A DNA stretch of 64,000 bases from Opitutia bacterium. GTDB taxonomy: Bacteria; Verrucomicrobiota; Verrucomicrobiia; Opitutales; Opitutaceae. A model generated the notes under the pieces. That model had not been told where the DNA came from. It ran no database searches and saw only the letters and a list, made by a program, of their open reading frames with translations. The translations under genes were made by a program, and so were the position numbers. Positions 1-64,000 of the stretch are shown here, one piece after another (the first letter of the stretch is position 1; each line of letters begins with the position of its first letter). The stretch is taken from assembly GCA_016187945.1 (NCBI GenBank), contig JACPIT010000006.1:248001-312000 (forward strand), read 5' to 3'.

Positions 1-974
1 TGCTCACCGGCGAGGAAGGCATGCACCGCCTCATCAAGGAGGGTTCGATCAACCGGCCGTCGCTCGCGCTCACGGGGTTCTTCAAATATTTCGCGATGAA
101 ACGCATTCAGGTGCTCGGCGCGGCCGAGATGACGTTTCTGAAGACGCTCTCGCAACGGCAGCAGATCATCATTTTTCAGGAGATGGTGAAGCGCGGCATC
201 CCGTGCCTCGTGCTCACGCGCAACTACAACGCCACGCACCCGATGCTCGCGGTGTCGCAGGAGATGCACCTGCCGATCTTCCGCACGCCGATGATCACGA
301 TGAATTTCGTGAACGCCGCCACGCTGTGCGTCGACAACGAGTTCGCCCCCTCCGGCACCGAGCATGCGACGACGCTCGATATCAAAGGCATCGGCGTGAT
401 GATCCGCGGCGACTCCGGCATCGGCAAATCCGAGTGCGCCCTCGCTCTCATCGAGCGCGGCCACTCGCTCGTGGCCGACGACCTCACCTGCATCCGCCTC
501 GTCGACGAACGCGAGCTCACGGCCAGCTCGCGCGACCTCAACCGCGGCTACATGGAGTGCCGCGGCATCGGCATCATCAACATCGCCGAAATGTTCGGCG
601 TGAAAAGCATCCGACTCGAAAAGCGCATCGACATGGTCGTGACGCTGAAGGAGTGGAGCGCCGACGTGGTCGAGGAGCGCACCGGCCTCGAGGAAAATTT
701 CTACGAGATCCTCGGCATCAAGGTTCCGCACATCGAATTCTACGTGCGACCGGGCCGCGACATCGCCCGCCTCATCGAAGTCGCCGCGATGGTGCAGGCG
801 TTGAAGAAAATGGGCCACGATCCCGCCAAGGATTTCAACGACCGCCTCATCGCGCATATGCAGGAGCAGGCCGTGCTGAAGACGACGACGCACAAGATCG
901 CGTCCGAGTCGCGCGCGGCGCTCGCTCCGCAGGAATTCCCCGAAGACGAGCCGCTGCCGGAGAATCCGTCCTGA
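1..974 (+). CDS. hprK: HPr kinase/phosphorylase, 5' end cut by the window
   Basis: Bifunctional enzyme that phosphorylates or dephosphorylates a serine of HPr (or a PTS-like paralogue) in the cytosol, linking carbon or energy status to regulation. The kinase fold is clear: Walker A GDSGIGKSE (about residues 130-138 counted from the ATG at 21), then VADD, the family stretch MECRGIGIINI and VRPGRDIA. The ATG at 21 is unlikely to be the true start: the frame is open to the left edge, and the codons before it read LTGEEG, which aligns with the N-terminal domain of other HprK proteins (GEEG...I.RP.L...G). The gene therefore begins outside the window. It ends 168 bp before rph, with a palindromic repeat in the gap. 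Confidence 0.93.
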   Translation, partial: LTGEEGMHRLIKEGSINRPSLALTGFFKYFAMKRIQVLGAAEMTFLKTLSQRQQIIIFQEMVKRGIPCLVLTRNYNATHPMLAVSQEMHLPIFRTPMITMNFVNAATLCVDNEFAPSGTEHATTLDIKGIGVMIRGDSGIGKSECALALIERGHSLVADDLTCIRLVDERELTASSRDLNRGYMECRGIGIINIAEMFGVKSIRLEKRIDMVVTLKEWSADVVEERTGLEENFYEILGIKVPHIEFYVRPGRDIARLIEVAAMVQALKKMGHDPAKDFNDRLIAHMQEQAVLKTTTHKIASESRAALAPQEFPEDEPLPENPS

Positions 975-995
975 GGCTGTAGCCGATTGGGCCCG

Positions 996-1065
996 GTAGC
1001 AGCCGACGAAAGGAGGCTGTTCTCGTTCCGGCACCTAGCGTCAGCCTCCTCACGTCGGCTGCTAC
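996..1065. repeat. Palindromic element, family A (GTAGCAGCCGACG type)
   Basis: The outer arms GTAGCAGCCGACG (996-1008) and CGTCGGCTGCTAC (1053-1065) are exact reverse complements; inner arms AGGAGGCTG and CAGCCTCCT lie nested inside. The same family recurs near 43057-43125 and at 59496-59586, so it is a dispersed repeat rather than a gene-specific terminator. It lies between hprK and rph. Confidence 0.85.
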
Positions 1066-1142
1066 GATTCCTCCGCCCGAACACGTCACCGCCGACTTCC
1101 GGCCTTGCCCCGACCGCGCCGTGCGCGTCTGCTCCTCGCGCC

Positions 1143-1892
1143 ATGTCCACCCCCTCGCGCCCCGACGGCCGCCGCTTCGACCAACTCCGCCCCATCACCC
1201 TCGAGGCCAACATCGCGCCGCATGCCTCCGGTTCCGTGCTGATCGGCTTCGGCCACACGCGCGTGATCTGCGCTGCGACGATCGAGCCGAAAGTGCCCTC
1301 GTGGATGCGCCAGCAAGGCGTCTCCGGCGGCTGGTTGACCGCGGAGTATTCGATGCTCCCCTACTCGACCCACGACCGGAAGCAGCGCGACATCTCGAAG
1401 GGCAAGATCGACGGCCGCACCGTCGAGATCCAGCGCCTCATCGGCCGTTCGCTGCGCGCGATCATCGATCTCCAAAAACTCGGCGACAACACGCTCTGGA
1501 TCGATTGCGACGTCCTCCAAGCCGACGGCGGCACGCGCACCGCTTCGATCACCGGTGCCTACCTCGCCGCGCGCCTCGCGATCCAGAAGCTGCTCGATGC
1601 GAAGAAAATTTCCGAGAACCCGCTGGTCGACTCCGTCGCCGCCGTGAGCGTCGGCCTGTTCGGCGGACAACAGCTTCTCGACCTGAACTACATCGAGGAC
1701 AAGGACGCCGCGGTGGACTTCAACGTCGTGATGACCGGCAAGGGTCAATTCGTCGAAGTGCAGGGCACCGGTGAAGAAGCGACGTTCTCTCAGGAAGAAC
1801 TCGATGGCCTCCTCGGCCTCGCCCGCAAAGGCCTGCAAGAGCTCGCCGGTGTCCAATCGGCGTTCCTTGCGAAGCAGCTTTTGAAATTCTGA
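1143..1892 (+). CDS. rph: Ribonuclease PH
   Basis: Phosphorolytic 3'-5' exoribonuclease that trims tRNA 3' ends. The ATG at 1143 gives 249 residues ([10 protein letters not shown]...), matching the usual length near 240; the longer frame from 987 reads through the upstream palindrome and is not supported. Family features: RPDGR...LRPI near the N-terminus, [30 protein letters not shown] split over two blocks, [21 protein letters not shown] and VDFNVVMTG. The C-terminal helix ([16 protein letters not shown]) is present. It is a single gene with no obvious operon partner; the next gene is convergent. Confidence 0.96.
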
Positions 1893-1965
1893 CCGCACGC
1901 GGGAGTCGAGCGCGGCCCGCGGGGACGCGGGCGCTCCCATGCGTTTCTGGTGGGCCTCCGCCGGA

Positions 1966-2448
1966 CTATTTCGCCTCGCGCGCCGCCGCTTCCTGTTTCA
2001 ACGCTGCGAAATTTCCCTCTTCGGACGCGCGCACGAAGCCCTCGGTCGCACTCTTCAAGTCCTCCCAGCGGCGGCGGATCGCTTTTGATTCTTCCTTGGA
2101 AATCTGGTTGTCCGACGCGGCGACGGCGATGACGCCAAGCATGTCCGCAAATTCCTGCACGATGTTGTTCGTGGCGGGAATGAGATTGATGTCGTGCGGC
2201 TTGTGCTTCGGGTTCGTGATGAAGAAGCCGCCGGCGCGCTCGCACACCCACTGGGCGATGCGCGTGTCGTTGGTGATCTTCAGGAGCTGCTCGATGCGGT
2301 CGAGCGGGTTGTTCGCACCGCTGCCGGTCTCGTCTGCGGGCGGCTCGGCCCACTTGTAGATGAGCGAGAGCGACAGGCTCATATCGCCTGCGATCTGCTT
2401 TGCGCTGGTTTTTTTGAGCACCTCCTTGAGCAGCTCGTGCGAATGCAT
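1966..2448 (-). CDS. Small HTH-like protein (phage CII-like family suspected)
   Basis: A 160-residue protein if started at [10 protein letters not shown] (ATG complement at 2446-2448); the upstream extension to 2484 is arginine- and cysteine-rich and unlikely. The N-terminal 40 residues ([33 protein letters not shown]) look like a helix-turn-helix that recognises DNA, followed by [21 protein letters not shown] and a helical C-terminus rich in E, K and A. This resembles the phage regulatory protein CII/CP76 type, but I cannot test the homology here. Probable cytosolic DNA-binding regulator of unknown target. It is convergent with rph and divergent from sucC. Confidence 0.6.
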
Positions 2449-2682
2449 GGGTCCGCATGTTGCGGAGCGCGCCGCGCAACGCAATCACTGAGCGGCTCGC
2501 GCTGCGTCACGGCGCTCGCCGCGGTCCATCGAGGTCCGCCGACGCTCGCGAGCGCAACTCCGCCTTATGCTCCGCTTACGGGCGCGCCCCGGCCCGCTAA
2601 TGATGTATTTCCGCCAAGTCATGCGGCATCTTTTGGGTGTCATTCACCGACTTTTTGTGGCTTAAAAAACCCCTCTTTTCCC

Positions 2683-3864
2683 ATGAACATTCACGAGTAT
2701 CAGGCCAAAGCCTTGTTCGAGAAATACGGGGTGCCGGTGCCGAAGGGCGTGCCCGCCCGTTCGCCCGCCGAGTTCGAGTCCGCGCTCTCGGCGCTGGGCG
2801 AAGCTCCGTTCGTAGTCAAATCCCAGATTCACGCCGGCGGCCGTGGCAAAGGCACGTTCACCGACGGCTTCAAGGGCGGCGTCAAATTCGCCAAGACGAA
2901 GGCCGAAGCCCTCGACTACGCCAACAAGATGTATGGCAACACGCTTGTGACCGCCCAGACCGGCGCCGCCGGCCGCAAGGTCCAGACGATCTACTTCACC
3001 AAGGCCGCCGACATCTCGAAGGAATACTACCTCGCGATCCTCCTCGACCGTAACTCTTCGAAGCCGGTCATCGTCGCCTCCACCGAAGGTGGCGTCGAAA
3101 TCGAGAAGGTCGCGCACGAGACGCCCGAGAAAATTTTCAAGGTCATCATCGACCCCGCCGTCGGCCTCCAAGGCTACCAGGCGCGCCAGCTCGCGTTCCA
3201 ACTCGGGCTCACCGGCGACTACTTCAAGAACGCCGTCAAACTCATCACGAATCTCTACCGCATGTGGTGGGAAACCGACGCCGCGATGGTCGAGGTCAAC
3301 CCCCTTATCACCACGCCCGCCGGCGAAGTCCTCGCGCTCGACGCCAAGGTCTCCTTCGACGACAACGCGCTCTTCCGCCACAAGGACATCGTCGATCTCC
3401 GCGACCTCAACGAAGAGGATTCCAAGGAAATCGAGGCCTCGAAATACAACCTCAGCTACATCGCGCTCGACGGTAACATCGCCTGCCTCGTCAACGGCGC
3501 CGGCCTCGCGATGAGCACGATGGACATCATCAAACATTTCGGCGGCAACCCCGCCAACTTCCTCGACGTCGGCGGCGGCGCATCGAAGGACCAGGTGCAG
3601 GCGGCCTTCCGCATCATCCTCACCGACCCGAACGTGAAGGGCATTCTCGTGAACATTTTCGGCGGCATCATGGACTGCAACACGATCGCCACCGGCGTCG
3701 TCGCCGCCGCCCGCGAGCTCGGCCTCAAGATCCCGCTCGTCGTCCGCCTCGAAGGCAACAACGTCGCCGCCGGCAAGAAGACCCTCGCCGAGTCCGGCCT
3801 CACGATCGCCTCCGCCGACTCCATGGCCGACGCCGCGCAGAAAATCGTGAAGCTCGTGGCGTGA
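2683..3864 (+). CDS. sucC: Succinyl-CoA synthetase (ADP-forming), beta subunit
   Basis: With SucD it interconverts succinyl-CoA and succinate with substrate-level nucleotide phosphorylation in the TCA cycle. The start at 2683 gives [17 protein letters not shown], the standard N-terminus, and 393 residues (family about 390). The ATP-grasp domain covers roughly residues 1-240, with IHAGGRGK in the nucleotide-binding part and VEVNPL at the metal site. The C-terminal CoA-ligase domain has FLDVGGGA and [13 protein letters not shown]. sucD follows 101 bp later; the gap is occupied by an inverted repeat made of CTCTCAAC-type units. Confidence 0.97.
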
Positions 3865-3874
3865 GCCCCGAGCA

Positions 3875-3956
3875 GTTGAGAGATGAGAGCTGAGAGTTGA
3901 GAGACCGATCTCCTCCAGCCGCCCCTCTCTCAACTCTCAACCCTCAACTCTCAACT
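3875..3956. repeat. Inverted repeat built from CTCAACTCTCAAC units, family D
   Basis: The left arm is several GTTGAGAG/GCTGAGAG units; the right arm is CTCTCAACTCTCAAC followed by CCTCAACTCTCAAC. The arms pair around a short GATCTCCTCC spacer. It fills the sucC-sucD gap. Read in the sucD frame the right arm is open (LSTLNPQLSTSS) right up to the sucD ATG. A related unit lies inside valS near 37397-37427. Confidence 0.8.
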
Positions 3957-3965
3957 TCTTCCGCA

Positions 3966-4889
3966 ATGTCCATTATCGTCACTGAAAAGACCAAGGTCCT
4001 CGTCTCCGGCATCACCGGCGAGTTCGGCGGTCGCCACGCCAAGCTCTCCCTCGACTACGGCACCCAGATCGTCGCCGGCGTCACTCCCGGCAAGGGCGGC
4101 CAGTTCTTCGAACACGGTTCGCACCGCATCCCGATCTTCAACACCGTCGCCGACGCCGTCGCCGCCACCGGCGCCACCGCCTCCGCGGTGTTCGTCCCGC
4201 CGCCCTTCGCCGCCGACTCCATCCTCGAGTCCGTCGACGCCAACCTCGACCTCTGCGTCGCCATCACCGAAGGCATTCCGATCCGCGACATGATCCAGGT
4301 GAAACGCGCCATGCAGGGCAAGAAGACGCGCCTCATCGGCCCGAACTGCCCCGGCATCGTCACGCCCGGCTCCGGCAAGGACTCGCACGGCGGCTGCCGC
4401 ATCGGCATCGCCCCCGGCTACATTCACAAGAAGGGCCACGTCGGCGTCGTCTCCCGCTCCGGCACCCTCACCTACGAAGCGGTCTGGCAGCTCACCGTCA
4501 AAAACATCGGCCAGTCGACCTGCGTCGGCATTGGCGGCGACCCGGTCAACGGCACCTCGCACCTCGACGTCATCAAGATGTTCAACGACGACCCCGACAC
4601 TTGGGGCATCATCATGATCGGCGAGATCGGCGGCAGCGCCGAAGTCGAAGCCGCCCGCTGGGTGAAGGCCAACTGCAAGAAGCCCGTCGCCGGCTTCATC
4701 GCCGGTGCGACCGCCCCGAAGGGCCGCCGCATGGGCCACGCCGGCGCCGTCGTCGGTGGCGCCGAAGACACCGCCGCCGCGAAGATCGCCATCTTCGAAG
4801 AGTGCGGCATCGAAGTCGCCCAAACCCCCTCCGACATGGCCGACGCCCTCGAGCGCGCCGCCAAGAAGCTCGGCGTCAAACTCGCGTAA
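3966..4889 (+). CDS. sucD: Succinyl-CoA synthetase, alpha subunit
   Basis: Carries the phosphohistidine and the CoA-binding Rossmann domain of the enzyme. The start at 3966 (MSIIVTEKTKVLVSGITG) gives 307 residues; family members are about 290, so the N-terminus is slightly long. Landmarks: the CoA-binding GITGEFGG, LIGPNCPGIVTPG, GVVSRSGTLTYEA, GIGGDPVNG, IGEIGG and the active-site stretch GRRMGHAGA, which contains the phosphorylated histidine. It pairs with sucC. A Rho-independent terminator starts 54 bp after the stop codon, so sucCD probably forms a closed transcription unit. Confidence 0.97.
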   Translation: MSIIVTEKTKVLVSGITGEFGGRHAKLSLDYGTQIVAGVTPGKGGQFFEHGSHRIPIFNTVADAVAATGATASAVFVPPPFAADSILESVDANLDLCVAITEGIPIRDMIQVKRAMQGKKTRLIGPNCPGIVTPGSGKDSHGGCRIGIAPGYIHKKGHVGVVSRSGTLTYEAVWQLTVKNIGQSTCVGIGGDPVNGTSHLDVIKMFNDDPDTWGIIMIGEIGGSAEVEAARWVKANCKKPVAGFIAGATAPKGRRMGHAGAVVGGAEDTAAAKIAIFEECGIEVAQTPSDMADALERAAKKLGVKLA

Positions 4890-4897
4890 CTCCACCT

Positions 4898-4938
4898 GTC
4901 ATCGCGAGGCGCGCCAGCGCCGTGGCGATCCATCTGAC
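4898..4938. repeat. Short palindromic repeat, family H (TCATCGCGAGG...CGTGGCGATCC)
   Basis: GTCATCGCGAGG followed by a short GC spacer and CGTGGCGATCC. A second copy lies at 9143-9190 with a different spacer. The two are alike only in the arms, as expected of a dispersed REP-like element. It lies just before the sucD terminator. Confidence 0.7.
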
Positions 4939-4943
4939 TTCCA

Positions 4944-4971
4944 AGGCCGGGCCGCAACGCCCGGCCTTTTT
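4944..4971 (+). terminator. Rho-independent terminator after sucD
   Basis: The perfect 8-bp stem GGCCGGGC / GCCCGGCC (4945-4952 with 4959-4966) has loop CGCAAC and is followed directly by five T residues and TCTTT. Confidence 0.85.
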
Positions 4972-5148
4972 CTTTGCGCGCAATTCCTCCCCATCGTCCG
5001 CCCCGCCCCGGAATTGAGCCCGCGCGCCGCGACCGTCGCAATTTTCACGCGACCGGCACGCATCTCATGGCCGCTATGAATAGCGTTCACGCACGTTCCG
5101 CGCACGCCGTCGGCACAAGGCATCGCCTTTGCTCTGCGGCACGCCGAC

Positions 5149-6798
5149 ATGCCCAGTTATCGTTTTCTTCCCGTCATCAGCGAAGTTTTCCAAGCGATCC
5201 GTCGCAAGGAAGCCATCGATAGCGTCGTCCATCTGATCCTCGAAAAAGCCTGCCAGATCGCCGACGCCACCCACGGTTCCTTCGCCCTCGTCGACCACGA
5301 AGCGCGCCGTCTCTCGATCTCGAACGTGTTCGGTTCGGATTGGACGCTGAAAAAGAAACTCTGCCAGCTAGGCCTCGGCCAAGGTCTCACCGGCAAAGTC
5401 GCGGCGACCGGCCAGCCGATCCTCTGCCGCGACACCAGCGTCGATCCGGACTACTACCCGCTCTTCAGTTACGTGCGCAGCGAACTCGTGGTGCCGGTCA
5501 TCGTGAAGGATCGCGTCTGGGGCGTGATCAACATCGACGGTTCCGCGCCGAACGCCTTCGACGACTCCACCCTCGAATTGCTCGTGGTCTTCGCCGAACT
5601 CGCCGCCTACGCCATCACGCTGCGCCTCGAGATGAGCGATCAGGACCGCCTCTACCGCAAACTGCTCCAGTCCGAAAAACTCGCCTCGCTCGGCGAAGCC
5701 CTCGCCGGCATCGCGCACGAGATCAACAACCCGCTCACCTCGATCCTCTGCTACACCTCGCTGCTGAGCCAGGACGCCTCCGCGGCCGACAGCCAGCGCC
5801 GTTCCCTCGACATCATCGCCTCCGAAGCCCAGCGCGCCGCCGGACTCATCCGCGGACTCCTCGAATTTTCCCGCAAGGAAACCGGCCAGCGCGAATTCGT
5901 CGATCCGCACACCCTCGCGCAGGAAATCGCCGGCCTCAAACGCTACCAGCTCCGCATGGCCGGCGTGAAACTCGTCGTCACCCGCCCCGCCGAGCCGAGC
6001 CTCGTCCACGTTTGCCCCCAGCAAATCAAGCAGGTGCTCCACAACCTGATCTCGAACGCCGAGCAAGCCATGCCCCGCCAGCGCGGCCACGGCCACATCC
6101 GCGTCGCCATCGAACGCTGCGGCGCCCTCGTGCGCTTCACCGTCACCGACAACGGCGACGGCATCCCGGATCATCTCCGCGACCGCATCTTCGATCCCTT
6201 CTTCACCACCAAGGCCCCCGGCGAAGGCACCGGCCTCGGCCTCTCGATCAGCCACACCATCGTCGAAGCCCACGGCGGCACGCTCCAACTCACGCAAACC
6301 TCGCCCGCCGGCACGACGTTCACCCTCGAACTCCCCGCGGCGGAACCCGCCGCCCTCGCGCCCGAAGTCGCGCCCCCGCCCGCCGCGCCTCCTCGCGCAG
6401 CCTCCTCCACCGGCCGCGTGCTGATCGTCGACGATGAGCCGCACATCCTGGAAGCGCTCACCGCCTTCCTCGCGCGCCAGCAGATCGACGTGAGTTCCGC
6501 TCCCAGCGCCACCGACGCTCTCGCGCTCCTCGGTCGCGAAACCTTCGACCTCGTCCTCACCGACGTGCGCATGCCCGGCATGGACGGCATCGAGTTCCAC
6601 ACGGCCGCCACGCGCCGCAACCCGCACTACGAACGCCGCTTCATGTTCATGAGCGGCTTCCTCCTGCGCGCCGACGTGAAAGCCCACCTCGCCGCCACCG
6701 GCCTGCCCTGCATCGAAAAGCCGTTTTCGTTCGACGAGCTCCAACGCGAACTCGTCCGCCACCTCCCCGCGCCCGACGCCCTCGCCAAAGCTTGCTGA
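5149..6798 (+). CDS. Hybrid sensor histidine kinase: GAF, HisKA, HATPase, receiver
   Basis: A 549-residue cytosolic signalling protein with no membrane segment. Order: GAF sensor domain about residues 20-160 ([33 protein letters not shown]); dimerisation/phosphoacceptor helix with the H-box HEINNPL at H190; catalytic domain with N-box [25 protein letters not shown] and GTGLGLS (about 285-395); an A/P-rich linker of about 25 residues; then a receiver domain (about 423-540) with DDE at 428-430, phosphoacceptor D472 in [11 protein letters not shown] and the conserved lysine K524. All catalytic residues are present. No response regulator is adjacent, so the phosphate may pass to an unlinked phosphotransfer protein, or the receiver may modulate the kinase. 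The ligand is unknown. Confidence 0.9.
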
Positions 6799-6857
6799 CC
6801 CGCGCTGAGCCGCTCCATCTCCGCCGCGGCAGCGTGTCGTCCGGAGCCGCCACCGGC

Positions 6858-6874
6858 TATCCGCTTGACGGATA
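6858..6874. promoter_or_regulatory. Inverted repeat overlapping a -35-like TTGACG upstream of higBA
   Basis: TATCCG-CTTGA-CGGATA is a perfect 6+6 inverted repeat that includes TTGACG (6865-6870). It lies 25 bp before the higB start. This is where a HigA/HigBA autorepression operator is expected; operator function is inferred from position and symmetry. Confidence 0.5.
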
Positions 6875-6898
6875 ATCGAGCCGGGATAGTTTGCCCGC

Positions 6899-7180
6899 GT
6901 GATCAAGAGCTTCGCCAATCCCGAGACGGAGAAGCTCTGGCAGGGCACTCGTTCGCGCCGGCTTCCGCCCGACATCCAGAAGCGGGCGCTCGTAAAACTC
7001 CAACTCCTCGACGCCGCCGTCGACCTCGCCTTCCTCCGCGTGCCGCCCGGCAATCGCCTCGAGGCGCTCCGCGGCGACCGCGCCGGCCAGCACAGCATCC
7101 GCATCAACGATCAATGGCGCCTCTGCTTCGTTTGGAACGGCACCGACGCCGAGAACGTCGAAATCACCGACTACCATTGA
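6899..7180 (+). CDS. higB: HigB-family mRNA interferase toxin
   Basis: A 93-residue RelE/ParE-fold toxin that in this family cleaves mRNA on the ribosome. It starts with GTG at 6899, giving MIKSFANPETEKLWQGTRSR. The pattern F.....E.L..G...R.LP..I...A..KL..L, then L..PPGNRLEALRGDRAGQHSIRINDQWRLCFVW, is typical of the family; the C-terminal INDQWRLCF block carries the basic and aromatic active-site region. The antitoxin gene follows after an 11-bp gap, in the toxin-first order normal for hig loci. The upstream inverted repeat suggests autoregulation. Confidence 0.93.
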   Translation: MIKSFANPETEKLWQGTRSRRLPPDIQKRALVKLQLLDAAVDLAFLRVPPGNRLEALRGDRAGQHSIRINDQWRLCFVWNGTDAENVEITDYH

Positions 7181-7191
7181 GGATCGCCCCC

Positions 7192-7491
7192 ATGACCAAG
7201 CCAACTTCCCTCGTCCACCCCGGCATCATCCTGCGCGAAGAATTTTTCGAGCCGATGGGCATCACGCAACTCGCCGCCGCGAAAGCCACCGGCATTCCGC
7301 AAAGCCGCCTGAGCGAAATTCTCGCCGGCCGCCGCTCGATCACGGCCGACACCGCCGCGCGCCTCGGCCGCTTCTTCCAAGTCGACCCGCGCAACTGGCT
7401 GAATCTTCAAGCCGCCTACGACCTCCGCGAAGTCGAACGCTCCTCAGCCAAATCCCTCGCCCGCGTCCTCCCGGCCGAGAAGGTAGCGTAA
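7192..7491 (+). CDS. higA: HigA-family antitoxin, XRE-type DNA-binding protein
   Basis: A 99-residue antitoxin that neutralises HigB and represses the operon. The ATG at 7192 is chosen because MTKPTSLVHPGIILREEFFEPMG is the usual N-terminus; the longer frame from 6865 overlaps higB and is not coding. The helix-turn-helix covers about residues 24-60 (TQLAAAKATGIPQSRLSEIL, GRRSITADTAARLGRFF), followed by the family block DPRNWLNLQAAYDLR. It is cotranscribed with higB. Confidence 0.94.
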   Translation: MTKPTSLVHPGIILREEFFEPMGITQLAAAKATGIPQSRLSEILAGRRSITADTAARLGRFFQVDPRNWLNLQAAYDLREVERSSAKSLARVLPAEKVA

Positions 7492-7635
7492 GCGCCTTCG
7501 CGCTGAGAACGGCAGCCAAGCACTCATCTTGGATCGCAAACCGCACGCATGCCTCATTGTTTTCTCAAAGCCAAATTTCACTCCCCGCACTCGCAGTTGA
7601 TTCCGTTTACGAGCCAACAAATCACATGCATCACT

Positions 7636-8244
7636 ATGAAATTCGAGACAGGCCGGTTGGTGTTCCGCGTTCTCACTGTCGGCTTGTTTGCGTTCATCAC
7701 CTGTAGCGCCAACGCAAGCGACTTCGCGCATTATGAGAAGCTCGCCAACGATGGCGATGTCGCGGCAATGACGGAACTGGCATTGCGCTATCATCAGGGA
7801 ACTGGAGTAACGCAGAATTACCAGAAAGCCTATGACTGGTATTTGAAAGCGATTGAAAAAGGAGACGGAGACGCCCTGAACAACATCGGGGTGATGCACC
7901 GCGACGGACTGGGTGTCCCGAAGAACGAAAAGATTGCCTATCTCCTGTTCCTGGCTGTGCACATGGAGAGCCTCGGGGATGAGTCGACACAGATGAGAGC
8001 TAATCGAAACCTGCGTCGGGCAATGAAAGAATTGCCCCAGGTCCAGTTGCACGAGGCACTCTCCTACACGTGGCCGTATGTAGTTCAGATCCTCAAGAGC
8101 CGTGGCAAGGATCTGAAACCAAGCCCCGGCGTGCTGCCCGCTAAAGATCGACCGAGAATCCGTGACAATGGCTGGTGGATTGATAGCGAACGTGCGGCCA
8201 TGAAATTCGAGTCGCCGACACCTTGGGATAAGCCGGGCACTTGA
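7636..8244 (+). CDS. Secreted Sel1-repeat protein
   Basis: A 202-residue protein with a signal peptide (MKFETGRLVFRVLTVGLFAF, then ITCSANA; cleavage probably before SDF). At least two Sel1-like repeats follow (DGDVAAMTELALRYHQGTGV; KGDGDALNNIGVMHRDGLGV), which usually mediate protein-protein contacts in the periplasm. The C-terminal half has no recognisable domain. I prefer the ATG at 7636 to the upstream ATG at 7549 because it places the signal peptide at the N-terminus. It looks less GC-rich than its neighbours and sits alone between higBA and lexA, which could mean recent acquisition. Function unknown. Confidence 0.7.
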   Translation: MKFETGRLVFRVLTVGLFAFITCSANASDFAHYEKLANDGDVAAMTELALRYHQGTGVTQNYQKAYDWYLKAIEKGDGDALNNIGVMHRDGLGVPKNEKIAYLLFLAVHMESLGDESTQMRANRNLRRAMKELPQVQLHEALSYTWPYVVQILKSRGKDLKPSPGVLPAKDRPRIRDNGWWIDSERAAMKFESPTPWDKPGT

Positions 8245-8321
8245 TGCTGCGCACCGCAAGAATCGTCAGCCCTTCCCAGCGACTTACATTTTTCCTCCCG
8301 CTTGCGCGTGCCCGCCACTAG

Positions 8322-8335
8322 TGTTCATTTGACCA
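8322..8335 (+). promoter_or_regulatory. LexA box in front of lexA
   Basis: TGTTC-ATTT-GACCA, one mismatch from TGTTC-N4-GAACA, the palindrome reported for verrucomicrobial LexA. It ends two bases before the lexA ATG, so LexA bound here would block expression of its own gene, and of the downstream cassette if cotranscribed. Confidence 0.7.
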
Positions 8336-8337
8336 CT

Positions 8338-8961
8338 ATGGCAGACGCTCCCCCTCTCACCGACAAGCAGCGCGAGGTTCTCGACTTCGTCCACGCGCAC
8401 CAGCGCCAGCACGGCCACTACCCGAGTCTCCGCGAAATCTGCGCGCACTTCGGCTTCGCCAGCCCGTTCGCCGCCACGCGCCACCTCCAGGCGCTCGAAG
8501 CCAAAGGCGCTATCGAACGCATCGCCGGCAAAGCCCGCGCCTTCGTGCCCCAGCCGCACCGCCGCCGCGCCGCCCTGCTCGACATCCCGCTCTACGGCGC
8601 CATCCCCGCCGGCTCGCCCACCGCCGCCGAGCAGGAGCCCGACAGTTACGTCGCCGTCGACGCCGCCTCGCTCGGCCTGCGCGCCACCAGCCGCGTCTTC
8701 GCCCTGCGCGTGCGCGGCGACTCCATGCAAGACGCCTCGATCCTCGACGGCGACCTCGTCTTCCTCACGCCGCGCGAGCCGCGCCCGCGCGACATCGTCG
8801 CTGCCCTCATCGACGGCGAATCCACGCTCAAGCGCTACCTCGTCCAACGCGGCCGCCCCTTCCTCCGCGCCGAAAACCCGAAATACCCCGACCTCCTCCC
8901 CGCCACCGAACTCGTCATCCAAGGCGTGATGGTCGGCCTCCTCCGCCGCGCCACCGCCTGA
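8338..8961 (+). CDS. lexA: LexA repressor
   Basis: SOS-response repressor, 207 residues from the ATG at 8338. The N-terminal winged-helix domain (about 1-70) has LTDKQREVLDFV and the recognition helix region YPSLREICAHFGFASPFAATRHLQ. The C-terminal S24 peptidase domain has the self-cleavage site in YGAIPAGSP (A91-G92), catalytic S129 in RGDSMQDASI and K165 in STLKRYL. All residues needed for RecA-stimulated autocleavage are present. A LexA box abuts the start, so it is self-regulated. Downstream on the same strand lie imuA, imuB and dnaE2, the damage-inducible mutagenesis cassette; a 343-bp repeat-rich gap separates lexA from imuA. Confidence 0.96.
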   Translation: MADAPPLTDKQREVLDFVHAHQRQHGHYPSLREICAHFGFASPFAATRHLQALEAKGAIERIAGKARAFVPQPHRRRAALLDIPLYGAIPAGSPTAAEQEPDSYVAVDAASLGLRATSRVFALRVRGDSMQDASILDGDLVFLTPREPRPRDIVAALIDGESTLKRYLVQRGRPFLRAENPKYPDLLPATELVIQGVMVGLLRRATA

Positions 8962-8965
8962 AACC

Positions 8966-9222
8966 GAAATCTTTCTCATTCCTCTTTCTCTTAATCTTTC
9001 TCCCGCACTGCGTCGCCTGTGTCTGCCAGACGGAGAAAGAGAAAGATTATGAGAAAGAAGAAAGATTTTCGAACTGAGAGCCACGCCCGCGAATTCACGC
9101 AAATCTCCGCGAATGCCCTCACCGCGTTCCACCGTTTCGTTTGTCATCGCGAGGTTCCGCGTCAGCGGGACCGTGGCGATCCACCTGAAATTCATCCGCG
9201 CCCATTCGCGTGATTCGCGGGC
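8966..9222. repeat. Three nested or adjacent palindromic elements between lexA and imuA
   Basis: This gap of about 340 bp holds no gene. (1) 8966-9070: GAAATCTTTCTCATTCC and related CTTTCTCTT units face GAGAAAGAGAAAG/GAAAGAAGAAAGATTT, a long imperfect hairpin. (2) 9081-9222: GCCCGCGAATTCACGC on the left faces CGCGTGATTCGCGGGC on the right. (3) Inside (2), at 9143-9190, is a copy of the TCATCGCGAGG...CGTGGCGATCC family seen after sucD. A repeat inserted within a repeat indicates successive insertions. The elements may also uncouple lexA from imuA transcription. Confidence 0.75.
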
Positions 9223-9304
9223 AACTTCTTCAGTCCCTCCTCCGGCCGCTCTCCGCGGCGCTGCATGAACTCCCCACGCGCCGCCCTCGTCGCCTCCTCG
9301 TCCG

Positions 9305-10003
9305 ATGTCCGCGTCCGATCAACTCGCCCGTCTGCGCCAGCAACTCGCCGCTCGTTTTCCCACGGCGCAGCGTGCGCCCGACCGTGCGCTGGCGACGGGC
9401 GTTCCGTCCATCGATGAATCCACCGGCGGCGGCCTGCCGCTGAGCGCCGTCACCGAGATCGTCGCCTCCGCCCCGAGTTGCGGTGTCTCGCTGCTCTGGG
9501 GCCAACTCCTCGCCGCCACGCGCGCCGCGCAAACGCGAGCCGCCCTCGTCGACGCGCTCGACGAATTCGACGCCACTTCCTTCCCTGCCGACCTGCTCGC
9601 CCATCTCGTCTGGGCGCGCTGCCGCGGTGTCACCGAAGCCCTCGCCGCCGCCGACCTGCTCGCGCGCGACGCCAACTTCGGCCTCGTTCTCCTCGACCTG
9701 CGTCACGCCCCGCTGCGTGACCTCCGCCGCGTGCCCTCGACGTCCTGGTATCGCCTCCAACGCGCCGTCGAGCCCACCGACCTCGCGCTCGTCGTCGCCA
9801 CTCCCGCCGCGTGCGTGCCGAGCGCGCAACTCCGCCTCGAATTATCCGCCGCACGCACCGCGCCTCTCTCCCTGGAGGGCGACGCTCCGTCGTCGCCTGC
9901 CTCCACCGCGATAGACGATCTCGAACGCGAGCGCGCCACCCTCGCCGCCGCACTCGCACCGGTGCTGCAACGCCAGCGCCGTTCCCTCGCGGCCACCGGT
10001 TGA
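9305..10003 (+). CDS. imuA: ImuA, RecA-like protein of the mutagenesis cassette
   Basis: A 232-residue RecA/SulA-related protein that in other bacteria supports translesion synthesis by ImuB and DnaE2. The N-terminal half follows the ImuA pattern LATGVPSIDESTGGGLPLSAVTEI, followed by ASAPSCGVSLLWGQLL where RecA has Walker A; the P-loop is degenerate (no GK[ST]). ALVDALDEFD and the LVLLDLRHAPLRDLRR block correspond to the central sheet. It ends 3 bp before imuB, so the two are translationally linked. The stretch coding for SLEGDAPSSPAS (about 9872-9905) contains a GCGACG/CGTCGC hairpin that may be a remnant of a palindromic repeat. Identity rests on sequence pattern plus cassette order. Confidence 0.85.
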   Translation: MSASDQLARLRQQLAARFPTAQRAPDRALATGVPSIDESTGGGLPLSAVTEIVASAPSCGVSLLWGQLLAATRAAQTRAALVDALDEFDATSFPADLLAHLVWARCRGVTEALAAADLLARDANFGLVLLDLRHAPLRDLRRVPSTSWYRLQRAVEPTDLALVVATPAACVPSAQLRLELSAARTAPLSLEGDAPSSPASTAIDDLERERATLAAALAPVLQRQRRSLAATG

Positions 10004-10006
10004 GCT

Positions 10007-11719
10007 ATGTTCATCGTTCTCCACGTGGCGGATTTCCCGCTGCAAGCCGCGCTGCGCGCCGTAGCGCCGGTCTCCGACCGGCGGGAAGAACTGCCGCAGC
10101 CCTCTCAACGCACAACCTTCTCCACAGTCGCGTCACCACTCCCAACTGCCCTGATCCAAGCCGGTCACAGACCGGCTCTACTTTCCGCCACCCTCGCCCC
10201 ATCTTCTGCTTACCTCACTCACCCCGCCGCCCTCTTCAGCGGCACCACGAAAAAATCCGTCGCCCTCTCTGCCAACGCTCGCGCGCGCGCCGCCGGCGTC
10301 GAACTCGGCATGAGCGCCCCGCAAGCCATCGCGCGTTGCGCCGACCTGCTTATCCGCACGTCCAACGACACCGCCGAAGCCGACGCCCGCGCCGTGCTGC
10401 TCGCCGGCGCGTTCACAATCTCGCCGCACGTCGAAGCCACCGCACCCGGCCTCGTCACTCTCGACGCGCATGGCCTTGCACCCACCGCCCGCGCCCCCGC
10501 CTGCCACGCCGCCATCGCCCGACTCGCCTCGCTCGACCTCTTCGCCACCGCCGGCATCGCCCGCACGCCGCTCCTCGCGCTCTACGCCGCACGACAAGTA
10601 GCGCCGGTTTCCAACCGGCGTATGGCACTCACGCCGCTCCCTCGCTCCACGCCAAACTCAGTCGCTGCGCAGCCGCTGCCGGCCGGTCACAGACCGGCCC
10701 TACCGCACGCATCGGCCCTCGATGTCTCCCCCTCCGCCGAAACCGCCTTCCTCGCCCCACTCCCGCTCGCCACCGCCGAACCCACGGCCGAACTCGTCGG
10801 CGTTCTCCACGCCTGGGGCCTGCGCACGCTCGGCGATCTCACACGTCTCTCGCGCGACGATGTCGGTCGTCGCCTCGGCGCCGCCGGCACGGCGCTCTGG
10901 GACCGCGCGCGCGGCGGCGAGCCGCGTCCGCTGCACCTCGTCGCACCGCCGCAGGAGTTAGCTGCCGCGATGGAATTCGAGGACGCCCTCGAAACCCTCG
11001 AACCGCTGCTCTTCATCCTTCGCCGCTTCCTCGACCGTCTGACGCTCGAACTCGAAGCGGCACACCGCGTCGCCGCCGAACTCGATCTCACGCTCACCCT
11101 GGCCGACGACAACGCGCACGCGCGTTCCTTCCGCCTGCCCGAGCCGACACGCGATCTCGAAATCCTTTTTCGCACGCTGCACACGCACCTCGAGTCCGTG
11201 CGCACCGATTCGCCGATCGTCGCCGCCCGCCTGCGCGTCACGCCCACGCGTCCGCTCGTGCGGCAGCACGGTCTCTTCGAAACCGGCCTGCGCGATCCGC
11301 ACGGCTTCGCCGAGACGCTCGCGCGCGTCGTGGCGATCGTCGGCTCCGATCGCGTCGGCACGCCGCAGTTCGAGGACACGCATCGCCCCGACGCAGTGAA
11401 GCTCGTGCCGCCACCGGCGGTCATCCCTGCACCCGCGCCGCCGCCCGTGCAACCGGCGCTCGGCCGTCCGTTGCGCCGTTTCCGTCCGCCGCTCCCGGCG
11501 CGCTTCGAAATGAGCGACGGCCAGCCGACGTTTCTGTGGACCGAGCGCGTGCAAGGCGTCGTCGCCGCGCAACGCGGTCCTTGGCACAGCAGCGGCGAGT
11601 GGTGGCAAGCCGATCGCGCGTGGGGCCGCGCCGAGTGGGACATCGCGCTCGCCGACGGTGGCATCTACCGTCTCTTTCGCACCGCCGAGGGCTGGTTTCT
11701 CGAGGGGGAATACGATTGA
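10007..11719 (+). CDS. imuB: ImuB, Y-family polymerase-like protein with two in-frame repeat insertions
   Basis: A 570-residue DinB-like protein. ImuB proteins act as a catalytically inactive hub that connects ImuA, DnaE2 and the beta clamp at lesions. The N-terminus MFIVLHVADFPLQAALR and the block ALSANARARAAGVELGMSAPQAIARC are canonical, as are FLAPLPL, VLHAWGLRTLGDLTRLSRDDVGRRLG and a C-terminal tail (VVAAQRGPWHSSGEWW...W..AEWDIALADGGIYRLF) typical of ImuB. The acidic catalytic residues of active Y-family enzymes are not evident. About 40 residues between strand 1 and the next conserved block (residues 19-58) and about 35 more (198-232) are encoded by palindromic repeats and read V(A)PVS(D/N)RR...AGHRPAL both times. 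It ends 3 bp before the next gene. Confidence 0.9.
   Translation: MFIVLHVADFPLQAALRAVAPVSDRREELPQPSQRTTFSTVASPLPTALIQAGHRPALLSATLAPSSAYLTHPAALFSGTTKKSVALSANARARAAGVELGMSAPQAIARCADLLIRTSNDTAEADARAVLLAGAFTISPHVEATAPGLVTLDAHGLAPTARAPACHAAIARLASLDLFATAGIARTPLLALYAARQVAPVSNRRMALTPLPRSTPNSVAAQPLPAGHRPALPHASALDVSPSAETAFLAPLPLATAEPTAELVGVLHAWGLRTLGDLTRLSRDDVGRRLGAAGTALWDRARGGEPRPLHLVAPPQELAAAMEFEDALETLEPLLFILRRFLDRLTLELEAAHRVAAELDLTLTLADDNAHARSFRLPEPTRDLEILFRTLHTHLESVRTDSPIVAARLRVTPTRPLVRQHGLFETGLRDPHGFAETLARVVAIVGSDRVGTPQFEDTHRPDAVKLVPPPAVIPAPAPPPVQPALGRPLRRFRPPLPARFEMSDGQPTFLWTERVQGVVAAQRGPWHSSGEWWQADRAWGRAEWDIALADGGIYRLFRTAEGWFLEGEYD
10061..10181. repeat. In-frame palindromic insertion 1 in imuB, family B
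   Basis: The left end GTAGCGCCGGTCTCCGACCGG (10061 onward) and right end GCCGGTCACAGACCGGC plus TCTAC (to 10181) form inverted GTAG...CTAC termini, each with its own small hairpin. The element reads through without a stop in the imuB frame. Its sister lies at 10598-10703; a degenerate relative lies at 34505-34574 in an intergenic region. Confidence 0.85.
10598..10703. repeat. In-frame palindromic insertion 2 in imuB, family B
   Basis: Starts GTAGCGCCGGTTTCCAACCGG and ends GGTCACAGACCGGCCCTAC. Same orientation and same reading frame as insertion 1 (QVAPVSNRR...AGHRPAL versus AVAPVSDRR...AGHRPAL); the interior differs. It separates the LYAAR and SAETAFLAPLPL blocks of ImuB. Confidence 0.85.
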
Positions 11720-11722
11720 GCT

Positions 11723-15616
<3,894 letters not shown>

Positions 15617-15710
15617 GCGCCAGTGCTCGGGAATTTTCCGACCGCGCAACCGGAGGACTCCTCTCCGGATTGCTGCTGCGCCGCGCGCGTCTGCATGCCT
15701 GGCTCTCCGC

Positions 15711-16157
15711 ATGCGCTTTCTGCCCCTCCTCGCCTGCGCGATCGCCGCGAGCGCCCCCGCCGCCGAGTCGACGTGGCACCTCACCGCTCAACTCTACAGC
15801 TTCCACGAGCACACGACTCAGGACGACCTCACGAACACCACGCCTGGTCTCGGCGTGCTGCGTCGCTCCACGGAAAACTTCATGCTCGGCGCGGGCGTGT
15901 TCCGCAACTCCCTCGGTCGCACGGCCGGCTACGCCTACGTCGGCAAACAATGGCCGCTCCGCCGCATCCTCGTCGGCGGGATCGCGGGCGTGACGCACCA
16001 CTACAACTTCAACCACGGCGGCCTCGTGCCGCTCGGCGCCGCGATCGTCACCGTCCCGCTCACCGACTCGCTGGCGCTCGATCTCGTCGGTATCCCGCGC
16101 GTCACGCACTACACCTACGCCACGCTGAATTTTTCGATCTCGTGGCGCTTCCGCTGA
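15711..16157 (+). CDS. Small exported protein, probable outer-membrane barrel
   Basis: A 148-residue protein with a short signal peptide (MRFLPLLACAIAASAPAAES). The mature part alternates polar and hydrophobic residues with many Y, H, G and N (HLTAQLYSFHEH, NTTPGLGVLRR, FMLGAGVFRNSLGRTAGYAYVGKQW, ATLNFSISWRFR) and ends in arginine after an aromatic-rich strand, as small outer-membrane barrels do. The NPGLG...Y/F..GAYRNS-like pattern is shared with PagP-like and phage-associated hypothetical proteins, but I do not recognise the family with certainty. It follows dnaE2 by 94 bp on the same strand, possibly by read-through. Confidence 0.6.
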   Translation: MRFLPLLACAIAASAPAAESTWHLTAQLYSFHEHTTQDDLTNTTPGLGVLRRSTENFMLGAGVFRNSLGRTAGYAYVGKQWPLRRILVGGIAGVTHHYNFNHGGLVPLGAAIVTVPLTDSLALDLVGIPRVTHYTYATLNFSISWRFR

Positions 16158-16298
16158 GGCGAGTTCGCGGCGATCGAGGCAGCGCGCTCCGTTCACACGC
16201 TCGCGCGGCGGGAGCGGCGACATAACCGCGCCATTCCGGACAGAGAACGGCGCCACGACCGCTCGCGAAAACCGCCCTCGCCACGCCTGCCGCGCGCC

Positions 16299-16601
16299 TC
16301 ACTCGCGCGGCACGACGATGTCGAGCTTCACGCGGCACCCGAGCGCCGCTGCGGTGCGCACGAGCGTGTTCAGCGTCAGCGATGTGTTCAGCGGATCGAG
16401 CACCCGGTTCACGGCGGCTCGACTCGTGCCGAGCGTCTTCGCCAGCTCCGACACCGAAAGATCGAGTCGCTCCATGCGATGCACGAGCGTGCTCGCGATC
16501 ACGCGCTTCAACGCCGTCGCTTCCACGTCGCTGTAGATGCCCTCCTCGCGCAGATACTCTGTCGAAGTCTCCTCGAATCGCTGGCGCTTGTCCTGTTCCA
16601 T
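16299..16601 (-). CDS. XRE-family antitoxin-like regulator without a visible toxin
   Basis: A 100-residue protein with a helix-turn-helix at about residues 48-70 (DLSVSELAKTLGTSRAAVNRVLD), a helical N-terminus (SDVEATALKRVIASTLVHRMERL) and a C-terminal hydrophobic strand (CRVKLDIVVP). This is the layout of HigA-2/Gp49-partner type antitoxins. No toxin gene lies next to it: the gene on one side is convergent and the other side is non-coding. A perfect CTAAAG-CGA-CTTTAG palindrome 38 bp upstream is a candidate autoregulatory operator. It may be a solitary regulator or a relic of a toxin-antitoxin pair. Confidence 0.75.
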   Translation of the reverse strand: MEQDKRQRFEETSTEYLREEGIYSDVEATALKRVIASTLVHRMERLDLSVSELAKTLGTSRAAVNRVLDPLNTSLTLNTLVRTAAALGCRVKLDIVVPRE

Positions 16602-16638
16602 CGCGCCAGCGGATCAGAATTGATCCACTTTGGCGCGT

Positions 16639-16653
16639 CTAAAGCGACTTTAG
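16639..16653. promoter_or_regulatory. Palindrome upstream of the XRE gene, candidate operator
   Basis: CTAAAG-CGA-CTTTAG is perfect over 15 bp. A second perfect 16-bp palindrome, GCGCGAAATTTCGCGC, lies at 16727-16742. Either could bind the XRE regulator; no direct evidence. Confidence 0.4.
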
Positions 16654-16800
16654 GGAAAAATTTTCTGCGGCGCGTTTTAGTTGTAAGCCCGCTGTGCAGC
16701 CGCCACTTGTCCGCTCGAAATTCGCGGCGCGAAATTTCGCGCAAAGATTTTTCTGGCGCAGCGCGCGGCGATTTGTTCCTTTCGCGCTGCATCAGGAAAG

Positions 16801-16930
16801 GATCGACGGAGCAATCCGCCGGTTCTGCCAACCGGGTCTAGGAGTGATCACGGTGGTTCCGAGTGACGAAAGTCGCCCGGATGCGCGAGCGGTAAAACGC
16901 TCGAACAAAAAACTCCTCCGAAAAAAGCGA
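16801..16930 (+). ncRNA. Candidate structured RNA upstream of a terminator
   Basis: A 420-bp region (16602-17020) without a gene contains several short perfect helices in series: CCGGTT/AACCGG (16819-16824 with 16830-16835); a closing helix AGGAGT/ACTCCT (16840-16845 with 16912-16917); inside it GUGAC-GAAA-GUCGC with a GNRA-type loop (16863-16876) and CGAGCG/CGCTCG (16886-16891 with 16898-16903). A strong terminator hairpin follows immediately. It does not match tRNA, SRP RNA, RNase P, tmRNA or a hammerhead that I can recognise. It could be an independent small RNA or a leader controlling the 79-residue gene downstream. Seen by eye only. Confidence 0.35.
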
Positions 16931-16966
16931 AAAGCCGCCTGATGCCCTCAGGCGGCTTTCGTTTTT
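16931..16966 (+). terminator. Strong Rho-independent terminator, possibly bidirectional
   Basis: A 12-bp perfect stem AAAGCCGCCTGA / TCAGGCGGCTTT with loop TGCCC, followed by CGTTTTT on the plus strand and by CGCTTTTTT on the minus strand. Confidence 0.85.
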
Positions 16967-17020
16967 CAGGAAAAAACCTGACGCGCGAACGATTAACTCA
17001 TCCTCAACCGCTCACGCATC

Positions 17021-17260
17021 ATGTCCAACGTCATCAGCCTCCCCGCCCTCCGCGTCAACGCCGAGAACCCGAACCACCACCTCTGGAACAACAACGGAAC
17101 GTGGTTCCTCCACTACACGGTGTATCCCACGCCGTTCACGAAGGAGCGCATCCGCCGCTCCCTCGGCACCAAGGATCTCGCCGTCGCCCGCCAGCGCCGC
17201 GACTCCTTCTTCCAGCACTTGCTCGGTCAGGCCACGCCTACGAAGACCGCCGTCGCCTGA
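17021..17260 (+). CDS. Small protein resembling the N-terminal arm of a tyrosine integrase
   Basis: A 79-residue protein, MSNVISLPALRV..., whose centre (NHHLWNNNGTWFLHYTV, then TKERIRRSLGTKDLAVARQRRD) looks like the arm-type N-terminal domain of phage-type integrases (short beta hairpin with W.....Y.V, then R.SL.TKDL..A...RD). No core-binding or catalytic domain follows, and the frame stops cleanly, so this is either a stand-alone small DNA-binding protein or an integrase fragment. The candidate structured RNA and a terminator lie just upstream. Function not recognised. Confidence 0.6.
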   Translation: MSNVISLPALRVNAENPNHHLWNNNGTWFLHYTVYPTPFTKERIRRSLGTKDLAVARQRRDSFFQHLLGQATPTKTAVA

Positions 17261-17297
17261 AGCGGCGCGAGCCTTTTCGTTCAGTCCATAGCTCAGA

Positions 17298-17329
17298 AGC
17301 CCGTGCGGTGTTCGCGCGGGCTTTTGTGT
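17298..17329. terminator. Terminator between convergent genes
   Basis: The 10-bp stem AGCCCGTGCG / CGCGCGGGCT (one G-U pair) with loop GTGTT is followed by TTTTGTGTTT on the plus strand. It lies in the 142-bp gap between the 79-residue gene and the end of the giant coiled-coil gene. Confidence 0.75.
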
Positions 17330-17402
17330 TTCCGCCGCCCGCGCCCGCTGTCGCCACAAACGTAGCCGGCTGACACAGGCCCGCTACGAGACGCAGAGCC
17401 TT

Positions 17403-20400
17403 CTACGGAATCCGCAACCGCTGCCCTACCCGCAACGCGTTCGCACCCTGCAGTGCCTCGCGATTCGCGTTGTAGATTTCCTGCCAGCGATTCGCCGTGC
17501 CGTAGTAACGCAAGCTGAGTCGCGAGAGCGAGTCGCCCTCGATGATGGTGTGATAACGCGCCTCGCTCGCCGCTGTGCCCGGCGGTGTTGAAACCGCCGA
17601 CGCCGACGGCTGGTTCGCCGACGCCAAACTCGATGCCGGAGTGCCGAGGCGCGCGGCCGCCGCGATCTGATCGAGCGTGCCCTGCGCCTGGGCCAGACGC
17701 GCGGCGAGCGCACTGTTTTCCTGGCGCAGTTGAGCCACCGCCAACTGTCGCTCGCGATCGAGCGTGCGATTCGACTCGGCCAAACTCTGATTCGACGCGC
17801 GCAGTCCGTCGACCTCGCGCCGCAACTGCGCCAATTGCGCCGTCACCGCATCGACGTTTTGCGCCGCGCTGCGCTCGGCGTCCGCACGCAACTGCTCGGC
17901 GCTCCTCTGCGCTTGCGAAAGGCGCGTCGCTTCCGTCTGCGCCGCGGCGAGCTGCTGACGCAACACGTCGCGCTCCTGCTCGAGTTTCTCGTTCGTCGCG
18001 GTCAGTTCCGCAACCGACGAGCCGTGCGACTCCGTCGCCTTCTCGGCGTCGGCCAGCCGTGCCCGCAACGTCGCGAGTTCCGTCTGCGCCTTTTCGGCTG
18101 TCGCTTGGGCCGCGCTCGCGCTCTGAGTCGCGTCCGTTTGCTGCTGCCGGAGTCCGTCGATCTGTCGCTGCGCGGCTACCAACTGGGCGCCGACGCTCTT
18201 CAAGCGTTCGTCGAGCGCCTTGTTCTCGTCGGCGAGCTTCGCGTTCTCCACGCCGGTCGTCCGCTCCGCTTCGGCGAGCCGCTGCGTGAGCACCGCGATC
18301 TGCGTCTTGAAATCCGTCTTCTCCTGCTGGAGTCGGTTATTCGCCTCCGTCAGCTCGGCGACTGTCGCGCTGTGCGAGCCTTCGGCTTTCTCCGCCTCGG
18401 CGAGCTGCGTCTTCAACGCCGCGGCCTCGGTCTGCGCCTTCTCCGCCGACGCGCGCAACTGCTCCGCGTCGCGCAACCGCTGATTCAGCGCGGCCAGCCG
18501 CGTCTGCGCGTCGGCCTTCTCGGTCTGCAACTTCGCGTTCGCCTCCGTGAGTTCGGCCACCGTGGCGCTGTGGGAGCCCTCGGCTTTCTCCGCGTCGGCC
18601 ACCTGCGCTTTCAACACGTCGCGCTCCTGCGTCAGCTTTTCGGCATCGCCGACGAGCTTGTCGTTCTGCCGCTTCAACTCGTTCGCCGTCGACGTCAGCT
18701 CGCGCACGCGCGTCTGCAATTGGTCGAACTCCACGCGACTCGGGCCGTCGTCCGCCTGTTTCGCCCCGAGCAACGCACGGTTGGCGTCGCCGAGCGCCTT
18801 GCTCGTCTCGCGCGCCTTCTGAAGCTGCTCCGCGAGCGTGCTGATCTCGCGCGCGGCGCCGGCGCGATCGTCTTCGATCGCGGTCTCGAGCTGCTTCACG
18901 CGATCCTGGAGCGTGCGAATCTCCATCTGATACGCGTCCGGCCGCGCGGCGTTCACCGCCTGGGCTTGCGCCGCGAGTGCCGCGTCGACGCTCTTCTGCG
19001 CGCTGGCGAAATCCTGTTCGAGCTTCGAGTTCGCCGCGGTCAGATCGGCCACCTGCGCACGGAGCTTCTCGCTGGCCTGCGTCGCGTCGGCGAGATCGCT
19101 CTTTAGTCGCGTCGCGACCTCATCGTCGCCGCGCGCGGCCTGCGTGCGGATCGTGCGCGCCTCATCGAGCTGCCTTTCGACCGCGGCCAGTTGCGTCTGC
19201 GCGGTTTGCAACGCCGCAGCGCGATCCGCGGCCTCGCGCTGGAGTCGCTGCACCTGCGCGCGCAATTCGGGCAACTGCGCCGCATCGCGCTGCAGTCGCG
19301 CGTTCTCACCCTGCAAATTCGCCACGCCGGCCGTCGATGCGCGCAGCGCCGTCAATTCCTCGCGCAACGCGGCCGCGCTCGCCGCCTCTTTCTGCGCCGC
19401 GGCCAGCGCGCGCTCGAGGCGGTCGTTGTCCGCCGTGAGTTCCGCCACGCTCGCGCTGCTCTTTCGCAACGCTTCGTTCGCGTCCGCCAATTTCGTTTCC
19501 GTGGCCGTCGCCGCCGTCGAGCCGGCGTTCGCCTGCGCGAGCTGCTGCCGTAACGCGCCCACTTCCGCGGCGCTGTCTCGCGCAGCCTGCTCGGCCGCGG
19601 CGAGATCGCTCTTGGCCTTCGCGACCTCGGCCGTCAGGGCCGCGAGATTCGTGCGCAGCGTGTCGCGCTCCTGCTCGGCGCGCGTCTGGGCGGCACTGGC
19701 CGTCGCCGCGTCGGACTGCGCTTTTTCGACCGCAGCGGCCGCTTCGGAAAGTTTCGCCTGGGCCGCATCGGCACCGGACGAGCGCGCCTGGGCGAGTTCG
19801 TTGCGCAGCGAGTCTTTCTCCGCCGTCGCCTCCCTCGCGGTCTGTTCGGCCTTAGCCAACGATTCCTTGCCCGCCGCGAGTTGTTTCTGCAACGGCTCCA
19901 AACCGGTGCGGGCGGCGTCACGCTCGCGCAGCGCCGCGACGGCCTGACGCTCCGCGCGTTCGCGGTCGAGCCGCAGGCCCGTCAAACTCGTGTTGGCTTT
20001 CTTCAGCGCGTCCTCGGCCGTCGCGAGACGTTTCTCCAATTCGGCCGTCTGATCGCCGGAGGGCTTCGCGTCCGCGATTTGCTGCCGCAGCGAGGCGACC
20101 TCCGTCGCGCGGTCGCGACTGGCCTGCTCGGCGGCGGCTAGAGCGGAACGTGCGGTCGCGAGATCCGACTCGAGCGCGGCAACCCGCTCGTTCAGCGCGC
20201 GCGTGCCTTCGTCCGAGGAACGGCTCGCGGCACCGAGCTGCTGTTTCAAGCTGACGGTCGTGTCGTTCGCCGCGGTCAACTGTTCACGCAGGCTCTTGGC
20301 AGTAGAATCGGCGTTCGCCGCGGCCTCGGTGGCAGCGGCGAGCTGGCGTTCGAGCGTCTTCGCCCGCTCGGCTTCGGCGCGCGCGGCGGTCAACTGCTCC

Positions 20401-23219
20401 TGCAGCGAACGGACTCCGCCGTCTTTCTCGGCGAGCGTCTGCTCGGCCGACGCGAGGCGCGTCTTCGTGGCAGCGAGTTCGTCGCGCAGATTGGCCGCAG
20501 CGGCCTCGCCGTTCTTCGCGGCGCGCGCCGTTTTTTCGGCCGCGGCGAGCTGGTCGCGCAGCGCTTGCACCGCGGACTCGCTCCGGCCGAGCTCAGTCTT
20601 CGCGGCGGCGAGCTGGCGTTCGAGCGTCTTCGCCCGCTCGGTGTCGGCGCGCGCGGCGGTCAACTGCTCCTGCAGCGAACGAACTCCGCCGTCTTTCTCG
20701 GCCAGCGTCTGCTCGGCCGACGTGAGGCGCGCCTTCGTCGCGGTGAGTTCGTCGCGCAGATTGGCCGCCGTCGCCTCGCCGCTCTTCGCCTCGCGCGCCG
20801 TTTTTTCCGCCGCGGCGAGCTGGTCGCGCAGCGCTTGCACCGCCGACTCGCTCCGGCCGAGGTCGGTCTTCGCGGCGGCGAGTTGGGTCTGTAGCGTCGC
20901 GACGTTTGCGGCTTGCGTGCGGGCCGCGGTCAGGTCGTCGCGGAGAGATTTGGACTCGGCTTGCGCGTCGCGCGCCGTCTGCTCGGCGGTCGCCAACGCC
21001 TGACGGACACTCGCGAGTTCGCGCGCAGCGGCATCGGCTTTCGCCGCGCGAGTTTGCGCATCGTCGGTCGCCTGCTTCGCGGTCGCGAGCTGCTGGCGGA
21101 GCGCGGCGAGCTGGGTTTCGACGTCGGTGCGCGCGGTGGCGGCGGCGGCGAGATCGCGTTCGAGCGAGGCGATCCGGGTTTTCGCGGCGTCGAGTTCGTG
21201 CGTGTCCGCGGTCGCGGCAGTCAGCTTCTCGACTTGCTCGCGCAAACGGCCGGCTTCCTGGGCGGCGGCGGCGAGGCGCTCGTTCTCGGCGCGGAGCGAC
21301 GCGAGCTGGGTCGCGGCGACTTCGGCGTTTTTCGCGGCGTCGCGCAGCGTGGCAATTTCCGACTGAAGCTGCTGCGTTTGCTGCTCGGCCGTCGCGAGCG
21401 CCGAGCGGGTTTTCTGAAATTCGTCGCGCAGTTTGCCGGCGTCCTCGCGGATGCTGGCGCGGTCGGCCTCGGCCACGGCGAGCTGGGTTTGCAGGTCGTC
21501 GACCTGTTTTTTCGCGGCGAGGAGCGGCTCGTCGTTGCGTCGGGCGGCGACGGCGAGCTTCGCGTTTTCGTCCGCGAGTTGCTGCGCGCGGGCGCGGAGG
21601 GATTCGAGTTCCTTGGTGGCGGCTTCGGCGGACTGCGCGGTGCTGCGCGCGGCGTCGAGATCGGTCTGGAGCGCGGCGAGTTTGGCGGCGTTCGTCTCCG
21701 TGGCGGTGCGGGCGGCGGCGAGGTCGGTTTGGGCGGTCTTGAGTTCGGCGCGCGCTTTTTCCTCGGCGGCGACGGAGGTGTTGAGCTGCGTGCGGAGCTG
21801 TTCGAGCTGCGCGGGCGAGGCGGCGCCGGTTTTCAGGCGCGCGACGTCGTTTTCGAGGCGACTGTTGATTGCGCGCAGGCTGCTCGCTTCGCCGGCGAGA
21901 CGGCGGAGGCGCGCAACCTCGTCCTGCAGCGTGCGCACGGCGTTGCCGGAATTCGCGGCGAGTTGCTCGCGGGCGGCGGCGAGATCCTTGTCGAGAGCGG
22001 CGGTCTTCGCGGCGGCCTCGTCGAGGCGGCGGCGCAGGTCGGTCAGCTCGGTCCGTGCGCGCTCGAGATCGGCGGCGGACTCGCCGCGCTCGTTCAGCGA
22101 TTTCTCGAGCGACTGGGCCCATTTTTCGAGTTCGGCTTTCTCGGACTCGGCGCGGGCTTTTTCGACGACGAGGCGCTGGTTCGCCTCGGCGAGACGGTTG
22201 TTGGCGGATTGGAGGCGCTCGACGTCGTCGCGGAGGGTTTTATCGGAAACGGCCGGGGCCGGACGCGGCGCGCTCGCATCGCCGGTGGCAACGGCGGCCG
22301 GCGGCGGAGCGGGGCGGCGGAGCTGGCTGCGGAGATCGGCGACGATGCGCTCCGATTGGGCGCGCTGTTCGGGTGTGATCGTCTTGGCGACGAAGTCGCG
22401 GCCTTGCGAGGCGGCGCCGCTTTCGGTGCCGAGCGTCAGCCAGGCGAAGGCTGTGGCGGGATCGGCGGGCAGGCCGCCGCGGCCGGTGACGTAGAGCAGA
22501 CCGAGATTGTTTTGCGCCGGAGCGAAGCCTTGCAGCGCGGCCATGCGGTAGAAACGCACCGCGGCGCCGTCGTCCTGCTTCACGCCGCGGCCGTCTTCGT
22601 AGAGGAGGCCGAGGTTGTATTGGGCGCGCGCGTAGCCCTGCTCGGCGGCGGACTGATACCAGCGGGCGGCGGTGACCTCGTCCTTGCGGACGCCGCGACC
22701 GCTCTCGTAGATGAGGCCGAGGTTGTATTGCGCCTCGGGCAGGCCGCGCTCGGCGGCGGCTTTGAACCAGATGTTGGCCTCGAAATCGTCCTTCGCGACG
22801 CCGCGGCCGCTGGCATACATGTTGCCGACGTTGAACTGCGCCGCGGGAAAGCCCTGCTCGGCGGACTTCAGGTAGTAAGCGAAGGCCTGCTTCTCATCGG
22901 CCGGGATGCCGCGACCGAGTTCGTAGGCCAGGCCGAGATTGAAGAGCGCAGGCGCGAAGCCCTTGTCCGCGGCGCGCCGATACCAAGCGAGCGCGCCGGC
23001 GTAGTCCTTGGCCTGCGAGAGATTGTTGGCGAGGGCGTTTTGCGCTTCGACGTCTCCGCTGTCGGCGCGCTGGCGCACCGCCGTCAGATCGGGCGCCGCC
23101 GCGTCGGCCGCGCGCAGCGTCGCTGCGGCGGAGAGAAGCGCGCAGAGGAAGACGGTCACGCGCCAGTAACGCGACGAACCAAAACGAAAAAGGCTCCCGA
23201 GAGGACCAACGATGCGCAC
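17403..23219 (-). CDS. Giant exported Sel1-repeat, coiled-coil and LysM protein
   Basis: 1938 residues. Order: signal peptide (VTVFLCALLSAAATLRAADA, about residues 20-40); six or more Sel1-like repeats (about 45-290, e.g. APALFNLGLAYELGRGIPAD, AAQFNVGNMYASGRGVAKDD); a Pro-rich linker; then about 1500 residues of A/E/K/R/L/Q-rich heptads predicted to form a very long coiled coil (about 330-1870); finally a LysM domain (YHTIIEGDSLSRLSLRYYGT, ending LRVGQRLRIP) that should bind peptidoglycan. It is therefore probably anchored to the wall in the periplasm and extends as a rod, with Sel1 repeats as a docking platform. Part of the rod is a 270-bp tandem duplication (20341-20880). Its start lies 3 bp after the gene at 23223-24671, suggesting an operon. 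Exact function unknown. Confidence 0.85.
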   Translation of the reverse strand: MRIVGPLGSLFRFGSSRYWRVTVFLCALLSAAATLRAADAAAPDLTAVRQRADSGDVEAQNALANNLSQAKDYAGALAWYRRAADKGFAPALFNLGLAYELGRGIPADEKQAFAYYLKSAEQGFPAAQFNVGNMYASGRGVAKDDFEANIWFKAAAERGLPEAQYNLGLIYESGRGVRKDEVTAARWYQSAAEQGYARAQYNLGLLYEDGRGVKQDDGAAVRFYRMAALQGFAPAQNNLGLLYVTGRGGLPADPATAFAWLTLGTESGAASQGRDFVAKTITPEQRAQSERIVADLRSQLRRPAPPPAAVATGDASAPRPAPAVSDKTLRDDVERLQSANNRLAEANQRLVVEKARAESEKAELEKWAQSLEKSLNERGESAADLERARTELTDLRRRLDEAAAKTAALDKDLAAAREQLAANSGNAVRTLQDEVARLRRLAGEASSLRAINSRLENDVARLKTGAASPAQLEQLRTQLNTSVAAEEKARAELKTAQTDLAAARTATETNAAKLAALQTDLDAARSTAQSAEAATKELESLRARAQQLADENAKLAVAARRNDEPLLAAKKQVDDLQTQLAVAEADRASIREDAGKLRDEFQKTRSALATAEQQTQQLQSEIATLRDAAKNAEVAATQLASLRAENERLAAAAQEAGRLREQVEKLTAATADTHELDAAKTRIASLERDLAAAATARTDVETQLAALRQQLATAKQATDDAQTRAAKADAAARELASVRQALATAEQTARDAQAESKSLRDDLTAARTQAANVATLQTQLAAAKTDLGRSESAVQALRDQLAAAEKTAREAKSGEATAANLRDELTATKARLTSAEQTLAEKDGGVRSLQEQLTAARADTERAKTLERQLAAAKTELGRSESAVQALRDQLAAAEKTARAAKNGEAAAANLRDELAATKTRLASAEQTLAEKDGGVRSLQEQLTAARAEAERAKTLERQLAAATEAAANADSTAKSLREQLTAANDTTVSLKQQLGAASRSSDEGTRALNERVAALESDLATARSALAAAEQASRDRATEVASLRQQIADAKPSGDQTAELEKRLATAEDALKKANTSLTGLRLDRERAERQAVAALRERDAARTGLEPLQKQLAAGKESLAKAEQTAREATAEKDSLRNELAQARSSGADAAQAKLSEAAAAVEKAQSDAATASAAQTRAEQERDTLRTNLAALTAEVAKAKSDLAAAEQAARDSAAEVGALRQQLAQANAGSTAATATETKLADANEALRKSSASVAELTADNDRLERALAAAQKEAASAAALREELTALRASTAGVANLQGENARLQRDAAQLPELRAQVQRLQREAADRAAALQTAQTQLAAVERQLDEARTIRTQAARGDDEVATRLKSDLADATQASEKLRAQVADLTAANSKLEQDFASAQKSVDAALAAQAQAVNAARPDAYQMEIRTLQDRVKQLETAIEDDRAGAAREISTLAEQLQKARETSKALGDANRALLGAKQADDGPSRVEFDQLQTRVRELTSTANELKRQNDKLVGDAEKLTQERDVLKAQVADAEKAEGSHSATVAELTEANAKLQTEKADAQTRLAALNQRLRDAEQLRASAEKAQTEAAALKTQLAEAEKAEGSHSATVAELTEANNRLQQEKTDFKTQIAVLTQRLAEAERTTGVENAKLADENKALDERLKSVGAQLVAAQRQIDGLRQQQTDATQSASAAQATAEKAQTELATLRARLADAEKATESHGSSVAELTATNEKLEQERDVLRQQLAAAQTEATRLSQAQRSAEQLRADAERSAAQNVDAVTAQLAQLRREVDGLRASNQSLAESNRTLDRERQLAVAQLRQENSALAARLAQAQGTLDQIAAAARLGTPASSLASANQPSASAVSTPPGTAASEARYHTIIEGDSLSRLSLRYYGTANRWQEIYNANREALQGANALRVGQRLRIP
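20341..20880 (-). repeat. Two tandem 270-bp units inside the coiled-coil gene
   Basis: The sequence starting AGCTGGCGTTCGAGCG at 20341 recurs nearly unchanged at 20611, i.e. a 90-residue period. Each unit encodes ESAVQALRDQLAAAEKTA..., NLRDEL.ATK.RL.SAEQTLAEKDG and GVRSLQEQLTAARA. The few differences between copies suggest a recent duplication that lengthened the rod. Confidence 0.85.
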
Positions 23220-23222
23220 CGG

Positions 23223-24671
23223 TTAAGCTAAGGGGAAAACCTTAGCCGGGAGCAAGGCTGCATCCTGCATGCCGTGAATGATCTTTTTGTCGGGCGGGCA
23301 GAACGTCGCGAGCGCACCGGAGAGGCGCGCGGCCCCGTCCACGACGAAATAATACGGGCACAGGCGAAGGCGGCCCGCACGTGCGGCGGCGATCGGCGCG
23401 GCGGACGCGGGCGTGCCGTCGCCTGCGGCGGGGTTGGCCGGTTTCACGTAGAGGGTGTGCTCGACGCGTTTGGGTTTCCGGTATTCCTGGAGGATGTGGA
23501 GGTTGGTCGGCGCGAGCTTCAGCGCCTGCTCGACGCCGGCCTGCCACTCCTCGCGCGAGCAATCGCTGCCGAGCACGACGCTGCGCGCGCCCCACGCGGT
23601 CTCGTGGAAGCCGGAAATCTTGATGATGAGGTCGCGCTCCTTTTGCGACGCGGCGACGAGGTCGCGCCAGTCGTTGAGCGAGCGGCCGCCGACGCGCGGG
23701 CCGTCGAGCACGGCGCCGGGCGGAAGCGGCGCGGGGTCCATGATCCACGAGGCCGGGATGATCGCGCGCAGCGTGGCGAGGGATTTGCGGCTGAGGTTTT
23801 CCGCCCAAAATTCGCCGAGCAGGTGGTGATGGAAGAGCGCGAGCGCGAGTTTTTCCTCCTGGAAATGCCGCATCGGCGGCGCGATCGTGACGTGGCCGGC
23901 GCTCCAGGCTTCGAGGATGTGCGGCGCAACGCGGACGTTGGCCCAGTCGAACAGCTCGAAGAAGCGATAGATGATGTCGATCTTCTCGGGCGTGCCTTCG
24001 ATGTCGAAGAACAGCTCGCCGCCGAGTGGGAACACGTCGTCGGGCGCGAGGCAGTAGACGCGACGGCCGCGGCGCTGCAACTCGTCGGCGAGCCACTGCA
24101 TCTCGGGACGATACGTGCCGGCCTCTTCGCTCACGAGGATCGTGATGAGCGGATTGCGCAACTCGGGCCGCAAACCGGCGAGCGACGCGTGGAAATTCTC
24201 GATCATCGCCTCGCCGTGCCCGAGCACGCGATCGCCGGCTTCGGCGGCGTAGAGGCGGTTGAGGAACGCCGTCAGGCCGATGCCACCGGGCACGGAATCG
24301 AGTTCGGTGAGCGCGAAGCCGTCGTCGGTGAGCAGCAGGTCGGGGCGCAGCACCGTGGGAAACGCGCCGCGGTTTTTCGGATCGCGTGCGTGCGCGATGA
24401 GTTCGGCGGGTTTGCCGCGGTCGAGGTAGTCCGCGACCCACGGCGCGAGCAGGGGCTTGTTGCGCAGGAGATTTTTCCCCGTGGCAGAACGCGTGTAGAG
24501 CGTCTCGAGCGCCTGATGAAATTCCAGGCACGCCGCGCCGATCGCCTCCAAGTGCTGCACCTGCTCGGCCGTGAGCGGCCACGCTTCGGGCGAAAGCTGC
24601 CAGGTCTTGGCCTCGAAAAGCGGCTGTGCGCCGAGGGAAGACTGGATGTGAGCGTGGTCGAGGCCGGGCAT
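23223..24671 (-). CDS. Conserved protein of unknown function, ATP-grasp-like features
   Basis: A 482-residue soluble protein without signal peptide. Parts recall ATP-grasp/peptide-synthase folds: RPDLLLTDDGFALTELDSVPGGIGLTAFLN (metal and substrate loop with E..SVPGG), DLIIKISGFHETAWGARSVV (possible phosphate-binding segment) and a C-terminal RLCPYYFVVDG strand. This is weak pattern similarity, so I do not assign a reaction. It precedes the giant Sel1/LysM gene by 3 bp on the same strand, which suggests shared expression and possibly a role in envelope biogenesis. A palindromic repeat covers its start and upstream region. Confidence 0.6.
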   Translation of the reverse strand: MPGLDHAHIQSSLGAQPLFEAKTWQLSPEAWPLTAEQVQHLEAIGAACLEFHQALETLYTRSATGKNLLRNKPLLAPWVADYLDRGKPAELIAHARDPKNRGAFPTVLRPDLLLTDDGFALTELDSVPGGIGLTAFLNRLYAAEAGDRVLGHGEAMIENFHASLAGLRPELRNPLITILVSEEAGTYRPEMQWLADELQRRGRRVYCLAPDDVFPLGGELFFDIEGTPEKIDIIYRFFELFDWANVRVAPHILEAWSAGHVTIAPPMRHFQEEKLALALFHHHLLGEFWAENLSRKSLATLRAIIPASWIMDPAPLPPGAVLDGPRVGGRSLNDWRDLVAASQKERDLIIKISGFHETAWGARSVVLGSDCSREEWQAGVEQALKLAPTNLHILQEYRKPKRVEHTLYVKPANPAAGDGTPASAAPIAAARAGRLRLCPYYFVVDGAARLSGALATFCPPDKKIIHGMQDAALLPAKVFPLA

Positions 24672-24780
24672 GGTTGGAAAAACTGAAGGACTGAAAGGCG
24701 GAAGGGCTGAAACGCAACCGGGCTGTGAGCCGATTGGCCGTTCAGCCCTTCAGTTTTTCAACCTTTCAGCTTTTCCCTAC
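24667..24780. repeat. Inverted repeat of CTGAAGG/CTTTCAG units, family N
   Basis: The left half has GGAAAAACTGAAGGACTGAA and GGCTGAAACG; the right half has GCCCTTCAGTTTTTC and CCTTTCAGCTTTTCC. The arms are complementary over most of their length. It fills the gap between the start of the gene at 24671 and the end of prfB, overlapping both by a few bases. Confidence 0.75.
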
Positions 24781-25923
24781 TCGTCGTCCATCTGGATGTC
24801 CTTGTTCCGGTGACGCGGGCAGCCGGCGCGGAGCCAGGCGTAGACGAAGCGGTCGAGGTCGCCGTCGAGCACGCCTTGCGTGTCACTGGTCGAGACGCCC
24901 GTGCGCAGATCCTTCACCATCTGGTAAGGCTGCAAAACGTAGCTGCGGATCTGGCTGCCCCACCCGATCTCGCCTTTCTCGCCGTAGAATTTTTCCATCT
25001 CCGAGCGCTGCTCGTCCTGCTTCTTTTCGTAGAGGCGGGCCTTGAGGACGTTCATGGCGCTGGCGCGGTTCTTGATCTGCGAGCGCTCGTTTTGGCAGAC
25101 CACCACCATGCCGGTCGGGATGTGCGTTAGGCGCACGGCGGAGTCGGTCGTGTTGACGCCCTGGCCGCCCTTGCCGGAGGAGCGATAGACGTCGACGCGG
25201 ATTTCGCTGTCGGGAATCTCGATCTCGATCTCGTCGGTCACTTCCGCGACGACATCGATCGCGCAGAATGACGTGTGGCGGCGCTTGTTCGCATCGAACG
25301 GGCTGATGCGCACGAGGCGGTGCACGCCGCGCTCGGCCTTGGCGTAGCCGTAGGCGTTCTCGCCCTTGATGAGGAGCGTGGCCTTCGTAATGCCGGCCTG
25401 GTCGCCGGCCTGCACGTCCTGCACCTCGACCTCGAAGCCGCGGCGTTCGGCCCAGCGCAGATACATGCGGAAAAGCATGTCGCACCAGTCGTTCGACTCG
25501 GTGCCGCCGGCACCGGACTGGATCGAGAAAATGGCGTTGTTGCGGTCGAACTGGCCCGTGAGGAACGACGAGATCTCGAGCTTGTCGAGTTCCTCCACCA
25601 TGGCGGAGACGTTCGCGTCGAGCTCCTTCGCGTAGGCCTCCTGCTCGGCTTCGTCGGCGGACTCGATCAGCTCGACCATGACGGCGGCGTCATCGAGCTT
25701 CTTGTTGAAGGCCACGAGCCCGCCGATGGTCTTTTTCAGACCGTTGAGTTTGGCGATGTGCTTCTGGGCTTTGTCAGAGCTGTTCCAGAAATCCGGGGCG
25801 CCCATCTGCGCCTCCATCGCCTCTATTTCGCGCTGCTTTTGTTCGACGTCAAAGAAACCTCCACAAGTAGCCGGCGCGCTTCTTGATGAGCTCGAGGTGC
25901 GAGAAGGTTTCGGGAGCGATCAT
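24777..25923 (-). CDS. prfB: Peptide chain release factor 2, made by programmed +1 frameshift
   Basis: Recognises UGA and UAA stop codons and releases the peptide on the ribosome. The first frame starts at 25923 ([20 protein letters not shown]) and hits TGA at 25851-25849 after 24 codons. The site reads TGG AGG TTT CTT TGA C: an internal SD-like GGAGG, the slippery CTT, the stop and a C, as in the classical autoregulatory RF2 frameshift. Reading continues in the +1 frame ([22 protein letters not shown]...) to 24777, giving about 381 residues. The second part has the stop-recognition tripeptide SPF ([15 protein letters not shown]) and the catalytic GGQ ([20 protein letters not shown]). Annotation from the internal ATG at 25817 would miss the N-terminus. 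Confidence 0.95.
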
Positions 25924-25948
25924 GTCGCTCCCAGTGAGCCCAAGAAGC

Positions 25949-28678
25949 TCAGGGCTGCGCAAGGGAATTTTGAAGCGGCGGCAAATGCGGCGGCGCGCCG
26001 AGGTAGACGACGCGGCGGTTGCCGAGCCAATACCAGTGTTTCTCCTGCGGCGCCTCGCGCAGCAGGAAGGTCCGCCGATCCGCCAGTTCGCGTTCGGCCG
26101 GATCGTAGAGCACGAGCGCCCAGCCATCCGGCGTCGGCACGGGGACGGCCAGGGTGACCTTCAGATCCTTGCGCGGATAGGGTTCGAGCAACAGCTCCGC
26201 GCCGACCCGCGCGTAAGCTCGCTGGTTCGCGGAAGCGGGTCGCACTCCGGTCACGCTCAGTGGGCGCGGAGGTTCGAGCGCGACGTCCCACGCCCGCAAC
26301 GGCCCGCGTTTGCGCCGGCCAAAACCGTCGTCGTAGACCTCGAACAGCGCGGCGCCCGCGGCCGCCGGCGCCGTTTCGGCCGGAGGCGGCGGGGCGTGGC
26401 GCACGAGGACCGGCGGCGGCGGGCGCGACGAGAAATCCACGCCGAGCCACGGCAGCACGCAGAACGCCAGCGGCAGCACGTCGGCGAGCACCGCGCCCGC
26501 CCAAAAGCCGATGAAGCGCGACGGCGGCGCGGGGACCGGCGCACCCTTCGACGCGAGTGCGCGCAGGTCCGCGCAGGCCGCGGCGAGATCCGCGAGCGGA
26601 TTCGCGCGTTGCTCCGGCGCCAGCGCCTCGCGGCTCGCGGACGCGGCCCGCACGGCGCGCGCCGGACCGTCGCGCCACGTCCAGGGTGCCTCGCCCGGCG
26701 CCTGGCGGGCGATGAGCGAGTTGAGGGTCGCGCGCGCCGTCCAACGCAGGCCGATCGCGACGAACGTGAGCACGCCGAGCCAAAGCCACGCCCGCCCGGC
26801 CGCGGCCAGCGCCAGCGGTGCCGCCCACACGGCGACGAACGCCGGCCAGCGTCCGAGGAGGCCCGGCGCCGCCGCGAGCACGCGGGCCGCGCGTTGCCAG
26901 AAAATCGCCGTGCGCAGCCGCTCCGCACGCGCCGTCAGCTCCGCCGCGCGCCGCGCGTTCCAGTCGGCGTGCGTGACGAAGCCGAAGTCGCTCGGGCGCT
27001 CACTCGCGAAGGCCAGCAGCATCAGCTCGGCGCGTTTCGGTTTCGCCTTCGCGAGCATCTCCGCAAGCGCGGCGTCGTGCGCCGTCGCGTAGGCGGTGCG
27101 GAGACGATCGCGGCGGGCGATCAGATCCTTCTCCGGCTCGAAGGCGAACCACAACAGCCGCGCCTGCGCCACCTCGTCGTCGTCCGCGATCCAGCGGCAC
27201 GCCGTCGCCGCCTGCAAGGCGTCGAGTCCCGCCTCCGCCAGCAGCGCGAGCGTGCGGCCCGCGCCGGCATCGAGCGCCTCGACGGCGCGGCGATAGGCGC
27301 CGGTGCTCAGCGCGCGCGCGAACGCGAGCGCTTCGCCGGGCGGGGCGTCGGCGAACATTTCCTGCAGGCCGGCGGGATCGATGCGCCAGCGCTGCACGGC
27401 GAGCGAGCCGTTGCCGCCCGCCGGAGCGAGCGCGCGCCACGCGAGTCCGGCCACGGCGGCGCGCCGGACGTTGAGCGGCAGTTGCTGCCAGGCGAACGAC
27501 TCCACGTAACCGAGGATCTGCTCCGCCCGCTCGTGCTCGGGGCGGAGATTCGGCAACTCCGCGAGGAAGGCGCGCATCGTCGGCTCGCCGGCACCGGTGG
27601 GGAAGAACTGCTGCTGGCCGTCGAACGCGTAGTCGGGTTGGAGAAAAAATTCCGCCGCTTCCGCGACCGTAAGCGCGCGGCGGCGCCACCAAAACAGGCG
27701 GGCGTCGCGCGGCAGATCGTAGCGATCGGGCACGTTTTCGCGCTGCGTCCAATGCAGCACCTGGTCGCCGTGCCAGCGCCCGTCGCGCGAGCTGGCGAGC
27801 AGACCGCGCAGCAGCGAGCGCAGGCGCGGACTGGCGCTGTCGGGCAACAACTCGACGGCGCCGGCGCGCACGCCGGACGGATCGCGATCGAGCAACGCGG
27901 CCTCCGCGCGCGAGCGCAGCTCCGGCGGTTCGCCGGCGACATCGCGCTCGAACAGCAGGCCGTAGACGTGACCGCCGTGGGCGATTTCCTGGGCAACGCG
28001 GCCGAGTCCCCACCAATCCCACGCGCCGAGCTCGGGGCCGGGCTTGTGCTTGAACAAACCGGCCGCTTCGGGCGGCGCGTAGTAGGGATTCACCGCGATC
28101 GGGATCAGGTCGGTCTGCGAGTGAAGCGTCGCCGCTTCGAGGCCGCCGAGGCAGACGTGCAGGCCGTGACCTTCGTCGTCGACGTAGACCGACTGCGGTT
28201 GCACGCGAAGGTGCACGATGCCGTTTTCGTGGAGTGCCTCGAGTTGCGCGGCGAGTTGGCGCACGAGCGTCTCGATTTCCGCGACGCCCAACTGGTGTGC
28301 GGCCATCCAGTCGCGCAGCGGCATGCCGCGAGGCAACGCGCTGACTTCGTAGCGCCAGCCGTTTTCCTCGTGCGCTTCGAGCGCCGCGACGAGAGTGTCC
28401 GACGGGAGCCGCGCGAGGCGTTCCCAGGCATCGGCGCGCGACGGCGTCGCGTCGTCGAGCGGCCGCGCGTGGAGAAAGACGCTGTCCATCGACGTGATGT
28501 CGGTCGCCATGAAGCCGGTGCCAAGCGCCTTCTGCACTTGGAAATTCCGCCAGCGCCGGCCCGGTGCGAGCGCGCTCCCGCCGCCGCCAGAGCGCTCGGG
28601 CAATGGCGCGGCCGCCGGATCGTGGCAGCCGGCGGAATTAAGCGCGGTTTCGGCCGCTCCGGGTGACGGGTCGGACAT
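25949..28678 (-). CDS. Membrane protein with a degenerate protein-kinase domain (pseudokinase)
   Basis: 909 residues. Residues about 45-330 follow the Ser/Thr kinase layout: LETLVRQLAAQLEALHENGIVHLRVQPQSV aligns with the catalytic loop, but HRD is replaced by HLR (156-158) and the lysine and asparagine of the loop are gone; the DFG region reads LGGLE; NPYYAPPEA matches the APE segment. No glycine-rich loop or ATP lysine is evident. Catalysis is therefore unlikely. The middle is helical and A/R-rich; hydrophobic segments near residues 605-655 and 730-755 should cross the membrane. The C-terminal 170 residues look like a periplasmic or cytosolic beta domain. It ends 25 bp upstream of prfB on the same strand. 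The partner is unknown. Confidence 0.7.
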   Translation of the reverse strand: MSDPSPGAAETALNSAGCHDPAAAPLPERSGGGGSALAPGRRWRNFQVQKALGTGFMATDITSMDSVFLHARPLDDATPSRADAWERLARLPSDTLVAALEAHEENGWRYEVSALPRGMPLRDWMAAHQLGVAEIETLVRQLAAQLEALHENGIVHLRVQPQSVYVDDEGHGLHVCLGGLEAATLHSQTDLIPIAVNPYYAPPEAAGLFKHKPGPELGAWDWWGLGRVAQEIAHGGHVYGLLFERDVAGEPPELRSRAEAALLDRDPSGVRAGAVELLPDSASPRLRSLLRGLLASSRDGRWHGDQVLHWTQRENVPDRYDLPRDARLFWWRRRALTVAEAAEFFLQPDYAFDGQQQFFPTGAGEPTMRAFLAELPNLRPEHERAEQILGYVESFAWQQLPLNVRRAAVAGLAWRALAPAGGNGSLAVQRWRIDPAGLQEMFADAPPGEALAFARALSTGAYRRAVEALDAGAGRTLALLAEAGLDALQAATACRWIADDDEVAQARLLWFAFEPEKDLIARRDRLRTAYATAHDAALAEMLAKAKPKRAELMLLAFASERPSDFGFVTHADWNARRAAELTARAERLRTAIFWQRAARVLAAAPGLLGRWPAFVAVWAAPLALAAAGRAWLWLGVLTFVAIGLRWTARATLNSLIARQAPGEAPWTWRDGPARAVRAASASREALAPEQRANPLADLAAACADLRALASKGAPVPAPPSRFIGFWAGAVLADVLPLAFCVLPWLGVDFSSRPPPPVLVRHAPPPPAETAPAAAGAALFEVYDDGFGRRKRGPLRAWDVALEPPRPLSVTGVRPASANQRAYARVGAELLLEPYPRKDLKVTLAVPVPTPDGWALVLYDPAERELADRRTFLLREAPQEKHWYWLGNRRVVYLGAPPHLPPLQNSLAQP

Positions 28679-28757
28679 GGGGGCCGTGATGATGGCCCGT
28701 TATCGACACGTTCGGACGGGGACTTGAGGTCGCGCGACGGCGGTCGCGATGCCGCCG

Positions 28758-28850
28758 GTAGGGCCGGCTTCAGCCGGCCCGGTTGGAATTCTCACTCGGA
28801 AACTAGACCCCGAGCGAAGCTGCAATTGGGCCGGCTGAAGCCGGCCCTAC
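28758..28850. repeat. Palindromic element, family F (GTAGGGCCGGCTTCAGCC)
   Basis: GTAGGGCCGGCTTCAGCCGG at the left end and its reverse complement CCGGCTGAAGCCGGCCCTAC at the right end, each also a hairpin on its own. It sits 3 bp after the fcl stop and before the pseudokinase gene. Confidence 0.85.
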
Positions 28851-28853
28851 CAC

Positions 28854-29792
28854 TCAGGCGCGGAGCGTGCCGGCGGCTTTTTCGGCGAGGAACGAGGCGT
28901 AGGTTTTCGCCACACCTTCGCGCAGACCGATGCGGGCCTTCCAGCCGAGCGCAGTCAGGCGCGAGACGTCCATCAGCTTGCGCGGCGTGCCGTCGGGTTT
29001 CGAGGCATCCCAGACGATGCGACCGCCGAAGCCGGTGACTGCGGCGACGATTTCTGTCAGTTCCTTGATCGTCACGTCCGTGCCGGTGCCGACGTTGAGC
29101 CAGTCGGGCGGGTTGTCGTGGCGGAGGAGAAACGCGCAGGCGTCGGCGAGATCGTCGACGTGGAGGAACTCGCGGCGCGGCGAGCCGGTGCCCCAGGCGA
29201 CGACTTCGGCGCGGCCGGCTTCCTTCGCCTCGTGAAATTTTCGGATGAGCGCGGGCAGCACGTGCGAGTTCTGCAGGTGGTAGTTGTCCGCGGGGCCGTA
29301 AAGGTTGGTCGGCATCGCCGAGTGGTAGAGCACGCCGTATTGCTTGCGGTAGAATTGCGCGAGCTTCAGGCCGGCGATCTTGGCGATGGCGTAGGCCTCG
29401 TTGGTCGGCTCGAGCGGACTGGTGAGCAGGCAATCCTCGGGCATCGGCTGCGGCGCGAGCTTCGGGTAGATGCACGAGCTGCCGAGGAAGAGCACACGCT
29501 GCACGCCGGCGGCGTATGCCCCGTGGATGCAATTGGCGGCGATGGCGAGGTTCTCGTAGAGGAACTCGGCCGGATAAGTGTTGTTCGCGTGGATGCCGCC
29601 GACTTTCGCGGCGGCGACGATGGCGACGTCGGGTTTCTCGGCGGCGTAGAAGGCGGCGACGGCGGCCTGATTCGTGAGATCGAGTCCCTCCCGGCGCGAG
29701 CGGAGCACGAGCGAGATGCCGGGCTCCGCCTGAAAGCGGCGCACGAGCGCGGCGCCGACCATGCCTTGGTGACCTGCGATGAAGAGCTTCAT
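28854..29792 (-). CDS. fcl: GDP-L-fucose synthase
   Basis: NADPH-dependent epimerase-reductase that turns GDP-4-keto-6-deoxy-mannose into GDP-L-fucose for surface polysaccharide. 312 residues, the usual length. Extended SDR fold: N-terminal GHQGMVG nucleotide loop, [20 protein letters not shown] (family signature), [10 protein letters not shown] with the catalytic serine, [11 protein letters not shown] with the catalytic Tyr and Lys, and [20 protein letters not shown]. It follows gmd, which makes its substrate, on the same strand; a palindrome separates them (103-bp gap). Confidence 0.96.
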
Positions 29793-29808
29793 TTCAGAGA
29801 CGGAATTG

Positions 29809-29886
29809 GCCCACGAAACACACGAAACGACACGAAAGCCAATTCAGGCTCGGACGTTTTCGTGTCCATTCGTGTGTTTCGCGGGC
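29809..29886. repeat. Palindromic element, family J (CCCACGAAACACACGAAAC)
   Basis: The left arm CCCACGAAACACACGAAACG faces CGTGTGTTTCGCGGGC at the right, with GACACGAAAG and TTTCGTGTCC as inner arms. A related GCCCGCGAATTCACG / CGTGATTCGCGGGC element lies at 9081-9222. It lies between gmd and fcl. Confidence 0.75.
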
Positions 29887-29895
29887 AGAGATTCT

Positions 29896-30930
29896 TCAGG
29901 CGAACGGCGCTTTCGAGGGTTCGGGGAGCGCAGCGATCTGCGCCTCGCGCTTGGCGAGTTCGAGGTCGGCCTCGGTCATGATTTTCACCAGTTCCTTGAA
30001 GCGGACCTTGGGTTCCCAACCGAGCTGCTGTTTGGCTTTGGCGGGATTGCCGATGAGCAGATCGACCTCGGCGGGGCGCTCGTAGCGCGCGTCGTATTTG
30101 ACGTATTTCTCCCAGTCGAGGTTCAGCAGGCCGAAGGTTTCCTGGATGAACTCCTTGACCGTGTGCGTCTCGTTCGTGGCGACCACGTAGTCGTCGGGCT
30201 GGTCCTGCTGGAGCATCACCCACATCATCTCGACGTATTCCTTCGCGTAACCCCAGTCGCGTTTCGCGTCGAGGTTGCCCATGAAGAGCGATTCCTGGAG
30301 GCCGAGTTTGATGCGCGTGGCGGCGCGGGTGATCTTGCGCGTGACGAACGTCTCGCCGCGGCGCGGGCTCTCGTGGTTGAAGAGGATGCCGGACGACGCG
30401 TGGAGGTTGTAGCTCTCGCGGTAGTTCACGGTCAGCCAGTGCGCATACATCTTGGCGCAACCGTAGGGCGAGCGCGGCCAGAAGGGCGTTTTCTCCGTCT
30501 GCGGGACTTCCTGCACCTTGCCGAACATCTCCGAGGACGACGCCTGGTAGTAGCGGCATTTTTTCACGAGGCCGGCCTCGCGGATCGCTTCGAGGATGCG
30601 CACCGCGCCGACGCCCACGACGTCGCCGGTATATTCCGGGATGTCGAACGACACGCGCACGTGCGACTGCGCGCCGAGGTTGTAGATCTCGTCCGGCTGG
30701 AGTTCGTAGAGGAGCTTCACCATCTGCACGGAGTCGGCGAGGTCACCGTAGTGCAGGAACAGCTTCACGCCGTTCACGTGCGGGTCGCGGTAAAGGTGAT
30801 CGATCCGGCTCGTGTTGAAGGTCGAGGCGCGGCGGATGATGCCGTGGACTTCGTAGCCTTTGGCGAGGAGCAACTCGGCCAAATAAGAGCCGTCCTGGCC
30901 AGTGATGCCGGTGATCAGAGCTTTCTTCAT
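29896..30930 (-). CDS. gmd: GDP-mannose 4,6-dehydratase
   Basis: Converts GDP-D-mannose to GDP-4-keto-6-deoxy-mannose, the first step toward GDP-L-fucose. 344 residues, family length. [21 protein letters not shown] carries the NADP-binding glycine motif; [43 protein letters not shown] (catalytic Ser/Glu) and [12 protein letters not shown] (catalytic Tyr-x3-Lys) are all present, as is [17 protein letters not shown]. Next gene on the strand is fcl, so the pair forms a complete pathway from GDP-mannose. Confidence 0.97.
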
Positions 30931-31021
30931 GGAGCGCTCATTGAGGGCGGCGCTCCGGAGATTGGCCAGCCCGTTTTCTCAAGAGGGGGACCGCGGGGCG
31001 TCGTGCGAGCGCGAGGAGCCG

Positions 31022-31528
31022 CTAGAGCGGCGGCCGCGTGAACACGTAACCGCGCGCGCTCGCCCGGGTGTGGCACTCGAAACACTGCTTCGGCGCCGCG
31101 CCCGGCGCGACATTGCGCGCGGTGATGCTGTCGCCGGCGAATTGGTCGAAACCCCAGCCGCCCGTCGCGGCGAAACGCGCGTCGCGCACCATCACGTCGA
31201 GCCGCAGGCGCGCGCCCTCCTCGAAGCCGCCGGGATATTTTTCCTTTAGCGAAAACCAGTCGGCCACGAACACCGCACCTTCGGGAAACGCGCCCGTGCG
31301 GAGGCCTTCGAGCGCGAGATCGTTCGCGTAGAGGTGGTGAATCGTGCCGTGCGGGGTCGTGGCGCGATTCTTGTCGGTGGCCTCGTTCACGACGCTGCCG
31401 ACGTGACGCCACGCGCGATAGCCGTCGGGATACGGCACGAGCGGCCGGTCGCCCGTCGCCGGTTGCGCCAGTGCGAGCAGCGCCCCGAGCGCGAGCGCGG
31501 CGGCAACGATCAGAAAGGTTTTGGACAT
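31022..31528 (-). CDS. Cytochrome P460 family protein
   Basis: 168 residues from the ATG at 31528 (MSKTFLIVAAALALGALLAL, signal peptide or anchor). The body matches cytochrome P460: YPDGYRAWRHVGSVVNEATDKN near the N-terminus, HHLYANDLALEGLRTGAFPEGAVFVADWF in the middle, and the haem motif CFECH (in KQCFECHTRASARGYVFT) at the C-terminus. P460 proteins are periplasmic and some oxidise hydroxylamine; others of the family are only electron carriers or of unknown role. I cannot confirm the lysine-haem crosslink from sequence alone. It lies 91 bp upstream of gmd's start in the minus-strand order and has no obvious link to it. Confidence 0.85.
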   Translation of the reverse strand: MSKTFLIVAAALALGALLALAQPATGDRPLVPYPDGYRAWRHVGSVVNEATDKNRATTPHGTIHHLYANDLALEGLRTGAFPEGAVFVADWFSLKEKYPGGFEEGARLRLDVMVRDARFAATGGWGFDQFAGDSITARNVAPGAAPKQCFECHTRASARGYVFTRPPL

Positions 31529-31677
31529 GCGTCCGATGCAGCGCGCGACGCCGCGCCGCACAAACCGGATGCGAGGACCGTCCGGATCGGCGCGACGAGC
31601 GCGAGCGCCTGCACCCCGGCAGCAGCGTCGACTGCGCCTCTCCCGAGCTGTCCGACCGCCGCGGGGCGGACGCTGCC

Positions 31678-32322
31678 CTATTCGCGCAGCAAGCGGTGCT
31701 CGACCACGTAGCGCAGCAGGTCCGCCGTCGTGCGCAGGCCGAGTTTTTCCATGATCCGCGTGCGATAAGTGCCGACGGACGTCACGCTGACGCCCAAGCC
31801 CGCCGCGATCTCCTTGTTCGAGCGACCGCGACCCAACTCGATCAACACCTCCAGCTCGCGTCGCGAGAGCGCCGCCGCTTCGCCGTGCCGTTCGCGCGCA
31901 CGCTTCGCCAGCAACTCACGCAGCCGCACGCTCCGGTAGCCTTCGCCCGCGAGCGTCTCGGCCACGGCCGCACCGATCGTCGCGCGATCCGCCGTCTTGC
32001 AAAGATAGCCGCTCGCACCCGCCTCGATCGCCGCCACGCCCATTTTCGCCTCGGGAAACATCGAGAACACCAGAATCGGCAACGCCGGGCGCAGCTCGCG
32101 CACGTGCCGCAACGTCTCCAGCTCCGTCCCGCCGGGCAAACCCAGGTCCAGCACGACGAGGCTCCACTCGCGCCGCATCACCGCCGCGATCGTGTCCGCG
32201 GCCGTGCCCACGCACTCGAACTGCGCCCGCGGCACCCGCCGCCGGATCGCGGACGGCAGCGCGTCGCGGATCAACCCGTGATCGTCCGCCAGCAGGATCC
32301 GTGGCAAAAGAGTTTCCGACAT
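31678..32322 (-). CDS. NarL/LuxR-type response regulator
   Basis: 214 residues starting MSETLLPRILLADDHG (an ATG 14 bp further upstream, at 32336, is possible). Receiver domain with D13-D14, phosphoacceptor D59 (VVLDLGLPGG) and K109 (GYLCKTAD); LuxR-type helix-turn-helix at about residues 150-205 (LSRRELEVLIELGRGRSNKEIAAGLGVSVTSVGTYRTRIMEKLG). It should be a transcription factor activated by the divergent TPR histidine kinase; the two starts are 79 bp apart, so they probably share a regulatory region. Confidence 0.92.
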   Translation of the reverse strand: MSETLLPRILLADDHGLIRDALPSAIRRRVPRAQFECVGTAADTIAAVMRREWSLVVLDLGLPGGTELETLRHVRELRPALPILVFSMFPEAKMGVAAIEAGASGYLCKTADRATIGAAVAETLAGEGYRSVRLRELLAKRARERHGEAAALSRRELEVLIELGRGRSNKEIAAGLGVSVTSVGTYRTRIMEKLGLRTTADLLRYVVEHRLLRE

Positions 32323-32401
32323 CGACTCGCCTACCATCCCCACCGAAAGTGCCCGTCTCAACGCAATTTTGTCCCGCCCGAGTGTCATCCCCGCGCCCCC
32401 G

Positions 32402-34495
32402 ATGATTCCCGTCGATTCCCCTCGTCGCCTGCGCCTCGCGTTCGCCAGCCTCGCGCTCGCCGTCGCGTGCAGCACCGCATCCGCCCAGTCCCCGGGGCCG
32501 GCCAATCCGGTCGCCGATTCCCCCAGCGCCCGCATCGACGCACTCATTCGACAAGCGCGCGCCCTCGACGCCACCGAGCCCGCCCGAGCCATCCCACTCG
32601 CCCGCGAAGCCCTCGCGCTCGCCCAAAACACCCACACGCGCCTCGACGAGCTCCGCGCGCTCGCCCAGCTCAGCGAATCGCTCCGCCGCAACAGCAACTA
32701 CGACGAAGCCCGCCGCGTCACCGACACCGGCCTCGCCCTGCCCGTAGGCAACTCCGCCGCCGAGCGTCTCGCGCGCGCCGCGCTCGTCTACGAGTCCGGT
32801 CAAATCTACTGGAACCGCGGCGACTACACCGCGGCGGAACCCTGCTACCTCGAGGCGCAGCGCACCGCCGAAGAACTCCACGACACCTCGCTGTCCATCC
32901 GCGTGCTGAACAGCCGCGGCATCGTCGCGCGTCATCAGAAACTTTTCGACCAATCCGAGCAGCACCATCGCGCCGCCCTCGCGCTCGCCGAACAGAACAA
33001 CGAAGCCGATCTCCGCCTCCAGATCCGCAACAACCTCGCGATCCTCCTCTACGATCAGCACCGCTTCGACGAGGCCCGCCCGCTCCTCGAGGAAAACCTC
33101 CGCGCGCACACCGCGAGCAACAACCGCCGCAGCATGGCCAACGCGTTCATCAACCTCGGTTCGCTCGAAAACACCGCCGCCAATCCCGCCGCCGCCCTCC
33201 CCTATTTCGAAAAAGCCCTCGCGCTCCGCCTCGAGCTCGGCGTGCCGCGCCATATCGCCTCCGCCCGTCTTTCCGTCGCCCTCACTCTCGCTCGCCTCGG
33301 TCGCGCCGACGAAGCGCTCGCGCAGCTCCGGCTCGCCGCCCCGATCGCGGAGAAAATGGGCAGCCACGAACTCTTCGGCAACCTCTACTCCGCCTTCAGC
33401 GAAGCCCACGCCGCGCACGGCGACTTCCGCGAGGCGCTCGACTACCAACGCCGCGCCGACAAAGAAAACGACATCGTCGCCGGCGAGAAAACCGCCACCA
33501 CCATCGCCGAACTCCGCGAACGCTTCGACGCCGAAAAACGCTCGCGCCTGATCGCCGAACTGCACGCCGCCCAGCAGAAGAAGGACGCCGAACTCGTCGC
33601 CAAGGAAACCGAACTCCGCCGCACCCGCGCCGAGCGCATCGGCCTCGCCAGCCTCCTCATCCTCGGCCTCACGACCGCCATCGCCATCATCAGCCGCCAG
33701 CGCGCCGTCGCTCGCGCCGAACGCCGCATCCACGAGGAAACCCGCCGCGCCCGCGACGCCGCCGAGCAGGCCACCGCGCTCAAATCCAAGCTGCTCGACC
33801 TCGCCTCGCACGACCTCAAGGCCCCGCTCGTCGGCACGATGATGACCGCCGAGACGATCGCCGAGGAAAGCGCCGACCGCCCCGCCATCGCCGAGCGCGC
33901 CCAGGCGCTGCACGCCGAGAGCCAGCGCATGCTCGGGCTCGTGCAAGACCTGCTCGACAGCTCCGCCGCCGAGTCCGGCCGCCTGGAACTCGACCGCGCC
34001 CCGCTCGACCTCGCCGCGCTCGCCGCCGACGTCGCCGCCGCCTTCGCCGACCGCGCCGCGCGGAAAAACCAGCGCATCGAAGTCGTCGCCGCGGCGGGCG
34101 ACGCTCCGGCATTGATCGACGGCGACGCCGCGCGCCTGCGGCAAGTCGTCGAAAACCTCCTCAGCAACGCCCTGAAATTCTCTCCCGCCGGCACCACGAC
34201 GCACCTCACCGTGTGCCGTGGCGCGAACGGCGTCGTTCGCCTCGAAGTGCGCGACGAAGGCCCCGGCCTCACCCCCGAGGACCGCGCCGGCCTTTTCCTG
34301 CGTTTCCGCCGTCTCAGCGCCGCGCCCACCGGCGGCGAATCCTCCACCGGCCTCGGCCTCGCCCTCGCGCGCGACCTCGTTGTCGCCCACGGCGGCAAGC
34401 TGGACGTCGAGTCCACGCCCGGGCACGGCGCGACGTTCTCCGCGGAGTTCCCGGCCGCAGCACAGTGCTCGAGCTTTCACTCCAAAGCGCCGTAG
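32402..34495 (+). CDS. TPR-containing sensor histidine kinase
   Basis: 697 residues from the ATG at 32402, giving a signal peptide (LRLAFASLALAVACSTASAQ). The periplasmic part (about 40-355) is a series of TPR-like helical repeats (e.g. AALVYESGQIYWNRGDYTAAEPCYLEAQ, NAFINLGSLENTAANPAAALPYFEKALAL). A coiled coil and one membrane helix follow (about 413-431), then HisKA with H470 in LASHDLKAPL and the ATPase domain (ENLLSNALKFSP, VRDEGPGL, STGLGLAL, HGGKLDVESTPGHGATF). The partner is the divergent LuxR-type regulator. The signal is unknown; TPR sensors often detect peptides or proteins. The end runs into a palindrome-dense region. Confidence 0.9.
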   Translation: MIPVDSPRRLRLAFASLALAVACSTASAQSPGPANPVADSPSARIDALIRQARALDATEPARAIPLAREALALAQNTHTRLDELRALAQLSESLRRNSNYDEARRVTDTGLALPVGNSAAERLARAALVYESGQIYWNRGDYTAAEPCYLEAQRTAEELHDTSLSIRVLNSRGIVARHQKLFDQSEQHHRAALALAEQNNEADLRLQIRNNLAILLYDQHRFDEARPLLEENLRAHTASNNRRSMANAFINLGSLENTAANPAAALPYFEKALALRLELGVPRHIASARLSVALTLARLGRADEALAQLRLAAPIAEKMGSHELFGNLYSAFSEAHAAHGDFREALDYQRRADKENDIVAGEKTATTIAELRERFDAEKRSRLIAELHAAQQKKDAELVAKETELRRTRAERIGLASLLILGLTTAIAIISRQRAVARAERRIHEETRRARDAAEQATALKSKLLDLASHDLKAPLVGTMMTAETIAEESADRPAIAERAQALHAESQRMLGLVQDLLDSSAAESGRLELDRAPLDLAALAADVAAAFADRAARKNQRIEVVAAAGDAPALIDGDAARLRQVVENLLSNALKFSPAGTTTHLTVCRGANGVVRLEVRDEGPGLTPEDRAGLFLRFRRLSAAPTGGESSTGLGLALARDLVVAHGGKLDVESTPGHGATFSAEFPAAAQCSSFHSKAP

Positions 34496-34985
34496 CCCTT
34501 CGGCGTAGGTCCGGTCTCCGACCGGACGCGTTGGACGTCCGCGAGCCATTTGGCCAGTCAGAGACTGGCCCCACGTTGCGTCCATCGCGCTCTCTTGTGA
34601 ATCGCCGACACGCTGTGCCGACATTTCGCGCGGTAGCGCGGGTGGGCGCCGCTGTCCCCAGCGGCGCCTTCAGCGTGCGCTGCCCTTGACGACATTCGCG
34701 TCGTCGCCAGGGACGGCGACGACCACCTCGGAGTCGCTCGCGAAAATTGTGGCCTGAGCCGCGAAGCGACCCTGTAGGGCGCGGTCTTGCTGCGCCCCTA
34801 AAAGAACAAAACCCCGGCCGCGCGAACGCGAACCGGAGCGGTGTGAGAGGCGAGCCAGTTGAGGCTTACGGCAAAAAGTGACGAAGCGCGCGGTAGGGCG
34901 GGTGCGCCTGGCGCACCCGCCTTGGCGCCTGGGCCCGCCGAAACCTATTCGCAGCGCGCCCAGCGGTCGCGCCCTACCTGTGATG
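34496..34985. repeat. Gene-free region packed with palindromes
   Basis: No gene is visible in the 526 bp between the TPR kinase and the PEP-CTERM gene. From left to right: a GTAGGTCCGGTCTCCGACCGG unit and its partner TGGCCAGTCAGAGACTGGCC (34505-34574, a divergent family B copy); GGCGCCGCT/AGCGGCGCC hairpin (about 34646-34670); GTAGGGCGCGG...GCGCCCC (about 34773-34797); GCGGGTGCGCC/GGCGCACCCGC and a distal CGCCCTACCT arm (about 34890-34977). These may be several separate insertions; none looks like a simple terminator. Confidence 0.75.
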
Positions 34986-35021
34986 CCGCCGTCGTCACTT
35001 CTTCAGGAAATTCTCAATGAG

Positions 35022-35843
35022 TCAGGCCTTCGCGGCCACCGTGCGACGGCGGCGGATGACGCCGACCGCACCGAGCGCCAACGCGCCGAAAATCGCCGCG
35101 TAGGTCGACGGCTCGGGGACGGCGGCGTAAGTGTAGACCTGGATTTCCGATAGACCCATGCGACCGCCAAATGCCGTGCTGCCGGTGAGGTCGTTGAGGA
35201 AAATATAGCGTGCCGTGATCGCCGAGCCGCTCAGGCTTTGAGCGCCGCCGCTGTAGTCGCTCAGGTAGCTCGGGGTCGTGCCCGCGCCAAACGTGTAGGT
35301 TTCGCCGACGTAGCCGGCAGCGTGGCTCGCCTCCGCCAGCGCGGTGTTGTTGGTGAGCTGAGTGAACTTCGCCAAGTCGGCCACTTGGATTTGCCCGCTC
35401 CCCGTCGTGATCGCGCTGCTGTCCGTCGAGTAGTAGAAGTCGAACGAGGTCGGCGAGAGATTCCCGAACACGCCGGCGTCATTGAAGGCCCAGATTTGCA
35501 TCGTGCCCACTTGGTAGGATGCACCGAGATCGATGAGCAGGCCGCCAGTCTGTTGGGTGAGATTGCTGGCGATGTTGTTGTCGCCGACCGCATGCACGTA
35601 ATACGTGTCCGTCGTGACGCCGGAGCCGTCCACCATGCGCGCCTCCGGGCGTCCGCCTTCCGGCGACGGCGAACCGCTGCCACCGACGTTGGTCCAACTG
35701 ATCGTGGTGTCGCTCTGCGTGATCGTAATCTGCGTCTGCGCGGACGCGGAGACCGAGAGCGCTGCGAGAGCAAGCGCCGCCAGCAAACCGCGGGGCGCGC
35801 GTGTGGTGAAAACAGAGAGGAATGCGTCGAATGTGTCCTTCAT
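35022..35843 (-). CDS. PEP-CTERM surface protein with F5/8C-like domain
   Basis: 273 residues from the ATG at 35843; the longer frame to 35957 lacks a signal at its start. N-terminal signal peptide (GLLAALALAALSVSASAQTQ). The body (about 40-235) resembles a discoidin/F5-8C jelly roll: RMVDGSGVTTDTYYVH, GGLLIDLGASYQVGTMQIWAFND, ITARYIFLNDL and GLSEIQVYTYA. The C-terminus is a complete PEP-CTERM sorting signal: VPEPSTYAAIFGALALGAVG, then an RRRR cluster. Such proteins are exported, processed by an exosortase and presented in the exopolysaccharide matrix. No exosortase is in the window. Confidence 0.88.
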   Translation of the reverse strand: MKDTFDAFLSVFTTRAPRGLLAALALAALSVSASAQTQITITQSDTTISWTNVGGSGSPSPEGGRPEARMVDGSGVTTDTYYVHAVGDNNIASNLTQQTGGLLIDLGASYQVGTMQIWAFNDAGVFGNLSPTSFDFYYSTDSSAITTGSGQIQVADLAKFTQLTNNTALAEASHAAGYVGETYTFGAGTTPSYLSDYSGGAQSLSGSAITARYIFLNDLTGSTAFGGRMGLSEIQVYTYAAVPEPSTYAAIFGALALGAVGVIRRRRTVAAKA

Positions 35844-36088
35844 CGTAGAGGGCAGGTCGTCTGACAGGTGTGCGGGTGTATCGCGGCCGCGAGGCTGCGG
35901 TGAACACCCCAGAATACCATCGCCTCGCCCTCCCTTCCTGTCGTTTTCTAACGACAACTATGGAGATCTTGTCCGGAATCGCGCATCAGCCGCGATCAGG
36001 TCTGCAAGCGTCGCGGCGGCGACGACCAAGGAACAGCAGCGCCAAGCGAGAAGTCGGCCCACCCTCAACCGAAGCGATGCCGTCGGAG

Positions 36089-36161
36089 GTGGAGCGCGTT
36101 GACCTCAACGCGCTTCTTGCGAACGAAAATCGAGCAGCGCGTTGGGGTCAACGCGCTCCAC
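36089..36161. repeat. Palindromic element, family C (intergenic copy)
   Basis: GTGGAGCGCGTTGACCTCAA on the left and TTGGGGTCAACGCGCTCCAC on the right. Same arms as the element inside dnaE2 at 12638-12719, with an unrelated centre. It sits between the PEP-CTERM gene and valS, a 370-bp gap (35844-36213) in which I see nothing else. Confidence 0.85.
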
Positions 36162-36213
36162 CTAGCCGATGGTCGCTTTGCCTCCGATGAGCACGTCGAT
36201 GCATAATTACGGC

Positions 36214-38997
36214 TCAGCCGAGCGCGGCGAGCAGGCGTTCGACTTCGGCTTTCTTGGCCTTCAGGTCGGCGAGTTGCTTGCGGGCACCTTCGAGCACGGC
36301 GGGCGGGGCTTTCGAAACAAACGCCTCGTTGGCGAGGCGCGCTTCGGTGCCGGCGATGTGCTTCGCGAGCGTTTCGACTTCCTTCGTCAGCCGCGCCTTT
36401 TCGGCGGCGGCATCGCCGGCGCCGATCTTGCGGATGAGATTCCACGAGCCGTAAGGCGTCACGCACGCGGGCGCGTTCGGCGACATCTTGCCGCGCGTGA
36501 CGCTGCCGGCACCGAGCATGCGCTTCAGTTTCGCGAGGTTCGCGTCGAGCACGGCCCATTGCGCGTCGCTGGCTTCGACGACGAACTCGGAATCCTTCTT
36601 CGCCGCCTCGCCGTTGTCGGCCTTGAAGGCGCGGAGCTGCGAGGTGACTTCCTTCAACCGGCCGACTTCAGCCGCGGCGGCGAGATCGAGGCGCAGGCCG
36701 CGCTCGCCGAGCGCCATGGCGAGTTCGGAGGCGTTTTCGATGCGTGCGTCGCGCATGAGGAACGCGCTGTCGGCGCCGTAGCCGAGCAGGTGCCAGAGTT
36801 CCTCGGTGATGAACGGCGTGAACGGGTGCAGCAGCAGCAGCGTCTGGCGCAGCACGAGGTCCTGGATCGCGAGGCAGTTGGCCTTCGTGTCGGCGTTTTG
36901 CAGCTTCGCTTTCGAGACCTCGACATACCAGTCGCAGAAGTCATTCCAGAAAAATCCGTAGAGCGTCTGCACGGCGTTGCTGAACTCGAAGTTGGCGAAC
37001 GCCTGGTCGACGGCGCGCGTGGTGGCGAGCAGGCGGTCGACGATGGCGTGGTCGTCGGCGTCGAATTTCGCGGGCTCAAGGCGCGCGAGCACGGCGGCGA
37101 GCGAGGAGTTGTCGGCCATCTCGCCGCTCATCTGGCGGAAGCGGCAGGCGTTCCAGAGCTTGTTGCAGAAATTTTTGCCGCTCTCGATGCGGTCTTCCTG
37201 GAAGCGGATGTCCTGGCCTTGCGGCGCGATGGAGATGATGCCGAAGCGCAGACCGTCGGCGCCGTAGCTGGCGATGAGGTCGAGCGGATCGGGCGAGTTG
37301 CCGAGCGACTTCGACATCTTGCGGCCCTGCTGGTCGCGGATGATGCCGGTGAAGTAGACGTCGCGGAACGGAATCCGACGACGCAGCTCCGCTGCGTCGA
37401 GCTGAGAGTTGAGGGTTGAGAGTTGAGAGCCCGGAGCGGCGCTACCGGTGTATTCGAGACCCGCCATGATCATGCGCGCGACCCAGAAGAAGATGATGTC
37501 CGGGCCGGTCACGAGCGTGCTCGTCGGGTAGAAATACTCGTAGCCGCGCTCCTGCATCTTCGCGGCGTCGGGCCAGCCGAGCGTGGCGAACGGCCAGAGC
37601 CAGGACGACGCCCAGGTGTCGAGCACGTCGTCTTCCTGCACCCAATTTTCCGGATCGGCGGGGCCGGCGAGCGAGACGTGGACTTTGGTCGCGTCGCGCA
37701 GATCGGCTTCGGTGAGCTTTTCCTTGTCGAGGCCCTTGCGATACCAAACCGGGATGCGGTGGCCCCACCAGAGTTGGCGGCTGATGCACCAGTCCTGGAT
37801 GTTCTCGAGCCAGTGCAGGTAAACCTTCGACCAGCGCTCCGGGTGGAACTTGATGTGGCCGTCGCGCACGGCGGCTTTCGCCTCTTCGACGCGCGGATAT
37901 TTCAACCACCACTGCCAGGTGAGGCGCGGCTCGATCGGCACGTCGGCGCGCTCGGAGTAGCCGACGTTGTTCTCGTAAGGCTCCTCCTTCACCAGGGCGC
38001 CGCGCTCCTTGAGCAGTTCGGCGGCTTTCTTGCGGCCGAGGAAACGGTCCATGCCCGCGAGTTCGGGGCCGGCGAGTTCGTTGAGCGTGCCGTCGGCGTT
38101 GAGCACGTCGATCGGCGGGAGCTTGTGGCGCTGGCCGACCTCGAAGTCGACCTTGTCGTGCGCGGGCGTGATCTTCAGTGCGCCGGAGCCGAACTCCTTG
38201 TCGACGGCGCTGTCGGCGATGATCGGAATCTCCGCGGTCGGCCCGAGCGGGCGGCGCACTTTTTTGCCGATGAGATCGGTGTAGCGCGGGTCGTCGGGAT
38301 GCACGGCGATGGCGACGTCGCCGGGAATCGTTTCGGGGCGCGTCGTCTTCACCTCGATGAAGCGGCCGGGCTGATCGACCAGCTCGTAGCGCACCTGATA
38401 GAGGAAACCCTTCGCGGGTTTCATGATGACTTCCTCGTCGGAGAGCGCGGTGAGCGAGACGGGGCACCAGTTCACCATGCGCTTGCCGCGGTAGATGTGG
38501 CCCTTCGCGAAGAGGTCGACGAACACGTTGAGCACCGCCTGCGAGTAGTGCGGATCCATCGTGAACTGCGTGCGGCTCCAATCGCACGAGGCGCCGAGCG
38601 CCTGGAGTTGCTGGAGAATGATTCCGCCCTTCTCCTCGCGCCAGGACCAGACCTTCTCGAGGAACTTTTCGCGGCCGAGGTCGCGGCGGTGGAGCTTCTG
38701 TTTGCGCAGCTCGCGCTCGACGACGGTCTGCGTGGCGATGCCGGCGTGGTCGGTGCCGGGGAGCCACATGGCCTCCTTGCCTTCGAGGCGCGCGCGGCGA
38801 ATGAGGATGTCTTGCAGCGTGTTGTTCAACACGTGGCCCATCGTGAGCACGCCGGTGACGTTCGGCGGCGGGATGACGATCGAATACGGCTGCTTCGCCA
38901 GATTGACTCGTCCCGCGAAACACCCGGCGGTTTGCCAGGCGGCATACCACTTCTTTTCGACGTCGCGCGGTTCGTAGCTCTTGGTGATCGAGGCCAT
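36214..38997 (-). CDS. valS: Valyl-tRNA synthetase with an in-frame repeat insertion
   Basis: Charges tRNA-Val; class I synthetase with an editing domain. The start MASITKSYEPRDVEKKWY (38997) gives 927 residues; the 16-residue upstream extension is unlikely. Landmarks: IPPPNVTGVLTMGHVL (HIGH-type motif), the editing domain near EVKTTRPETIPGDVAIAVHP, LDTWASSWLWPF, GPDIIFFWVARMIMAGLEYTG, KMSKS in GRKMSKSLGNSPDP and a C-terminal coiled-coil arm. Between MIMAGLEYTG and IPFRDVYFTG, normally almost adjacent, lie about 22 extra residues (SAAPGSQLSTLNSQL, DAAELRR) encoded by a palindrome and a family D repeat. All catalytic motifs remain intact, so the enzyme should be functional. Confidence 0.96.
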   Translation of the reverse strand: MASITKSYEPRDVEKKWYAAWQTAGCFAGRVNLAKQPYSIVIPPPNVTGVLTMGHVLNNTLQDILIRRARLEGKEAMWLPGTDHAGIATQTVVERELRKQKLHRRDLGREKFLEKVWSWREEKGGIILQQLQALGASCDWSRTQFTMDPHYSQAVLNVFVDLFAKGHIYRGKRMVNWCPVSLTALSDEEVIMKPAKGFLYQVRYELVDQPGRFIEVKTTRPETIPGDVAIAVHPDDPRYTDLIGKKVRRPLGPTAEIPIIADSAVDKEFGSGALKITPAHDKVDFEVGQRHKLPPIDVLNADGTLNELAGPELAGMDRFLGRKKAAELLKERGALVKEEPYENNVGYSERADVPIEPRLTWQWWLKYPRVEEAKAAVRDGHIKFHPERWSKVYLHWLENIQDWCISRQLWWGHRIPVWYRKGLDKEKLTEADLRDATKVHVSLAGPADPENWVQEDDVLDTWASSWLWPFATLGWPDAAKMQERGYEYFYPTSTLVTGPDIIFFWVARMIMAGLEYTGSAAPGSQLSTLNSQLDAAELRRRIPFRDVYFTGIIRDQQGRKMSKSLGNSPDPLDLIASYGADGLRFGIISIAPQGQDIRFQEDRIESGKNFCNKLWNACRFRQMSGEMADNSSLAAVLARLEPAKFDADDHAIVDRLLATTRAVDQAFANFEFSNAVQTLYGFFWNDFCDWYVEVSKAKLQNADTKANCLAIQDLVLRQTLLLLHPFTPFITEELWHLLGYGADSAFLMRDARIENASELAMALGERGLRLDLAAAAEVGRLKEVTSQLRAFKADNGEAAKKDSEFVVEASDAQWAVLDANLAKLKRMLGAGSVTRGKMSPNAPACVTPYGSWNLIRKIGAGDAAAEKARLTKEVETLAKHIAGTEARLANEAFVSKAPPAVLEGARKQLADLKAKKAEVERLLAALG
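37376..37427. repeat. In-frame repeat insertion in valS, family D plus hairpin
   Basis: GACGCAGC-TCC-GCTGCGTC hairpin (37380-37398 region) followed by GCTGAGAGTTGAGGGTTGAG and AGTTGAGAGC, the unit also found between sucC and sucD. Read on the coding strand it gives SQLSTLNSQL, the same peptide phase as LSTLNPQLSTSS upstream of sucD. Confidence 0.75.
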
Positions 38998-39086
38998 GGG
39001 AGAAATTGAGCCGGCCAGTGAAAGCCCCGTGCAGGACGCTGACAAGCCCTGTTCCGGGGTCAGAGCGACGGAGGAGGAAGATCGCC

Positions 39087-39252
39087 GTAGCGCGGTGCTT
39101 CAGGCCGCGCCGGGGAGTTTTCCACGCGGGCTGAAGCCCCGCGCTACTCCAAGCCCCTCGCGCGCGAAAATTGTAGGAGCGGCTTTATGCCGCGACTCGA
39201 ACGCGGCATGCGCTTCGAACCACTCGCGGCGTAAAGCCGCTCCTACAATTTT
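39087..39252. repeat. Two adjacent palindromic elements between valS and the HemW-like gene
   Basis: 39087-39147: GTAGCGCGGTGCTTCAGGCC with a GGGCTGAAGCCCCGCGCTAC partner. 39167-39252: AAAATTGTAGGAGCGGCTTT with partner AAAGCCGCTCCTACAATTTT, enclosing an inner CGCGGCATGC hairpin. The first type also appears at 58861-58914. No gene in the 270-bp gap 38998-39267. Confidence 0.85.
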
Positions 39253-39267
39253 CCGCTTCGGGATCGC

Positions 39268-40653
39268 TCACCCGCATGCCACCGCGCGTTCGCGCGTCGA
39301 CGGCAGAGCGCGCTGGCCGGTCGACTCCAGTTCCGCACGCACGTGCGCGCGCATGGCGTCGCGGTAGGCGTTCACCGACTCGAAAAACTCCGACATCATC
39401 AGCATCAGCCAATACATGCCGTCCGGCGTCAGTTGCCAGCCGCGCGCCGTGCGATCCGCGGCACCGAGCAACTCGAGCGTCCGCAACTCGCCCCAGAGGC
39501 GCCAGAAAAACTTCCGCCCGTGCCGCTGCCGCGCCCACTCGCGGTCGAGCCCGAGCCCGAACATTCGCGTGAGCAGCGTGTAGCGCAACGCGTCGCCCGT
39601 GCTGAGCTGGTGGCGCGTCACGATGCCCGTAAGCCCGTCGCGGATGCGTTGCTCGTAGGCGTTGAGCGAAAAGGTCGTCGCGTAGAGCGCGCCGTCGAGG
39701 TAGCTGAACGCGCCGCTGCCGACGCCGACGTAGTTTTCCGAGGCGACGATGTATTCGTCACCATTCCTCTCCTCGTGGGCCAGCGCGCTCGCGCGCGCCT
39801 CGGCATCTTGCGCGCGCGAGCGCGCTGGCCCACGACGCGTGAAACACCACGCGGACGACGCGGCGAAACCCGCCGGTTGGAGCTTGCGCAAGATCGCGCG
39901 GAAAAGTTTCCGCAGCCGCCGCCGGTCGGGCGTGCCCATCGCGCCCTGCATGCGGCGCAGCGTCGTGGGCGAGGTCATCAGTGGGTAGCACGAGACTTGG
40001 TTCGCGCCGAGCGAGAGGAAGATTTCCAGATCGCGCTCAAGCGACGCGACGGTCTGGTGCGGCTGGTTGAAGATCAGGTCGACGTTGAACGTCGGGAACA
40101 TCGCCGCGGCGTTGCGGATGCGCTCGGCGGTGTCGGCGCCGCTGCCGTATTTGGCGTAGCGGTCCATCTCCTGGAGCAACTGATCGTCGAAGCTTTGCAC
40201 GCCGACCGAGAGGCGCGTGACGCCGCCGGCACGGAGTTTCGAGAGCAGCGGCTCCTGTAGATCCTTCGGATTCGTTTCGACGGATACTTCCTTCACGCCG
40301 AAGAGTTCCTTCACGAGCGCGATGGTCGCGAGCAGTTCGTCGGGTTCGGTCGTGGGCGTGCCGCCGCCGAAGTAGACGCCGGAGAACTTGAACCCGGCCT
40401 CGTGATAGCGGCGGATCTCGGTGCGCAGCGCGGCGAAGTAGCGCACGGCAAGGTCGTGGCAGTGCTGCACGCGGTGGAACGAGCAGAACGGGCACAGCAC
40501 CTCGCAGAACGGCACGTGGACGTAGAGGTAGCAGCCGCCCTCCGCCGGGACCGGCGGCACGCGTCCGTCGGTCTCCTGCATTTTCAGGAAACCGCGGGTG
40601 CGAAAGCGGAACAGCCGGATGAGAGCGGAATCGACGAGGCCGGAAGCGAACAT
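39268..40653 (-). CDS. HemN/HemW-like radical SAM protein with an in-frame hairpin insertion
   Basis: 461 residues (an internal ATG at 40581 is a possible shorter start). CYLYVHVPFCEVLCPFCSFHR carries the CxxxCxFC-type [4Fe-4S]/SAM cluster; GVYFGGGTPTTEPDEL, VSVETNPKDL, RLSVGVQSFDDQLLQEMDR and FNVDLIFNQPHQT are conserved coproporphyrinogen-oxidase-like motifs. Members include HemN, the haem chaperone HemW and haem-degrading HutW/ChuW enzymes; which applies here is unclear. It starts 25 bp downstream of a large multihaem cytochrome gene, so a role in haem supply or handling is attractive. Residues about 274-293 are encoded by a perfect hairpin. Confidence 0.82.
   Translation of the reverse strand: MFASGLVDSALIRLFRFRTRGFLKMQETDGRVPPVPAEGGCYLYVHVPFCEVLCPFCSFHRVQHCHDLAVRYFAALRTEIRRYHEAGFKFSGVYFGGGTPTTEPDELLATIALVKELFGVKEVSVETNPKDLQEPLLSKLRAGGVTRLSVGVQSFDDQLLQEMDRYAKYGSGADTAERIRNAAAMFPTFNVDLIFNQPHQTVASLERDLEIFLSLGANQVSCYPLMTSPTTLRRMQGAMGTPDRRRLRKLFRAILRKLQPAGFAASSAWCFTRRGPARSRAQDAEARASALAHEERNGDEYIVASENYVGVGSGAFSYLDGALYATTFSLNAYEQRIRDGLTGIVTRHQLSTGDALRYTLLTRMFGLGLDREWARQRHGRKFFWRLWGELRTLELLGAADRTARGWQLTPDGMYWLMLMMSEFFESVNAYRDAMRAHVRAELESTGQRALPSTRERAVACG
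39774..39833. repeat. In-frame perfect hairpin in the HemW-like gene, family E
   Basis: CGTGGGCCAGCGCGCTCGCG at the left and CGCGAGCGCGCTGGCCCACG at the right are exact reverse complements, extended by further CG pairs, with a 12-base centre. Translated it gives RRGPARSRAQDAEARASALAHEE between FAASSAWCFT and NGDEYIVASENYVGVG, which are close together in relatives. Confidence 0.85.
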
Positions 40654-40678
40654 CGTGGGCGGTGAGTCGAGTTCGCGA

Positions 40679-42886
40679 TCAGTGGAGCAACCGCGAAACC
40701 ATGGCGTAGACGATCAGCACGAGGAGCACGAGGCCGGTGCCGAAGAACAGGAAGCCGGCGGCCTGCGCGACCTTCTTGCGGCCCTGCCACTCGTCCTTGA
40801 CCTTGTAGTCGTCGAGTTTGCCGGCGGCGACGAGGCGGTCATACCAGCGTTTCCGCTCGTGCAACATTTCCGTCTGCGAGATGCGGCCCGAGAAGATGAC
40901 GGTGTCCATCGGGAATTTCTCGATGCGGAAATGCGTGTTGAAGAAGTGGAACGTGAAGATGAAGCCCGCGGCGAGCAGCGCTTCGTCCGAGTGGATGACG
41001 TGCGCGATGTTGATCGCCCAGCCCGGCATGAAGTGCGTGAAGAATTTCGGGAACCAGAGAATCATGCCCGACACGCCGATCATCGCCACGCCCCAGAACA
41101 CCGCGAGGTAGTCGAAGCGCTCCCAATACGTCCAGCGGTCGAACTGCGGGCGCGGCCCCTTGCCGAAGAACCAGCGGTTGTGCGCCACGAAATCGCGCCA
41201 GTCCTGGAACGACGGCGCCATCGAGTCGGGGCCGAACACGGCGCCGAAGATGCGCTTGAACTCGATCCGGCCGGTCTCCGGATTGCGGATGGCCTTGCGG
41301 TTTTGCCAGAGCGATGCGGCGAGTTCGCTGAGATGCAGGGCGAAGTAGCCGAAGGTCATGATCGCACCGAAGTGATGCAGCGTGCGCGCGACCTCGGCGC
41401 CGCCCATGAAGTGCATCATCACCTTCGCCCAGTGGGCGTAGTAGAATTTCAACGGCATGCCCGTGATGACGAGCAACAGGAAGCTCGTGACGACGAGCAT
41501 GTGCAGGAAGCGCTCGAACGGCGTGAAGCGCGTGTAGAGCACATCGTCGGTGTTCTGCTTGGTCACGGCTTCGCGGAACGTCTTCGAGTCGTTGAGATAG
41601 AGATACACCGAGCGCACGAGCCACAGCAACGTGTGCAGACCGAAGAACGCGAACGTCCCGACGAGCAGGCACGTCATGAAGATGAACACCTTGTTCAGGA
41701 TCGGATAATTCTTCGCGTCCATCGGGTTCGCGTGGGCCTGGAATTGCGTGAACTTCTCGGTCGCGCCCGCGTGGCACTGCGAGCAGGTGCCGACAATTTT
41801 CTCCTTCGAGAGGCGCGAACGCGCGTCGCTCACCGGAAACACATCGTGGTGGCCATGGCAGTCGTAGCACGCTGCGACGTCGGGAGCGACGTTCGGACGG
41901 CCGAGCGCCATCGACTTGCCGTGATAGGTGTCGCGGTAGTGCTCGAGGCGGTCTTCGTGGCATTTGCCGCAGCTCTGGTCGCTCGCCTCCTTGAAGTGCG
42001 CGGTCTTGGGCTTGGCGATGTCGTGCGCCGAGTGGCAATCGGTGCAGACCGGACCCTTCTTGTCGCCTTTGGCGAGGAGCTGGCCGTGCACGCTCTTGTT
42101 GTAGATTTCCTCGATGCCGAGGTGGCAGTTGCCGCACGACTTCGCGATGTTCGCGTGGCTGGTGTGCGAGTCCTTGTCGACGCTGCGCTTGATGTCGTGC
42201 ACGCCGTGGCAGTCGTTGCAGGACGGCGCGACGATCAGGCCTTTCAGGATCAGCGCCTGGCCGTGAATGCTGTCGAGGTAATGCGCGGCGGCGTCCTTCT
42301 GACCCATGCGGTATTCCTTCGCGAGCTTCGGGTCGTCGTGGCAGGTGCCGCAGGTCTTGGTGAGGTTGAGTTTGAAAACGGGTGAATCGATCTGCTTCAC
42401 CGGCACCATGTCGTGCGTGCCGTGGCAGCTCTGACACGACGCGGCATCGGACGAGCCCATCTTGTGGCTCATGCCGTGAATGCTCGTCGCGAACTGAGCG
42501 GTCGGCTTCTCGTGGCACGACGCGCATTGCGCCGGCGCGACCTTCGAGTCGTGCGGGCTCTCCTTGATGTCGGCGTGGCAATCGACGCAGTTGAGTTTGC
42601 CGTGAACGGATTTGGCGAAGACTTCCGGCTTCACACCCACCCACTCCTTCGGCTGGCCTTTTTTGCGCGCTTTGAATTCGGCCTCGTGGCAATCCATGCA
42701 CTCGCTGTTCGGCACGAGCGCGGGCGTCGCAGATTCTGCTGCGCCCGGCGCGACGACGGCCTTCGCGGGTTCAGCGGTGGGGACTGGAACGGCGGCCTTG
42801 TCGCCAGCCCGGCCGTTCAGCGAAAAAAAGAGCGCGACGGTCGCCACCGCGAGTGGCCGACAAAAAGTGCGAAGGGCGGTTTTCAT
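40679..42886 (-). CDS. Undecahaem cytochrome c fused to a membrane cytochrome b (CbcL-like)
   Basis: 735 residues from MKTALRTFCRPLAVATVALF (signal peptide). Residues about 60-395 contain 11 CXXCH motifs (CMDCH, CVDCH, CASCH, CQSCH, CGTCH, CNDCH, CGNCH, CTDCH, CGKCH, CYDCH, CSQCH), many followed by HD or GxHD. The C-terminal 330 residues form a membrane cytochrome b of the HydC/FdnI or b561 type, with histidines such as FERFLHMLVVTSF, ARTLHHFGAIMTF and LHLSELAASLW. The layout matches Geobacter CbcL (nine haems plus b domain), a menaquinol oxidase for extracellular electron transfer; equivalence is inference. It is on the same strand as the paralogue at 43140-45359, 253 bp downstream of it. 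Confidence 0.88.
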   Translation of the reverse strand: MKTALRTFCRPLAVATVALFFSLNGRAGDKAAVPVPTAEPAKAVVAPGAAESATPALVPNSECMDCHEAEFKARKKGQPKEWVGVKPEVFAKSVHGKLNCVDCHADIKESPHDSKVAPAQCASCHEKPTAQFATSIHGMSHKMGSSDAASCQSCHGTHDMVPVKQIDSPVFKLNLTKTCGTCHDDPKLAKEYRMGQKDAAAHYLDSIHGQALILKGLIVAPSCNDCHGVHDIKRSVDKDSHTSHANIAKSCGNCHLGIEEIYNKSVHGQLLAKGDKKGPVCTDCHSAHDIAKPKTAHFKEASDQSCGKCHEDRLEHYRDTYHGKSMALGRPNVAPDVAACYDCHGHHDVFPVSDARSRLSKEKIVGTCSQCHAGATEKFTQFQAHANPMDAKNYPILNKVFIFMTCLLVGTFAFFGLHTLLWLVRSVYLYLNDSKTFREAVTKQNTDDVLYTRFTPFERFLHMLVVTSFLLLVITGMPLKFYYAHWAKVMMHFMGGAEVARTLHHFGAIMTFGYFALHLSELAASLWQNRKAIRNPETGRIEFKRIFGAVFGPDSMAPSFQDWRDFVAHNRWFFGKGPRPQFDRWTYWERFDYLAVFWGVAMIGVSGMILWFPKFFTHFMPGWAINIAHVIHSDEALLAAGFIFTFHFFNTHFRIEKFPMDTVIFSGRISQTEMLHERKRWYDRLVAAGKLDDYKVKDEWQGRKKVAQAAGFLFFGTGLVLLVLIVYAMVSRLLH

Positions 42887-43056
42887 GGCGCGAGCGCAGT
42901 ATGCTCCGCGCAGGGCAAAGTCGCTGCGCAGCGCTTGGCCTCGCCGGGGCGTAAATTGGGGAATCGATAAGCGGCGCGAAACGACCGGGTGTTTTTCCCG
43001 GTGCATCAGCGGCGCTTACGCGCGGCGCGCAGAGCCGGCATCTCATGCGCGGCGGA

Positions 43057-43125
43057 GCAGCAGCCGACGTGAAATCGGCCGGCGAAGTTTCTGCACGGTT
43101 CCCAGCCGACTCACGTCGGCTGCGA
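43057..43125. repeat. Palindromic element, family A
   Basis: GCAGCCGACGTGA on the left faces TCACGTCGGCTGC on the right; these are the same arms as at 996-1065 and 59496-59586. It lies in the gap between the two CbcL-like genes (42887-43139). Confidence 0.75.
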
Positions 43126-43139
43126 CTCGGAACCCGGAA

Positions 43140-45359
43140 TCAACCCTTCGGCGGTGCGTCCGGGCCCGGCGGCGTCTCGCTCGACGGCGGCTCCGGCGTC
43201 TTCGGCTCCGCGGCCTTCATCTCTTCGAGTTGCAACGGGTGTTCGTCCATCATCTCGCGCTCCGACATGCGGCCGGTGAGCCAGGCGAGGTTCATCGGAT
43301 AAACGTCGGGGTTGAAGATGACGAAGTAGAAGTGCCAGACGATGATCGCCAGCGTCGCCAGCACCGCCTCGTAGAAGTGGATGCTGCGCGAGATATCGAA
43401 GCCGAGCTTGCCGAGCAGCCCCATCGAAGTGTTGTCGAACCACAAGATGAAGCCGGTGAGCGTCATCACGATCATGCCCCAGACCATCGCCCAATACTCG
43501 GCTTTCTCGATGTAGCAGAAGCGCGGGAACTGCGGTTTCTCCTTCGAGAGACCGAGGTTGAACTTGAGCACCTTCCACGGATCGGTGACGTCGCGCCAGC
43601 GCGGCAGAAGGTCGAAAAACAACTGCCGCCCGTGCGCGGTGAACGCGAGGTAGCCGATGTGCCAGAGCGAAACCGCCAGGATCACGATGCCCGACACGCG
43701 GTGGCCGAGGCTGCGCAACTCGAACGCCTTGCCGCTGAGATTGCGCACGCCCACGACCCACCACGCCTCCGGATAACGCAGCATGAAGCCGGTCACGACG
43801 AGGCCGGTGAAGCTGAGGCCGAGCACCGCGTGCTGGAAGCGCTCGTTCACCGTCATGCGCAGGTAGAGGCGATGCGCGACGTGCGGCTCCTCGATGACGC
43901 CCTTCTGCATGGCGAGTTTGCGGCGCGTCTTCCGGTAGAAATCGAGGCCGTTGTGCAGCGTCATGCCGCCGATCACGGCGACGATCAGCACGACGTAGAG
44001 GTTCGCGATCCAGTAGAGGATCGGCGCCTGCTCCTTGTTCGTCTCGTCGGCGTGGACGCGGCCGAGCGCGAAACGCGTGTTGGCGCCCGGGTGACACTCG
44101 CCGCAGGTGCGCGCGAGGTTGTCGCGGTGAATCGTCGACGCGGGGTCTTGCTGCGACTTGATCGCGTGTGCGCCGTGGCAGCTCGCGCAATTCACCACCT
44201 CCACCGCGCCGCCGCGCACGGCGAGGCCGTGATAGCTGTCGGAGAAGGTCCGGAACGAGTCGCTCGAGAGACCGTATTTTTTCGTGAGCCGGACGGACGA
44301 GTGGCAATCGGCGCAGACCTTCTGCGCGAGGTTCGATTTGTGGACCGGCGAATTGGGATCCTTGTGGCCTTTGATGTCGTGCTCACCATGGCAGCTCGTG
44401 CAGCTCGCCGAATCGACGTTGCCCTTGGCGAGTGCTTTCGCGTGCACGCTAGCCTCGTAGTCGGACGCTTGGTCCTGGTGGCACTTCGCGCACGTCTCGG
44501 AAATGTGCGTGCGGTTGACGTTGGCGCCGGCGACGGCGGCGCGGTTCATCTGGTGCGCGCCGTGGCAATCGACGCAGCTCGCGGCCTTCTCCTTGCCCTC
44601 GCGCAACGCGGCGCCGTGCACCGATTGCTCGAAATTCGCGACAAACTTCGCCCCCATCGCGGGCTGGTCGGCCACTTCGGGTTTCTCGACGTGGCACGAC
44701 TCGCATAGCTTCGCCTGCGCGAGCTTCAGCTCGACCGTCATCGCCTGCCCTTTTCGCGCCGCAATCGGCTGTCGGTGACACGACAGGCAATCCGGTGCGG
44801 TGCGGCGCTTCTGGAGGCCACGAGGCGCGTGCGCGGACGCGAGATAGTCTTTCGTCGCGGCCTCGTGGCACGCGCCGCAGGACTTCGCCTGTGTTTCCGG
44901 AGCGAAAGAAAAATCCGCGTGCTTGACCGCGACGCTCTCGTGCGTGCCGTGGCAACCGACGCAGGACGTGTCTTGGTCGCGCGGTGGATTCCCGAGGGCG
45001 AGCCGCGAGTGAAACGCGTGCGTCTTCGCGACTTTGTCGTGGCAGCTCCGGCAATCGACCTTCGGCACGCGCGGCTCGTGCTCGGCTTCCTTGATCGTCG
45101 AGTGGCACTCGACGCACGCGAGTTTGCCGTGAATCGATTTGGCAAATTCCTCGGGCCGCACGCCCACCCACTCTTTCGGCTGGCCGGCCTTGCGCGACTT
45201 GAACTCGGCTTCGTGGCACTCGAGGCACTCGGAATTCGCGACGGCCGGCGGCGACTTGGCCGGCGGCGGCGATTCCGCCGCCGCGAGCGACACCGCCGCA
45301 CCCAGCACCCACGTCAGCGCGCTTCGCACCGACCAAGAAATGTATCCGCCGAGCTGCAT
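43140..45359 (-). CDS. Multihaem (13 CXXCH) cytochrome c fused to a membrane cytochrome b, CbcL-like paralogue
   Basis: 739 residues. Signal peptide region LTWVLGAAVSLAAAESPPPA. Thirteen CXXCH motifs follow in about residues 47-425 (CLECH, CVECH, CRSCH, CVGCH, CGACH, CLSCH, CESCH, CVDCH, CAKCH, CTSCH, CADCH, CASCH, CGECH). The first haem segment (NSECLECHEAEFKSRKAGQP, KEWVGVRPEEFAKSIHGKL) is nearly the same as in the neighbour at 40679-42886, so the two arose by duplication. The C-terminal membrane cytochrome b has helices around YWIANLYVVLIVAVIGGMTL, HAVLGLSFTGLVVTGFML, HRVSGIVILAVSLWHIGYL and a Pro-rich tail (ETPPGPDAPPKG). Probable quinol oxidase passing electrons to periplasmic haems. Divergent from the cytochrome c operon that starts at 45561. 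Confidence 0.88.
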   Translation of the reverse strand: MQLGGYISWSVRSALTWVLGAAVSLAAAESPPPAKSPPAVANSECLECHEAEFKSRKAGQPKEWVGVRPEEFAKSIHGKLACVECHSTIKEAEHEPRVPKVDCRSCHDKVAKTHAFHSRLALGNPPRDQDTSCVGCHGTHESVAVKHADFSFAPETQAKSCGACHEAATKDYLASAHAPRGLQKRRTAPDCLSCHRQPIAARKGQAMTVELKLAQAKLCESCHVEKPEVADQPAMGAKFVANFEQSVHGAALREGKEKAASCVDCHGAHQMNRAAVAGANVNRTHISETCAKCHQDQASDYEASVHAKALAKGNVDSASCTSCHGEHDIKGHKDPNSPVHKSNLAQKVCADCHSSVRLTKKYGLSSDSFRTFSDSYHGLAVRGGAVEVVNCASCHGAHAIKSQQDPASTIHRDNLARTCGECHPGANTRFALGRVHADETNKEQAPILYWIANLYVVLIVAVIGGMTLHNGLDFYRKTRRKLAMQKGVIEEPHVAHRLYLRMTVNERFQHAVLGLSFTGLVVTGFMLRYPEAWWVVGVRNLSGKAFELRSLGHRVSGIVILAVSLWHIGYLAFTAHGRQLFFDLLPRWRDVTDPWKVLKFNLGLSKEKPQFPRFCYIEKAEYWAMVWGMIVMTLTGFILWFDNTSMGLLGKLGFDISRSIHFYEAVLATLAIIVWHFYFVIFNPDVYPMNLAWLTGRMSEREMMDEHPLQLEEMKAAEPKTPEPPSSETPPGPDAPPKG

Positions 45360-45560
45360 GATTTTCCCTCGGCGGCATCTTGTCGGAAGGCTCGGCCATT
45401 AGCTCCGCACAAGTTGGCTGGGCCGGGGCGTATCTTGCACGCGGCGCTAATCGGCCGCCGCAATTAATGCACAGCGAACCCCAAGGCCCCGGTAGTTCGC
45501 GACGGCTCGGTCTGCTAGCTTCGTCGTGTTACCCCCGCGAAACCCTCGACTCCCGCCGTC

Positions 45561-45893
45561 ATGAAACTGTTTCGTTCGCTGTTGGTTGTTGCCGGCTGCG
45601 CCTGTGGCGCGGCCGTTTACGCCGCCGATGTCGCGGCCAACTGGGAAAATCACTGCGCGAGTTGCCACGGCGCCGATGGCCGCGGCGACACGAAGATGGG
45701 AAAGCGCCTCAAAATCAAGGATCTCACCTCCGCCGAGGTGCAGGCTTCGTTCACCGATGCCGCGGCGATGAAGGCCGTCAAAGAAGGCATCCGCGACGAG
45801 AAGACCGGCAAACTCGCGATGAAGCCGATCGAAGGCCTCTCCGACGAAGAAATCCAGGTGCTCGTCGCCCACGTGCGCTCGCTGAAAAAGTAG
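45561..45893 (+). CDS. Small monohaem cytochrome c
   Basis: 110 residues: signal peptide (MKLFRSLLVVAGCACGAAVYA), then a class I cytochrome c fold with one haem site (NWENHCASCHGADGRGDTKMGKRL), probable methionine ligand near GKLAMKPIEGLSDEEI, and the C-terminal helix VLVAHVRSLKK. Soluble periplasmic carrier. First gene of a four- or five-gene plus-strand operon with a tetrahaem cytochrome, ferredoxin and NrfD-like protein; 23 bp to the next gene. Related to, but clearly diverged from, the small cytochromes at 51837 and 54324. Confidence 0.92.
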   Translation: MKLFRSLLVVAGCACGAAVYAADVAANWENHCASCHGADGRGDTKMGKRLKIKDLTSAEVQASFTDAAAMKAVKEGIRDEKTGKLAMKPIEGLSDEEIQVLVAHVRSLKK

Positions 45894-45916
45894 CCGCTCC
45901 CGTCCCCCCCGCCGCC

Positions 45917-46591
45917 ATGACCTACGTTCCGAAAGCTCCGCAGGAACAGGCCGTGCGGCGAACCAACTGGGTGTTGATCGCAGTCAGCGCGGGCTTCTTC
46001 GCGTTGGCGGCGGCGTTTCTCTCCGATCTTTGGGGACGGCCCGTGCCGCGCCCGGAGATTCCGCTCGTCGACCCGGCGTTCCTCGATCAAACGGCGTGGC
46101 GCAAGTCCTACGCCGATCTCGTGCGCGCGAAGGAGGATTTGTCCGACTTCAGTTGCTACACCTGCCACGACAAGGGCGAGCCGCCGCCCCTGCGTTTCGA
46201 CGAACAGCACAACCTCCTCATCCCCGAGGAGCACGAGACGATCAAGATGGGGCACGGTTCGCACAACCGAAACAACCTGTGCTTCAACTGCCATAACGAG
46301 ACGAACCTCCTCTCGTTTTCCACGCGCGAGAAAAGCGAGCTGACGTTCGCGCAGAGCTCGCGCCTCTGCGGCAGTTGCCATGGCCCGAACTACCGCGACT
46401 GGGAAGCCGGCGTGCACGGCCGCTTGAACGGCTACTGGAACAAATCGCGCGGCGAGGCGCGCCGCCTCGACTGCGTGAACTGCCACAATCCCCACTCGCC
46501 GCGCATCCCCACCCGCCCGCCCGCGCAGCCGCCGCACTCGCTGCGCGCTCCGGCCGCCGCGAGCCACGCCGCCGCCGCCCCCACGCACTGA
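45917..46591 (+). CDS. Membrane-anchored tetrahaem cytochrome c
   Basis: 224 residues from the ATG at 45917. One N-terminal anchor (NWVLIAVSAGFFALAAAFL), then four CXXCH motifs: CYTCH, CFNCH, CGSCH and CVNCH, with a probable distal histidine stretch HETIKMGHGSHNRNN. The C-terminal 30 residues are Pro/Ala/His-rich and look unstructured. It lies directly upstream of a four-cluster ferredoxin and an NrfD-like membrane protein, the gene order of quinol:cytochrome modules such as Geobacter Cbc4 (CbcSTU). It probably takes electrons from the ferredoxin/NrfD pair and passes them to the small cytochrome c. Confidence 0.88.
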   Translation: MTYVPKAPQEQAVRRTNWVLIAVSAGFFALAAAFLSDLWGRPVPRPEIPLVDPAFLDQTAWRKSYADLVRAKEDLSDFSCYTCHDKGEPPPLRFDEQHNLLIPEEHETIKMGHGSHNRNNLCFNCHNETNLLSFSTREKSELTFAQSSRLCGSCHGPNYRDWEAGVHGRLNGYWNKSRGEARRLDCVNCHNPHSPRIPTRPPAQPPHSLRAPAAASHAAAAPTH

Positions 46592-46593
46592 CC

Positions 46594-47541
46594 ATGTCCA
46601 CGCCCGATTCCCTGCCCCCTGCGCGGCCGACCGAGCAGTTGATGAACCGCCGGACGTTCCTGCGCTCCACCGCGGCGTTCGCCGGCCTCAGCGCGCTCGC
46701 CGCCAGCCTGGCGCCGCTCCGCGAGCTGAGTGACTACTCCTCCGTCGAGGAGTTCATGCAGAAATACTACAAGGAGATGACGCCGGACGACATGGCCAAG
46801 GTGCTCAAACGCATCGAGGCCCAGGTCGAGCGCCAATACGGCATCCGCCCGCACGTGCGCGACCTGAAGCCGATGAACGGCGTCGAGTTCGTCTATTGCC
46901 TGAACCTCACGCGCTGCATCGGCTGCCGCAAATGCGTGCACGCCTGCGTCGCCGAGAACAACCAGTCGCGCGATCCCGAGATCCAATACATCCGCGTCCT
47001 GCGCCTGCCGCACGGCTCGATGGATCTCGAGAAGGCCGAGCACAACTACAACCCCGAGGCCGTGCCGGAGAAGGGCTATTTCTACATGCCCGTGCAGTGC
47101 CAGCAGTGCCACAATCCGCCCTGCGTGAAGGTCTGCCCGGTCAACGCGACTTGGCAGGAGCAGGACGGCATCACGGTCATCGACTACGATTGGTGCATCG
47201 GCTGCCGCTACTGCGAGGCCGCGTGCCCTTACTGGGCGCGACGCTTCAACTTCACCAAGCCGCAGATTCCGAAGGAGCGGCTCAATCCGAACATGTCCTA
47301 CCTCGGCAACCGGCCGCGACGGCAGGGCGTGATGGAGAAATGCCACTTCTGCATCCAGCGCACGCGCGACGGCCGTTACCCGGCGTGCATGGAGGTTTGC
47401 CCGGTCGGCGCGCGCAAGTTCGGCAACATCCTCGATCCCGAGAGCGAGGTTTCCTACATCCTGCGTGAGAAGCGCGTCTTCATCCAACTGAAGGAGGAAA
47501 TGGGCACGAATCCCCGCTTCTTCTACTACTTCGAGAAATGA
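46594..47541 (+). CDS. Ferredoxin-type electron transfer subunit with four [4Fe-4S] clusters
   Basis: 315 residues from the ATG at 46594, two bases after the previous stop codon. Tat signal NRRTFLRSTAAFAGLSALAA, so the folded protein is exported. Cysteine blocks CIGCRKCVHAC, CQQCHNPPCVKVC, CIGCRYCEAAC and CHFC...CMEVC together supply 16 ligands for four clusters. Same family as HybA, NrfC, DsrO, TtrB and PsrB. It should sit on the periplasmic face of the NrfD-like protein encoded next. No molybdopterin catalytic subunit accompanies it. Confidence 0.92.
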   Translation: MSTPDSLPPARPTEQLMNRRTFLRSTAAFAGLSALAASLAPLRELSDYSSVEEFMQKYYKEMTPDDMAKVLKRIEAQVERQYGIRPHVRDLKPMNGVEFVYCLNLTRCIGCRKCVHACVAENNQSRDPEIQYIRVLRLPHGSMDLEKAEHNYNPEAVPEKGYFYMPVQCQQCHNPPCVKVCPVNATWQEQDGITVIDYDWCIGCRYCEAACPYWARRFNFTKPQIPKERLNPNMSYLGNRPRRQGVMEKCHFCIQRTRDGRYPACMEVCPVGARKFGNILDPESEVSYILREKRVFIQLKEEMGTNPRFFYYFEK

Positions 47542-47592
47542 TTCCCGCGGCGGCGGCGTCCGCGCTCGAACGACCGCTCCCCCCCTCGCCCC

Positions 47593-48876
47593 ATGATCCA
47601 AGCTTCCCGCGATTACCTCACGTTCCTCTGGCGCTGCGCGCGCATCGCGTTCGTCGGCGACTGGCGCTACTACACCTGGATGGGCGTGCTCACCGTGTTC
47701 TGCCTGCTCGGCTTGAACGCCTACTGCAAGCAACTCGTCCACGGACTCGTCGTCACCGGCATGAGCGACGAAGTTTCCTGGGGCGTCTACATCGCCAACT
47801 TCACGTTCCTCGTCGGCGTCGCGGCCGCCGCGGTGATGATGGTCATTCCGGTCTACATCTACGACAACGAGGAGCTGCACGATCTCGTGATCTTCGGCGA
47901 ACTGCTCGCCGTCGCCGCGATCTTCATGTGCCTCGCGTTCGTGACCGTCGACCTCGGCCGACCCGATCGCTTCTGGCATCTGATTCCCGGGATCGGACAG
48001 ATGAATTTCCCGCGGTCGATGCTCAGTTGGGACGTCATCGTGTTGAATGGCTACCTCCTGCTCAACGTCCACATCTGCGGCTACCTGCTCTACTGCCGCT
48101 ACCAGGACAAGAAGCCGGCAAAGTGGTTCTACATTCCCTTCGTCTTCACCGCGATTCTCTGGGCGGTGTCGATCCACACGGTGACCGCATTCCTCTACGT
48201 CGGCCTCGGCGGCCGCCCGTTCTGGAACGCCTCGATCGTCGGTCCGCGCTTCCTCGCCTCGGCGTTCACCGCCGGCCCCGCGATCATCATTCTCGCGCTG
48301 CAGGTCATCCGCAACGTCACGCACTACCACATCACCGACAAGGCGCTGCTGACGCTCCGCGGCATCGTGCAGGTTTCGATGATCATTAACGTGTTCCTGC
48401 TCGTCTGCGAAGTGTTCAAGGAATTCTACTCCGGCACGGCGCACGGCATCTCGGCGCGTTACCTTTTCGTCGGCCTCGAGGGCCACCACGCGCTCGTGCC
48501 GTGGATCTGGACGGCGATCGTGTTCAACCTGATCGCCATGGTGATCCTCGTGATGCCGCTCAGCCGCAGCCTGAAATTTCTCAACGTCGCCTGCATCCTC
48601 AGCATCGTCGGCATCTGGATCGAGAAAGGCATGGGCCTCGTCATCCCCGGCTTCACGCCGACGCCGCTCGGCGCGCTCGTCGAATACACGCCGAGCCTGA
48701 ACGAGACCCTCGTCAGCCTCGGCATCTGGGCGTTCGGCCTGCTCGCCTACACGGTTTTCCTGCGCATGTCGGTGCCGATCCTCCAGGGCAAACTCTCGCG
48801 CGCGAACGAGAAGATGCCCGAGCCCGATACCGAGGAAGACGACGACGCGCCGGCGCCCGCGCCAACGGCGCACTGA
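47593..48876 (+). CDS. NrfD/PsrC-family integral membrane quinol-interacting subunit
   Basis: 427 residues with about ten hydrophobic helices (e.g. WGVYIANFTFLVGVAAAAVM, WFYIPFVFTAILWAVSIHTV, HALVPWIWTAIVFNLIAMVI) and a charged C-terminal tail (PEPDTEEDDDAPAPAP). Family traits include LAFVTVDLGRPDRFWHL, FPRSMLSWDVIVLNGYL and IHTVTAFLYVGLGGRPFWN. NrfD-type proteins exchange electrons between quinones and the periplasmic ferredoxin partner without haem. It completes the cytochrome/tetrahaem/FeS/NrfD module; a small unknown gene follows 23 bp later. Confidence 0.92.
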   Translation: MIQASRDYLTFLWRCARIAFVGDWRYYTWMGVLTVFCLLGLNAYCKQLVHGLVVTGMSDEVSWGVYIANFTFLVGVAAAAVMMVIPVYIYDNEELHDLVIFGELLAVAAIFMCLAFVTVDLGRPDRFWHLIPGIGQMNFPRSMLSWDVIVLNGYLLLNVHICGYLLYCRYQDKKPAKWFYIPFVFTAILWAVSIHTVTAFLYVGLGGRPFWNASIVGPRFLASAFTAGPAIIILALQVIRNVTHYHITDKALLTLRGIVQVSMIINVFLLVCEVFKEFYSGTAHGISARYLFVGLEGHHALVPWIWTAIVFNLIAMVILVMPLSRSLKFLNVACILSIVGIWIEKGMGLVIPGFTPTPLGALVEYTPSLNETLVSLGIWAFGLLAYTVFLRMSVPILQGKLSRANEKMPEPDTEEDDDAPAPAPTAH

Positions 48877-48899
48877 AATCCGCCACCGCTCTCCACGCC

Positions 48900-49385
48900 A
48901 TGGCCAAACAACTCACCGCCGAGGACGCCCGCCAATCGCTCGCCGCTCACGTCGAGGCGAAGGGCGCCGAAATTTTCGCCAAATACGGCCCGCAGATCGG
49001 CTGGTCGCGACTCCAGACGATCCTCGAAGACCGCGCCTGCGTCCGCTACCCGTGCCGCATCGAATTCGACGCCGCACCGCTCCAACCCGGCGAGTTCGCG
49101 CACCCGGCGCCGCTCGGCGAAGCGCCCGAGGCGGGCTTCACGCTCTACGTGCATCCGCTCTTCATGACGCAGCTCGCGATGGTGCCCCACCTCGCGCTCT
49201 ACCAACTCGTCGTCGTGAACTACGGCGAATTCGCGTCGGCGGACGATGCCGAGATCTTCGCCGCCGCCGCGCTCGGGCTCGACCGCGAACGCTATTATCA
49301 AACGCTCTGCGCTCTCGCCGATCAGCTCGGCGCACCGGAATTCGCTTCCGGCCCGGATCGCGGTCCCGCCTGCTCCTGCGGCTGA
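48900..49385 (+). CDS. Unknown protein at the end of the NrfD operon
   Basis: 161 residues, soluble, no signal peptide. Starts MAKQLTAEDARQSLAAHVEA; contains KYGPQIGWSRLQTILEDRACVRYPCRIEFDAA and a histidine-rich centre (LYVHPLFMTQLAMVPHLALYQ), and ends in ACSCG. Two cysteine pairs (CVRYPC and the terminal CSC) could bind a metal or form a redox centre. I do not recognise the family. Its position 23 bp after the NrfD-like gene suggests a maturation or accessory role for that complex. Confidence 0.7.
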   Translation: MAKQLTAEDARQSLAAHVEAKGAEIFAKYGPQIGWSRLQTILEDRACVRYPCRIEFDAAPLQPGEFAHPAPLGEAPEAGFTLYVHPLFMTQLAMVPHLALYQLVVVNYGEFASADDAEIFAAAALGLDRERYYQTLCALADQLGAPEFASGPDRGPACSCG

Positions 49386-49419
49386 CGACGGTCATACGAA
49401 CCTAAATTCCGCAGAAGAT

Positions 49420-49800
49420 TAACCACTGACGAACACTCATGCACACTGACGAATGAGAAGACCGAAAAGCGCGACGTGAGGTAGCTCACCTGCCAGGTGG
49501 GCGATCGCCGCGATGCAAGTCTGCTTCGATGAGCGCTCATCAGTGAAAATCAGTGGTTCAACTGCGCTTTCTAGCCCGGATATTTCACAGCGTAGCGGAA
49601 ACCGTGAGGTTTTCGCGACTCGGCAGCGGCGAAATTCTCACGAATTCCGCTACCACGCTGCGTCGCGTGCTTCGCTCTGCGGTGAAATATCCAGGCTAGG
49701 ACCAATCGCCCGCTGATTTTGCTCGTTTCTGCGGGTCGGGCGCGACCGCTGGGCGCGCCGTAACGCCTGCGCGGCGGGCCCAGCGATCCCGCCCTACCTC
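49420..49800. repeat. Three stacked palindromic elements
   Basis: 49420-49560: AACCACTGACGAACACTCAT faces ATCAGTGAAAATCAGTGGTT. 49572-49698: TAGCCCGGATATTTCAC...GTGAAATATCCAGGCTA, 127 bp, nearly identical to 52473-52600. 49737-49797: GGGCGCGACCGCTGGGC...GGGCCCAGCGATCCCGCCCTAC, related to 34890-34977. No gene lies in the 446 bp between the 161-residue gene and the end of the next minus-strand gene. Confidence 0.8.
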
Positions 49801-49831
49801 CGCACGGCCGCGAGACTGACTATTATTCGCC

Positions 49832-51535
49832 TCAATTTTCCGGCGCAGCCGGCGGCTGCTCCCGGCGACGCCGGCGCGCGTAGCCGATCGACATGCCGAG
49901 CAAGACGACGCCGAGCACCAGAAACGACATGATGCGATACGCCGGCTCGAGTCGCGCGAGATCGACGATGAAGACGTAGGCAATCGTCGCCCAGATCGTG
50001 CCGATGCCCATCCAGCGATACTTCTTGCTCCGCAGCAGGGCGCTCGCGCCGAAATACAAGCCCGCCGCCGCCAGCCACGAGACGCTCACCCAACCCGGCG
50101 GCACCGTGTGATAGAGCCCGTAAGGGATGAACACGCTCGCCGCGCCGAGGTAGAGGTTGCGCATGAGCTCGGTGCGCAGCGCCAGGCGGTCCTTCTGCCA
50201 GTTCAACACGCGCGCCGTGAGCAACGCCACCGCGGCGAAGCTCAAGTTCACCGGTCCGGACTTCGGCCCGAGCGCCAGGTAGGCAAAATAGATGCCGGCG
50301 AAAATCGCGAGATTCGCCACGACGATAATCTTCGAGCGGAACCACACTGCCGTCACCGCGACGAGCAGGCTCTGCCACGCCAGCCAGTTGTAGCAACCCG
50401 GCGCGGGGAAAAGCCGGAAAATCGCGACGGTGAGCAGCAGATTGCCCACGCACGAATAAAGCGACGTCGCGTAAACGCTCTGGTGATTCTGCCAGTAAAC
50501 GATCGCCGCGAGCAGCAGCCCCGCCGCCGCGAGCAACTCCGGCCACGGCGCCTGCGCCCGGTGAAAGAGCTGGGCGTTGATCAGCGTCACGAGCATCACA
50601 CCGCCACCGATCGTGAGCGCGCGGAAAACTCGCACGGCGACGTGGTCGGACGTCGCGCCCGGACGGCAGCCGAGCGCCGCGAACGCCACCGAGCACACCG
50701 CGAGCGCGAGCAGATTCCTCTGCGGCTCGGCGACGCCGCGCCACGTGTGCCCGAGGATCGGGTGGCTCAACAGCCAGTCGAGATGCAGAAAATACGTCGC
50801 CGCCATCGCGCCGAGACCGAACCACTGCCAGCCGAACCTCCACGCCAACGCCGTCGCGCCCGCCGCGAGCACCGTCATCAGCGTCAACTGCAGTCCGTCG
50901 CCGTCGGCCATCACGGCCGTGGCCAGCCCGAGCACGAAGACGAGCGCGGTCATGCCCTCGCTGCGTCGCCGCACGGTCAGACGAAGTTCCACCGCGAGCA
51001 ACGCGACGAGCGCCCCGATGCCCACCCACGCGGACGCGATGACCGGATGCGCCGAGAAAAAATGCAGACGCAACGTCGCGAAGTAGCCGAGAAACAGCGC
51101 ACCCGCGAAGAGGATACGCGCCGTGTCGGGCAGCGTTTGCCGCCAGCGATGCGCGCCGAAGAAAAACAACGCCGCCGCCGCGTAACCGACGAGACACGAC
51201 GCGATCGCTGGCAGACCCGGAAAAGGAAACGCGGTCAGAAACGCGAGGCCGACGCTCAGCGCGAGCACGCCGACACGCGCGAGCCAGAATTCGCCCATCT
51301 CATGCTCGAGTTCGCCTTCGATCGCCGTCCGCGGCGCCGGCGCCGCGCCCGCGACGCCCGAGAGAATCGCGTCGACGTCTTCCGCCGTCAGCCGTCGGAA
51401 ACCGATGTAGTTTTCCAACCGGACCAATCGCGCTTCCAGCAGCCGCGCCGCTTCAGCGGCGTCGCTGGCGTGTCCGGTCACGTCGACGCCAGGCGCGCGC
51501 GGTGATTCCGGGGGGAGCGGGGTATCCGGGTCCAT
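49832..51535 (-). CDS. Polytopic membrane protein, DUF2339-like
   Basis: 567 residues. A short cytosolic N-terminus with a helical segment (AARLLEARLVRLENYIGFRR) is followed by some 14-18 hydrophobic helices to the end (e.g. VGVLALSVGLAFLTAFPFPG, FGLGAMAATYFLHLDWLLSH, YLGAASVFIPYGLYHTV). The pattern is that of DUF2339 membrane proteins of unknown function. The arginine-rich end (YARRRRREQPP) should be cytosolic. It stands between cytochrome operons but has no cofactor motif, so a link to electron transfer is not supported by sequence. Confidence 0.75.
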   Translation of the reverse strand: MDPDTPLPPESPRAPGVDVTGHASDAAEAARLLEARLVRLENYIGFRRLTAEDVDAILSGVAGAAPAPRTAIEGELEHEMGEFWLARVGVLALSVGLAFLTAFPFPGLPAIASCLVGYAAAALFFFGAHRWRQTLPDTARILFAGALFLGYFATLRLHFFSAHPVIASAWVGIGALVALLAVELRLTVRRRSEGMTALVFVLGLATAVMADGDGLQLTLMTVLAAGATALAWRFGWQWFGLGAMAATYFLHLDWLLSHPILGHTWRGVAEPQRNLLALAVCSVAFAALGCRPGATSDHVAVRVFRALTIGGGVMLVTLINAQLFHRAQAPWPELLAAAGLLLAAIVYWQNHQSVYATSLYSCVGNLLLTVAIFRLFPAPGCYNWLAWQSLLVAVTAVWFRSKIIVVANLAIFAGIYFAYLALGPKSGPVNLSFAAVALLTARVLNWQKDRLALRTELMRNLYLGAASVFIPYGLYHTVPPGWVSVSWLAAAGLYFGASALLRSKKYRWMGIGTIWATIAYVFIVDLARLEPAYRIMSFLVLGVVLLGMSIGYARRRRREQPPAAPEN

Positions 51536-51715
51536 CGAGGGGCGGGGAAGGCGGACGACGCATCATGCGCAAAAATTGACTCAGCGACTGCGCAAGGTTT
51601 GCGCATCGGTGAGCGCCGATTGGACATCGCACCCCTCGGGCGCGATCCGAGCGAAGAGGGCGTATTACGCAATTTCACGCCCGCACCGGAGAGCGAACGC
51701 CGAGCGCACGTGCGC

Positions 51716-51780
51716 GAAAAGCAACCGGCGCGGACCTTGCGATCCGCGCCGGCGTCACTAACCTATGAACCTGGGATAAC
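51716..51780 (-). terminator. Terminator-like repeat after the cytochrome c gene, family M copy 1
   Basis: The perfect 10-bp stem CCGGCGCGGA / TCCGCGCCGG (51725-51734 with 51743-51752) is followed on the minus strand by TTGCTTTTC. Flanks (CGTCACTAACCTATGAACCT) are shared with the copy at 52628-52693, so the whole unit is duplicated. Confidence 0.65.
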
Positions 51781-51836
51781 CAAGAAACCCGGCCGCCACG
51801 CCCTCGCAATGATGGCACGACGCCCGGAAATTCGAC

Positions 51837-52172
51837 TCAGGGTTTCAACTGCCGGATGAAAGCGACGAGATCCTTGCACTCCTGCTCGGAGAGCTCGCCC
51901 TTGTAGCCCTTCATGCGCTCTTTGCCGTTTTCCTTCACGCCGTCGACGATGGCGACGAGCATCTTGTCGTCCTTCATCTCGGCCTGCACCTTGGGGTCGG
52001 TGTAGTCGCGCACTTTGAGTTTCTTGCCTTGTTTGGTCTGAGCCTTGCCGTCCACGCCGTGGCAGGACGCGCAGGAATTTTCCCAATTTTCGGCGGTGGT
52101 CGCGGCGAACGAGGCGCCCGCGGTAAACGCCAGCGCGAGGCCGGCGAGAGCGATCTTCGAGACAGTTTTCAT
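51837..52172 (-). CDS. Small monohaem cytochrome c, copy 1 of a near-duplicate pair
   Basis: 111 residues: signal peptide (MKTVSKIALAGLALAFTAGA), haem site NSCASCHGVDGKAQTKQGKKL, probable Met ligand in KERMKGYKGELSEQECKD, C-terminal helix LVAFIRQLKP. Very similar along its whole length to the gene at 54324-54662. Periplasmic electron carrier, probably between the inner-membrane ImcH-like or CbcL-like proteins and the outer-membrane conduit. It is followed by a terminator-like repeat that also follows the ImcH-like gene. Confidence 0.92.
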   Translation of the reverse strand: MKTVSKIALAGLALAFTAGASFAATTAENWENSCASCHGVDGKAQTKQGKKLKVRDYTDPKVQAEMKDDKMLVAIVDGVKENGKERMKGYKGELSEQECKDLVAFIRQLKP

Positions 52173-52472
52173 GGGATTTCGATAACGGCACGACGGTGGG
52201 CCGCGATTTCCCGAGAGTGAGCCGGTGCGGTGGTCGTCATCGTGCAGCGAATGGTTTCGGCCGAGATGCGTGGCTCCCAGTGTGCGCAGTATGCCACGAG
52301 AAGACCGGCGCGCCTCCGCAGGGGTTGCGCAGGCGCGAGCATGGGTTGTGCGGAAAGGTGGGCGCCGCGTGTCAACCGAGACGAACTCAACGAGGAGACC
52401 TCGCGCGAATTGTCGCGAATGGTCGCGAATTCAGGGCGGGAAAATCCCCGGTCCTCCGCCAACGGCGTTTTT

Positions 52473-52600
52473 TAGCCCGGATATTTCACGGCGTAGCGGA
52501 AGCCGTGAGGTTTTCGCGCCTCGGCAGCGGCGAAATTCTCACGAATTCCGCCACCACGCTGCGTCGCGTGTTTCACTCTGCGGGTGAAATATCCGGGATA
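52473..52600. repeat. Long palindromic element, family L copy 2
   Basis: TAGCCCGGATATTTCACGGC at the left, GTGAAATATCCGGGATA at the right, 128 bp. It matches 49572-49698 almost base for base, including the centre (GTGAGGTTTTCGCG, CGGCAGCGGCGAAATTCTCA). The 300 bp between this element and the cytochrome gene at 52172 hold nothing else I can identify. Confidence 0.85.
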
Positions 52601-52627
52601 GACCGCCGCTCCAGGAGCAGTGTGGCC

Positions 52628-52693
52628 GAAAAGACAACCGGCGCGGACCTTGCGATCCGCGCCGGCGTCACTGACCTATGAACCTAGGGTAAC
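52628..52693 (-). terminator. Terminator-like repeat after the ImcH-like gene, family M copy 2
   Basis: Same CCGGCGCGGA / TCCGCGCCGG stem (52638-52647 with 52656-52665) and same flanks as 51716-51780; on the minus strand it is followed by TTGTCTTTTC. It lies 38 bp after the stop of the gene at 52731. Confidence 0.65.
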
Positions 52694-52730
52694 TAAGGGC
52701 AAAGCGTCGTTGGTGCCGGGGAAAATTCGC

Positions 52731-54233
52731 TCACTTGCCCTGGATGCCGCCGTTGTGGCAATCGGCGCACTTGAGCTCTTCGTCGTATTCGCCGCCGGGG
52801 TGTTTGAACTCGAGACCGGTGGGGGAAATCGTCGTCAGCTCAGCCATCTTGCCTTGAGCGATGATCGAGTGGCACGAGGTGCAGTCGCTGGCTTTCACGA
52901 GTTCGCCGGACTCGGTCTTGTGCTTGTCGTCGTGGCAGCGGAAGCAACCGGGCCAGTCCTTGTGACCGATGTTGTTCGGGTAGATGCGCCAGTCGGCTTT
53001 GCGCTCGGGGAAAATCGTCTGCGCGTAGACTTGCTGCACGCCGGCGATGAGCGCGGGGAGATCGGCGTCGTCCCGGAATTTGTTGCGGAGGAAGTCGGCG
53101 ATCTTCTGCGACGCGTCGGCGGAGGTGGTGAGATCCTTCTGCGTCATGGCCTGCACGGCGACGCGTTTCACGTTGGGGAATTTCGTCGGAATCGTGCCGA
53201 GTCCCATGGCGCGTTCGACGGCGTCGTTGGCGGTGGGGAAGACGTGCGCGGGACGGTTGTGGCAATCGATGCAGTCCATCTCGCGAACGGCGCCGGCGGG
53301 CGGCTCGCCCTTGAACTCTTCGTTGCGGTAGATGCGAGCGGAGCCGTCCTTCTTGTTCGTGACACGCATCCAGACGATGTCCTGGCGATCGGCGTCCGCG
53401 GCGTAATATTCGACGGTGCTGTCGGGCGAGACGTGCCAGTGGATGCCGGCGAGAGGGCTGCCAGGGCGGCCGGAGTTCACGTGCATCAGCATGCGGATCG
53501 AGACGGCGGTGTTCTTCTTGTCCGACAGGAAGTGATCGAACGACATGTCGATGTTGCCGTGGAATTTTTCCGGCCAGTGGCATTTCTCGCAGGTCTCGCG
53601 CGCGGGGCGGAGATTGTGGACGGGGGTGTCGATCGGGCGGTTGTAGTTGTCGAGCACGTAGCCGTAGAGCTGGCGCGTGCCGTTGAGCTTGGCCTTGATG
53701 AAGGCCGCGGCGCCGGAGCCGACGTGGCATTCGACGCACTCGACGCGAGCGTGCGCACCGCGCTGGTAGGTCTGAAACTCGGGGTTCATCGCGGCGTGGC
53801 AAACCTGGCCGCAGAACTGTGTGGACTCGGCGTAGTGGTAGGTCTGGTAGCTGCCGAAGGCGGACAGCATGATGAAGAGCAAGCCGCCGAATCCGAAGAG
53901 CGTGATGTTGCGGCGTTGGGTGGGGTTCGACCAATCGAGGCGCCACTTGTCGGGGACGGTGGCGGCGTGCTTGATGCCCCAGCGGCGTTGCGCCCACGCG
54001 CCGAAGACGGCGAGAGCGATGCCGGCGATGAGGAAAACCGGCGCGACGATATACGTGAAGATGCCGAGGTAGGGATTCTTTTCTCCCTCGGTGAAATCCA
54101 TCCACACGAGCAGCGCGAACGAGAAGAGCGCTCCCGTGGCCAGGACCGCGCCGGCGGCGCTGATCCAGTTGTTGAAGTTCGACCGCGGCTTGAGCGGCGG
54201 TGTGCGTGGTTCTTGGGGCGAATCGGTGGACAT
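52731..54233 (-). CDS. NapC/NirT-type heptahaem inner-membrane cytochrome (ImcH-like)
   Basis: 500 residues. Three N-terminal membrane helices (WISAAGAVLATGALFSFALL, YLGIFTYIVAPVFLIAGIAL, NITLFGFGGLLFIMLSAFGS) precede a periplasmic haem domain. Haem sites: CGQVCH (a CX3CH site, the first and NapC/NirT-like one), then CVECH, CEKCH, CIDCH, CFRCH, CTSCH and CADCH, seven in all. Three helices, a NapC/NirT start and seven haems are the description of Geobacter ImcH, the quinol oxidase used with high-potential extracellular acceptors; homology is inferred from layout. It lies in the same direction as the small cytochrome, barrel and eight-haem genes upstream, but a terminator separates it from them. 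Confidence 0.85.
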   Translation of the reverse strand: MSTDSPQEPRTPPLKPRSNFNNWISAAGAVLATGALFSFALLVWMDFTEGEKNPYLGIFTYIVAPVFLIAGIALAVFGAWAQRRWGIKHAATVPDKWRLDWSNPTQRRNITLFGFGGLLFIMLSAFGSYQTYHYAESTQFCGQVCHAAMNPEFQTYQRGAHARVECVECHVGSGAAAFIKAKLNGTRQLYGYVLDNYNRPIDTPVHNLRPARETCEKCHWPEKFHGNIDMSFDHFLSDKKNTAVSIRMLMHVNSGRPGSPLAGIHWHVSPDSTVEYYAADADRQDIVWMRVTNKKDGSARIYRNEEFKGEPPAGAVREMDCIDCHNRPAHVFPTANDAVERAMGLGTIPTKFPNVKRVAVQAMTQKDLTTSADASQKIADFLRNKFRDDADLPALIAGVQQVYAQTIFPERKADWRIYPNNIGHKDWPGCFRCHDDKHKTESGELVKASDCTSCHSIIAQGKMAELTTISPTGLEFKHPGGEYDEELKCADCHNGGIQGK

Positions 54234-54260
54234 GGTCGTGGAATTGATTCAGCGGGGCGG

Positions 54261-54298
54261 AAAAAAGAGCCGACGGTCGCAGGGACGGCCGTCGGCTC
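54261..54298 (-). terminator. Rho-independent terminator after the cytochrome c gene
   Basis: On the minus strand the stem GAGCCGACGG / CCGTCGGCTC (10 bp, 54289-54298 with 54267-54276) is followed directly by six T residues. It lies between the cytochrome c (54324) and the ImcH-like gene start (54233), so the latter may have its own promoter. Confidence 0.85.
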
Positions 54299-54323
54299 TC
54301 GAGAATGCCGTGTCAGGTGGCGA

Positions 54324-54662
54324 TCAGGCCTTCAGCTTGCGCACGAAGGCGACGAGGTCTTTCGCGTCCGGTTCGGACAGCTCGTCCTTGAAGCCTTTCA
54401 TGCGCTCCTTGCCGTTGTCGCCTTTGACGCCGTCGAGGATGGCTTTGGCCATCTCGTCGTCCTTCAGCTCGGCTTGAATCTTGGCGTCGGTGTAATCCTT
54501 CACCTTGAGTTTCTTGCCTTGCTTGGTCTGGCCCTTGCCATCCGCGCCGTGGCAGGAGGCGCAGGAGTTTTCCCAGTTCTCGGCGGCGGTGGCAGCGTAG
54601 GAGCTGCCAGCCGCGAAAACGAGGACGACGCTGGCGAGGGCGATCTTGGACGTGGTTTTCAT
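54324..54662 (-). CDS. Small monohaem cytochrome c, copy 2 of a near-duplicate pair
   Basis: 112 residues: signal peptide (MKTTSKIALASVVLVFAAGS), haem site NSCASCHGADGKGQTKQGKKL, probable Met ligand in KERMKGFKDELSEPDAKD, C-terminal LVAFVRKLKA. Differs from the copy at 51837-52172 mainly by conservative changes. It follows the porin gene by 54 bp and probably belongs to the same transcript as the barrel and the eight-haem protein; a strong terminator follows it. Likely periplasmic shuttle of the conduit. Confidence 0.93.
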   Translation of the reverse strand: MKTTSKIALASVVLVFAAGSSYAATAAENWENSCASCHGADGKGQTKQGKKLKVKDYTDAKIQAELKDDEMAKAILDGVKGDNGKERMKGFKDELSEPDAKDLVAFVRKLKA

Positions 54663-54716
54663 GCAGGTCGGATTTTGCGATCGTGGTTTCGTTGAGCGGA
54701 GCGGGAGCGGTCCGCG

Positions 54717-56921
54717 TTAGAGGGCGTGATCGAACGAGATGTAGGCCATCGGGCCCTTGAAGTTCGTGTTGCCGCCGGTGGTCTGGTTCTCGGAGTTGAA
54801 GTAACCGACCTTGAACTGGCCGACGAGCTTCTCGTTGAAACGATGCTTCAACGCGAGCGCGTAGGTGTATTCCTTCACGCCCGCGCCATACCAGACCGTC
54901 GCGGCGTTCGGCACCGAGTAGTTATCGGCGCGGTAGAACGTGTATTGGATGGAGGCCTCGGTGTCCTTGCTGATGGCGTAGCCCGTGATGAGGCTGCCGT
55001 TGCGATAGTCGTTGTCGGCGTTGCGGAGCACTTCGTTGCCGAGGCCGCCCGCGACGGGATAGGCGGTCTTGATCGTGTTGTAGGCGGCGTTGAAGTTCGC
55101 CTGGACAAACGTGGACGCGTTCGGAGCCCAGTCGATCGTCTCGCCGAACTGGTAGTTCTTGGCGTCGTTGCTGGTCATCGAGGTGCCGCCGTCGATGGTG
55201 AGGTCCATCTTGCCGGTCTGGTGCACGAGGCGCGTCGTGAAGGAGAGATTACTAGCGGGCTTGTAGATCGCGCTCAGCTTCTGGCCGAAGAACTCGTAAC
55301 CCATGACGAAGCTGTCGCCGGCGGAAGTGTTGTAGCCGTAGAAGCCGTTGGTGTGGTCCTTGTAGAAGACCTCGCCGCGGAGAGTCAGAGCGGGAGCGAC
55401 CGTCCAGTTGGCGCCGAACTTGTAGTGGGCGTGGTTGAGCTTCACGTTGTCGTAGCTCGTGGTCGCGCTGCCGAGGCCGCCGCCGGTGGTGGCGCTGGTG
55501 CTGGTGCCGTATTCGTCGCCGGGCGAGTGGCGATAGTCGAAACTGCCGTAGAACGCGACGTTCTTGATGCCCGTGTAGCGGAGTTCCGCCTCGGGAATCC
55601 ACGATTTCTCGGAACGATCGGCGACGTTCGGCGCGCTGGCGGTGATGACCGTGGTTGCGCCCGTGGCCTGATCGACGCGTGTGCTGGTATAGAGCGTCGT
55701 GTTATGGCCGTCGATGTCGGTCTTCTCATACTTGAGCGCGACGTGGCCGGTGAAATCGGAGCTCGGCTTGAATTTCAGGCCGACGTTGGCGGCGAGAACC
55801 TTCTCGTTCACGCTGCCGTCGGTGGTCTTGTAGGAATAAGCCGGGCGACCGGTCGCGCCGACGAAGCCGCCGACGACGTTGACCGTGCCGATGGCGGTCG
55901 GGAACTTGGTCATCATCTGGCGATCGCCGCCGAGATCGGCCGAGCCGTCCGAGTAGAGCAGGCCGCCGAAGACGGAGATCGTCTCGGTGAACTTCGTCTC
56001 GAACTTGCCGGTGTAGCTGGTCGTGCTGCCGTCGTAGTTCTGCACGTCGTAGCCGACGATCTCGTTGGCGATCGTGGCGGGCGGGTAGACTTGCGGCGGG
56101 TTGGTCGAAGAGCTCTGGCGGGGATAGAGCTGCAATTCGCCGGGATAACGGATGACCGAGCGATAGTCGGAGCGCTTGGCGATGTTGTGGTTGATCTCGA
56201 ACTCGAGATCGGTGTTGCCGACGGTGTGCTTCACGCCGGCGAACCAGTTCTGCTGGCGCTCGTCCATGTCGATGTAGTTCGCGACGATCTTGCGATTCGT
56301 CGAATACGGAGGATTCAGCGCGGAGGCGCCGACGCCGTAGTAGGACGGGACGCCGGTGAAGTCGCTGTCACCCCAGATCGTGGAGTCCTTCTTGCCCGTG
56401 CGTTGCTCGTTCGTGTAGCGGAACTCGAACTTCGGGGCGTTGGGGCGCTCGATCTTGGCTTCGGCCCAGAACTTCGCGCGATCGGTGTGCAGCTCGGGGT
56501 TGCTGAGCTGGGACCAGCGATTGTTGAGCGGGAAGAAGCCGCCGATCCCCTCGTAGAACGTGCGATAACGCTTGTAGCCCATGTCGAACGAGCCGACTTC
56601 GTTCTTCGTGAGTTTGAACGCGCCGAGGTAATCCTCCTTGCCGACGAGCGCCTTGCCCTCGATGGAGAGCGCGGTCGCGTCGTCGATGTCTTTGTTGATG
56701 CGGAGGGCTTCGATGCCGTAGGCGCCGTTCTCGGGGAACTGGGCGCGGCGGGCAAAGGACGCGCCGTTGCCGGTGACGGTGGCGGTCTTGCCCGTGAGCT
56801 TGATGTAGCTGTCGTAATTCGGGAACAGGTCGGCCGCGGGTGTGGCGGCGATCGCCCCGACTACCAGCGCGAGGCTCGCGAGGAGACCGGCGCTACGAAG
56901 GGAAGTAAGAGAGAAGTTCAT
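54717..56921 (-). CDS. Outer-membrane beta-barrel, MtrB/PioB-like porin
   Basis: 734 residues: signal peptide (LASLALVVGAIAATPAADLF), then alternating amphipathic strands with many Y, F, N, K and G, such as NEVGSFDMGYKRYRTFYEG, GFFPLNNRWSQLSNPELHTD, RKIVANYIDMDERQQNWFAG and the last strand GPMAYISFDHAL. Size, strand-rich composition and the neighbouring eight-haem protein match porins of porin-cytochrome conduits (MtrB, PioB, OmbB), which let a multihaem cytochrome cross the outer membrane. The CxxC pair near the MtrB N-terminus is absent. Its start lies 18 bp after the stop of the eight-haem gene, so they are cotranscribed. Confidence 0.8.
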   Translation of the reverse strand: MNFSLTSLRSAGLLASLALVVGAIAATPAADLFPNYDSYIKLTGKTATVTGNGASFARRAQFPENGAYGIEALRINKDIDDATALSIEGKALVGKEDYLGAFKLTKNEVGSFDMGYKRYRTFYEGIGGFFPLNNRWSQLSNPELHTDRAKFWAEAKIERPNAPKFEFRYTNEQRTGKKDSTIWGDSDFTGVPSYYGVGASALNPPYSTNRKIVANYIDMDERQQNWFAGVKHTVGNTDLEFEINHNIAKRSDYRSVIRYPGELQLYPRQSSSTNPPQVYPPATIANEIVGYDVQNYDGSTTSYTGKFETKFTETISVFGGLLYSDGSADLGGDRQMMTKFPTAIGTVNVVGGFVGATGRPAYSYKTTDGSVNEKVLAANVGLKFKPSSDFTGHVALKYEKTDIDGHNTTLYTSTRVDQATGATTVITASAPNVADRSEKSWIPEAELRYTGIKNVAFYGSFDYRHSPGDEYGTSTSATTGGGLGSATTSYDNVKLNHAHYKFGANWTVAPALTLRGEVFYKDHTNGFYGYNTSAGDSFVMGYEFFGQKLSAIYKPASNLSFTTRLVHQTGKMDLTIDGGTSMTSNDAKNYQFGETIDWAPNASTFVQANFNAAYNTIKTAYPVAGGLGNEVLRNADNDYRNGSLITGYAISKDTEASIQYTFYRADNYSVPNAATVWYGAGVKEYTYALALKHRFNEKLVGQFKVGYFNSENQTTGGNTNFKGPMAYISFDHAL

Positions 56922-56939
56922 GTTAGGTGTCCTCCAGTT

Positions 56940-57740
56940 TTAGTAGCGCATGGCTTTGCTCGCATTGGAGCCGTGGACGTCCTCGTGGCAGCCGGCGACC
57001 CAGCAGGTGCCGTTCTGCAGGCGGGAGCGGTGATCTTCACCACCGACCGCGATCTTGCCGTCGCCGATCACACCGGGGACGCCGCTGACGCTGACAGTCG
57101 ACGGGTGCTCCAGGTGGCAGCGCAAGCAGAGGTTCGCATCGCGCGCGACGAGCATCTTCTGATTCACCGTGCCGTGCGGATTGTGGCAGGCGGTGCAGCC
57201 TTCCTGCATTGCCTGGTGCGGGAAGAGAAACGGACCCTTCTGCGCCGTGTGGCACTTGGTGCAGGTCTCGTTCGGCGTCTCGAGTTCGGCGCCGGTGCGG
57301 GCGATGGCCTTGCCCTTGTGGAGATCGTGGCAATCGCTGCAAGCGACGTTGTCGAGCGGGTGCGCATTCGGCAGCGCGAATTCGCCGCGCTTGTCGAGGT
57401 GGCAGGCGAAGCAGGCTTCCGGAGTCTTGGCCGGATTGATCACCGTGCCCTTGCCGCCGCCCGCCTTCACGTGCACCGAGCCGCCGCCGTGGCAGGACTC
57501 GCACGAAATATCGACGCCTTTCTCGTCCTTCAACGCGAGCTTGGCGTGTGTCGCGTCAGCGAAGTGACCGCCGGTCTCCTCGTGACATTCCAGACATTTC
57601 TTGGTGCCGACATAATTCGCGCCCGCGATCTTGGGCGGGGCGACGATCGTGCGGTCGGAGACGACGCACGACACGAGAAGGAGACCCCAGATGGCGGCTC
57701 CTCCGAAGATTAGGGTGCTTTTTGTCCAGCGAGTGCTCAT
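56940..57740 (-). CDS. Eight-haem c-type cytochrome, probable lipoprotein, MtrA/DmsE-like
   Basis: 266 residues. The N-terminus (STLIFGGAAIWGLLLVSC) ends in LVSC, a plausible lipobox, so the protein may be lipid-anchored. Haem sites: CLECH, CESCH, CFACH, CSDCH, CTKCH, CTACH, CLRCH and a final CWVAGCH (CX4CH), eight in all. The segments KGPFLFPHQAMQEGCTACHN and PHGTVNQKMLVARDANLC follow the pattern of MtrA/DmsE/PioA-type cytochromes that sit in the porin. It is the first gene of the porin-cytochrome operon (57740 down to 54324). No outer-surface decahaem partner is present in the window. Confidence 0.88.
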   Translation of the reverse strand: MSTRWTKSTLIFGGAAIWGLLLVSCVVSDRTIVAPPKIAGANYVGTKKCLECHEETGGHFADATHAKLALKDEKGVDISCESCHGGGSVHVKAGGGKGTVINPAKTPEACFACHLDKRGEFALPNAHPLDNVACSDCHDLHKGKAIARTGAELETPNETCTKCHTAQKGPFLFPHQAMQEGCTACHNPHGTVNQKMLVARDANLCLRCHLEHPSTVSVSGVPGVIGDGKIAVGGEDHRSRLQNGTCWVAGCHEDVHGSNASKAMRY

Positions 57741-58024
57741 GGCTGAAGCAGGGTTAGGTTTTGGTTTGGGTCTCCCGTTGGTGTTCTATTCGCAAAAATT
57801 ATCCGGGCAGCGTGGCCAGTGTCTCAGAAAGGGCCGCTAATGACTCCGCAGGCCTTGCCGACGTGTATGCAGAGCTTGGTGGGGTTTTCCCTCTGAACAC
57901 GCAGGCGATCCGAAAATGCGCGCCGTCATCGTGCGCTCTTCAGCGACACGCGCCGCGCGCAGTTCAGAAATTCCCGCGGAATCGCAAACCGCGCCACCAA
58001 CTCGCCAACTGATGCGCAGCACAC

Positions 58025-58765
58025 TCACAGTCCGAAAAACAGCATCGCACAGCCGGCGCACAACAAAGTGCCGCCGGCTGCGGCGTGGGAAAAGCGCTCG
58101 ACGCGCGGCGTGGCGATGAAGCGCACGCCTTGGCGCGCGAGCAACACGACGGCGAGCATCGAGCCGATCGTCAGCGCGCTGAACGCGCCCACGACCGCCC
58201 ACACATCGCTCCAGCTCCCTTGGGTAGCCGGATACATTACGAGCGGAATCATCGGCTCACACGGGCCGAAGACGAAAATCGTGAACAGAATCCACGGCGT
58301 CAGCTTGAAGCCCTCCGTCTCGCCGTGCGGATGGCCGTGCGCGCCGCCGTGAGTGTGCTGGTGATCGTGATCGCGACCGCCATGCGTGTGCGCGTGCGCA
58401 TGCGAGCGCGCGCGCAGCGCCTTCTTCAAACCCCACACGCCATACACCGCGCCGAACGCGATCATCGCCCACGCCGCCAGATTGCCGCGGATCTCCTCGA
58501 GAAACTGCACGCGCTCGAGCCCGAAGCCGAAGATCACCCCGGCCACTGCGAGCAGCACCGAGCTGCCGACGTGACCCGCGCCGCAGAGCGTCGTCCAGAA
58601 TGCCGTGCGCGCCACGGACCATTTCCGCGCGCGGCCCATCACGATGAACGGCAGATAGTGATCCGGTCCCGCGAGCGTGTGCAGCACCGCGACGCCGGCC
58701 GTGCTCGCCAACAGCACCGACAACTCGGGGCGACTGAGCACGTGCGCGTGAAATTCCGCGTTCAC
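58025..58765 (-). CDS. Nickel/cobalt transporter-like membrane protein (UreH/NicO type)
   Basis: 246 residues with six or so helices. The motif HTLAGPDHYLPFIVMGRARKWS, conserved among UreH/NicO-type Ni and Co transporters, is in the first pair of helices. A cytosolic or periplasmic loop is very rich in histidine (HAHAHTHGG, DHDHQHTHGG, HGHPHGE) and should bind nickel. C-terminal helices: FKLTPWILFTIFVFGPCEPM and ALTIGSMLAVVLLARQG. It lies beside the [NiFe] hydrogenase genes on the same strand, which supports nickel as substrate. Direction of transport (import or efflux) is not shown by sequence. Confidence 0.82.
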   Translation of the reverse strand: MNAEFHAHVLSRPELSVLLASTAGVAVLHTLAGPDHYLPFIVMGRARKWSVARTAFWTTLCGAGHVGSSVLLAVAGVIFGFGLERVQFLEEIRGNLAAWAMIAFGAVYGVWGLKKALRARSHAHAHTHGGRDHDHQHTHGGAHGHPHGETEGFKLTPWILFTIFVFGPCEPMIPLVMYPATQGSWSDVWAVVGAFSALTIGSMLAVVLLARQGVRFIATPRVERFSHAAAGGTLLCAGCAMLFFGL

Positions 58766-58783
58766 GAAATCCTCTTCGCCGCG

Positions 58784-58914
58784 GCCGACGTCAGTCGGCT
58801 GGAGACGACGTCCGTTTCGCTCGGCCGCATCGCCGCCCCAGCGGCGACGCGGCGGTCGGGGCGCGGTGCTTCAGCCCGCGTCGCGAATCTCGAGCGCGGG
58901 CTGAAGCGCCGCGC
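58784..58914. repeat. Two palindromic elements between the Ni transporter and the maturation protease
   Basis: GGCCGACGTC...GTCGGCT (58784-58800 region, family A remnant) and GCGCGGTGCTTCAGCCCGCG with partner CGCGGGCTGAAGCGCCGCGC (58861-58914). The second is related to the element at 39087-39147. Confidence 0.7.
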
Positions 58915-58946
58915 CACCTCGGAGATCGCGCTCACGTCTCTCGTGC

Positions 58947-59480
58947 TCACGGCGCGCCCTCCGCCGCGAGTCGCGCGGCCAGGGCGTGCATCGCGTGCAC
59001 GACCTCGGGCACCGCCGCCGCCACCGGGGGCGACAGGTCGGTGCACATCGGTTTCAGCTCTTCCACGGAGACCGTGTAGAGATGGATGCGCGGCAACTGT
59101 CCCAGCAAGGCGGCCGCCGCAAAAAGATCCTTCAGCCCGAAATCATGAGCGCCGAGCCCACGCGGCAAGTCGCCCACTTGGCGGGGCTGAAGGAAAGTGA
59201 TGGTGCCGGCCGGTTGTCCGTCGCGCGTCGCGTCGACCATGACCACGTCGCGGAAGCCTTCGAGTTCGAGCAACAGGTTCACGCCGCCGGTGCCGCCGTC
59301 GAGCGTGCGCACGCCGAAGAGCGGCGGCTGCGCCTCGAGCGCCTGGACGACGTGAATGCCGACACCTTCGTCCCCCATGAGCCAGTTGCCGACGCCGAGC
59401 AGCAGGACCGTCGGCGCAGCTTGCGGCGCCGCGACGTTCGACGAAGCAGCGGCGCCGGCGAGTTCATGAGTGGAGATCAT
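58947..59480 (-). CDS. hyaD: [NiFe] hydrogenase maturation protease, HyaD/HybD family
   Basis: 177 residues from the ATG at 59480. After nickel insertion it cleaves the C-terminal tail of the large subunit. LLLGVGNWLMGDEGVGIHVV contains the nickel-binding glutamate; DGGTGGVNLLLELEGFRDVVMVDATRDG contains the second acidic ligand site, and LGAHDFGLKDLF the histidine region. Its substrate, a large subunit with a 16-residue tail, is two genes upstream on the same strand. A palindrome (59496-59586) lies between it and the cytochrome b gene. Confidence 0.92.
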   Translation of the reverse strand: MISTHELAGAAASSNVAAPQAAPTVLLLGVGNWLMGDEGVGIHVVQALEAQPPLFGVRTLDGGTGGVNLLLELEGFRDVVMVDATRDGQPAGTITFLQPRQVGDLPRGLGAHDFGLKDLFAAAALLGQLPRIHLYTVSVEELKPMCTDLSPPVAAAVPEVVHAMHALAARLAAEGAP

Positions 59481-59495
59481 TTTCTGAAATTCAAA

Positions 59496-59586
59496 GTAGC
59501 AGCCGAGGTGACGAGGCTGGCGCGCCTGTGGCGCGTTTCGCGTCTCAGCCTCCTTACGTCGGCTGCTACGCACCTCGGCTGCTACG
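59496..59586. repeat. Palindromic element, family A with doubled right arm
   Basis: GTAGCAGCCGAGGTGACGAG at the left; the right side contains both CAGCCTCCTTACGTCGGCTG and, directly after, CACCTCGGCTGCTAC. The left arm matches the second right arm best, so one copy seems to have inserted into or recombined with another. Confidence 0.8.
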
Positions 59587-59597
59587 CTTGGGTCAGG

Positions 59598-60335
59598 TCA
59601 TTGGTTCTTCGGTGCGCTGGGCTTGGTCGGCAAACTCGAGACGCCGGTCGCGTGCTCGGCCTGGACCTTGTCTTTTTCCATGAACTTCCAGCCGCCGATG
59701 ATCGACGTCAGCACGCCGTGGCCTTCCACGTAGTCGTGATACATCACGAGATAAACGTGGATGAACACGAAGACGCCGAACAGCCAAGTCACCGCGTAGT
59801 GGAAGACGCGCAGGTTCTGCTCGCTGCCGAACAGCGGCACCACCCACGCGAAGAGCTGCGGGAACCAGTGGCCGCTCATCGGCGCGTAGAGCGCGAAGCC
59901 CGACGCGACTTGGAACAGCGTGAGCAGTCCCGTGCCGGCGTAGATGAAGTAGGCCACGGAATTGTGGCCGAGCGCGCGTGCCGGCCGATGGTCCAGTTGG
60001 ACGACGTCGACCTTCAGCACATCCGCCACCTGACGCATCTGTCCGCCCGTGAGCGGAAAGAAATTGCGCCAATTCGCGTATTTGTTTCCGACGACCGACC
60101 AGTAGAGCCGGAACATGAAGTTCCCGAGGAACACGTAGGCGGTCAGGAAGTGCACGAAGCGCAGCTTGCCGAACCAGAAGTTCAGCGCCGCTTCGCCCGA
60201 GTTCATGAACGCCGGCGGGTGCGCGATGAAGTAACCCGTCGTGCACAGTGTGACGATGCAGAGCGCGTTGATCCAATGGAACCAGCGCACCGGCTGCTGC
60301 CACACGTAGACGCGTTGGTAATCGTGTGAGGGCAT
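59598..60335 (-). CDS. hyaC: Hydrogenase cytochrome b subunit (HyaC/HupC type)
   Basis: 245 residues, about four or five helices. Carries electrons from the periplasmic hydrogenase to the quinone pool. MPSHDYQRVYVWQQPVRWFHWINALCIVTL is the family N-terminus with haem-ligand histidine; further histidines in KLRFVHFLTAYVFLGN, NLRVFHYAVTWLFGVFVFIHVYLVMYHDY complete two b-haem sites. Directly downstream of the large-subunit gene (12-bp gap) in the order small, large, cytochrome b, protease, typical of membrane-bound uptake hydrogenases. Confidence 0.94.
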   Translation of the reverse strand: MPSHDYQRVYVWQQPVRWFHWINALCIVTLCTTGYFIAHPPAFMNSGEAALNFWFGKLRFVHFLTAYVFLGNFMFRLYWSVVGNKYANWRNFFPLTGGQMRQVADVLKVDVVQLDHRPARALGHNSVAYFIYAGTGLLTLFQVASGFALYAPMSGHWFPQLFAWVVPLFGSEQNLRVFHYAVTWLFGVFVFIHVYLVMYHDYVEGHGVLTSIIGGWKFMEKDKVQAEHATGVSSLPTKPSAPKNQ

Positions 60336-60347
60336 GGGGCCTCCGGG

Positions 60348-62063
<1,716 letters not shown>

Positions 62064-62083
62064 GGTATGGCTTCTCCGCGGGG

Positions 62084-63235
62084 TTAGGATTTCGACTCGG
62101 GGTTGTCCTTCTCAGCCTGCTCGGCGTTCTCGCCGGCATGCTCGCCGATCTCGTGACGTTTGCGGACGTTCGTCATGATGGCGTGGACGGCTGCGCCGCC
62201 CGCGGAAGCCGCCAAGGCGGCGAGGCCGAGCTTGTCGGCAGTCTCTTCGATCCCAAACCCCGGGAAGGCCGGCACGCGTTGGTAGAACGGTCCGTTGTCC
62301 CAGAAATTTGCCTCGGAGCAACCGATGCACGGGTGACCCGATTGAATCGGGAAACTCACGCCGCCGTTCCAGCGGATCGTGCCGCAGGCGTTGTAGGTCG
62401 ATGGGCCGCGGCAGCCGACCTTGTAGAGGCAGTAGCCCTTGCGCGCGTTCTCGTCGTCGAAGCTTTCGACGAAGAGGCCGGCATCGTAGTTCGGGCGGCG
62501 ATAGCACGTGTCGTGCACGCGGCGCGAGTAGAACGCCTTCGGGCGCCCGAGACTGTCGAGCTGCGGGATGCGGTCGAAGGTCAGCAAGTGCACGAGCACG
62601 CCGGCCATGACCTCGGCGATCGGCGGGCAGCCCTGGACGTTGATGATCGGTTTTCCGCCGAGCACCTTGTGCACGGGCTTCGCGGAAGTCGGATTCGGCT
62701 TCGCGGCCTGCACGCAGCCGGAGCTGGCGCAATTGCCCCAAGCGACGATCGCCTTCGCGTCCTTCGCGACTTCCTCGGCGATCTGGAGCGCCGTCTTGCC
62801 GCCGATGCAACAATACACGCCGTCCTCGGCTGTCGGGATCGAGCCCTCGACGCAGAGCAGATACTCGCCTTTGAAGTTCGTGATCGTGTCGCGCAGGCTC
62901 TTCTCCGCCTGATGGCCGGACGCCGCCATCAGCGTCTCGGAGTAATCGAGCGAAACTTTATCCAACAAAATATCCGCGACGATCGGGTGCGAGCTGCGGA
63001 TGAACGATTCGCTGCAGCACGTGCACTCCTGAAAATGCAGCCAGACGACGGGAATGCGTTTCTTCGTTTCGAGCGCCTTCGTCATCTGCGCCACGCCGGT
63101 TTGCTCCAGCCCGATACAGGCGCCCATCCAGGCGCAGAACTGCAGGAAGTCACGGCGGCTCACGCCGCGCGACAACATGTGTTCGTAGATCGTCTCGTCC
63201 TTCTTTTGGGGTTTCGTTGCCGATTCGATTTCCAT
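62084..63235 (-). CDS. hyaA: [NiFe] hydrogenase small subunit, oxygen-tolerant six-cysteine type
   Basis: 383 residues. Tat signal SRRDFLQFCAWMGACIGL (R27, R28). The iron-sulfur relay is complete: proximal cluster cysteines in ECTCCSES (C71, C73, C74), WGNCASSGC (C169, C174) and GCPP (C203); medial and distal sites in HDTCYRRPNYD, GYCLYKVGCRGPSTYNAC and HPCIGCSE. C73 and C174 are the two extra cysteines of oxygen-tolerant enzymes; all six positions have a constant offset of 54 from E. coli Hyd-1 residues 17, 19, 20, 115, 120 and 149. A C-terminal helix (LGLAALAASAGGAAVHAIM) anchors it in the membrane. First gene of the operon; divergent from hypA. Confidence 0.96.
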   Translation of the reverse strand: MEIESATKPQKKDETIYEHMLSRGVSRRDFLQFCAWMGACIGLEQTGVAQMTKALETKKRIPVVWLHFQECTCCSESFIRSSHPIVADILLDKVSLDYSETLMAASGHQAEKSLRDTITNFKGEYLLCVEGSIPTAEDGVYCCIGGKTALQIAEEVAKDAKAIVAWGNCASSGCVQAAKPNPTSAKPVHKVLGGKPIINVQGCPPIAEVMAGVLVHLLTFDRIPQLDSLGRPKAFYSRRVHDTCYRRPNYDAGLFVESFDDENARKGYCLYKVGCRGPSTYNACGTIRWNGGVSFPIQSGHPCIGCSEANFWDNGPFYQRVPAFPGFGIEETADKLGLAALAASAGGAAVHAIMTNVRKRHEIGEHAGENAEQAEKDNPESKS

Positions 63236-63444
63236 GGTTGCGAAGCGGCGCGCTCGTCGTGGGTCGGGAACGTCGCGGTAGGGTTATTGGGGAAACTAGG
63301 ACAACCTTCTCCTGACTTGAGGCGCGCAGAGTAGCGGACGCGTCGCACCGCGCATATGCACCGCTTGGCAAAGGGTGCGCAGTGCTTGGCGAAAATTCGC
63401 TCTCCGCTCGACGCGCCTGCTCGCGCGGTCCAATGCATTTCACT
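63236..63444. promoter_or_regulatory. Divergent control region between the hydrogenase operon and hypA
   Basis: 209 bp without a gene separate two divergent hydrogenase units, so both promoters should lie here. Locally AT-richer text (TAGGGTTATTGGGGAAACTAGG, split near 63280-63300) is a plausible promoter for the structural operon, but I see no clear -10/-35 pair or known operator. Confidence 0.4.
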
Positions 63445-63825
63445 ATGCACGAGGTCGGCATCATCGAGTCCGCGCTCGACGTAATCCGCCGCGAAGCGCG
63501 CGCTCACCACGCCACGCGAGTCACGCGGGTCGTCATGCGCATCGGCGCGATCTCCGGCGTGGACGCCGAGGCGCTGCGCTTCGGGTTCGAGGCCTGCACG
63601 CCCGGCTCCATCGCCGAGGGCGCCGCGCTCGAGATCGAAACCGTCCCCGCCCGCGCGCACTGCAAGGCCTGCGCCGCCGACTTCACGATCGAGAGCGGCT
63701 TCATTTTCCAATGCCCGCGCTGCGCCGCGTTCTCCGGCGACGTCCGCTCGGGCCGCGAGCTCGAGCTCGCGCGCCTCGAATTCGCCACCGCCCACGAAAA
63801 AGCCTCTCCGCACCATGTCCGCTGA
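63445..63825 (+). CDS. hypA: Hydrogenase/urease nickel incorporation protein HypA
   Basis: 126 residues. Delivers nickel to the hydrogenase large subunit together with HypB. The start at 63445 is chosen because the mature N-terminus MHEVGIIES supplies the nickel ligands (Met1, His2, Glu3); an ATG four codons upstream at 63433 would bury them. The zinc site is formed by CKAC and CPRC in the C-terminal half (ALEIETVPARAHCKACAADF ... FQCPRCAAFSG). The next gene starts inside its 3' end (overlap of 11 bp), indicating translational coupling. Confidence 0.95.
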   Translation: MHEVGIIESALDVIRREARAHHATRVTRVVMRIGAISGVDAEALRFGFEACTPGSIAEGAALEIETVPARAHCKACAADFTIESGFIFQCPRCAAFSGDVRSGRELELARLEFATAHEKASPHHVR

Positions 63826-64000
63826 AAATCCCGCCATTGCTGACGACGGCGTTCGTATCAGTCCGCTGAACGGCGCCGCCGTCTCCCCCACCCGCGCTCT
63901 CTCCGCCCCGCTGTCGGCGGAGATCAGCGCCGCTTTGCAGGCCAGTCCGAAAGGCGAAGTCCAGGTCCGCTCGCTCGACCTCAGCATCCCGCTGCTCGAG
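63815..64000 (+). CDS. hypB: Probable HypB N-terminus, cut by the window
   Basis: 62 codons are visible from the ATG at 63815: MSAENPAIADDGVRISPLNG, and so on to VQVRSLDLSIPLLE at the right edge. The GTPase motifs of HypB lie beyond the window. The identification rests on overlap with hypA and on the S.D.SIPLLE stretch, which resembles the helix just before the NR...F and P-loop region of HypB. The disordered Ala/Pro-rich start is longer than usual, and no histidine-rich nickel store is seen in the visible part. Confidence 0.65.
   Translation, partial: MSAENPAIADDGVRISPLNGAAVSPTRALSAPLSAEISAALQASPKGEVQVRSLDLSIPLLE

Follow-up and report, generated by a model that had tools for sequence, protein, structure and literature searches.

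How might a verrucomicrobial cell of the Opitutaceae pass electrons across its outer membrane, and is the machinery of a known kind? The locus that raises this question belongs to Opitutia bacterium (Verrucomicrobiota, Opitutaceae; GCA_016187945.1, contig JACPIT010000006.1, 248,001-312,000), and the whole 64,000-nt stretch analyzed is called the window here, with positions counted from its first letter. An initial annotation described four co-directional genes at 52731-57740, namely, an eight-haem putative lipoprotein, an MtrB/PioB-like barrel, a small cytochrome c, and an ImcH-like quinol oxidase, and this arrangement was borne out, with all four reading frames open on the minus strand between those positions. 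Sequence comparison and structure prediction suggest that the genes probably encode an extracellular electron transfer conduit, which would carry electrons from respiration to outside acceptors and seems to be related to the well-known Mtr conduit, though shorter.

Octahaem cytochrome

The gene at 56940..57740 (minus strand) encodes a c-type cytochrome with seven CXXCH motifs and one CX4CH motif, giving eight haem sites, of which the unusual CX4CH site is the last. An LVSC lipobox marks the protein as a putative lipoprotein, in agreement with the annotation, and all but one of the 58 distinct complete homologues likewise have eight haem sites. Two NCBIfam models match the protein below their curated cut-offs, the GSU2203-family model at 1.9e-47 and the DmsE-family decahaem model at 1.9e-40, and both match 38/38 aligned octahaem members (E <= 1e-10). 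The alignment comprises the protein itself (P0004) and 37 of the 74 ORFs obtained with the octahaem query; cut, near-identical, or distant ORFs were left out. Kinship with MtrA, which the annotation had put forward for checking, was upheld by two comparisons. Chain A of the Mtr complex (6r2q) is matched at 2.5e-29 by the protein alone and at 2e-43 by its profile, and profile-profile comparison of the octahaem family with 18 decahaem cytochromes adjoining PF11854 barrels, from MtrAB references of one order only (14/150 genomes), returned a probability of 100 and an E value of 4.7e-51. These decahaem sequences (loci L091-L108) are script-picked ORFs with exactly ten motifs, a ten-haem ORF standing beside the barrel in 18/18 reference MtrB loci examined; the tree contains no DmsE, PioA, or GSU2203 sequence. 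In the profile-profile alignment, the octahaem family shows a gap opposite MtrA haems 3-4. As judged from these alignments, the octahaem cytochrome is an MtrA homologue without one haem pair, aligned to MtrA haems 3-4. Its predicted structure is poor (pLDDT 47).

Outer-membrane barrel

The next gene (54717..56921, minus strand; P0003) encodes a protein of 734 residues that is predicted to form a beta-barrel (mean pLDDT 84.3, pTM 0.78). The model has 26 long strands, one six-residue segment, and a helix between strands 1 and 2, and it shares with the description of MtrB the 26 strands, the shortness of the first four, and the strand 1-2 helix. MtrB itself (6r2q_B) is the best PDB match by Foldseek, with an E value of 4.2e-13 and TM scores of 0.58/0.65, compared with 0.46 or less for the other 49 of the matches listed. 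A separate Foldseek comparison with viral proteins returned a TonB receptor as its best match, which is irrelevant here. At the profile level, the barrel family matched 14 PF11854 proteins with an E value of 1.3e-19 over 564 columns, and the unrelated-barrel control failed, with a probability of 0.8 against 18 TonB receptors; the 11 most distant barrel members reach a probability of 23 against these receptors, and true MtrB itself reaches 20.4. The barrel alignment holds P0003 and 42 of 60 barrel ORFs (cut, near-identical, or distant ORFs left out), the MtrB reference 14 of 19 loci (L093, L101, L104, and L106 were in the wrong frame and L109 was a fragment), and the TonB control the 18 of 20 loci that passed a length filter.

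Pfam gave a weaker signal. The barrel is the sole PF11854 match in its genome at E <= 1, with 16.7 bits against a cut-off of 23; hmmscan matched PF11854 to 0/43 barrels at E <= 0.1, and none of the six genomes reached through the loci contains a match at E <= 0.001. A search of the barrel sequence against the PDB, both alone and as a profile, found no relevant match. The MtrB/PioB assignment in the annotation accordingly stands by fold and profile and falls short of the Pfam MtrB_PioB cut-off. The lack of a Pfam match above cut-off, together with matches to Porin_O_P in 3/43 members and to OMP_b-brl in 2/43 (YadA_anchor matches 7/43), could be taken to mean that the barrel is an unrelated porin, that the octahaem protein is a soluble periplasmic electron store, and that the two genes adjoin for operonic reasons with no conduit at all. 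Membership of an unrelated porin family was the concern attached to the initial annotation, and we reject such a porin on the fold match to MtrB and the profile controls. With the strong profile match and the conserved gene adjacency described below also against it, a gene pair without a conduit is highly improbable. We conclude that the predicted fold of the barrel is that of MtrB, with support from the profiles.

Gene pairing and distribution

An octahaem gene is present in 68 of 69 loci examined (L004-L072), amounting to 62 distinct sequences. The barrel lies directly 3' of it in 65/65 loci with room downstream, so the pairing is not due to chance; L041, L061, and L066 end before a possible barrel and are not counted among the 65, and of the 65 barrels, 42 helped build the profile that found them and 23 did not. 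The paired loci occur in Verrucomicrobiota and Omnitrophota. At least 21 of 387 sampled Verrucomicrobiota genomes have the system, including the genome studied here, which makes the annotation's view that such conduits are rare in Verrucomicrobia a fair one, although a system had already been proposed for the phylum (He et al. 2017, PMC5615132). Literature searches on Opitutaceae with extracellular electron transfer and on Omnitrophota with MtrA and porin found no report.

Putative electron carriers and quinol oxidoreductases

The small cytochrome c (54324..54662, minus strand; P0002) matches class I cytochrome c and has one CXXCH, in line with the annotation, and is presumed to be a periplasmic carrier. 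A second mono-haem cytochrome c that resembles it (51837..52172, minus strand) and a third (45561..45893, plus strand) give the island three class I cytochromes c with a single haem. Class I mono-haem cytochromes c are usually of high potential, which makes the small cytochromes awkward donors to a low-potential MtrA-like wire.

The fourth gene (52731..54233, minus strand; P0001) encodes an ImcH-like seven-haem protein, a putative inner-membrane quinol oxidoreductase, with three transmembrane segments by hydropathy, one CX3CH, and six CXXCH. Zhong and Shi (2018) define ImcH by three transmembrane segments, a CX3CH beside them, and five to nine CXXCH, and the protein agrees with that definition, which bears out the ImcH-like label of the annotation. 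Seven relatives with 34-39% identity occur in six of eight other genomes; they have 6-10 haem motifs, CX3CH in 6/7, and three predicted transmembrane segments in 5/7. The stretch that separates the ImcH-like gene from the gene for the small cytochrome c contains a stable hairpin with a T-run after it (54259..54300, minus strand; z -3.68), a possible terminator or attenuator, so the four genes need not share one transcript. This hairpin is absent from the list of the consensus terminator scan, which does place a terminator-like hairpin 3' of the ImcH-like gene (52637..52666, minus strand); the region holds 6 terminator-like sites against 6.7 expected from shuffles.

Beyond these four genes and the other two mono-haem cytochromes, the window encodes two CbcL-like multihaem/cytochrome b fusions on the minus strand, one with 11 haem sites and a cytochrome b-type membrane part (40679..43006; Pfam cytochrome b561 below cut-off) and one with 13 haem sites and a cytochrome b561-type membrane part (43140..45359). 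A plus-strand module consists of a four-haem cytochrome c with an N-terminal membrane segment (45917..46591), a DsrO-like iron-sulfur protein (46594..47541; 170 bits, under the DsrO cut-off of 200), and a DsrP/NrfD-family membrane subunit (47593..48876; 420 bits with the DsrP model, cut-off 350). At least one of the three quinol-oxidoreductase types is present in 29/34 distinct loci of at least 12 kb. A [NiFe]-hydrogenase on the minus strand, a candidate source of quinol electrons, comprises a small subunit (62084..63235), a large subunit (60348..62063), a cytochrome b subunit (59598..60335), and a maturation protease (58947..59573 as listed, with a true start that is probably later because its match starts only at residue 56). 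Hydrogenase is not a core part of the system, since it is present in only 3/34 of those loci.

The DmsE-family match of the octahaem protein would also suit a conduit dedicated to one particular extracellular terminal reductase, in the way that Shewanella uses DmsEF for DMSO, and not to minerals or humics. Opposing this role, which we regard as very unlikely, the neighbours examined (window 40.7-63.2 kb) include no DMSO reductase genes or DmsA-like molybdoenzyme, and the nearby iron-sulfur protein pairs with a DsrP-type membrane subunit.

An MtrC-like surface cytochrome (decahaem MtrC/OmcA) was found neither among the window ORFs nor by searching the genome with PF22113 and PF09699. At E <= 0.01, PF22113 matched just the two CbcL-like genes, below cut-off, and PF09699 gave six matches, all inside the island and within 15.4 kb. 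Electrons from Fe(II) or reduced humics could instead move inward through the octahaem wire to a mono-haem cytochrome c and a terminal oxidase, with ImcH and CbcL on other routes or reducing quinone uphill, and the usually high potential of class I cytochromes c, such as the three mono-haem ones here, would suit such a path. PioAB and MtoAB likewise lack an MtrC-like partner (PMC6344600), and Baker et al. (2022) cannot infer net direction for most organisms that they list. Inward flow is nonetheless unlikely: the neighbouring gene is ImcH-like, a family found only in Fe(III) reducers according to Zhong and Shi (2018), and quinol oxidoreductases of three different types are found repeatedly nearby.

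Comparison with known conduits

The eight-haem porin-cytochrome clusters that He et al. (2017, PMC5615132) found in freshwater Verrucomicrobia were presented by them as novel. They reported extracellular multihaem cytochromes in several of these clusters and stated that nothing homologous to the Geobacter and Shewanella systems was present in their genomes. The cluster studied here is like theirs in that an eight-haem cytochrome adjoins a large porin in the same phylum. Strain IMCC26134, which they named for homologues and through which alone the sequences of their systems were compared, carries a single octahaem homologue (58-59% identical), next to which lie genes for the barrel and an ImcH-like protein. 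In contrast to their system, reported without such homologues, kinship to MtrAB was found here by profile and fold, and no extracellular multihaem cytochrome was found next to this cluster. This kind of conduit has therefore already been proposed for the phylum, and what is new is the MtrAB kinship and the haem-pair difference.

With MtrAB, MtoAB, and PioAB (of Shewanella, iron oxidisers, and Rhodopseudomonas), the cluster shares a homologous cytochrome and barrel, the same gene pairing, and a predicted 26-strand barrel. It differs from them in having eight haems rather than ten, a CX4CH at the last haem, an N-terminal lipobox, a barrel under the PF11854 cut-off, and no MtrC; canonical MtrCAB is ruled out by the eight haems and the missing MtrC. 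Geobacter Pcc (OmbB-OmaB-OmcB), compared by description, also combines an octahaem periplasmic partner with a porin. Published accounts give 18-22 predicted strands for its porins and, for G. sulfurreducens, a 12-haem outer cytochrome with them. Pcc as so described is rejected here, where the predicted barrel is larger and no 12-haem outer cytochrome was found in the cluster among the window ORFs. By architecture, the fourth protein resembles ImcH of Geobacter sulfurreducens as described, with three transmembrane segments, an adjacent CX3CH, six CXXCH, and about 500 residues. Its gene lies near an MtrAB-like pair, unlike imcH in the study of Zhong and Shi (2018), who found no mtrAB or mtoAB adjoining it.

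Proposed mechanism

From the genes, their homologies, the predicted barrel fold, and the conserved adjacency, we infer an outward conduit, with a probability of roughly 0.8, in which electrons would pass from quinol through ImcH or CbcL and the small cytochrome c to the octahaem protein in the barrel and on to an outside acceptor. The ImcH-like protein would oxidise quinol, perhaps joined in this genome by the two CbcL-like proteins and the DsrOP-type module, and a mono-haem cytochrome c would shuttle electrons onward to the octahaem cytochrome. This cytochrome would form a complex with the MtrB-like barrel by sitting inside it, its C-terminal haem facing outward and its N-terminal haem at the periplasmic mouth, tethered by a putative lipid anchor. 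Because the protein is without the haem pair aligned to MtrA haems 3-4, the wire would be roughly 18 A shorter than the 80 A of MtrA, with the shortening on the periplasmic side. Since no surface cytochrome is encoded nearby, the most likely acceptors are soluble shuttles such as humic quinones and chelated Fe(III).

We put forward a wider proposal tentatively, as one that is somewhat more likely to fail than to hold. Verrucomicrobiota and Omnitrophota may share a distinct branch of the MtrAB superfamily with an eight-haem wire, and in Verrucomicrobiota a lipid anchor may replace the periplasmic overhang, so that the wire would be loaded right at the membrane surface by small mono-haem cytochromes, which ImcH, CbcL, and DsrOP would supply as interchangeable quinol oxidases. 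In some Opitutaceae, the whole chain might run from H2 to an extracellular acceptor.

If the outward conduit is as proposed, a type reported as novel would join the best-studied conduit superfamily, and structural knowledge of MtrAB would become transferable to Opitutaceae and related bacteria. With one haem pair missing, the conduit would offer a natural test of the length required for a trans-membrane haem wire. The finding would also strengthen the suggestion of He et al. that, where waters are anoxic and rich in carbon, Verrucomicrobia respire iron or humic substances.

Components of the proposed conduit

The initial annotation had proposed an apparent extracellular electron transfer conduit at 52731-57740. 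All four of its genes are there and share the minus strand. Reading along that strand, the octahaem cytochrome gene (56940-57740) comes first, followed by those for the barrel (54717-56921), the mono-haem cytochrome c (54324-54662), and the ImcH-like cytochrome (52731-54233). The description of the first product, P0004, as an eight-haem putative lipoprotein also held, as a lipobox (LVSC) is followed by seven CXXCH motifs and then a CX4CH. An identical 30-base hairpin, apparently a dispersed or duplicated element, lies 3′ of the ImcH-like gene (52637-52666, minus strand) and 3′ of a second mono-haem cytochrome c gene (51724-51753, minus strand).

Sequence comparison identifies P0004 as a relative of MtrA. 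It matches the NCBIfam decahaem models of the GSU2203 family (1.9e-47) and the DmsE family (1.9e-40), in both cases under the curated cut-offs, and all 38 aligned octahaem members match both models (E <= 1e-10). A PDB search matched chain A of the Mtr complex structure 6r2q with P0004 alone (2.5e-29) and as a profile (2e-43); this chain carries the label cystathionine beta-synthase in the PDB copy, but its haem motifs, together with the structure paper, lead us to read it as MtrA. With 18 decahaem cytochromes adjoining PF11854 (MtrB_PioB) barrels as the yardstick, profile-profile comparison gave a probability of 100 (E 4.7e-51), with a gap opposite MtrA haems 3 and 4 and the CX4CH site paired with MtrA haem 10. 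The first stretch of the PDB profile search also aligns octahaem sites to MtrA haems 1-4, so the identity of the missing haem pair is an alignment result rather than a certainty. Of 58 distinct complete homologues, 57 share the pattern of seven CXXCH and one CX4CH, and only the one at locus L072 departs from it. A loose pattern finds the lipobox in 52 of the 58, and the other six are all from Omnitrophota, where start codons are uncertain. In a tree, the 38 octahaem and 18 decahaem proteins fall on opposite sides of a fully supported split. The tree is unrooted and its references all come from one order, and it therefore does not distinguish loss of the haem pair from gain.

The barrel, P0003, was called MtrB/PioB-like, and both predicted fold and profile bear this out. 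An AlphaFold2 model from 43 sequences (pLDDT 84.3, pTM 0.78) has 27 strand segments, one of only six residues (345-350), leaving 26 long strands in the predicted barrel. MtrB has 26 strands, of which the first four are shorter, and a helix that separates strand 1 from strand 2 (PMC7198977); the first four in the model span 9, 12, 11, and 10 residues, and a helix (53-60) lies between the first two. Foldseek against the PDB placed MtrB (6r2q_B) top among 823 matches (E 4.2e-13, TM 0.58/0.65), and ranks 2-50, within the best 50 of the 823, are mainly TonB-type receptors with TM <= 0.46. In profile-profile comparison, the barrel family reached a probability of 99.2 against 14 PF11854 proteins (E 1.3e-19, 564 columns) and 0.8 against 18 unrelated TonB receptors as a control. 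The 32 nearer members alone gave 98.1 versus MtrB and 0.4 versus TonB, the 11 distant members 99.4 and 23.0, and true MtrB itself 20.4 against the TonB receptors. Single barrels from L022 (1e-5) and L062 (4e-8) match the MtrB profile. P0003 as a single sequence has no relevant match in Pfam, NCBIfam, or the PDB, and is the sole PF11854 match in its whole genome at E <= 1, under the cut-off. Counting against an MtrB-like barrel, none of the 43 members matched PF11854 by hmmscan at E <= 0.1, and some match other barrel models in Pfam.

Distribution and neighborhood

An octahaem homologue is present in 68 of the 69 relatives' loci (L004-L072; 62 distinct sequences), and the barrel directly follows it in all 65 with enough sequence, three loci ending too early to be counted. 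The closest named octahaem relatives are from Opitutaceae and other Opitutia. Overall the loci belong to Verrucomicrobiota and Omnitrophota, plus contigs filed as Dechloromonas (L033), Klebsiella pneumoniae (L060), and Binatota (L063), whose octahaem genes nest among the verrucomicrobial sequences in the tree. Mis-binning of metagenome contigs is the likely explanation for Dechloromonas and Klebsiella; the Binatota gene, weakly placed on a long branch, could be a transfer. With up to six candidates scored per genome, at least 21 of 387 sampled Verrucomicrobiota genomes encode the octahaem protein, including the window's own, and 16 of these are within its family. Tandem octahaem-barrel pairs occur in L038 (three copies), L044 (two, of different barrel subtypes), and L047 (two).

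Among 34 distinct loci of at least 12 kb (from L023-L072), an ImcH-like gene is found in 19, a CbcL-like gene in 11, and a DsrOP-like module in 11, with at least one of these in 29 and a hydrogenase in three. The window has every type. Two tandem CbcL-like fusions (40679-45359, minus strand), one with 11 haem sites and the other with 13, each include a cytochrome b-type membrane part. The DsrOP-like module (45917-48876, plus strand) comprises a four-haem cytochrome, a DsrO-like protein (under cut-off), and DsrP, within a run (45561-49385, plus strand) that begins with a mono-haem cytochrome c and ends with a 160-aa protein conserved with the module and matching nothing in Pfam or NCBIfam. The neighbors examined include no DsrMK or DsrAB. 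The hydrogenase lies at 58947-63235 (minus strand). All six PF09699 matches in the 5.47 Mb genome (E <= 0.01) fall inside 15.4 kb of this island. Two membrane proteins also recur. A DUF2339 protein (49832-51535, minus strand) is found at several loci, among them L026, L031, L044, L046, L051, L052, and L054, close to either the conduit or the DsrOP module. The other (58025-58765, minus strand), which has a histidine-rich loop and matches nothing in Pfam, lies between the hydrogenase and octahaem genes and adjoins the octahaem gene in L014-L017, L020, L023, L044, L048, L049, and L052.

A surface partner appears irregular among relatives and is absent beside the window's conduit. Across L004-L055 (flanks are short in L004-L022), each ORF that carries at least three haem motifs has a match among the window's genes, although the match is weak for two four-haem ORFs (L038, L053). 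Further multihaem ORFs appear in the more distant loci L059 and L063, and smaller ones in L056, L067, L068, L069, and L072. The candidates for an extracellular partner are a nine-haem ORF directly after the L059 barrel (6758-8545, plus strand; weak match) and a 16-haem ORF upstream of the L063 octahaem gene (5095-7611, plus strand); L059 also has a ten-haem ORF upstream. Some relatives may thus have a surface partner, as He et al. report.

Relation to known systems and direction of electron flow

The verrucomicrobial porin-octahaem system is already known. He et al. (2017; PMC5615132) described clusters that pair a porin with an eight-haem cytochrome in six genomes of Verrucomicrobia, proposed electron transfer to humic substances, and stated that homologues of the G. 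sulfurreducens and S. oneidensis systems were not present. IMCC26134, which they name among strains with homologues, has exactly one octahaem homologue (E <= 0.001), at a locus with a barrel and an ImcH-like gene, as in the window. He et al. (2019; PMC6344600) grouped the verrucomicrobial clusters with those that show no significant homology to established ones. Baker et al. (2022) place MtrCAB in three phyla, and a term search found no mention of Verrucomicrobia in the main text of that paper or in a 2024 survey covering multihaem cytochromes of the outer membrane. Our literature search of open-licence papers found no earlier report of the kinship to MtrAB or of the missing haem pair. The ImcH-like gene here is often near an MtrAB-like pair, unlike imcH in the account of Zhong and Shi (2018), who did not find mtrAB beside it.

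The MtrA haem chain spans 80 Å; haem 1 lies some 20 Å into the periplasm, and the N-terminal half is held loosely (PMC7198977). Nine steps over 80 Å make two haems worth about 18 Å, so if the missing pair came from the N-terminal half, haem 1 would sit at the membrane face, in keeping with a lipid anchor there.

The main doubt in the mechanism is the direction of electron flow. Class I mono-haem cytochromes usually have a high potential, which would suit electrons moving inward through the conduit, whereas ImcH, so far found only in Fe(III) reducers according to Zhong and Shi (2018), suits outward flow. The favored reading is outward flow, in which the hydrogenase or dehydrogenases would reduce quinone to quinol, the ImcH-like protein would oxidize the quinol, and the mono-haem cytochrome c would carry the electrons to the octahaem wire at its N-terminal haem, after which they would leave through the barrel.
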